NCBI GenBank assembly: GCA_014526335.1
Contig: JACTAT010000059.1
Location: 5,008,325-5,072,324, forward strand
Source: Chrysaora quinquecirrha
Lineage: Eukaryota; Cnidaria; Scyphozoa; Semaeostomeae; Pelagiidae
DNA: 64,000 bases
Direction of reading: 5' to 3'
In this document: in pieces, positions 1-64,000 of the stretch
Layout of the letters: each line of letters begins with the position of its first letter
Position numbering within the stretch: the stretch's first letter is position 1
The notes under the pieces: generated by a model
Told to the model about the DNA's origin: nothing
Seen by the model: only the letters and a program-made list of their open reading frames with translations
The model's database searches: none
Position numbers and translations under genes: made by a program

Positions 1-232
1 GACTTTTGTTTTTGCCTGCGAATAAGCAACAGGTCGGCACGGCATCCAGCACATTTCTCTGACATGTAATCATGTAAATGTCGCAGGGTCAAAAATTGTT
101 TTCGTAAAGCTTTAGTAATAACTGAAAACTGTGTTTCCAAGTGCTAAAGGTTAGCAACATCTAACAACAAACAACCTAACAGAAACCAGGTGAAATTATA
201 CAACAATAAACAACAAGTATTTACAATAATGT

Positions 233-3200
233 TCAAGTTTGCTCGAAATCTTCTAAGCCAAATTGTTGCAGTCTGGACTGATCATTATCATCTTGCATTT
301 GAAGATAGGTATTCTGTTTAGAAGCAAGTTTGCTCTTGTAAATTCTATATCCAAAATAGAGAAGAACGACAATCAAAACGGCAGTGATTGGAACTCCGAT
401 GTAAAGATACTTTTTCAAGGTGGAGGACATTTTCGGTTTTCTCACAAACCCGGTCGGTTTAACTTTTTTATCTCTAATGATTGTAGCGGAAAGGACCCGA
501 ACTTCTTGCCCATAGAGGAAGAACACGATCTTTTTACTTCTAACTCGATCTATGATTGTATGCATAACTTCATCGATAGAATTTTGTGGCTTACGCTCTC
601 CCACCTTTTGCGGAATTTGATTTTGCACGAGAGACAAAGTAACGATGGTTGGTAATGTCTTAGAGACATCGACCTCTACCATGTCTTTTCGAATGTTAAA
701 CGTCACTGTCAGATACTCGTGTATGTAAGATTTAAACTTGTCATTCCACTGTTGATCTCCAGTGTTAAGAAGATCCAACGTGCTTGAGAACTGAAGACTT
801 ATCACTCGAACATCGCCAAAGACAGTCACAGTCGTTGTTGTGGATACTACGCTTATAGCATTGAAAACCTGCACTTCCACCTCGTATGTTCCCGGCTTTG
901 AATACGTGTGCCCAACTGAAGAATTCAGGGACAAAACAGGCGTTTTTATTGGTTCAAATATCCAAGCGAAATGCACGAATCCATGTTGCTGTTCTACTTT
1001 TTTCCCGTGAGTCTTCACCGTCACCGTGTATACTGCTTCTTCGTTTGCAACAACTGGCTTCGTAACATGCAGGAAAATTTCGGAAACTCTTTCGATGACT
1101 CGCAGCACTGTTTTGGCAGTATATGATCCGGCTTTGTTGAATGCAAACAGTTCTATGATATATGTTCCTACTTGTTGATACGTATGATTCTGGATTTTTG
1201 CTTCTTCAAAACTCAAGTTGTATTTCCTAACATTGTCACCGAAATCCCAAGTGTAATTGGTGCCTAAAAAACCTGATTTCTGATTAAGTACTATGATAGC
1301 ATATTTCCCAAGAGCAATGGAGTACTTCTTCACGGACAATGAAAGCCCATCTGGTGCTCTTGCGGGACATTGGACCTGCACTGGCATGATCTCATCTATG
1401 ATGCCTCCTTGGCAGCGATCTCCAATCACCTTGACATAGCCTTTTGATTTAACATAATGTCCACCTTCTGGACAGTTAACAGGAGGATCAAGAACTGCGA
1501 AACTTGTTGGAACACACATGCCACCAAAAGGATCTCTTTTAAAGCCAAAATCACAGTCGAAATCATTCACAGTGCATTCACATGAGCTAATATTTGCCAA
1601 TGGTCTGTAATCCAACCCGTTATAACAGCATATGCTGTTACGTCTTCTTCTGTACTCAAATCTTTGGCCAAGGACACAGGCTCCAGTTGCCAAATTTGAG
1701 CTTGCTGTCCATAAGGTGTAGTTCTTTGGGTAACACTTGTGATCAAAGATGGATGTGAAGTTAACCCTCCATACATTCCATGTGAACTTCTTCCCAAGAG
1801 CGGCATCAACAGCAAATACTGTTAACATACTAGCTTTGGCAGCAGGGTGTGCTGCAACACCAATCAGTCTTTTCACCTGGTCGGAAAGGACAACAGAGGT
1901 CCATATTGATCCTCCATTACAACTGTAGTCTAAACTGTTTATTTCTGGCATTGAAAAACCATTCATTAGTGGAATGGCTGCAATAATTCCACCATGATCC
2001 AGTAACTTGACAACCTGTCTTCCTTTAAGAATCTGTTTCCATGTCTGTCCACCATCACTTGAAGCATAACTTGAGAGATACATTCCGGTTTCAAATGATT
2101 TATACTGCAACAATCCCTGTGCAATTATAATCCCAGGGGCCGATTTTGATGATGTCACTGGTGACCAGCCAGCAGCATAACTATCTCTTATGTATAAGGA
2201 GAGCCTAAGCTTGCAATCTGGCAGCATGCATTCTGTACTTTTGCCTTCTATATCATAACTCGAAGGCCTTAATGGGCTCCAAGAACCTCCTTTGTTGTAA
2301 GAAATCAGAGTTCCTTTGTCAACATGATTTGCTAGTAGGGTCCCTGGAATACCACTGACTTGGTGTAAGTCTATGATTGGCTTCTCACTGATCCAGCTTG
2401 CTTTGACATTCTTCAAAGCTAGGGAAAACTTTGTCCCTGTTTTATCTGATATAAAAAGACTAGTCCATCCAGATTTATTGAAAGCAGCCAGCATGATTTC
2501 TCCTTCACTAACTTCTATGATGTGAAATTGTCTGTATAAATCATCAGTAGGCAATTTACACTCTTTGAATGGTTCTTTTTTGTAAGAAACAAACAAACGA
2601 CTATTCCCAACTGAAGTTTTCCTTGATATAAACAAGTAATCCCCTTTTACCATTAAGGATTTCTGGTCAATTGGTCCTAGCTCATGAATCAACTCTTTCA
2701 CACGGCCATTGTAAGGAATTTCAGCTACATAAATTGCAGAATAGTTTCCTTTGGAAAATTTCCCTTCACTCTGCATTCTTACTTCCAAGAAAATTTCCGA
2801 ATGAGATGCTTTATCTGCCCAGAAATAACTATTCACCTTAGAAGAGACAAAATACCAGTCTTTCCCAGTGTTATTTGTGATATATACATTACTCTGTGTG
2901 TCTTGTGCCAATATATAGTTTGTAAGTCTTGGATGAAATGTCATTGATAAGGGAGAAAACACTACATTAGTGATGTTGAATGATCTTCCTTCATTGACAC
3001 TTGAATATATTACTTTGTTTTGTTGATCATTTACAAGTACCACATTTCTATCTGTTGGTGAAGTATATATTGAACTAATCTGGGAATCATTTCGGAATTT
3101 ATAGTTATCTTTTTTAAATGTAGTTCCATAATCATCTGATCTATAGACATTTGATTTTCCAATGCAGTAGGACCTCTCGTGTTTTCTAACTTTATTACAT

Positions 3201-3535
3201 GTCAATATATACAAAACTTTGCTGTCAAAATGTGTCCATGTGACAAGGGCATATACATGGGTATCATTTACTAGCTTAAATTCACTTATATCAGGGAGTC
3301 TTTTGTCTTTATCTTTATGTTTAGGCTCTGATTTGTTATGGTTTTCAATCGGCAAATATTTCGAATCGTCGAGTGTTTCGCCAAATGACGGCATGCTAAA
3401 GAGTTTCTGGATGTTGACATTCTGTCCAGTTTCGTATGAAAAGTCCCCAGAAACTTTATTGAACAACAATGCAAGACTCCAGGCAACTGCTAAAAAAATC
3501 ATTGCTGTCTGTGTCAATTTCCAGGCAAAATTCAT
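233..3535 (-). CDS. VPS10-domain sorting receptor, SorCS-like, intronless
   Basis: Type I membrane receptor of the sortilin/SorCS family, expected to sort ligands between Golgi, endosome and cell surface. The frame stays open to 3586, but no in-frame ATG lies upstream of 3535 before a stop. I therefore start at that ATG, giving about 1100 residues. A hydrophobic signal segment follows directly (AMIFLAVAWSLALLF). The VPS10 beta-propeller occupies roughly residues 60-600, with repeated Asp-box-like turns (SDDGGQTW-type, YRSDDYGTTF). The cysteine-rich 10CC region follows (CVLGQRFEYRRRR, CECTVNDFDCDFGF). Next come two PKD-like domains (YTWDFGD in the first), a membrane helix near residues 1047-1068 and a tail of about 35 residues ending GLEDFEQT. 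VPS10 plus PKD is the SorCS arrangement. Oddity: the whole protein is in one exon, while vertebrate relatives have many introns. It diverges from the PEBP-like gene. Confidence 0.9.
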   Translation of the reverse strand: MNFAWKLTQTAMIFLAVAWSLALLFNKVSGDFSYETGQNVNIQKLFSMPSFGETLDDSKYLPIENHNKSEPKHKDKDKRLPDISEFKLVNDTHVYALVTWTHFDSKVLYILTCNKVRKHERSYCIGKSNVYRSDDYGTTFKKDNYKFRNDSQISSIYTSPTDRNVVLVNDQQNKVIYSSVNEGRSFNITNVVFSPLSMTFHPRLTNYILAQDTQSNVYITNNTGKDWYFVSSKVNSYFWADKASHSEIFLEVRMQSEGKFSKGNYSAIYVAEIPYNGRVKELIHELGPIDQKSLMVKGDYLFISRKTSVGNSRLFVSYKKEPFKECKLPTDDLYRQFHIIEVSEGEIMLAAFNKSGWTSLFISDKTGTKFSLALKNVKASWISEKPIIDLHQVSGIPGTLLANHVDKGTLISYNKGGSWSPLRPSSYDIEGKSTECMLPDCKLRLSLYIRDSYAAGWSPVTSSKSAPGIIIAQGLLQYKSFETGMYLSSYASSDGGQTWKQILKGRQVVKLLDHGGIIAAIPLMNGFSMPEINSLDYSCNGGSIWTSVVLSDQVKRLIGVAAHPAAKASMLTVFAVDAALGKKFTWNVWRVNFTSIFDHKCYPKNYTLWTASSNLATGACVLGQRFEYRRRRNSICCYNGLDYRPLANISSCECTVNDFDCDFGFKRDPFGGMCVPTSFAVLDPPVNCPEGGHYVKSKGYVKVIGDRCQGGIIDEIMPVQVQCPARAPDGLSLSVKKYSIALGKYAIIVLNQKSGFLGTNYTWDFGDNVRKYNLSFEEAKIQNHTYQQVGTYIIELFAFNKAGSYTAKTVLRVIERVSEIFLHVTKPVVANEEAVYTVTVKTHGKKVEQQHGFVHFAWIFEPIKTPVLSLNSSVGHTYSKPGTYEVEVQVFNAISVVSTTTTVTVFGDVRVISLQFSSTLDLLNTGDQQWNDKFKSYIHEYLTVTFNIRKDMVEVDVSKTLPTIVTLSLVQNQIPQKVGERKPQNSIDEVMHTIIDRVRSKKIVFFLYGQEVRVLSATIIRDKKVKPTGFVRKPKMSSTLKKYLYIGVPITAVLIVVLLYFGYRIYKSKLASKQNTYLQMQDDNDQSRLQQFGLEDFEQT

Positions 3536-4041
3536 GACAGACTTTTGAAGATGCTCTTTTGACACGTCACCAACGTCACTCAACACTGACTTGATGCATT
3601 CAAGTTTAAGGTGTCGGCAATGGTCATGGGCCTAAACTAGAGCGGCAAAGTCAAGCGTCAGCTCCCATCTGGTTCCCAAAGCCGAGTAATGTTAAATATA
3701 TATACCTAAGCTCCTTAAATGTTGATTGAACCTAAATCCAAACTATTTTGTGATAACTGTCACTTGCAGGCATCTTTACGAACTCTCTTCTTCGACTTTA
3801 TTTTTGCACAACAAAAACCAACGTCTGTCACTGTGCCAATTTCAAAACGGAAGAAAATTGAATGACCTCGTTTTGATTCCAGCCTCTCCATTCATTTTCT
3901 CAGAGATCAACAAATTTTTCAGACAACATTTGAGGTACCTGTACACTTCTTTGTTATGAATTTCAAACAAATCATTGCATTTGCTGTTATATATTTATGT
4001 CAACTTAAAAATAAAGAATATTAATTTCATTTTTATTAGGT
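3536..4041. promoter_or_regulatory. Shared intergenic promoter region between VPS10 receptor and PEBP-like gene
   Basis: This 506 bp stretch separates the two divergent start codons, so it must hold the 5' UTRs and probably both promoters. A pyrimidine-rich TTTTTATTAG stands just before the PEBP ATG and could be a splice acceptor, implying a non-coding 5' exon. I see no convincing TATA box. Confidence 0.4.
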
Positions 4042-6474
4042 ATGGCCTCCAGAACTTCAGTTTGCTGGGTATTTTTGGCCATCCTTTTGTGGGGTGCATT
4101 TTCATCTGGAGACACAAATTCTGATATTGACTTGGACGACAAGGCCAAGGAGCTTGAGGCTGATTTGGCAGGATTAAACCCCATTGCTTCACTTGTCAGC
4201 ATGGCTGATATTCCAGAAGACAATACACCCAAAGGCCCTGAAGATGAGGATGATGCCTCTGGAGAAGAGAAGAAACCAGAAACAACAGAAAAGGACAGTT
4301 GTGGCAATGATATCAAACCCAAGAATAAAAGCATGGGAGATAATACCCCTTCTCTGATTCATATGACTTTTGATCATATGTGTGAAGAAGCTGAGCAAAA
4401 GAAAGTTAAGATATTGCCCGTGTATGTGGTTGGTTGGGAACTGAAGCACTGCTCCGATATCAATACTATTCCATATGAGAGATTTGGAATGGAAAAATAC
4501 CAGTCAAAAAAGCCAAGATTTGATATTCCTGGAATGTGTATACCATTGGTAAGTCTTAAGGAAAAGGATTAAAAATTTGTGGACTTTTGAGAGGGGATAA
4601 AGGGGAAAGTTGCTCCAGGTTCTTGTAGTCAAAGTGGTCTCATGCAGTAGTGAAGGTATTTTTAAAAAGCGAGACAACTGGCAAATGCTATCGGTGTTCT
4701 GTTACGAAAAATGATGCAAAGCTAATCCGAATAGTCCTGTTTTGACCTCACATTTGGTCAAAAGTCCAATAAACAATGGAAATATCCTAGGGCATACCTT
4801 TTGTCTGACACGCCTCAAAGTGTCTGACCTTCCTAAGAACATAAAAGTCATAAACTGCCGCTACCACCCCTGGGTTAGTTTCTTAGCACTAGGAAAGCTC
4901 TACTATCAAAAGGATCTTACCTACCACGGACCAACGTTAAGCAATTGGATATATATATATTTGGTCAAAGTTGCATACCACAGTTGAAAGAACTCAATCC
5001 TGGACTGCTTGATCATGTCCCATCAATTGTGGCATGCTGTTTTATACCGCATTCCTCGATTTTTTATAAATTTCATTTTTTAGAAAGGAAAAGAGATGAC
5101 CTTGATGATGATTGATCCAGATGCACCAAGCAGAAAGAATCCCAAATGTAGAAGCTGGTTACATTGGCTGGTTATAAATATTGCTGTAGGTGTTTTTTCG
5201 TAAACAGCTATTGTTGGAAATGGTCTTTAAGTCTTTAAACCAAAGCTATGGTCAAACGCACTGAAACGTTCACCTTACCATGCCAATCATTAATGTCAAG
5301 CAAAGTGTCAGTACATTTGAGCACCTTGTTTAGTGATTATATTCATGTTCAATTGGATATATGTTGGATCTGGTTTTATGAAGTTTAAAAACATCACCAA
5401 ACTTTTCTAATTATCCGTACAATACTGCAGTTATGGAATTTATGTGCCTGATTTTTCCATGAAATGTTCAGTGTATTTAGCTTAAAGCATAACATATCCT
5501 TTTTTCATTCTGTGATCCCTAAGGATGTTTTTATCTTTTTTATAGAAAGGAGATGTAACAAATGGGAAAGAAGTCGTTGGTGAGTTGCCATAATGTTGTT
5601 TCCCCTGTTAAAAAGTCCATTGATTCTTGACGTTTTAGATCAACAAAAATATATCCAGAAATTATTTATTTGCCTATTGAGCAGCAAACTATCTCAAAAT
5701 ATCATTCTGCTATTAGCAAGATCCTTTTTGTGCAATATTTCTCTTTACTGTACCTTTGATGTTAAAACTACTTAATCCTCTATATCACATAATAAAGTCT
5801 TTCAAACAATTAGGTATATTTCAATTTTATATGTTAGCAATAACCTACAGCGGCTTTTTGCAATTTTGCTTTTTGCAAAACACACTTTCTAGTTCAGGGC
5901 AAAGTTTACGGTCAAGTCTACAGTGTCGCCACGGGTTCCTGTCTTGCTCCCGTCATCCCCCAATCTCTTCATTGTGCACAAGGAAAAGATATTGCCAGTA
6001 AACAACTTTATATCTTAAAGAATGAGAACCGAAGGCCTTCCTGTTTATAAATAGTTCCAAATGTTAAGTCATTAAAAAAAATCGATTCAAAGGAATATTC
6101 GTATGAGAGGGATTCAAGGCCTAAAGCTAATTTTATGGCAGATATGTCAATGATCCATCAAGATCCGTCATGCTAATGTTAGTTTCACTTTGAAATTAGA
6201 GGTTGACTACTAATTTGTGTTTTTAGACATTTTAGCTAATTACGCATTTTTATTTTTAGCATACAAGCCGCCATCACCATCACTAGGAAGCGGACCTCAT
6301 CGTTATTTCTTGATTCTCTACGAGCAAGATCATCATATAAATCACATCGATGATTCTGAGAATAATTTCAACCTTCGCTGTGGTTTCAGCGTTAGGAATT
6401 TCGCAGAAGATAACTCGTTAACTGGACCAATTGCAATCAACATGTTTAAGACTAATAATAAGAGAAAATCATGA
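4042..6474 (+). CDS. Secreted PEBP-family protein (PEBP4-like), four exons
   Basis: Phosphatidylethanolamine-binding protein with a signal peptide. Exons: 4042-4548, 5084-5185, 5546-5579, 6260-6474. All junctions are GT-AG and in phase, giving 285 residues. The N-terminus is a signal peptide ([14 protein letters not shown]). It is followed by about 70 acidic, Glu/Asp/Lys-rich residues ([12 protein letters not shown]) that ordinary cytosolic PEBPs lack. The PEBP fold follows. The first conserved ligand-site block is MIDPDAPSR followed by WLHWLVIN in exon 2. The second, [14 protein letters not shown], starts exon 4. Human PEBP4 is also secreted, and I use it only as the nearest family label. 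Ligand unknown. The acidic segment could be a propeptide or a calcium- or partner-binding tail. Confident of family, less so of subfamily. Confidence 0.88.
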
Positions 6475-9025
6475 AACAGGTATTTGAGACCTTATTTTGT
6501 CGATGTTAACCTCATATCTACAGTTGAAGGAAGTAATTTCCGCAAAGCTTCATTAATATCTTTCCTCTCTACATTCTATTTTTTAAAGAATATTGTTGAT
6601 AAGAACTTTCAGGCTTAAATTTTCTTTCGTTCGACTATTTCCTCGTACTGACATGAAATTCTTTTTAACTATGTTCCCCTCCAAAAAATAGAATACTTTA
6701 AGAATATTCAGGCTGAAAAAAAACATGCTTTATGACTACTGAACCTGGGCAAGATTTTAAGTATTCTTCAAAAAAGTTTGTTTGACCGCCTCTCTGCTAT
6801 TTCCCGTTTGGAAAAGAAAATTCAAAATAAGCCCAGTTGTTTGCACTTGTTTGCGTATTTATAATCATTCATTCTTTGAAAATGAAGAAAAAAGAGGACG
6901 AGAAAACTTGAATTTTTTGGTATCATATCATATCATATCATACGTTAAAGAAGATCTATCATCTATTATATATAAAGACGTGAACAAATTTGACAAATCA
7001 ATAGGGACACGTCCGTGAACATTTTGGCCTTTCAAAGGACCATCATCAGTCAAACTAAATAGGAAATTCTCGATTAATTTATACGTAAATAAGCCATTGA
7101 TAGTAAATAGGGAAATATACAAATCTAGAAAAATAAAGGAATGTGATGGTTATAGGGTTCCTAGGGGCTAGAATATTCAGGATTTGATCTCTACACGGGT
7201 CGCATCTCTTAGTTTGTCCTTTCAGTTAGTTACCAAGAAGAAACTGATTAGTTGTCGCTATGCTTTATTATAGCTAGAATAAGAACCATATGGAATGAAA
7301 TGTAAAGACGAAGCAAGGTTTATGTCGTCCTGACCTACGATGTGATAGAACTATCGCCAGCAAATTGTAACGGTTAACCTATGGCGACAGTGTCAACAAC
7401 TAGTCAGAACTTGTAGGATACAGTTGATCGCGTTCACAACAGCGCTCACGTCGAATTCGACTAACGGAAATCGGTTGTCAACTATTCCCAGAAGTAGAAC
7501 ATGCTCAACTTTCTGGAATTCTGCGCCGAAAAGTTGCCTTCACACAAAGGATCTAGTACGAACCAGTTGCCTGAGCGCTTTTTTGTCGACAGGTTAGTTG
7601 CGATAAATTAGTTCCGAAAATCGCCGTTTAGCAGTCGGCAACTAGTTCTGACTGTGCAAAATGTCGACCTAAGCCTAGCTAAGCTATGATACATTTTGGC
7701 GCCTAAAATTTCGTCCTCAACCTCAAATTTCATGTTATGTTTTGATGTAATTTTCTTCTATGCTTGAGATTCTGTCGTTTTTTCAGGAATTTACTGCGTA
7801 TACTGAAAGAAGTACAAGGCTAAAAGGCAGAAGATTCTATGAAATTTGACAATAGCATTAAATGCAGGTATCTTATCTCACAAGCTATTTTCCTATTTGA
7901 CATTTTAGATCCAATATACGTTGCATTTCTATCTTTTGGTATTAAAGAACATTTTAGCAAGATGCAAAACTATTTCTAGACAAGCTTGAAGAAAGCTCCA
8001 ATTGACGTTTAGTTCTCCGAAAGTAGAGGCTTTGAAATGCAAAACGTTACTGTGCTTCACGTTTTTAATATTTTGCAAATTTGGTCATATACATAACTAG
8101 ATCCTTATGTCCAACAGGTAACATCGTTCGGTGTAGAGTTTCTTGACGAATATAGAGATATAAATTAAAAATATAAATATAAATAGAATAGCATATATTT
8201 TGTCATTCATTGCGCAGCAACAAACAGGTGAAGATGAAATGGTGTTTTAGCGCCAATCGCATGGATCTCAGTAGTTGGTTAACTAATCGAGACCTCGACC
8301 CTGGCCGTGACGCTACCGTGGCTGGGCTCGAACCCTGACCACACTGAACTTCTGACACCACGAGTCAGCTGGATTACACCACGACGCCACATGACCTTCA
8401 AGTGAACTAGAAATGTAATACGGTACATGTGTTGCAGAGCATTTAGTTTGTTGGAGATGAGGTTAAAGAAAAAAGATCGAGATATTCTGTACCGCGTCGT
8501 AGATTTTCAAAAGTGGAAGTTTATCGTTTTGCGGCGCGGCATCAGACTGTGCGTTGTTTTAAGAATACAAGGACGCGGTCACTACTAGCTCTCCTAATTT
8601 AAAGCTTCTTCTTTTAAATACTTTATTTCTCAGTCCGCTTGTCGCTGGTTACGTTAACGTTATTTCGAGACTCACGAACAATACTCGTTTTTCCAGTAAT
8701 ATTCGTCGCCCTTTCTGAAAGTTTTCGTTGGCTATTTCTCGTCCCATCATCACGAGACTAAGCCCCACTTGTTTTATAAAATGGATCGCAAAGACCAGCA
8801 AAGAACTGTCGCTAAATGTCAAAGTATGCAACTTTGGCAAACTTGTTGAAACAAGCATAAGTCCAGATTTTAAGTAGATATGATAACTAACTAACGAAGA
8901 ACCGAGTCGTTTCATCAGAATTATAAACAATTTCTATTCCAGTTAAGATTTGTTCGCCTACCAATATAGCAATAAGATGACTATGACAAAAAGCTACCTT
9001 ACTTTATCTATATCAAATATTTTAA
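6475..9025. other. Intergenic region without recognised gene
   Basis: About 2.5 kb between the convergent 3' ends of the PEBP-like gene and DENND10. Short open frames (for example 6782-7018 and 8649-8930) resemble nothing I know and have no coding features. The region holds a SINE (8229-8392) and AT-rich spacer. The run near 6590-6740 repeats an AAGAATATTCAGGCT motif also seen near 63.5 kb, probably an old MITE. Confidence 0.5.
8229..8392 (-). mobile_element. tRNA-derived SINE, family A
   Basis: Read on the minus strand, it opens with an A-box-like TGGTGTAATCCAGC followed by a good B box (GGTTCGAGCCC), the two-part polymerase III promoter of tRNA-derived SINEs. Related copies in this window are at 11732-11895, 18977-19150, 50318-50414 and 62692-62812, in both orientations. 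Confidence 0.7.
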
Positions 9026-9149
9026 CAAGAGATTCAAAATATAGACTCATATTTGAACGTGTCGATCTTATGATCTTCTTCAGGGTTTGCTGAAGAAGGT
9101 CATACGATCGAAACTTTTAAATATGAGTCTATATTTTTGAATCTCTTAG
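9026..9149. repeat. Near-perfect hairpin, arms about 58 bp
   Basis: AAGAGATTCAAAATATAGAC at the left returns as its reverse complement at the right. The centre is a second dyad, CTTCTTCAG / CTGAAGAAG. It lies just downstream of the DENND10 stop codon and is probably a foldback transposon remnant. Confidence 0.75.
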
Positions 9150-9284
9150 CAATAAGATGATATTATTAATAAGCGTATGATAGAAATTTATATTTATCAA
9201 ATACAAAATTTTGTTACAATAGAGGTACTAATATCCAATTCATATTCAAGTTCTCTTGGCTTTTACAGTTCCAAACAAAAATTT

Positions 9285-12200
9285 CTAAGTTTTTACAAGA
9301 TTCTCAGCTGACGCAAGGCTAAACAGGAAATTCTGCATTGCGGTAGAAAAGTTTCGCGATTGGACAGCCTCGATTGTGATTTTCGCCTCTTTTTCGTCAT
9401 CCGATTTTTCAGCCAATGATCTGAGGTTTGTGATGATATCTTTTGTTTTCACCATAAGATTCTGCAAAAAGAAGTCTTCTTTTCATTCGTAGCTCAATTT
9501 AATTGGTAACCAAACTGTCACAGAAAGTGAAGACATTCCTCTTAAGCTGTGGCAAAACTAGGAGAAATGTCGCGTGACCTTGTATTCAGCGCGTCTCCCA
9601 AAGTAGCTAAACATGCGACTGACAAGCGAGCAACATGTATTCCGAGTCGCGGAGACAAGAATTAAATGTCGCGCGCGATATGTCTCCTAGTTTGGCCAGG
9701 CCTTTACAGTGTCATTCAGAGAAGGTTTCTCGCGTCGAGAGCAAGAACCAAGCAAACAGACCTTGTCTAAATTAACCCTTCAGCTATTTGTCTCCGCCCC
9801 CTCGTTATGCCGTATGTTGAAAGCACGCTGACAGTCAATTAAAATCAAGTGTTTTGGAACCTTAGCCTTAAAGAACAACTGCAAATCTCAGCTGAAAGCA
9901 ACAAGATTGTAAACAGATTTATATTGTAGAGTTACAGAATTACTGAAGAAAAACAGAATTCTTTCCAAACGTGATCAGATTTCGTACTGGACCAACGCTT
10001 TGCTGTTTCTTTCCCATTCACGTTACAAAAATTGGGATCTGTAATGAGAGACTACCAGATACCTTCAAACAGGTTTGACAGGCACAAATGTGAACCTATG
10101 GGCACATCCACTGACCAGCGAACGTAATATTAATTTCTAGGCAATTTAATTTATAGGTATGCATGCACCTACTGAAAGTAACTGCGTTTGGCACTAGGGC
10201 ATTCTTTGAAAGTCGAAGGGAAGCATCCATACTCTTGTTCTTCTCTACAATTTCACTCAAATCCTTGGACAATTTCCTCGAATTCAGTTCGTATGTTGTT
10301 TCAAAGAATGCTTACACGCTTTTTTTATAAAGAACCTAGCTCAAGGCCTAGTTCTTAAAGTTCCTTATTTTTGGACTTCTTTTGAGACGATTGTAGTTCC
10401 AAAAGTTCCTTAATAGTTCCTTAATTTTAACTGCATGTTCAGTTTCATGACTACTATACAGAGACACTTAGATGTGAGCAAAGCTCGAAACTACTCACGG
10501 AAACATTTGATACATCCGTAACGTACAATTTATGTGATTTTCGACTGCAAATGAAAGGAACCGGCATTGTAATTCTTGATTGTTTGCAGTGATAAAACTA
10601 TTCAACAATAAAAAGTTCTTTAGTTATTTTCTCTCTAGTAGTATAAGTTCTTTAAATTTTCAGGCCTTCTACATGTAGGTTCCTTATATAAGTGGTTCCT
10701 TATAAAAAAGCGTGTATTAGCCCTAAGAATATCAGCTTAATATGAAAGTAAGACAGTCAGGCTGAATGTAAAAAGCAAGCGACAAGGCAATAGACAAGCA
10801 TGCTGCAATTAGAAATGCTGCAAGCATGCTGTAAATTCGAGCAACATGTAAGGGGTTTTACACTGTCATATTCTCTCGTTGTCCGCGATCACAGAAAAAA
10901 TGTGAAGCAACTTTTACCTGAAGATACTAGTGTTATCCGGCCTTAACCGAGGAATTAAGGACAGATTAAGAACATTTCGACTCAAAAACGGCAAAAGCTT
11001 AAGAAAAGCAAGCCTCGATCAAAATTTCCTTGCTCTTATAATAGAAGAGTGTACTGCAAACAACTGCCACAAAAATAAATTGCAAACCGCGGTTTTGAAA
11101 CTTACCATTTACAAATAGATCGTAAAGATCGGGTCTGCTTTCTACTGTTGGATCAAGAAATCCAGCAACATACGTTTGATGACTTTTCAGATCTTCCACC
11201 TCCAGATCATCTAAATTTGAGTACGGGAAGAGTGAATCCCAGTCTTGCCTGTGCCAAACCAACGCTGGAAGTGATCTGTGGATTCAGACCAAGATTTAGT
11301 CTATTGTAAACTCGCAGACATCTTACTGTACAGAATAAAAACTTACGAGAATAACCGAAAAAAATATCATATTTCCTCGATTAAGCGCTCGAGTTGCTTA
11401 TCAAAAATCCGTCTCAAAGATGATCAATTATTTGTAGATTTATGGATAAACTAAGACTCTGAAGAGAGCCAGTTTGCAAGCAACTAGCAAAAGGTGTCTC
11501 TTGATTCCTCCCATCAAGAGCTTGTACTACACTATCAAAGGAGTGCCTGGGACCAACCGGATGGACAGCTCAATCCAAATTGGGCGTGGGTGGGCGCATA
11601 CTCGAGGAAATACAGTGCATTACTTCAAAAAATAATCGTGCACCAGTACGCAGGCTAATGTTACTTAAAAGTCCCACTGTGGAACTTCCATACAGTTACA
11701 CTTTGGGACACTGTCACACTTTGGAACTGAAGATGAAGGTCAAATGGTGCACTTAGCGCCAGTCGCTAGGATTCCAGAAGTAGAACTAGCGATACCTCGA
11801 CCCTGGCTGTGACGCCACGGTGGCTGGGGTTTGAACCCTGACCTCACTGAGCTCCTCACTGACTATACCACGTACCACAACACCACAGCACCTTCTGTTA
11901 TTCACCGTTGTGGATAGGTATCCATTTGAAGACAGGTACCCTTGCTAGTTTTCTAGAATAAAGAAATGACTTTTGGGACGAAAATGTTTTTTCTGTTGTT
12001 CAGAGGTGTCCGTTGTATAGGGTTGTTTGTTAAAGGAGGTTCCTCTGATCCAATTCTGATATGCTGTGCGTGAAAAATAAATTCAAGAACAAATTTGCTG
12101 TGCAGATGATGTAGGAAAACATTTAAAAAACTTTTTGGCATAGTCTGCCCGTGCCGCACGAGAACAAAAAATTAACCATTAGCTAGTCCATTCTCTCATG

Positions 12201-14553
12201 CTTTAGAGGTCCGTCGAAGTCGGTTGAAGAGTTAATGAACGTAATTTTTACAAGCCAAAGGGTCAAGTCAGCTTCTTAGCTGTCAAAAAAGTCCTAACAT
12301 GTGTTACTTAGGTACTTGCTTGCTTTCTCCATGGTTTGCATTGTTATGCCTATAAGAAGATAGTCGTGCTAATTTCACAGTTTTAACATTTGACTTACCT
12401 GCAAACATGAAGAAGGGTATCTAACTTGTTGCTGAATACAACGACCCTTTTCTTTAACAGCAGTGCTGTGTATATTAAAATCGTTTCCATCGCAAACATC
12501 TGGATTATCTCTAAACGAGAAAACAGGCATTCTAAGAATAAGTACGTTCTTGTTTTAGCTTTAGGTAATGAAAACGGTAGTAAATACATATACAGAGGTG
12601 GAACGCGTTTGAGGGTATTGCAGGGTCCGCACCAGCCGCTATCATTGAGATGGACATGCGAGGGGAATTAAGACGTGCCGGTTTTCAAATGAGACGAAGT
12701 ACTTGGGCCTTGCAGTCAAGTTAACACTTGACATGTTCCGGCACGGCACAGCAGCGATGCAACGTCTGAATCAAACACGTTGTAGTATTAAGCCACTGCC
12801 GGATGCCACCGCAGAATTGGTCGTGCTAAAGGCTTTGACACGACCTTTGAACTAGGTCTAACAAAGAGTGTTTGTGCAACTTTGTGAGCCAAAAAGACTA
12901 GACCGTTGCAAATGAATAACAATGGAAAGTGGAATCCCGCTGCTGCAACGGAGAATAAAGGAAAATTTTGCTTCTGCGTTGCCATTATTCTAAGAAGAAA
13001 AGTTACTTGCCTTTGAGACAAACTTTCATTTTGGCACTTCTTTGCTCAAAATCTGAAACTGTCAAAATACTACCGTCCCTCTTGTTCTCGACAAAACCTT
13101 TTGTTATAATTGACAAATAAGCCTCCAAGATGCTAACGGGTGTTCCAGAAATTATATAAAACTTTAGGAGAAGGTTTCCAATGGCAGTATACAGCTCAGG
13201 ATTGAATTCCTACAAAGAAAACCAAAATTTTCCATGAGAAATAAGTATAGTGCTCTTTGCTTTTTGTACCACTTCATTAATTTTCATTACAAAGTATTAT
13301 TTGAAGGTATAAAGTTTTAGAACACTTTGCAACCATAAGAGCAGCCAGTGGTCCAATGGTGGATGGCAAAAAGGGTGTGGTCAAAGAGAGTTAGGGTGTG
13401 GAATTTCTTTAGGTGAACAATGAACAAGTCAAATATCATTCACAAGTCATTCACAAACCTTGGAAATCACAACAATGCTTACTTCTCTTACCTGGAAGAT
13501 GAAGGGAACATTAGTTAATTTAAATACTGCATTACTTTGTTTAAATGCTTGATATGCTTAGAACATTTTTCAGCTTTAAGGGGGTTTGTGTTAAGGGGAG
13601 GGGCATATAAAAAGGCAGGTATTTATTTTCAATTAAACTTTATTTGTCCAACACTGCAGATCGGGGGGTATGATATCCACATATTAAATATCACATAGTA
13701 AAACAAAAAATTTAATAATCAATAACTATTATACATACCGAAACGTGAAATATGCGATTATCAAATGGCGTAGTTTTCATTTCGTTAAGTAATATTATTA
13801 TTGAAGCCATTGTAGAATTCCAAAAATACCTCATTTTAAGAGGGCCATTTATTAGAAGGAGTATTTAAGAACAGGGGGCCATTTATTACACAACTTAAGA
13901 TTTAGATGTGGTATTATAATTTGAGAGGAGCATTGTGGTGTTCATTTGAGGGGACTGTTAAACGAAGGAGACTCTTTGCCCTTGTTTAGAAAATGTGCAT
14001 TCCTGGTTAAAAAAATATGAGAAGGTAATATGTAATTGACAGCATATTTCTACCCAAGGCAGCTTATCATTCCCGTCAACTGAGCATGTACAGAAATGAT
14101 ACCACATGTTTTTGAATTGACCAAAGCACATTTTAACCGATTCCGATTCTCCTTTAGAAAAGGGGCATTTTCGAAGCAGAAGTTCCTTGAAATCCTTTTG
14201 CACTGACGGATACGTCCATGTCCAGATAACATCTCCATTCTTGTCTTTTTCTGAAATCACAAAAAATTGAAGTAACAAGAATGACCGTAGCATTGTTCTA
14301 TTGTTCTCAACTGGGCCAACTCCCTGGAGCTGCCAAAAACAGTGCTGTCTGTTGTGGGGATGGAAAAAATCTTGGGGGGGTCATTGTTCAAACAATAGGC
14401 AATCATATATAGCTTATACATCAAAACAATTATGCATTAAAAATGGTACTATATAACTTATTCAACGAGACTTCAAAAGGATTCATATTAATAGCTTATA
14501 TATACTTTACCTATGAGTCCCAAAGCAACTGGACCACTCTTGGGCGAAGCCAT
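9285..14553 (-). CDS. DENND10: DENN domain-containing protein 10 (FAM45 family), eight exons
   Basis: A DENN-family protein; the family acts on endosomal traffic through Rab GTPases. Exons 5' to 3': 14511-14553, 14054-14250, 13459-13491, 13011-13209, 12399-12510, 11106-11275, 10195-10310 (least certain), 9285-9461. Phases agree throughout, giving 348 residues, close to the human 357. Family blocks seen: GDVIWTWTYPS and ELLLRKCPF in exon 2, EFNPELYTAI in exon 4, METILIYTALLLKKRVVVF in exon 5, LPALVWHRQDW and SRPDLYDLFVN in exon 6, and the C-terminal FSTAMQNFLFSLASAENL. Exon 3 is a 33 nt micro-exon. The intron after exon 4 has a GC donor (AAAG/GCAAGT), and only that cut keeps the frame. Exon 7 abuts a MITE. 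The gene is head to head with MARCHF5. Confidence 0.88.
9547..9702. mobile_element. Small foldback MITE in the last DENND10 intron
   Basis: The left end CTGTGGCAAAACTAGGAGA and the inverted right end CTGGCCAAACTAGGAGACAT form imperfect terminal repeats, with GTCGC-rich interiors. Similar motifs (ATCTCCTAGTTTAGCCACAG) recur near 32340-32574, so this is a local family. Confidence 0.55.
10315..10714. mobile_element. TA-flanked MITE, family T (400 bp)
   Basis: The termini are inverted repeats, CACGCTTTTTTTATAAAGAACC at the left and its counterpart GGTTCCTTATAAAAAAGCGTG at the right. A TA dinucleotide flanks both ends, as expected for Tc1/mariner-type insertion. Further copies of nearly the same length are at 18269-18652 and 22033-22434. 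It has no coding capacity. It ends next to the predicted acceptor of DENND10 exon 7. Confidence 0.8.
11732..11895 (-). mobile_element. tRNA-derived SINE, family A, in a DENND10 intron
   Basis: Shares the GCGCCAGTCGCTAGG and CCTCGACCCTGGC blocks and the degenerate B box (GGTTTGAACCC on one strand) with the copy at 8229-8392. The B box has one mismatch, so this copy is probably inactive. Confidence 0.65.
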
Positions 14554-14743
14554 TTTTTGTAAACAGGAAGCTTGGAGCCTCGATTTCAATTTGCCTCTAT
14601 CAGGAGAGATTGTTTCAATTCAACTCAATTTTCGTTAATGTTGTGTTTCTTTGAATGACTTTGGCGAAAGCTTTTTTGTGACGCTTTCTTGTCATTTTCG
14701 ATTTTGAAGTCCTGTCTGTCTGAAAAGTTCTTGAAAATTCAAT
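14554..14743. promoter_or_regulatory. Compact bidirectional promoter between DENND10 and MARCHF5
   Basis: Only 190 bp separate the two divergent ATGs, so both transcription starts must lie here or within the first exons. No TATA box is evident. Confidence 0.5.
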
Positions 14744-17604
14744 ATGGAACTCGACGTGAACAGAGAGAATAGACTGACCTCACCTACCCTTAATGATGAC
14801 GATGATGACAGGTAAGGTGATGTAAAGATATGCTAAATAAAGCTACCTGATCGATGCTGTGAAGGAATATATCTTCACTAGTCTATAGGCCCTACTAAAC
14901 CTTATGTTCTAGCAGGCGTAGGCGTATGCATGTACAATTTCCCAAGGTATAGTTTTATAGGACTGGCCAGTCAGTGTGTGTGTGCTCTGTGCCCTGTTGC
15001 CTTAGGTATAGTCCAGCCCAGGCTCAACAAGAGGCAGAGCAGGCAAGCCCTTGGTGTGCCAAATTGCAATATTTTGTAATAAATTAAGAGATTAGAATAG
15101 ATCATTTCGGTATGACGTCAGACAGCATAAAATTTTTTCGAAATCACATGATATTGAGTTTTTTATATGAAAATCTTATAAAGCAGTCAAAGGTACAAAG
15201 TTTCACCGTCCTAGCAGCACTCGTGTTCTTAATTTTATCAGCATTCAAAGTTCCCGATTTTATAAAGGCTTTGACCGCAAAAAATGAACTTGTTGAAACT
15301 TTTACCCCATACGGTCAAAGCCCTTATAAAATCCTAACTTTGGATGCTCGTAGAATCGATAATACAAGCGCTGGGATAGTAAAACTTTACACCTAGACTA
15401 ATTTTTGGGTGCTTTATACGATTTTTGCATCGAAAAATTGATATCTTGCGGTTTCGAAAAATTTATATTCCATTGAAATGATCTATAGAAGTTAAACTAT
15501 AAATGTGACTAAAAAAATGGAATATTGGGAGGGGGCAACATTCATGTCTACCACTGGGCAAGGATGACGGATGACACTGCTACAGCACTGTAGATTCCCA
15601 GTAAAGGCAAACTGTAATGAAGTTGATTGGGTAAACAAAAGAACAATAAAACATAGTAGATTAAGTCAGGCCCAAGTAATTTCGATGTACATCGAAATTT
15701 GTGTAGATGATAACAATCTGACTCCTTTGTGTGAAGAGGTTACAATGTAAGGACAGTGTGCCTTTAAAGCTAGATAGGTATTAGGTCATTTCAAAAGGAA
15801 GATATTCCAAGCTTCCTCAAATATTTTTTGCTTTGTTGTAGAAGAACAAAAATCCGAAAAAAGTATCATAATTTATAACTTTTTTATGGTTCTATTTTCA
15901 AAAACTGAATTACAGTACTAAATCTGTATGTTTGTCTTTTGATTTTTCCAACTTTTAGAAGATCATGCTGGGTGTGTTTTGCAACTGAAGAGGACGAACC
16001 TGGAGCCAAGTGGATAAAACCATGCCTCTGCAAGGGCTCAACAAGATGGGTTCATGTTGTTTGTTTACAAAGATGGATTGACGAGAAGCAAGCAAATAAC
16101 CCAACTGTGAAAGTGTTTTGTCCTCAGTGTAATACTGAATACAGAATCAAGTTTCCAAGTTTTGGTCCAGTTCTCATCATCATAGATTACAGTGACAAAG
16201 TTATCAATAGGATCTCACCCGTGATTGCTGGTGGTGTTGTTCTTGGGTCCTTGTATTGGTCTGCTGTGACATATGGAGCCATAACGATCATGCAAACAGT
16301 GGGACATAAGGATGCACTTGAATTGATGGAAAAGGAAGATCCTCTTTTTCTGTTTGTTTTCCTGCCCATTATTCCATTTGGACTGATTCTTGGAAGAATG
16401 ATAAAGTGGGAGGACTACCTTTTGCAGCTTTGGAGAAAACATTCTGCCAAGCTTTGGTTTCAGAATGGAGAACATGATGATGCTGCAAGAGTTCCAGTTG
16501 AGGCTGGAAATGGCATAGACTTTGCTTATTCAACACGCATTCTTTGTGGTGCACTTTTATTACCAACATTTGCTTCTGCTTGTGGCAACTACTTCTTCAA
16601 AAATGTCAACAGTGCATTTAAACGAACATTACTGGTAAGTTTTTGTATGTTTTTGGTCACATGTAGCAGATACTAAAGCTGCAGCTAAGTATCAGCTTTT
16701 TCACCTTTTCTGGTGATTCGGTACTCCTGAAAATGTCCCGTATATGTAAAATCAAGAGTTGGCTACATACTGCGACTAAATTTCTGTCATAAAGTGCTAC
16801 AATAATCAAATTGCGTGGTAAGAAGACTGGGTTCTAGAAAGTTTCCAGGAAAGTGGGTGAAAACAATGCAATATGTTGCATCCTCAGCACAAAAAACTGG
16901 CCACATGCTGCAACATAACTGGCAACAAGCCAAAACTTGTCACAAAGATTTCAATCAAATCAATGTTCTGTGACCCTTTTTCTCAGGTCACAAAAATTTT
17001 GTTCCAAAATACATCCCTGTCTACATGTGCAACTTTCAGTTCTTCTGGGCGGAGCAAGATCTCTCTATCATCATCAGCATCTTATTTTTTAGTGCATGAG
17101 CATTGGAGTATGTGCTGTCCATTTAGGTGGGTTTTGAGCCTTGAAATTCCCTAAATATGGGTATGATTTTAACCTAACCCCATGTTGTATAAGAAGGTGG
17201 GAAATTGCAGAAAAATTTAAATATTCACTTTTTTGAGTCAGAATAGTGCTATTTTGCTTCAAAAATTTTCTTTACAATTTAAAGTAATAATATGACAATT
17301 TCACTAACAGTAACAATTTCAAGTTACTGGCCTCATATTCCGCTTTTGTCTACCTCAGAGTAGGTAACTTTATCAAATCTAAGTGGCACATTGGTGTCTA
17401 TCTGTAAGTCATGTACCCCTCCTCACGCAAACAACTCTTTCTAACTCTCCTACAGAACTAACTACCGTTATTACTTTACAGGGTGGAGTCTTGTTTGTGG
17501 CAGTAAAAGGTGCCATTAAGATATACTTTAAACAACAACAGTATCTGAGACTTTGCCGCAGAACTATTGAAGAATATCCTCATCAAACATCATCTTCATT
17601 GTAA
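14744..17604 (+). CDS. MARCHF5: E3 ubiquitin-protein ligase MARCHF5, three exons
   Basis: RING-CH ubiquitin ligase; in animals MARCHF5 sits in the mitochondrial outer membrane and ubiquitinates fission and mitophagy factors. Exons 14744-14811, 15959-16634 and 17482-17604 join in phase to give 288 residues (human 278). The 22-residue N-terminus is acidic (LNDDDDD). The RING-CH C4HC3 set follows: CWVC, then CLC, WVHVVC and FCPQC, over roughly residues 25-80. Four hydrophobic membrane segments come next, starting with VIAGGVVLGSLYWSAVTYGA. The last exon carries the family tail LFVAVKGAIKIYFKQQQYLR. The ATG context is good and all introns are GT-AG. All zinc ligands are present, so the gene looks functional. 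Confidence 0.95.
15096..15489. mobile_element. Long imperfect palindrome (foldback element) in MARCHF5 intron 1
   Basis: The left end TAGATCATTTCGGTA pairs with the right end CATTGAAATGATCTATAG. The arms continue inward for about 190 bp and include ATTTTATAAAGGCTTTGACC / GGTCAAAGCCCTTATAAAAT. The 94-residue open frame inside it is a by-product. A relative is at 51960-52280. Confidence 0.65.
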
Positions 17605-17770
17605 ATTTTGTACCTAAGGTTGGTTACTCTGTTTTGCCAAGTTTTTTCTTCAATTTATGTGGCTTAATTAAGTTTTAATATTGCATAAAAGCATGATAGT
17701 TGCATAGCATAAACTTTGCGGGACGTTGGTGCACAAAGCGCAGGGCTTGATTGTCCTGTGTAACGTATTC

Positions 17771-18036
17771 ATAGCAGACTTTTCCTGGCAAAAGATCGGT
17801 GCTGGGTATTTGTGTAATCAGTTTTCTAATCCTACATCAATAATAAAGAATAAATTGGCAAGGATAAAAGCTCCTAAGCAAAGCACAACCAAGAAGGGCG
17901 TCCATAGCAGTCTTTTCCTGGAAGAAGATTATTGCTGGGTATTTTTGTAATCGGTTTTCTACTTCTACATCAATAATAAAGAATACATTGGCAAGGATAA
18001 AAGCTCCTAAGTAAAGCACAACCCAAAAAGACGTCC
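17771..18036. repeat. Two-copy tandem duplication, period 133 bp
   Basis: The block starting ATAGCAGACTTTTCCTGG at 17771 returns at 17904 as ATAGCAGTCTTTTCCTGG. It keeps CTACATCAATAATAAAGAAT and GGCAAGGATAAAAGCTCCTA, with scattered substitutions. It lies just past the MARCHF5 3' end. No coding sense. Confidence 0.85.
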
Positions 18037-18268
18037 TTGTTGTATAATGGAAATATCAAAAATCCAAATGTGAAATTTTGAGAATCTTTTACCAGACAGA
18101 AAGACTTGCAAAAAAATTTAGTTGTGATTGTTTCAAGCCTGGGGAGTTATAGACAGCGTCATCATCATCAGTATCTTCAAAACGTGAGATTTAATAATGA
18201 TAATGTTTGGATAAGGGTTGTATAAGTGTATAAATTCAAAGTTCGAAACCTTACAGTGCAACACATTA

Positions 18269-18652
18269 CACGCTTTATTATAAAGAACCACTTTATAAAT
18301 AACCTACATTTAGAAGGCCAAAAAAGTTGATAGAACTTATACTAGTACTAAAGACAAAATCTCTAAGTAACTTTCCAATTTTGAACATTTTTATCGGTGG
18401 AAACAATCAAGAATTAGGAAGCTAGTTTATCCGTTCGCAATCAAACTCATATCAGATGTTCGCCCTTGAGTAGTTTCCAGCTTTGTGTCTCTTTATCATA
18501 GTCATGATGGCACTAAACGGCACTCGATGTGCAGTTAAAAATAAGGAACTGTTAAGGAAATTTTGGTACTACGATTTAATCGAAAGAGGCCCAGAAATAA
18601 GGAACTTAAGGAACTAGACCTTGAGTTAGCTCTTTATAAAATAAAAAGCGTG
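18269..18652. mobile_element. TA-flanked MITE, family T (384 bp)
   Basis: Opens with TA/CACGCTTTATTATAAAGAACC and closes with TTTATAAAATAAAAAGCGTG/TA. The interior matches the copies at 10315-10714 and 22033-22434 (ACTTATACTA, CAATCAAGAATTA, AAGGAACT). Confidence 0.8.
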
Positions 18653-18976
18653 TAATGCCAAGTTGATTAGTGTGTGAGAGACATGTATGAAAGAAAATCG
18701 CCTTTGGCACTTTAATTATAAACTTAATCATACACAATAATAACTATAATGTGAATCTTAATAAAGTAAATTTCTTAAAGGAAATGCATTTTGGTTGTGT
18801 TCCGTGTTTTCAGTCACTGTCACGAGAATTTGGTTCCATCTTCTTGTCCTAATGATCGAGGTGCATTTTACTTCTTTGAAAATCTCGTGCGCTCTTACTG
18901 GCAACTCTTTTATTTTCCTGGAAATCCCTTAGAAATCCTTTTAGTGCAACAGAAATTGCGTAGGCCTTTCTGAAAA

Positions 18977-19150
18977 GTGACATCATCGTGGCCTAATCCA
19001 GCTGGTTGGTTGTGTCAGAACCTCAAACCTCAGCGAGATCGGGCTTCGAACCTCAGCTACGGTTATGTCACAGCCAGGGTCGAAGTCTCTATTAATTAAA
19101 CTACTACTGTGTTCCTAGCGACTAGCTCCGAATACAGCATTTCACCTTCA
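18977..19150 (+). mobile_element. tRNA-derived SINE, family A, plus strand
   Basis: The A-box region is TGGCCTAATCCAGCTGG. A degenerate B box (GGCTTCGAACC) precedes the family body CAGCCAGGGTCGAAGTCTC and CTAGCGACTAG. Confidence 0.65.
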
Positions 19151-20310
19151 ATGTTTGTTTCCGTAAATGTTTGGCAAAACGTGCATTTTTACGAATCATC
19201 AATAATTGATTCCAAGCTAACTATAATTCAAGAACAATTGAAATGATCTGACCCATTTTTTTGTAGACGTTACTTGCGTGCCGCAGTGTACCATCGAGAG
19301 AGAAACTTTGAGTTTTGCTTTTCTGTGCTCTCTATTGTAATCAACCAAACTAACCCACTACCAACTCAAATCTTCCAATTTTAATACTTAATCTAAGTGA
19401 ACTATTTACAATGTTTTTGTACGTGTGAGGAATGAAATGATAATTGATAAAGATAAGAAAGACTAGCTAAATAATGAATGTAATACCTAGGATAACGAAG
19501 ACTGTGATATTTATTACCTATTAGGTAATACCTATGAGCATGTGGGAATTACCTATGTGGGAAGCATGCAATGCCGCAATGCGGGGATGCCTATGCTAGT
19601 GCTTGCAACAGATGTTACCTAAAATGGCTAAAGCTAAGAATGAGTAAAATAACTATGATGATAAATGTAAATATGCTAAAATATGCTGAAACACTACAAA
19701 TTGAAGTTCCACTTTATTAATGTCTTCCCCCATTGCATACAAGGCTCTTAAAACAATCAAAATTTGCTAATGAAACGGTTCAACTTTTCTCGCTGTCTCA
19801 TCAACAGACAAGAAATAGAAGAGTTTTAAAGCGAATAGGGGTCTTAAGATTTATCCCTTTGAATCCATGTAAATAAATGCCGATAATCTACCCAAGAGCC
19901 TACATCAAATAGTTAATTATTCCTTTAAACCTTTGCTAGGCTTAATAGACATCCCGGTTGTCCAAAAGATGCATGATTTCTTCAATTTCAAGTGTTTTCG
20001 GTTTGGAAAACAAAGTCCTTGGCATAATTTTCTGCACTAGAAAACCGTGAAATATTGTCAAAACAAGGCAAAGGGTTCATATACCATAAACAAGATCTTC
20101 CTACCTTCTAGTAAATTAACGCCCCAGAAACCAGCCCGAATTTCGTATTAATTCTAGCGAATGTACGACATATATACGAAGTAGTAGCATTCCCGGGGTA
20201 GCATTATTCGTGTTAATTTCTTTCGCGCTGAAACCATTAGGCGTTAGGTAATAAAGAATTAGGGGAATGGAGACATTAATTGGAAATAAGGTAAATGGTA
20301 CATACAACAG
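19151..20310. other. Intergenic spacer, nothing recognised
   Basis: AT-rich DNA. Around 19500-19560 the motif TTACCTAT(TAGG) recurs several times as a short degenerate repeat. No exon-like frame or family similarity is visible. Confidence 0.5.
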
Positions 20311-20400
20311 CCTTCAATCTTGGCCAAAATTATTGAGACACTTTGAAGCTTTTAAAGCAGCTCCGCTTTGTCGAAGCCCCCTCCCCCTCATATCAATGTT
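20311..20400. repeat. Inverted-repeat partner of 29519-29608
   Basis: CAATCTTGGCCAAAATTATT, then GACACTTTGAAGCTTTTAAA and CAGCTCC, are found in the opposite orientation at 29519-29608 over about 85 bp. The outer CAATCTTGG motif also ends the MITE at 58800-59037. So this is a transposon terminus, either of a 9.3 kb element or of two separated remnants. Confidence 0.6.
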
Positions 20401-21363
20401 GGAGAATAAATCTCATTCCTAAACGACAGGTAATACCATTGGCTCCAAACGGAGGCAACATTGATGTAGGGGAGGCGGAGGTGTGGCCGCTTCTATTTCT
20501 AATGACTTGTAGCTAGTTTTGTGTCGTACGGAGATGTTCTGCCAAAGTCTCTATGAATTTAGGCCAGGATTAGCCTTGGTGCGGTTTCTGAACACCTGGT
20601 CTGGCAGTTAGCGAATCGTTCAGCTGCTCCGCTACCATTGCGAAGCAGAACCTGCGCTCGTACAATGTAGCTATAACTGCTAAAAATTTCTCCATGTGTT
20701 TTTATCCACCTAAGATTTTTGTCACTTTTAATTATATCTATTTCTCGTGAGAGCTTAAAGCTCTTATCCGCGGTTTTCAAGGAATCATCCCCCACTTTAT
20801 TAGGTCTTATATTGTTGACCGTTTTAAGAGCCAATTGTTCTATGTGGATGCCCTTTAGGTGACGAGATTATGTTTCTTATCGAATTGGTCTTCTCTCGCT
20901 AATCATTTTTTCGTTCCGCTACACTTGGGTGCCTTATTACCGTCCAGCCGTCCCGCCCCCATCCCCCCCTCAATGCTACAACTTCAGTAGCTACTATTAA
21001 CAGTTTAAAACTTACTGTATCTCAACAGTTTCTTATTACTGTATGACCTTTATCAATGCGATGATGAGCGAGTGAAACAGGGGTCAGGTTTTGATTCTGA
21101 GATTTCTTCATCAAATCGGCATGCGTAATCCAGAAAATAATCAAAGTGAAACGGTTGTGACAGTTCAATACCCTCAAAATTTAAGACTTTCATAGAATCC
21201 TTCAGAACCTCAAAGCTGTACTACTGTACACGTACAGTCTATTTACATGAGAAAACTCGACCCCTTTGCTATCTTCCAAACTATCTGAGGTAAATGCAAG
21301 AAATGAGCGCATTGAGGAAGGAGTTGCCGATAAAAAAAAGAAGATGCCGAAATAAATATTTAC

Positions 21364-21399
21364 CCAGCTGAACGCTGGTTTCTGTTGTTTTTGCGCCAT
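21364..21399 (-). CDS. Possible first coding exon of an unidentified gene
   Basis: An ATG opens a 12-codon frame (MAQKQQKPAFSW) that runs straight into GTAAAT, a plausible donor. No downstream exon was found. It is opposite in direction to the candidate exon at 21759. Weak evidence. Confidence 0.2.
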
Positions 21400-21456
21400 C
21401 CTGATTTTCCTTTCTGCCTCGCAATGACAATACGACCTTTATTTCATTGCTTGAGC

Positions 21457-21571
21457 CTAGACTTATTACAAGAGTCCCATGTTCCGCTTATACCAACAAG
21501 TCCACCACAGCAACAACAAAACAACTAAAGATGGTAGCTGCACAATATGGGACTCGCGTAATAAGTCTAGA
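21457..21571. mobile_element. Small foldback MITE
   Basis: CTAGACTTATTACAAGAGTC at the left and GACTCGCGTAATAAGTCTAG at the right are inverted repeats about 115 bp apart. The same termini bound the element at 61296-61460. Confidence 0.65.
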
Positions 21572-21758
21572 TTGAGCCTTTGAGCCATTTGACAATATTT
21601 ACTCTTGTGACGTAATATTTTGCAAGCGTACTTGGTCACATGAGAGTCGCTAAAACTTCAGAGTTGGAGGTCGTCACTCCGGAAAGCACTTAAGACAAGC
21701 ATCAAAAGCTATTTTTGTATCAACATCTAAGTTAATATTGTATTCAAACAAGTGGAAA

Positions 21759-21858
21759 ATGAGAGCAAAGGCAAATAAAGTTAGTGGACTAGTGGTCTTA
21801 CCAGAAAAACGGAATGCTCCGCGTCGGTCGATCAAAAACTGGAAGATCGCCCCTGAAG
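21759..21858 (+). CDS. Possible first coding exon of an unidentified gene
   Basis: The ATG frame reads MRAKANKVSGLVVLPEKR and then about 15 more basic residues including APRRS and NWKIAPE, ending at a GTAAAC donor in phase 1. Its GC content and CpG-containing arginine codons stand out from the AT-rich surroundings, which suggests selected coding sequence. A MITE, an assembly gap and a LINE follow, so any continuation is lost or far away. Confidence 0.3.
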
Positions 21859-22032
21859 GTAAACGCAGTTGATATTTATAATTTCGATGTTTTTCAGCAA
21901 ATAAACAACAGATTTTCTCTGCTCAATGGTCAAGGTTTTAACCACGTTAAGTCATCTTATGAGCTGACCAAGAAACTGGCGAGACTTTTCGCTTTAAGAG
22001 CACTAAAATCTCTTCTAAGTAAAAGTTCGGTA

Positions 22033-22434
22033 CACGCTTTTTTTTATAAGGAAGCACTTTATAAGGAACCTACATCTAGAAGGCCCAAAAATTTAAAGAA
22101 CTTATACTACTAGAGAGAAAATAACTAAAGAACTTTTTATTGTTGAATATTTTTATCACTGCAAATAATCAAGAATTAGAAAGCCAGTTCCATTCATTTG
22201 CAGTCGAAAATCACATAAATTGTACGTTAAGCATGTATCAAATGTTTCCTTGAGTATTCTCGGGCTTTGCTCACATGCAGGTGTCTCTCTTTTATTGTTA
22301 AGACCACTGTATGTGCAGTTAAAATTAAGGAACTATTAAGGAACTTTTTGATCTACAATTGCCTCAAAAGAGGTCCAAAAATAAGGAACTTCAAGAACTA
22401 GGCCTTGAGGTAGGTTCCTTATAAAAAAAGCGTG
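22033..22434. mobile_element. TA-flanked MITE, family T (402 bp)
   Basis: TA/CACGCTTTTTTTTATAAGGA at the left and TTCCTTATAAAAAAAGCGTG/TA at the right. The interior is closely like the copy at 10315-10714, in inverse orientation. Confidence 0.8.
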
Positions 22435-22808
22435 TAAACTGAAAATTCGCTCAGGCAAATGACTTTTTAATATTCTACGATAATTGTCCGATATGAATGA
22501 TGGTTTGGTTCCCTCGCAGAAGTGATTTGTTCGCATTTCTAAAAAGAATCACTATATATTTCTTGCTTTCGTGAATTTCTGTGGATCCAAGAACCAAGAC
22601 ATTTGTTATACCCAATCCTTTTGCAACCCAACAGGGAGACCAAAGGAGTTATATGCACAAGTTAATAGCTACGTTGTATTCCTTTTTTCGAGCTTTTGTG
22701 GATTTGGTGTGTGAGTCAGCATTCTCAAATAGGACCCTTAAAACCTACATTATAACAACAAACTGCAGATATTCTCACAAGTGTTTCCAAGAGTTTTTGC
22801 CCGCTGGT

Positions 22809-23308
22809 NNNNNNNNNNNNNNNNNNNNNNNNNNNNNNNNNNNNNNNNNNNNNNNNNNNNNNNNNNNNNNNNNNNNNNNNNNNNNNNNNNNNNNNNNNNN
22901 NNNNNNNNNNNNNNNNNNNNNNNNNNNNNNNNNNNNNNNNNNNNNNNNNNNNNNNNNNNNNNNNNNNNNNNNNNNNNNNNNNNNNNNNNNNNNNNNNNNN
23001 NNNNNNNNNNNNNNNNNNNNNNNNNNNNNNNNNNNNNNNNNNNNNNNNNNNNNNNNNNNNNNNNNNNNNNNNNNNNNNNNNNNNNNNNNNNNNNNNNNNN
23101 NNNNNNNNNNNNNNNNNNNNNNNNNNNNNNNNNNNNNNNNNNNNNNNNNNNNNNNNNNNNNNNNNNNNNNNNNNNNNNNNNNNNNNNNNNNNNNNNNNNN
23201 NNNNNNNNNNNNNNNNNNNNNNNNNNNNNNNNNNNNNNNNNNNNNNNNNNNNNNNNNNNNNNNNNNNNNNNNNNNNNNNNNNNNNNNNNNNNNNNNNNNN
23301 NNNNNNNN
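22809..23308. other. Assembly gap, 500 N
   Basis: Exactly 500 undetermined bases, a round number that suggests a scaffold gap of unknown true size. It removes the upstream part of the LINE. Confidence 0.99.
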
Positions 23309-23749
23309 GATTGGGTGACAGTAACCAGTGGAGTCCCCAGGGCAGTGTACTTGGACCTTTACTATTTCTGTTATTTGTCAACGACCTGACCAGTCATATC
23401 GAGTTCTGCAAGGTTAAAATGTTTGCAGATGATATTAAATTGTATGCAAAGGAAAAAGGAAACCATTCCAAAATTCAGAGGGACATAACAAAAATCTGTG
23501 ACTGGTCGAAAACGCAGCAGCTACCTATAAACCCGCAAAAATGTAAATTTTTACGACTTGGAAATTGCAACGACAGTTTTCAAAGATATACCTTAACAAT
23601 TAATAATGGTACCCCAGTAGAGATCTCGAAAGTTGAAGAAATGAAAGACCTTGGTGTCATCATTGACAGTAAATTAAAATTCGATAAACATATCTCTGAA
23701 ATATGCAGGAAAGCACAAGGTGTACTAGCATCAATTAAGAGAACAATGA
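23309..23749 (+). pseudogene. LINE reverse transcriptase fragment, 5' part (frameshifted)
   Basis: Non-LTR retrotransposon reverse transcriptase, CR1/L2-like in style. DWVTVTSGVP is read in one frame. After a one-base loss near 23337 the next frame continues QGSVLGPLLFLLFVNDL, then the catalytic block FADDIKLYA and later LGVIIDSKLKFDKHI. The frame runs until the DNA transposon interrupts it after IKRTM. The upstream end is in the assembly gap. The 3' part resumes at 29275. The frameshift and insertion make it dead. Confidence 0.9.
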
Positions 23750-23751
23750 TA

Positions 23752-24127
23752 TGGTGGCCCATGTTTGCCATTCGAAATTTTTCAAAAATCTTATGATTTT
23801 TGACTTTTATAACTTTTCTTTTATCATTTTCACTCGAATTTTTTTATTTTTTTCTTAAATTAATTTTTTCTTTTATTTTCATTTGAAAAATTTTGTTTTT
23901 TTTCTTACAAATTTTTGTTTTCTTTAAATATTTTTTTTTTCGAAAATATCTAAATTTAAATTTTATTCTTTTCATATTTTTTTATTTTTATTTTAAATTC
24001 AAATTGAAAAACTTTTTTGCATCACTAATAAAAAAACCGTCAAAAAGTTTTTTCTCGATATTTTTTATGCAAAAGAAAAATCACCGCAAGCCCAGGTTTG
24101 CCATAGTATACCAGCATCCTTTGCGCG
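23752..24127 (+). repeat. Left terminal inverted repeat of the alpha-kinase transposon
   Basis: About 376 bp, very T-rich. It matches the reverse complement of 28885-29272 almost throughout, apart from a small indel in the poly-T part. A 15-mer at its outer edge (GCCCATGTTTGCCAT, 23757) recurs with one change at its inner edge (GCCCAGGTTTGCCAT, 24090). The transposase ATG is 30 bp inside. Confidence 0.92.
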
Positions 24128-24156
24128 CAGTAGCAGCAGCAACAACATAAGACAAG

Positions 24157-27056
24157 ATGGCGGCTGCAGGAAAGGGTTACTTTCGGAATGATCAGTGGAA
24201 AGAAAACAACAAACTTCGTGAAGACCTCAAACAGTACATCGCACAAGGCTTGCATAGGCAGGAAATTCTCGATTTTATGGAGCGCGACTACCAACAGTAT
24301 GCTTGGAGTTTACGGTCCCTAGATAGGCGATGTGATTACTTCGGTATCAAAAGACATGATAAAGCCGTTACAGTGGATCAGTTGCGAACAGCAGTTCAAG
24401 ATGAACTGGATGGTCCTGGGAAACTCCTCGGCTACCGTGCAATGCATGTAAAGATAAGACAGGTACATAAGTTGAATGTACCACGACATGCAGTCCATAA
24501 TATGATGTTTGATCTTGATCCAGATGGCCTTGAGAATCGGGCCCTTACAAACAGAAAGAGAAAAAGGTTGGCAGGGAAATTTGTCACAAGGGGGCCAAAT
24601 TGGGTTCATTCATTGGACGGACATGCAAAACTTATGGGGTATCAGAAAAGCACATTCCCTTTAGCCATATATGGTTGCTTAGATTCTGCAAGCAGAAAAC
24701 TTCTCTGGCTGAAAATTTGGACAACTAATTCTGACCCCAAGATTGTAGGAAGATGGTATTTTGAACATCTCTATGAGACAAAGATAATCGCCCAAAACTT
24801 AAGAATCGACAAGGGCACTGAAACAGGGGACATGGCCACGATGCATGCATTTCTGATGTCAGAGCTAGGTGCAGAAGATCCTGTTTCGTCAGTCGTGTAT
24901 GGTCCATCAACATCAAATCAGGTAAAAACTACTTTCAAGATAAAATAGAAAATGTGAACTTCTGTGGTTTTAATTTATTAAATGAGCAAATAAAACAGAT
25001 TTAAATTAACTCTACTATCTATATAAGCTGATACAACTACTCTGTTTGTGGCAAGGCCTGTAGAATAACATAACAACATAACTTTAAATTTAAGTCAATA
25101 TAACATTAATTAGGATATAATTAAAAACATGAACATACGAATAAGATAAAATATGAAATTTCAAAATTGATTTGGCACTACATAGGCATGTTCATTCAGA
25201 AATGTGGTTAGTATTTCTAAGGTTACGATATTAATGCTGAATCATAATGCACAGTTGAAGACTCGTATGATTATACATACTCTTTTATGTTCGAGAGAAA
25301 CAGACTCGCTAGTTTCGATTCTGTTGTTCTATGGTTTTCTTTAACAATGGAGAACAATAGAAATTTAAGAAACTCCTTACTAGTAGAGCCCGAGCTAGGT
25401 TTCTGATATAAAAACGTGTAAATTAAACAGTCTCACAAAAAGTAATACTTCCCATCCCCATTCCATTTTCACATAGTTGTAGGGTTGTAGGGTTTCTGTG
25501 AGTAAATAACATTCAGATGTTACCACTGAAAATGGGTGTTAACATTTCCAAACTTTTGTTTTGGTAAACACATTTCACAAACTACCTTATACCCTTTGTT
25601 ACAACTAACATGTTACCCTTTATAAGAAAATTAAACATTTTTTATCTTTACACAATACATTCTTGTTATTTACCCCCAGATAGAAAGATGGTGGCGTGAA
25701 CTACATGAACGCCTGGAGCTATATTATAAAGAACAGCTCAAGTACTTGAAGGATCAGCTCTTTTATGATCCGCAAAGTCAAGATGACAGGTAAGGTCCTT
25801 TTGTTGAAAAAGTATGCTTAAATATGTTTTCAGAATGTACGTTTAAATTTTTCTATTTTTCTAATGAATCTTTTAAGAAGCATGTAAAACTACTCTCTAG
25901 TCTCTAATAGACGTCCTCTGCTTGTTAATTTTATAAAATTTTCCACCGGAAAGTCTTATTTCAGCCCCGCTTATTAATTTGAGTTTCAAGCAAGACAAGA
26001 GTTGCACTACCAAAATCTATGAACCCAACTAAGATTCAGAATTTTATGAAATCCATAAAGTTACAAGTATTGCATTTTAATTGTATTTTAACATCTTACT
26101 GTTGTTGCTACTTTCTGGTCTCTAGTAGATGTCCCCTTCTGATATGATTTTAGAAAATTTTCCTAGGACATTCATATTCGAACCCTGGCCAGTCTCTTGA
26201 GGACTGTGGGGAAAACATTATTTTTGATGTTATCCATGCTGTTTTTTATTTATTATAAGTTTTGGGGCCTCAGAAATCTTCTTGAGGACTGTGGGGATGT
26301 ATACATACCAGTTCTTCAACATGAGCTTAACACTTTCAGAGAAAAAATTTGGAACTGTCACAGAATTCGACAGCAGAAGAACGTGAATTTGCCAACAGGA
26401 GTTCCAGACCATATCTACAGTTTCCCGACAGAATATGGGCTGGAAGAATGTGGTATGACAAACTAAACTCTTTACAACCTTTGAAAACTAAATGTGTATA
26501 ACCAGGCATCTGATCTTAAAATTAACAATAAAAAAGTGACTACAATTTCACTTTGAAATCTTTCATATTTTGAGAAAAATGCCTGTCTGCAGCTTCCTAA
26601 ATTGAAATTGTCATACTTGAAGGCATACAGATTCAGGGACATAGGAAGCATCTTAAAATTAGGGGGCACAACACTTTAGGGAACTTTTGCCGCTAGAAAT
26701 GCACTTTCAACCATGTTGGATTTGCAAGTTTTTGTTGCAAAAAGAAGGACAGTTTTTGTTTATTGCACCCTGTGCCGTCCTGCTGAATCCTTGAGCAGAT
26801 TATTATATAAATATTGAAATTTGCCTTGAAAGCAGAGCTTATTCATTCATTGTGATTTCTTACAGGTACTCCAATAACTGAAAATATGCTGAGACAAGTG
26901 GCAGGAATATCTCGTGTTTATGACGTTGATGACAACTTTCTTCCAGAGAGGTTCATGGAAAAGTGCAAGCAAATTATTGAAAAGCCAGAGGATATCAAAC
27001 CTAAGGAATGTGTCAATGCATTCCTATATTTAAAGGAACAATATAATGCACATTAG
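24157..27056 (+). CDS. Transposase with integrase core domain (DDE type), four exons
   Basis: Predicted to cut and join the transposon ends. Exons 24157-24921, 25680-25789, 26274-26452 and 26866-27056 join in phase by GT-AG junctions to give 414 residues. The ATG context is strong (GACAAGATGG). The N-terminal part (about residues 15-65) looks like a helix-turn-helix region (GLHRQEILDFMERDY, SLRSLDRRCDYFGIKR). The integrase core has an acidic triad: Asp in VHSLDGHAKL, Asp in RIDKGTETGD, and Glu in STSNQIERWWRELHERL, where the last block spans the exon 1-2 junction. A conserved C-terminal part includes GVPDHIYSFP, YGLEECG and KECVNAFLYLKE. All exons are open, so it is potentially active. The third exon starts at the CAG before AAATCTTCTTG, the only acceptor that keeps phase. 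Confidence 0.87.
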
Positions 27057-27070
27057 TCTAGTCTACTATA

Positions 27071-27361
27071 CCGGGTGACTCAGAAAAAGTACCGCTGTTT
27101 GCAGAGCTATATTTTAAACTTGATAGGATCCTGATCCAGGTTTTTCATATTATCGTAAATGAATTGAAGCTGTATTTGATAAAATAAGACGTTTTTCTTT
27201 TTGCAAATTAAAAGTCTTAGAGTTGTGGTACAGGTACGTTTGATGTCTTAAAATCTAAGTTAGCCTTTAGCCTTTCGCTAATATAATTAACCTTGATCAT
27301 GAGCGCATATAATTTTAAATATAGCTCTGAAAACAGCGGTACATTTTTCTGAGTCACCCGG
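27071..27361. mobile_element. TA-flanked MITE nested between the two transposon genes
   Basis: The left CCGGGTGACTCAGAAAAAGT and the right counterpart ATTTTTCTGAGTCACCCGG are inverted repeats extending about 45 bp. TA follows and precedes the ends (27069-27070, 27362-27363). It is 291 bp and non-coding. The termini look mariner-like. Confidence 0.8.
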
Positions 27362-27440
27362 TATGTTTGTGAATTAAGTGGACATCACAAATCCCAGTTT
27401 GTATTGTAACTCGAACATTGCACACTTACAAATAAATGGA

Positions 27441-28796
27441 TCAACACTTTTCAAGTTCAGGTAACTTAAGACCTTTGCAAAATTCATTACATTTGTGAGA
27501 ACTTGCAAATGTATCAATGGCATAAGACGCAAGGTTACCTGCACAAAATAAGTATTCATCATCTTCTTGTAACTTGGTTGTGGCGACCTCAGGATCCATC
27601 AACAGGTGGTCACAACCTTGAATATCAACCACCATTAGCTTCCTTTGTGATTTTTCGTATGAAAAATGTACAAATGCACTTGATTTTCGGGAAATGAGTG
27701 TTTGGGTACTTGTGATTGCTCCTGTGTTGTTGATGTGCTTCTCAAATGTCCCATCAATAAATTTCTCAATCGTGGCATATTCTTTTGATGGCAGTTGACA
27801 TAGATAGACATCATTGTATTTGAATGGGCATCCAAAGTTTTTTAATTTATTTTCTGCAGCACTCTGTTCAAATTTTGCAGCAAAGTGTTGAGCCAAACAG
27901 TTCATTTGAACGCATCGTTTTGCTTGCAACTCTGGAGTCTGTCCAAGTTTTTCTATGCATGTCAGTGTGTCTGTTTTGTACTTTTTTATCACCCATTGCC
28001 CTTGAAATTTTTCACATGATCCAACTGCCTTGTAAGCTTTGCGAAATCCACCCTCGGCAAATGGTTGCTCATCAATTGATAATTGAATAGGTTGTGGAGC
28101 AGTTGACCAGGTTTGCAAACCAAAATCAAATGTGAAGATATCAATCGTTGTTAGCTCCTTTGATATTACCTTCCCTAACTGTAGCATCTGGGATATTGAG
28201 ATGCTTTTAGGAATATCAATTTTCGTTGCTAGCTGGTTATGATGAAATGTTGGTTTGTTTACTTCTTCACTTGATACAGACAATTTAGGAGCTGGGACAC
28301 TGACACTGTGCTTCGGCCTTTTTTTATTTTTGAAGTGCAACGACTCCTCATCACTTATGTCACTTTCTATGTGACTTGCAGAAAAAAGCTCCTCCATGGG
28401 ATTGCTTTTCTTAAGAAATCTGATATGTATAAGCTTCAGGTTGGGGATCTGAGAAATAGAATTGCAAGAAGGGCCTTGCTCCCCAGCAAGAATATCGCAA
28501 TAGTAGCCTGAACCAATTTTTTTCTTGAAGTGCTCGTTACATGTTCTCTTGATCTCATCAAAGGTTAAATCTGCCTTCCCATAAGGGACAAACTCTCTGG
28601 GGCCCACGCGGCTGAATTTCTGCGCTTTCCCAGATACAGAGGCACTAAGTCTTTGGACAGTAATGGCATCGTTGGTCACTGCACCTTCATCTTTTCTGCG
28701 GTCTGTGGTACTGTTCCTTTTTTTATTTATATCACGTTTGGCAGCTATCTTCTTTGCGAAATTCTTCCACTTGTTTTGGTCATCTTCCTCCGCCAT
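27441..28796 (-). CDS. Alpha-kinase (atypical protein kinase) carried by the transposon
   Basis: Single-exon, 451 residues, predicted to phosphorylate Ser/Thr on unknown targets. The N-terminal 60 residues are basic (KKIAAKRDINKKR). A middle segment of unknown role contains VGPREFVPYGKADLTF and GYYCDILAGEQGPSC. The alpha-kinase domain spans about residues 225-445. It has the nucleotide-binding glycines PFAEGGFRKAY, the catalytic lysine candidate in QWVIKKYK, TIEKFIDGTFEKHINN, FVHFSYEKSQRKLMVVDIQG and the C-terminal zinc-site pattern SSHKCNEFC. Where eEF2K-type kinases have a GxGNLG loop, this one reads CAGNLAS, a possible change in substrate or nucleotide handling. The start codon is 88 bp inside the right inverted repeat. 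The gene runs convergently to the transposase. Confidence 0.88.
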   Translation of the reverse strand: MAEEDDQNKWKNFAKKIAAKRDINKKRNSTTDRRKDEGAVTNDAITVQRLSASVSGKAQKFSRVGPREFVPYGKADLTFDEIKRTCNEHFKKKIGSGYYCDILAGEQGPSCNSISQIPNLKLIHIRFLKKSNPMEELFSASHIESDISDEESLHFKNKKRPKHSVSVPAPKLSVSSEEVNKPTFHHNQLATKIDIPKSISISQMLQLGKVISKELTTIDIFTFDFGLQTWSTAPQPIQLSIDEQPFAEGGFRKAYKAVGSCEKFQGQWVIKKYKTDTLTCIEKLGQTPELQAKRCVQMNCLAQHFAAKFEQSAAENKLKNFGCPFKYNDVYLCQLPSKEYATIEKFIDGTFEKHINNTGAITSTQTLISRKSSAFVHFSYEKSQRKLMVVDIQGCDHLLMDPEVATTKLQEDDEYLFCAGNLASYAIDTFASSHKCNEFCKGLKLPELEKC

Positions 28797-28884
28797 TATT
28801 GATGCAGACTACCTTCTTGAAATAGGCCTTATCCTTTTCCTCGCCTCATTCCTCTGCCTCCCTCTCGCGTTCTCGCCCCAACTT

Positions 28885-29272
28885 CGCGCAAAGGATGCTG
28901 GTATACTATGGCAAACCTGGGCTTGCGGTGATTTTTCTTTTGCATAAAAAATATCGAGAAAAAACTTTTTGACGGTTTTTTTTATTAGTGATGCGAAAAA
29001 TTTTTTCAATTTGAATTTAAAATAAAAATAGAAAAATATGAAAAGAATAAAATTTAAATTTAAATATTTTCGAAAAAAAAAGAAAAACAAGAAATATTCA
29101 AAGAAAACAAAAATTTGTAAGAAAAAAAACAAAATTTTTCAAATGAAAATAAAAGAAAAATTAATTTAAGAAAAAAATAAAAAAATTCGAGTGAAAATGA
29201 TAAAAGAAAAGTTATAAAAGTCAAAAATCATAAGATTTTTGAAAAATTTCGAATGGCAAACATGGGCCACCA
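28885..29272 (-). repeat. Right terminal inverted repeat of the alpha-kinase transposon
   Basis: About 388 bp, the reverse complement of 23752-24127 with few differences, mainly a short indel in the homopolymer-rich core. The same two 15-mers are present: ATGGCAAACATGGGC at 29253 and ATGGCAAACCTGGGC at 28908. Confidence 0.92.
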
Positions 29273-29274
29273 TA

Positions 29275-29520
29275 CAAGTCAAGGCTGGACATAAGAAAAC
29301 ACTTTTTCTCACAGAGAGTCATCAATGAATGGAATTCATTGAAAAAAGAAATAGTAAATGCTGATAATGTACTGAATTTTGAAAAACTATATGACAGTTT
29401 CCGTCGCGATGAAAAATCTAACTTTTGTACTAACTGATTAATTTAAATGCTTAAACTCAGGGTTTTATAGGCGTTAGCCTTTTAGCCCCTTAATTACATT
29501 TATATTATATTATATTATTA
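29275..29520 (+). pseudogene. LINE fragment, 3' part with end of reverse transcriptase ORF
   Basis: The frame resumes as KSRLDIRKHFFSQRVINEWN, the family C-terminal block, and ends at the TGA at 29435-29437. A short 3' UTR and an AT-rich tail with repeated TTATA units follow near 29495-29515. Together with 23309-23749 this is one LINE copy split by the DNA transposon. Roughly 100 or more codons normally found between the two parts are absent. Confidence 0.85.
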
Positions 29521-29608
29521 TTATGATATGGGGGAGAGGGGGCTTTGACAAAGGGGAGCTGCTTTAAAAGCTTCAAAGTGTCTCTATAATTTTGGCCAAG
29601 ATTGTAGA
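29519..29608. repeat. Inverted-repeat partner of 20311-20400
   Basis: Carries AGCTGCTTTAAAAGCTTCAA, then AGTGTCTC and TTTTGGCCAAGATTG, the reverse complement of 20311-20400. The LINE tail stops directly against it, so the LINE may have inserted into or beside this terminus. Confidence 0.6.
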
Positions 29609-29892
29609 TATAAAACATAGTTGTCTTTTGTTCTGCGACGCTGTGTTTCCATCTCAAGTTTATTACTTTATTAGAGCCTCAAGACAGGCAGTCAGTAGAC
29701 TTGTCTTTTTTTTATTATCTTACGCAATGGTCTTAATCAATGGTATGAAGCACTGAAGACACTAGAGGTCAAACTGGTACTGTCTTCAGTGAGGCAGAAT
29801 AACTCAAACCGTACGAAGGGCAAAAAGAGGATTTAGCAACAAAGATCAAAACCGGTAAATTGTTGAGTAAACAATGAAAATATTGGCGTTAC

Positions 29893-30193
29893 CATATGTC
29901 TTTGGTAGTATGCTTCTTCTATCCTGCTTGGTATAACTTCTGGCTGCCCATGCATCGCAGACACAACTTGCGGAAATGCTAGTGCTCCTGATATTGGTAG
30001 CGGACTAAAAGAAACTGCTCCAGAGGCTATGTGGTGCACAGGAAGCATCGGGTACGGAGAATGAAGGTAAGGCGGCGCGGAAGCCATTGGATTTTGCTGA
30101 TGTTGCTGCTGAATGCAAGAGCAGCTCCGAGAACTATAGCCACTCGGTAAACCTTGGCAACTGCACGGTTGAAGAACAGGTCCTGGCCCGTCA
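29893..30193 (-). CDS. Internal exon of an unidentified Gln/Pro/His-rich protein
   Basis: 301 nt bounded by an acceptor (TTCATTCACACACAG) and a donor (GTAACG). The open frame is low-complexity but exon-like: CSCIQQQHQQNP, PPYLHSPYPMLPVHH, and the more conserved-looking IPSRIEEAYYQRHM at the end. I do not recognise the family. The upstream partner may be 32128-32208, but their phases do not join directly, so at least one exon is missing between them. No downstream exon was found. Confidence 0.4.
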
Positions 30194-32127
30194 CTGTGTG
30201 TGAATGAACAAAGCACTCATGATTATTTAAAATGAAGTGAAACAAGCGAAATATTGTACAAGTTTATTTGAGGACGAATAACTGAAACACAACTGAACAT
30301 ACTGAGTTTTTTGTTTGACGCCTCTAATTATAAATGTCAGAATAGACATAAAAACAATATGGAAAATATAAACTGAAATGGGTCGGGATGCACCAGTTAC
30401 AAATGTGAAACTGGAATAATGCAGTTTCTTAACACCAATCAGCTCAAGGGATATAGCGAGATAACTATTAAACCAGCGAGATTTAGCTTTCTTGTAAACG
30501 AGTAGAGATCGAAATTACATAAAATTAAGATTCCCAAAAGTTTTGTTGGCTGATGTGAAGACACTCAAAGTATTTTTCTTTCTTATTTCGATTTAGTTAT
30601 ATTTACACAGGTACATTATATCAATATAATGGACTGTTGAAATGCCTTTTGACTATTAATGCAGCAACAAAAAAATTTTTTTTCAAGTAAAACGTTGAGA
30701 ACATTTTTACACTTGGGTCGAGTCGAGAGCTGTCAAAGAAGGTTTAACCATCTTCAAATCCATGGTCTTACTTTGCTCAACATTTCTACTGTTTGAGGTG
30801 TTTATGACCAAATTTCTAAGCCAACAAGAACATTTGAACACCTCCCTTCCTTTCCCACTAAAGTTGACCAGATGCAGGCGGAGAATAGAGAAAACCTCTT
30901 TTGCTTTGTCCCTAGAGCATGGAATTGAGTTCCTCCACTCGTTAATTGTTGAGATCATTTTCACACAATAAATCAACTTCTCTTAACTAAGTCAAGAGCA
31001 TTTAAACAGAATTTAAGACTGTTTTTTGTTAAAGACATGTTTAATAAAAACAACTTTATGTTTTTGGCTGGAAAAAGCGTCAATATTAGCGTCTATCTAT
31101 TCATACATCATTCCTCAAACACCCTTTTCCTCAAAAGCGACTAAGGTTACGATAAAAGAGCTTACAAATAAACAGTAGAATTATGGACAGTGTCTCTAAT
31201 GCTAGTGAGCATAGCTATAAGAGTGGATATTACACATGGTCAGCAAAGAATATGTAAACATGTCTTTTTCTTTTGTTATATAGCCATAGGAACAGTTTGA
31301 GGGATACGCTATATCCAAGAGTACATTATAGAAGAGAAATGTTAGTGCTCTATGACTGGAAATTGTTTACTAAATGAATAGCATTGAAAACACAAACCTC
31401 ATTGATGGGCAACAGGGTTGATGTCTTGAACATATTGCTGGGTTATAGTTACAATCATATGTTGAAGAATGTGGTCTTCTACAATCTGACTGAGCTACCG
31501 CCTGATGATAGATTCTTGGTTCATGAGTTTGACAGCATTGAGGACAAGGGCTCTAAGGGAAAACGTTATGTTGATAGTAACATTTACCTACAAATTGAAT
31601 TCAAGTCAGAAAATGGTCCTTATTACTATTACAGGCGTCACTGAGGATTGTAGATAGCAGATAACAGGCTGTTAGAGGTGATATGGGAAAATGAATAGAA
31701 ATTCTGTACATTGTGGATATTGCCTTCAATTATCCAAAAACTATGTATTTTTGCTTTTTTACTTGTAATATATTCTCCCAAGAGAAGCCAAATTCAATGA
31801 ACTCATCCAGGAAGGTTCCTATGTTTTTTTCTCAGAGATAACAGTGATTCAAACTTTTGTTTTACAGATCTGCGGAAATGTGACAAAAAATTGTAAACAC
31901 GTGGAATGTGAGCGGGCAATGGGGTAATGTAATGACCTTGGATCTCTGGACCTGCTGGACCCATCTCAATGATCCTGTAAATACCCCCAATCCCCAGTGT
32001 CTCTTGAACTACTACAATAAACTAGAAAAATTCTGCACCATCTATCACTTTTTGTCATTGTGTCCAAAGCTGACTGGATTTGCAGGCAAATTTTCATAAA
32101 ACTCTTTTATAGATTTCCATACATTAC
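30194..32127. other. Spacer or intron with two unexplained open frames
   Basis: A minus-strand frame at 30707-30976 (contains NEWRNSIPCSRDKAKEV) and a plus-strand frame at 31384-31644 (contains NLTELPPDDRFLVHEF, ends YYYYRRH) look less random than the surroundings. Neither resembles a family I know. They may be worn transposon genes. Confidence 0.3.
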
Positions 32128-32208
32128 CTTTCTATCAGGTGCATACTGTACTGGGAAGGATGGTAGAGGCTCCTGAACATAGCCATGATGCATGCTGTGA
32201 GAGGACAT
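32128..32208 (-). CDS. Possible 5' coding exon of the Gln/Pro/His-rich gene
   Basis: An ATG at 32208 opens MSSHSMHHGYVQEPLPSF, then PVQYAPDRK, and reaches a good donor (AAAG/GTAATG) in phase 0. Its composition (His, Pro, Tyr, Gln) is like the exon at 29893-30193. Confidence 0.35.
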
Positions 32209-35200
32209 CTTACTTTTGACAGATATATGTCCTTGATGTCTAAAAGATAATAATAATGCTTCTTACTTAACTTAAAAAATTCTCTCCTTTGTATTTCTTT
32301 AACGGAACATCTGTGACATTATGGCTCGTGACATGTCCTCTCGATGTCTCCCAGTTTAGCCACCTTGGAAACTTTCTAGAGTGTGACAATATTTGAAGCG
32401 TGAGACACAAATGTTTCTGGGAGACAACAGAAACATTTCTTGTCTCCACGATTCAGGTGACATGTTGATCGCTTGTCACTCGCAAGTTTAGCCCCACTGG
32501 GGGACATGCCCAACACAATGTCTTGCGTGACATATCTCCTAGTTTAGCCACAGCGTAAGTTTGAATTTGATGATTCTTGAAGAGTACAAAGAAAAAGTAA
32601 AGAGAAGTAAAGCCTGTTTTCTTATTTTTACCATACTTTCTTACTTTTTCACGCTGTTGAGTGGTCTATTGCCTGAAAACACCCGTTTTCTACAGAGGGG
32701 TGTCTTAGCATTGGGCATTTAAAATAGGGGGTGCTGAGCACATAATAAAAGTTTTAGAGGGAATGGTCATATAAAATATTTCTGGTGAGGTCATATAAAA
32801 GAGGGGGGGCTTTTAAATGATGAAATATGGTAATGCAGCTACTGCCTGCCCAAAAGTAACATGTGTAGAATTTCATGGAGGAAGAGAATCCACCCACCAT
32901 CCTCAGTCTTTACATACTCATTCAGTTTTAAAATAGCATCTAGAAATTGCCTTGAGATCAGTTTGAGGGTCTTCTACTTCTTACAGAAAGATAATGGCTC
33001 ACCAAGCAGGGATATCGATATTAAGAACCCGCACACCATTAACGTCCAGGAGGCTGGTCGTCGCGTGTTCAAAGAAAGTGAACAACTATGATGCCGTAAA
33101 TCGGGAATCTGGTGCATGAAAATACGCCATAATTAATCAGAGAAAACATAGTTCTTTTTAAGGCTCTCTTCTTTAGCAGCAGAAATGTAAGAATTTATCT
33201 TCTGGGTCGGAAAACCACGGCCTCTACCCGTTTGTACCTAGTGTGTTCATTGTGTTGTTACTCAACACAATGACTTTAGGCCAGGCTATCGCACACACAT
33301 TTGCAATTTGAGTAAAAGTTAGGCTCTCTCGCAGCGATCATTACAGATCAGGAATTAATTATCAAAAAGCAAGACTAGACAAAATCAAATTTAATAAATT
33401 TATGATGCCAATAGAGTGAAATGAGACAGAAAGAGAGTGCCATCTCAAATCTCTCTCCCAGATATCGTGTTCCACTTCACTACACAAAGCTGGTGTTGAA
33501 GATGCCCCGCGAAGACTACAATTTCAGGCATAATCAGAGAAATCGACCAGTTTAAAAGCATCATACCTATTCCAGATTGATCTATTTAACTTCAGAAAGC
33601 TCACTTATAACCAGCAGTCGACAAATCCAGTTGAGAAAAGTAAAACTTTCTCTGCCTAAAACACTTCTCTGGCTTCTTCTCTGTATGAAACCCTTCTTTT
33701 CCCTATTGATAATATTCAACAACCTCATTATGCCCTTTGCGCAGATGTCAACGCATCACCGGAAACGGATGTGACGAAATGGATTCCAGATTATGATTGA
33801 ACCTACTGATTCATCGATAATGCTCAACAAACGCCTATTTTTTGGTTCAAATGACTCAAGGCAATTATCATATGGCCTTAAATTTCAAGTTTATATTTAT
33901 TTGTATTATTCTTCTATTTCAGTCTTTGCTTAAAGCTAAAAAAATCGTGCACACATTGCCCCAGGGCCAAGATTGGGGTCAGTGAATATCATACTGTGAA
34001 GGCCTGTTTGAATTGCACATGGACTTCCGGTTAGTTTCTAAGTCCAAAATGACAAGCCCATGAAGGTTGTGGGATTTTGAGAGACCAACAACAAGATTCA
34101 AGATTTGGACACAGGTTGTATTGGATGCAGGCACAGAATCAGGGCCGTAGCAGACTATTGGGATGGCAGGTTGCAACCCCAAATTTTTCGAAGTTCATTG
34201 TATTTTTATGGAATTTAGAGATTTGGATGCTTTTCTATTGGCTATTGCTCCTATTGTTTCAGAAACCCCCCAACAAATTTTCCTCCTGCACCACTGACAC
34301 TGAGAATCCCTGCAGCCTCAAGCTTTTCTGGGGGGGGGGGGGAGAATTTTTGAGGCTTTGTGCTGATAACTCAACAAGAAAGTTTATGGGGGTAGGGTAT
34401 ACCCCTTATATCTTTGGGCATTAAACATCCCTGGAATTTGTGCCCCAAAACAAAGACTTGTTTCTGATCTTTGAGGAAAGAAATTGGTTTAGTGTACCAC
34501 CCCCAGGAATGGCAGTTTTGTTGGTTGCAGACACCTTTTTCCAAAAAAATCTAGGGCCCCATTATCCTTGTTGGACTATGTATGTGAGTACATCTTGGGG
34601 TGTGAGCTGCCTTTGCATTAATGGGGTTCAATATGACCCTTGAGTAACATGCTAGAAGCCCTGGGTTTTCACTCTTACACCTAAGCTCCTAACCAGTTGA
34701 TATTTTGGGAAATATATGCAAGCTGCCCCTAGGGTAATGATGCTTGTAGCCCTTGGGCTCTACATTTTTCCACCCAAGTCCCCATGTGGATATTTTTGGA
34801 AATGAATTCAAGCTGCCCTAGAGTAAAAATGCTTTAAGCACTTCGGCACTACATTTTTTCATCTATGCCCTCCTCATTGTCATTTTTGGGAATGAATACA
34901 AATATCCCATCCCTCATCCCTGACCCAGACTCAGTAGCAAGGTTGACAAACAAGATATACTTGTTGGTACATTGGAAGGCTCTAAAGAGAGCCTAGTCGA
35001 TGTTGTGTCCAGTTTTCATCTGCCTGTCTTCCACTTCTGTTGGTTAGATCTTCACACCATAACTTCTGCTTCTAAGCTTTTTTGGTTCAGCAGTTGTCTT
35101 CTGTCTTCTTGTCACAGCAATATTTTAACATACACTACAGAATACTAATTACTAAATTACTAAACTACAGTTTTTTGAAAGAACAGCAGTTACAAGTTAG

Positions 35201-36005
35201 CTTCTGAGAATTACAAGATTAATATCAACAGAAAGATAATTTCTGGCTTTTGCAGTCAGGAACTTTCATGAAAAATTTCTGTGAATATTTACGAAAACAC
35301 AACTTTCAAAGTCATGAGATTTTGAAAAACATTGCTATCTTCTCACGAATCTTGAAATAATTTTTTTTGCTTCAATTTTCTCCTTTTAAACTCTTTCCTC
35401 CTGCAAAAGCCAAATTCAGCAAATCCATCAAAAATATCTAACCAACAACAATCTAATACAGGCATCTGAAAACTGTCAAGTCGTTTTGTAAAGTGTGTCA
35501 CAGTCAAATCAGTTCAAACATGTGAACAGAACTCAAAGTTCCTGAATGTTCCAGTCCTAGAAATCAATAAGATTCGTCGTTCCGTAGATCTCTATACAAA
35601 GTTCAGACTATTCCGAGTCGACAGACACAAAAGGACAATTTGAGAACAGATTTTTATCTTTCCAAAACAAAACAATTTTGTTCCTTGCTTTAGGGCCGAA
35701 AATAGTGTCTGTCGTCTCGGAACAGCCTGCTACGTATCTGTAAAATCAAATTCTAATATATTGCCTATATTTTAAACACATAGACAGATATTAGTTTACA
35801 TATTTACATGTACAATTTACAAATACTCTACCCTACACCTACCCTCCCTCCCACAATTATCCCCGTCAGTAATTCTGTAATTTGAAATCTATATATGAAC
35901 ACATGTGTACATCGGTAACAAACAAGAAATTTAAAAGTAAAATAATAATGTAAAAGCCTTCAGTTCGATGTATTTAAATCTTTCGTATCAAAAATTTTGC
36001 TCAGC
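32209..36005. other. Intergenic region, repeats and spacer
   Basis: Contains degenerate relatives of the 9547-9702 MITE (32340-32574), a G run at 34331-34342, and repeated blocks between 34490 and 34900 sharing phrases such as AAGCTGCCC and TTTTTGGGAATGAAT, probably an old element. The last 300 bp should be the 3' UTR of the PNRC-like gene. No gene recognised. Confidence 0.4.
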
Positions 36006-36353
36006 TTAGGAAGCCGAGACTTTCAGCATCTGTCGAAGATGAACTGTCATGGCGTCCAAATTCATTTTTTCAAAAGATTCGCCATGACATGAAGATATCC
36101 AGGTTGATGGTGGCTTTGGAAGCACATTGGCAGGCGGTGGACTGTTAAATTTCGGTCCAGCATATCGCTTGTCTCCAGTTTCTGGGATGGATATCGGTGA
36201 AGTTGATTTTCGATTTGCATCTATCGACGGGCTTGATCTCGATGTTGATGTCGTCTTTCTTTCATCCGCGAGGATTTGACTGCTTTGCACTGGGGAAAGA
36301 CGACTAGAAGGACTCCTTCGAGGCGATTGTGAATATGTTCGATGTCTTCCCAT
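36006..36353 (-). CDS. Proline-rich nuclear receptor coactivator-like protein (PNRC family)
   Basis: 115 residues starting at the ATG at 36353. PNRC proteins bind nuclear receptors and, as PNRC2, bridge the decapping activator DCP1A with UPF1 in mRNA decay. Visible here: a Ser/Arg-rich N-terminus, the hallmark block YAGPKFNSPPPANVLPKPP with its SH3-like-ligand LPKPP, and a C-terminal helix (MTVHLRQMLKVSAS) that parallels the human MTFQLKTLLKVQ ending. It is shorter than human PNRC2 (139). A possible acceptor (GGACTTTTAG) just upstream suggests a 5' UTR intron. Single coding exon. Confidence 0.75.
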   Translation of the reverse strand: MGRHRTYSQSPRRSPSSRLSPVQSSQILADERKTTSTSRSSPSIDANRKSTSPISIPETGDKRYAGPKFNSPPPANVLPKPPSTWISSCHGESFEKMNLDAMTVHLRQMLKVSAS

Positions 36354-36687
36354 CACCTTTTTGTATCTAAAAGTCCTTCAAATATAGGTAAATTCACTTC
36401 AAACTCAGCAACGTTGCTGTAAACTTTCTCAAAAACTCCTACGACTGCTTCTTCGCTCGTCAACACACAAAAACTGAAAAAATTTCTTTGCGTCGTAGGG
36501 ATTATTGACTTTTGTTGATAACCAATCAGAGCTCGATTTACAAATCACATGACAAAATTGTCCAATCAGAAACAAAGGGATTAAGTCATATGATTTCCAT
36601 CACTTACGTCAGGTGTGGGTTGTTGTTTTCATGTGAACAATGGTCGCATTGAATTTTTAAAACACAAAAAACGTGTTCAGCCAAAGC

Positions 36688-36906
36688 CTATCCTGTCTTT
36701 TGTTCTTCTTTTGTTTTGAAATGAAAGCGATATTCGCTTTCTATCCTCAAAAGGGCATAACGATTTTCGGATGCTTTTTTCGCGGAAAGATAACCCAGGG
36801 TTACGTTGTCTCTAAAAATAAACCTCATGAGTGAACCTACTTTTCGCTTTCGTTTCTGATTGTGTTTGGATTTATTGGGGAATTTTTTCGAAAATGACAA
36901 ACTCAT
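36688..36906 (-). CDS. Hypothetical small basic protein
   Basis: 72 codons from an ATG, lysine- and arginine-rich (FSKKFPNKSKHNQKRKRK), ending EEQKTG. Not recognised. It lies upstream of the PNRC-like gene on the same strand and could be a chance frame or a 5' exon. Confidence 0.2.
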   Translation of the reverse strand: MSLSFSKKFPNKSKHNQKRKRKVGSLMRFIFRDNVTLGYLSAKKASENRYALLRIESEYRFHFKTKEEQKTG

Positions 36907-37020
36907 TTTATCCCTTGTTTCGCTGAAATATTATTTGTGTTTTAGTTCAATAAATCACGCTAGTAAGACAATAGGGCAGAATTAAACTTGAATTGAAATG
37001 GTGAAATAAATTCTGTATAA

Positions 37021-37765
37021 TGTAATACTGGTAAATTAAATGCATAAGATTTCGTTCGCGATTCTAACTAGAATTAGGCAAGTTGGGTTATTGTTTGGTT
37101 TAATTGCTATTTGGAGCAAGTGTCTTGTGAAAGCATTTGCATCCTAGTTGTATTTTGAGTATGGAACGGCAGTAGTGTCTGCGGTAATAAGGACTATCAG
37201 CGCTTGTGAAAGGCTGAGTAGTGCCTGTTTGTTTGTTGTTTGTTATAGTTGAGCCGACAGTATCAATTTAGCCTTAGAAATCATTATTGTGCATTAGATG
37301 AAGCGATGCTCATTAACTAATCAAGTTTTGGAATAAACAAGTTGTTTCGAGTTAAGGTTGCCAAGTTTAATTAAGCCATGGTGATTAAGGACGTTGATTA
37401 TATTCATGTCCATTAGCTTTTGGATTAAGACCAAAATGTTACCAGGAGTAATTAGAGGGGAAGAATCTTTGTATCGGATTATAATTATTGCAAACTGACC
37501 AATCATGTTCAGATTTAAAGTATGAGTAAGACCCTATTGTTCATTGTATTTATAAGCAAGATGCTTTAGATTAGAGAGGAGAGTTAAGGTTCAATGGCAG
37601 GGACTGGTTAAGTCACCTCGCCGAACCGCGTGATCATATCGATATGTACGTGACTGTATTCGAGTTGTCATCTTTGTCTGGTGATCCTCTCTCTGTGCTC
37701 GTCTATGTGATGTGGACATGAATGTATTGGAAAGATCGCTCGGCTCACAATAAAACCTTTTTACA
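37021..37765 (+). repeat. Left LTR
   Basis: Starts TGTAATACTGG, ends CCTTTTTACA. Almost identical to 38359-39106 except in its last 40 bases (37725-37752), where differences are clustered. Confidence 0.93.
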
Positions 37766-37766
37766 T

Positions 37767-37783
37767 TGGTGTCAGGTGTGGGA
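37767..37783 (+). other. Primer-binding site complementary to tRNA-Leu
   Basis: TGGTGTCAGGTGTGGGA begins two bases after the left LTR. Its complement ends CTGACACCA and matches a typical animal tRNA-Leu 3' end (recalled) with about one mismatch. Confidence 0.7.
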
Positions 37784-38358
37784 TTATTCTAAAGATGCTG
37801 GAAACAGATCTCGGACCTAATTTAGCAGAGCCGAGGTGATGAGAAAATAATGCAAAGACGTGACTGAAAGACATTGAAGAACTTGGTTAGAATGATGAAG
37901 TAAATGGACAAGTTCGGACACATGATTAAGCTCTGACATTTCTATTAACATGGTATTTTGCGATTTGATAGGCGACGTATGTCTTTTCTACAACAAAGGA
38001 GTAACGCACACCCTAAACAAGCATATATTTTGTTGATGCTGCAGAGAGCATGCATTTTGACCGATGAAGGCGACGAACACCTTATCTATGAGATTAACAG
38101 TTCGAACACCCTGAAAAATCAACCTAAATGCATTCGTGAGACAATGTTATCATCAAGCCAAGGGAACTCTTTGAACTATGTGTCTTCGAACTGAGTTGAA
38201 CAAAGAACATTGCAGTTGTTTTAATACGCACCTTTGCCGCATCGTTAAGAAAGGTAACTTATCCAGTACCGTGATTAGATCATTGTTAATCAGCTACGTA
38301 ATTGTATGTAGATTAACTAAGAATCGAGGACGATTCCTTTTGTTAGGAATGGGAGGTA

Positions 38359-39106
38359 TGTAATACTGGTAAATTAAATGCATAAGATTTCGTTCGCGAT
38401 TCTAACTAGAATTAGGCAAGTTGGGTTATTGTTTGGTTTAATTGCTATTTGGAGCAAGTGTCTTGTGAAAGCATTTGCATCCTAGTTGTATTTTGAGTAT
38501 GGAACGGCAGTAGTGTCTGCGGTAATAAGGACTATCAGCGCTTGTGAAAGGCTGAGTAGTGCCTGTTTGTTTGTTGTTTGTTATAGTTGAGCCGACAGTA
38601 TCAATTTAGCCTTAGAAATCATTATTGTGCATTAGATGAAGCGATGCTCATTAACTAATCAAGTTTTGGAATAAACAAGTTGTTTCGAGTTAAGGTTGCC
38701 AAGTTTAATTAAGCCATGGTGATTAAGGACGTTGATTATATTCATGTCCATTAGTTTTTGGATTAAGACCAAAATGTTACCAGGAGTAATTAGAGGGGAA
38801 GAATCTTTGTATCGGATTATAATTATTGCAAACTGACCAATCATGTTCAGATTTAAAGTATGAGTAAGACCCTATTGTTCATTGTATTTATAAGCAAGAT
38901 GCTTTAGATTAGAGAGGAGAGTTAAGGTTCAATGGCAGGGACTGGTTAAGTCACCTCGCCGAACCGCGTGATCATATCGATATGTACGTGACTGTATTCG
39001 AGTTGTCATCTTTGTCTGGTGATCCTCTCTCTGTGCTCGTCTATGTGATGTGGACATGAATGCATTCGACGGACCGCTCGGCGCTGCAAAATAAAACCTT
39101 TTTACA
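38359..39106 (+). repeat. Right LTR
   Basis: Same start and end as the left LTR. It carries ATAAAACC close to the end. It differs from the left copy mainly between 39064 and 39092. Confidence 0.93.
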
Positions 39107-39110
39107 ATAA

Positions 39111-40554
39111 TATCCCTCCTCTCCATGCCCCATAATAGAAGAACAAATAATCCATGTGCACCAACTTTCGAAACCCTCACATTTCAAAGTAGATAGTGAA
39201 AGCAAGTGGAAATTCTATCTATAAACCTAAATTTCTACTAAATTCGATGTTGTTTTTTCTAAGCGTGAGAGTGGTAACACCCCCAACACGTTTTCCGAGT
39301 TTTCGTTACGTTTGACAAAACAAAACAAATAATTAATAAATAATGGCTAATTAGTTGCAGGTGCATCTTGCATTCAAATTTTTGTTTTCTTTCAATGCCC
39401 TCTTTCAATGGCATCTTTTGTACCCCCTTCGACAGCATTCGAAAATCAGAACTAGCATTTTAAAAACATTCCACTAAATCTTTAAGAAAGATGGCCTGAC
39501 GGACAATTGTTCTAGAAATCGCTTGCAGCAGAATTAAGGAAATGATGCAACTTTATGAAAGTATGAAACAGGCATATGCAGTACCGAGAAAGGGTTACTT
39601 GGGGGGGGGGCTACTGTACGTCCTTCAAACTCTCAATCTCATCCCATCAAGAATGTTCTTTAGGCTTTTGGATGTTTGATATAAATACAGCAGGCGAGAT
39701 AGGGATTCTGACTTGACAACATTTTTCATGTCAAAGTCACTTTAAAAACGAGGGGCGATTCAGGTAATTACCCCCTAACTCCTTGAAATCTAGCACGTAC
39801 ACACTTTGCTGCGATTTCTATTGTTTTCATAGAGATCCTTTAGAAATCTCGTGCACCTTTTCGAGGAGCGAAATACCCCTCAAATGTCTTGCCCACAACC
39901 GAACCCAAGAAGCCCCAGCCTGTACCTTTGAAAAATTACGATAAACATTCTTATTCGCGAAAAGGTTTCAAATTTCAGCCCCGTGCAAGAGTGCATGGTC
40001 CTCCACCAGAAAGTTGTATCGCTATTTTATGAACCCATCAAAAAAGTGGATATTTTCAAGAGACGTGAAAAGAGAAAGACAAAAGTCTACTGCTTACTGA
40101 CGACATTTATTCTCTAGTCGCAAAAAGTCATAATGCATATGAAAACAAAATAAAAATTGTTAGTTTGCCATTTGTTCATTAGTTTAAATCTACAAAAAAA
40201 ACACGAGGAACATGAAGGGTGCAAATGCTCTTAGTCGCTCTGGGTAGGAATGGACAAGAGGGAAGGTATTTCGCAAACCCTAGACTTTTGAATGAGCAAA
40301 AACGAGAGAACTGAAGGGACTGAAAGTAGATGAATGCATGGTATCTATATCTCACCAACGTCTTTCATCAGTAGTCATGGTCATAACCAACCCGAATGGG
40401 AACAGCATCCCTCATGTTTCTACAAACTTGAAGAAATTAATATTAGCAAAAACATTACATTAAAGGCATTACGAATTAATTCATTATTTATTGAAAAAAA
40501 AGAAAACAACCCCAAAATGTTTCAGTTGTTGCAATAATAAGACTGTTTCTGCAA
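39111..40554. other. Spacer downstream of the ferlin stop codon
   Basis: AT-rich DNA with a G run at 39601-39610. Its proximal part should contain the ferlin 3' UTR. No exon recognised. Confidence 0.5.
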
Positions 40555-63910
<23,356 letters not shown>

Positions 63911-64000
63911 CTAGAGTATACGATAAAAGGTCGTTTCAGCAATATTCGATAAGACTTTAAAATACATTTATAGCGATTCACTTTACAAAATACAAAAAGG

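Follow-up and report, generated by a model that had tools for sequence, protein, structure and literature searches.

A two-gene IS3EU-type transposon with a DDE transposase and an alpha-kinase in Chrysaora quinquecirrha

The window, the whole stretch of 64,000 nucleotides that was analysed, contains an IS3EU-type DNA transposon in which transposase and alpha-kinase move together as a stable two-gene system and were not brought together by a chance capture. We conclude this because copies with the same ends all have both genes, the pair recurs tail to tail, and the divergence of the two genes is correlated. These results support the proposal of a preliminary description of this DNA that the kinase moves with the element; a recent capture of the kinase from a host gene is not supported. 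The element is an animal member of an already known kind, IS3EU with an alpha-kinase, and the pairing itself is not new.

Ends and genes of the element

The element, its ends, the repeated 15-mer and a central palindrome have the following coordinates.

23750..29274, no strand: whole element, IS3EU-type DNA transposon, 5,525 nt (inverted ends and both genes)
23750..24131, + strand: left terminal inverted repeat, starting TATGG
28881..29274, - strand: right terminal inverted repeat, ending CCATA
23757..23771, + strand: 15-mer GCCCA(T/G)GTTTGCCAT, outer copy, left end
24090..24104, + strand: the same 15-mer, inner copy, left end
28908..28922, - strand: the same 15-mer, inner copy, right end
29253..29267, - strand: the same 15-mer, outer copy, right end
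27068..27364, no strand: imperfect palindrome of 297 nt between the two gene ends, TA-bordered (by eye)

The two terminal inverted repeats (382 and 394 nt) are 95% identical, with one gap of 12 nt and two of 1 nt, and exceed the 30 bp expected of IS3EU. The long inverted ends had been described correctly, except that the true termini lie two bases outside the earlier positions 23752 and 29272. What had been taken for TA flanks is the outermost dinucleotide of the ends themselves (TATGG..CCATA), and TA is rejected as a target duplication because the family duplicates 6 bp. The 20-nt end has only two sites in the window with at most 3 mismatches (0.01 expected by chance). The 15-mer is found four times against 0.04 expected, and is a possible transposase binding site. 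Both genes lie wholly inside the inverted ends, as previously stated; they start 25 nt (transposase) and 84 nt (kinase) inside the ends and converge, tail to tail. In none of the four family copies is the palindrome region interrupted by a gap of at least 25 nt. Scans of the window for tRNAs and Rfam families gave no hits.

The transposase is encoded by four exons with GT-AG borders.

24157..24921, + strand: exon 1, with start codon, D154 and D218
25680..25789, + strand: exon 2, with E257
26274..26452, + strand: exon 3, with a private in-frame replacement
26866..27056, + strand: exon 4 and stop

The product is a stop-free protein of 414 aa with 489 homologues at E≤0.001. Its DDE residues D154, D218 and E257 are kept in 118, 117 and 99 of 120 relatives, and the first D falls within the 100-300 residues from the N-terminus expected of IS3EU. 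The match of PF24764 to exon 1 is below threshold (20.7 bits, cut-off 26). In exon 3, five residues stand in frame in place of two, a change absent from the other three family copies. The stretch concerned is 17 residues long in the window; among the 120 relatives its length is 14 in 95, 1-9 in 7 and zero in 18, with 17 seen in no case. The earlier description of the transposase as intact is to be qualified for this part of exon 3.

The kinase is encoded on the opposite strand.

27441..28796, - strand: gene for the 451-aa alpha-kinase, one uninterrupted reading frame
28401..28685, - strand: N-terminal domain, approximately residues 38-132, predicted ubiquitin-like beta-grasp

PF02816 matches the kinase over its full length (profile 1-185 of 185, E 3e-36, 125.5 bits, curated cut-off 21.3). 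The residues K271, D391, Q393, D401, H377, H434, C436 and C440, to which we assign catalytic and zinc-binding roles by assumed equivalence with TRPM7 and MHCK-A, are all present, in agreement with the intact kinase first reported. Each of these eight is retained in 110-119 of 120 kinase relatives (110-120 over all residues inspected). TRPM7 (ChaK), MHCK-A, eEF2K, an Entamoeba alpha-kinase and ALPK1 have in common with it the alpha-kinase fold, the catalytic Lys/Asp/Gln/Asp and the zinc His/Cys set, but are only about 17-25% identical to it, and the transposon kinases have a conserved N-terminal domain of their own. This domain precedes the catalytic domain in 18/18 fetched kinase loci, and the kinases are of one family, whose conserved N-terminal domain is probably ubiquitin-like. 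Lysine and arginine account for 30% of residues 1-40 of the window kinase; in 120 relatives the median for this stretch is 27.5%, compared with 13.7% for whole proteins. Such a composition suggests nuclear entry. No relative was found in the viral contigs and prokaryote genomes searched.

Recurrence, divergence and condition of the copies

The source genome of the window (328 Mb) was searched with the inner end and both proteins. The inner end occurs at seven places, corresponding to four copies, and all four carry both genes, so that the same ends and gene pair do recur elsewhere. L016, L017 and L018 are 99.76%, 99.84% and 97.5% identical to the window element. Among the matches listed, a transposase match lies no more than 8 kb from 36 of 59 kinase loci, where 0.24 would be expected by uniform chance, and all 36 pairs are tail to tail. 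Local searches of nine further kinase loci found a transposase beside six, again tail to tail, which brings the pair to 42/59 of the loci listed, across diverged families and always in the one arrangement. At none of the other 17 of the 59 is a neighbouring transposase documented, three of these loci having been inspected in whole or part. Transposase and kinase identities are correlated (Mantel r 0.75, 14 non-redundant loci, 0/5000 permutations as high).

The association is not absolute. Among the matches listed, 8/44 transposase loci of at least 40% identity lack a kinase match within 8 kb, and a kinase match was found beside 0/40 loci of a more distant transposase lineage at the same range; related transposases therefore do without the kinase. 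One of 18 fetched loci, L020, has inverted ends, a 6-bp duplication and an open frame for the kinase but no transposase, and the pair can therefore come apart.

Between families, amino-acid-changing divergence of the kinase from the window copy is 0.31-0.38 (3 pairs) with silent sites saturated, and likewise for the transposase. Within families the ratio of changed to silent sites ranges from 0.59 to 0.96 in the kinase and from 0.59 to 0.92 in the transposase (5 pairs each), and recent copies therefore show little selection. Comparisons of the window family's four kinases with one another were excluded from these ratios because frameshifts put their codons out of register (68-92% protein identity against 97.5-99.8% DNA identity). 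The kinase frames of L016-L018 are broken by indels of 1-3 nt at eight places, five of them in homopolymer runs of at least 5 bases, with 0-3 substitutions over 446-449 codons. Decay of these kinases was dropped as the explanation, assembly error being as likely.

Eleven of the 18 fetched loci have candidate inverted repeats and seven gave no inverted pair; of the 11, six are bordered by perfect 6-bp target duplications. The window copy has none, its outside bases being CAATGA and CAAGTC. At L017, a duplicate locus with the same insertion, CAAGTC stands on both sides. Compared with L017, the window copy lacks 345 nt beside the left end, including that copy of the duplication. The flanks of the window copy derive from one retrotransposon.

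23398..23748, + strand: left flank, closing part of the reverse transcriptase region of a non-LTR retrotransposon (PF00078)
29276..29437, + strand: right flank, 3' terminus of this retrotransposon's frame, which picks up 345 nt past the point where the left flank stops

The right flanks of the window copy and L017 differ by 71 substitutions over 8,192 sites, 60 of which lie at a distance of 2-4 kb, and the left flanks by none in 441 nt, as far as the N run at 22809-23308; on its far side the two loci have only a scattered repeat in common. The window copy is thus a rearranged duplicate of the L017 locus without a target duplication, and ordinary insertion is disfavoured as its origin, since the locus duplicates that of L017 and the missing 345 nt abut the left end precisely. 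The exact left junction would follow if the transposase had made a deletion beside the element. The two loci, at 4.54 and 5.03 Mb of one contig, may be uncollapsed haplotypes, or a segmental duplication followed by a deletion.

Possible roles of the kinase

We favour, with moderate confidence, a cut-and-paste transposon of IS3EU type that normally carries two genes, one for a DDE transposase and one for an alpha-kinase, the kinase phosphorylating a nuclear protein and so raising transposition. Both genes start just inside near-identical ends and converge, so the mirrored ends could bind the transposase and double as a matched pair of promoters. The encoded transposase would cut at the TATGG..CCATA ends, giving 6-bp duplications. 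The kinase would enter the nucleus by its basic N-terminal stretch, dock through its N-terminal domain and phosphorylate the transposase complex, or else a chromatin or silencing factor of the host, with more transposition as the result. Selection may keep the kinase alongside the transposase, the pair co-diverging across families and individual copies decaying. Most likely the kinase serves transposition or protects the element, through a putative activity on a putative substrate.

That the kinase merely happens to sit inside one transposon is extremely improbable. The kinase-less transposase loci among the matches listed (8/44 at or above 40% identity, 40/40 below it) are what such a reading would expect, but chance neighbourhood and a single capture are ruled out by the four two-gene copies and the pairing of 36 of the 59 listed kinase loci, and the single arrangement and the co-divergence argue in the same direction. 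It is also very unlikely that the kinase parasitises the transposon, with kinase-only elements spreading by means of transposase from other elements and the two-gene state a by-product. L020 is an element of just this form, but it is one case, and the pair co-diverges and is tail to tail at all 42 paired loci among the matches listed.

A role closer to that preferred here is counter-defence, in which the kinase would spare the transposase and phosphorylate a host silencing or chromatin factor, by analogy with fungal TET/JBP; we regard this as possible but somewhat doubtful. In the part of PMC12730594 that treats them, some fungal IS3EU families have a TET/JBP gene between transposase and alpha-kinase, and this gene is a proposed remover of silencing marks. 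The absence of kinase matches beside the distant transposase lineage (0/40 among the matches listed) fits counter-defence as well, and implies that the chemistry of transposition need not depend on the kinase. TET/JBP genes, however, pass between transposon superfamilies according to the same part of that source, and the co-divergence seen here is at least equally compatible with a kinase that works as the transposase's partner. An action on general host physiology, for example on elongation factor 2 as by eEF2K, with the kinase retained for a host benefit or a selfish effect on growth, is unlikely. The alpha-kinase fold, with eEF2K among its solved relatives, would allow it; profile scores, however, place TRPM7 (118 bits) and MHCK-A (97) above eEF2K (90), all structural matches are of low identity, and the basic N-terminus points to the nucleus.

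That a eukaryotic cut-and-paste transposon has a protein kinase among its regular components suggests that some elements use phosphorylation to control their own movement or the host response. Its contribution is directly testable, because one genome holds the pair in many diverged families alongside a distant transposase lineage that is kinase-free among the matches listed.

Comparison with IS3EU and related elements

The termini and the 6-bp target duplications point to IS3EU. The window, L016, L017, L020, L021, L023 and L027 have TATGG..CCATA, which conforms to the IS3EU termini TAYGG..CCRTA; the left end is one base off in L029 and L032, one end is changed in L018, and L025 has other ends. 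The 6-bp duplication of IS3EU is found at L017 and in the family, not at the window copy.

Novelty of the pairing, implied in the preliminary description, falls away: in the main text of PMC12730594 (2025), where "alpha-kinase" occurs twice, in two neighbouring sentences, TET-carrying fungal IS3EU families are stated to have a transposase and an alpha-kinase in opposite orientation. New here are the single kinase family with its N-terminal domain, the distant transposase lineage that is kinase-free among the matches listed, and one kinase-only element. We recognised no report of an IS3EU alpha-kinase in animals among the literature matches listed, and do not claim its absence from print; PMC6505742 was set aside, its "alpha kinase" being eIF2-alpha kinase 3.

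We propose tentatively that IS3EU was ancestrally a two-gene element, with the alpha-kinase a dedicated partner in transposition that either predates the split of the fungal and animal lineages or was passed between them with the element. If so, the alpha-kinase "expansion" of rusts and the cnidarian TRPM6-like and myosin-kinase-like genes would largely be transposon genes. Rusts have 79 and 39 alpha-kinase genes if two columns of a table in PMC4469406 are taken as the two rusts, and this expansion may have the same transposon cause. Cnidarian alpha-kinase genes of the same type are annotated as TRPM6-like and MHCK-like; genes so named may belong to transposons.

GingerRoot is grouped with IS3EU (PMC10045372) and, by description, resembles the present element in its 6-bp duplications, mostly TA..TA termini and related transposase, but the word "kinase" is absent from that paper and an alpha-kinase is present here. 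The TET-carrying fungal IS3EU families, as far as the cited part of PMC12730594 describes them, share the TAYGG..CCRTA ends, the long inverted repeats, the 6-bp duplications and the opposed transposase and alpha-kinase genes, the last also seen in the window. The present element differs from them in its animal host and in having no TET/JBP gene between its two genes.

Organization of the element and its two genes

Inverted repeats (382 and 394 nt, 95% identical) border the window element, which starts with TATGG and finishes with CCATA. Its genes converge, the transposase gene beginning 25 nt inside its end and the kinase gene 84 nt inside. The 15-mer GCCCA(T/G)GTTTGCCAT occurs twice per end, close to the outer and inner borders; the window holds 4 matches in total vs 0.04 expected.

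Window 23750-29274: element with plus-strand transposase and minus-strand alpha-kinase genes
Window 27068-27364: imperfect palindrome of 297 nt between the converging genes, with 21-nt perfect arms at its ends and TA borders (by eye)

The palindrome lies within the 384 nt that separate the two coding parts and looks like a small inverted-repeat insertion, now resident in the family.

The transposase has four exons with GT-AG borders and 414 residues, including D154, D218 and E257. It has 489 homologs at E ≤ 0.001, and many of the 120 listed are labeled as integrase core in Pfam (PF24764). The nearest named relatives point to a cnidarian origin. Public protein P0121 matches exon 1 at 98%, including read-through into the intron. 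The kinase is a single open frame of 451 residues that matches the entire alpha-kinase profile (125.5 bits, cut-off 21.3); lysine and arginine make up 30% of its first 40 residues.

Same-family copies and the window locus

In the genome searched (328 Mb, 740 contigs), the innermost 102 nt of the left inverted repeat are present at 7 places. Both ends are found in the window copy, in L016 on contig C424 and in L017 on C420, which is also the contig of the window, about 490 kb away; L018, on C90, has one end. The preliminary description proposed that the kinase moves with the transposon, and full copies with the same ends and both genes do recur at other loci: 4 of the 4 copies found by the inner end carry both genes, tail to tail. 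At aligned sites, identity is 99.74-99.84% among the window copy, L016 and L017, and 97.5-97.7% between these three and L018. At 6,723 nt L018 exceeds the others in length, owing to additional sequence close to its left end. This family has undergone recent movement or duplication.

Window 23309-37500 and C420:4541400-4555900 (L017, L034, L035): near-identical duplicate loci around the same insertion, about 490 kb apart

The flanks of the window copy are two portions of one non-LTR retrotransposon frame. At L017 the insertion lies between perfect 6-bp target duplications (CAAGTC). This locus also has 345 nt of retrotransposon sequence that are missing from the window copy, exactly up to its left end. 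The left flanks share 441 nt with zero substitutions, and the common right flank has 71 substitutions in 8,192 sites, 60 of them 2-4 kb out. Left of the N run at 22809-23308, only scattered repeat is shared in the stretch compared. The window locus is therefore either a duplicate of the L017 locus that has been rearranged or its second haplotype, and this explains why the window copy has no target duplication. The 345-nt gap has the pattern expected of a transposase-made deletion next to the element.

The transposase had been described as intact. Its four-exon frame is indeed open, and remains so despite a private replacement in exon 3 (five residues in place of two) that is missing from the other three copies, all of which have the usual form. 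This stretch, 17 residues in the window copy, is 14 residues in 95 of 120 relatives, short or empty in 25 and 17 in none, among the matches listed. Intron 2 (26195-26212) and exon 3 (26280-26297) share an exact 18-bp sequence. In exon 3 this sequence overlaps the private change, which looks as though it had been taken from the intron.

Other features of the window are as follows.

Window 233-3631, minus: host-like uninterrupted frame, 1,132 residues; candidate VPS10/sortilin-type receptor by eye
Window 15909-16676, plus: host-like frame; candidate MARCH-type RING protein by resemblance
Window 37020-37765 and 38358-39106: two direct copies, about 749 nt long and 98.5% identical

Pairing of kinase and transposase across the genome

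The genome contains at least 99 kinase pieces (94 of 117 candidates scored) and at least 107 transposase pieces (101 of 484 scored), which cluster into at least 59 kinase and at least 84 transposase loci; all locus counts are lower bounds because only part of the candidates were scored. The kinase is thus not restricted to the window. A transposase match lies within 8 kb at 36 of the 59 kinase loci (about 0.24 expected by uniform chance), tail to tail in 36 of 36. Local search at 9 of the other 23 recovered transposase pieces at six, all tail to tail (C105, C171, C2 at 8.49 Mb, C320 at 74 kb, C439 at 559 kb and C387), so that 42 of the 59 kinase loci are paired. Transposase was not found by this search at L020, L040 or L045 (3.5 kb on the kinase 3' side read at L040 and L045).

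L020:4072-6565 (C386 at 3.77 Mb): element of 2,494 nt; ends of the IS3EU type, flanked by the perfect 6-bp duplication CAGGTG

The alpha-kinase frame of L020 is open, and nothing within the element matches the transposase; a kinase-only element therefore occurs.

Identities of the two proteins, counted on tblastn pieces, are correlated over 14 non-redundant two-gene loci (r 0.75, 84 pairs; reached in 0 of 5000 permutations) and over 18 loci with near-identical ones included (r = 0.79). The kinases of other families show an amino-acid divergence of 0.31-0.38 from that of the window copy (3 pairs), silent sites are saturated, and the same holds for the transposase. Within families the changed/silent ratio is 0.59-0.96 for the kinase (5 pairs, those distorted by frameshifts excluded) and 0.59-0.92 for the transposase (5 pairs). 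This pattern would be expected under selection on an active lineage with decay of single copies. The kinase and transposase are a stable partnership. Public records offer modest agreement: the consecutively numbered gene models Seg1936.5 and Seg1936.6, probably from the moon jelly Aurelia, are a kinase and a transposase of the window type, and the listings for P0001 (the closest kinase) and P0130 (a close transposase) give the same longest contig, of 3,650,991 bases.

Possible role of the kinase and relation to IS3EU elements

The observed components are a pair of genes, long ends that mirror each other, 15-mers repeated within those ends and insertion sites of 6 bp; the system recurs, and its two genes diverge together. 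The ends would be bound by the transposase and would double as a matched pair of promoters. The kinase would reach the nucleus through its basic N-terminus and dock through its N-terminal domain, and it would raise transposition by phosphorylating the transposase complex or a host silencing factor. The main rival is a counter-defence role for the kinase. Among the matches listed, 36 of 44 transposase loci at ≥40% identity are paired with a kinase, and 0 of 40 below 40% have a kinase match beside them. Many loci of this distant lineage retain long uninterrupted frames; convincing inverted ends were not found at the three fetched. That this lineage lacks a kinase match speaks against the kinase being strictly required for the chemistry, and counter-defence therefore stays the main rival. 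Two similar loci of this lineage, L046 (C438) and L047 (C212), have integrase-like genes with 414-residue open frames, each adjoined by a candidate HECT ubiquitin-ligase domain frame (by eye).

Perfect 6-bp duplications flank 6 of the 11 loci with candidate inverted repeats; the inverted pair was not found at 7 further fetched loci.

Six-bp duplications at loci with candidate inverted repeats
Present: L017, L020, L021, L023, L027, L029
Absent: L016, L018, L025, L032, L033

PMC12730594 describes its IS3EU families as having ends TAYGG..CCRTA, duplications of 6 bp and inverted repeats longer than 30 bp, and PMC10045372 gives TA..TA termini with 6-bp duplications usual. The termini and duplications of the window element and its relatives match this description. 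According to PMC12730594, the TET/JBP gene of every TET-carrying IS3EU family lies between the genes for transposase and alpha-kinase, and these two are oppositely oriented. The window element, assigned to IS3EU on its termini, inverted repeats and the duplications of its relatives, is thus an animal representative of a published kind.
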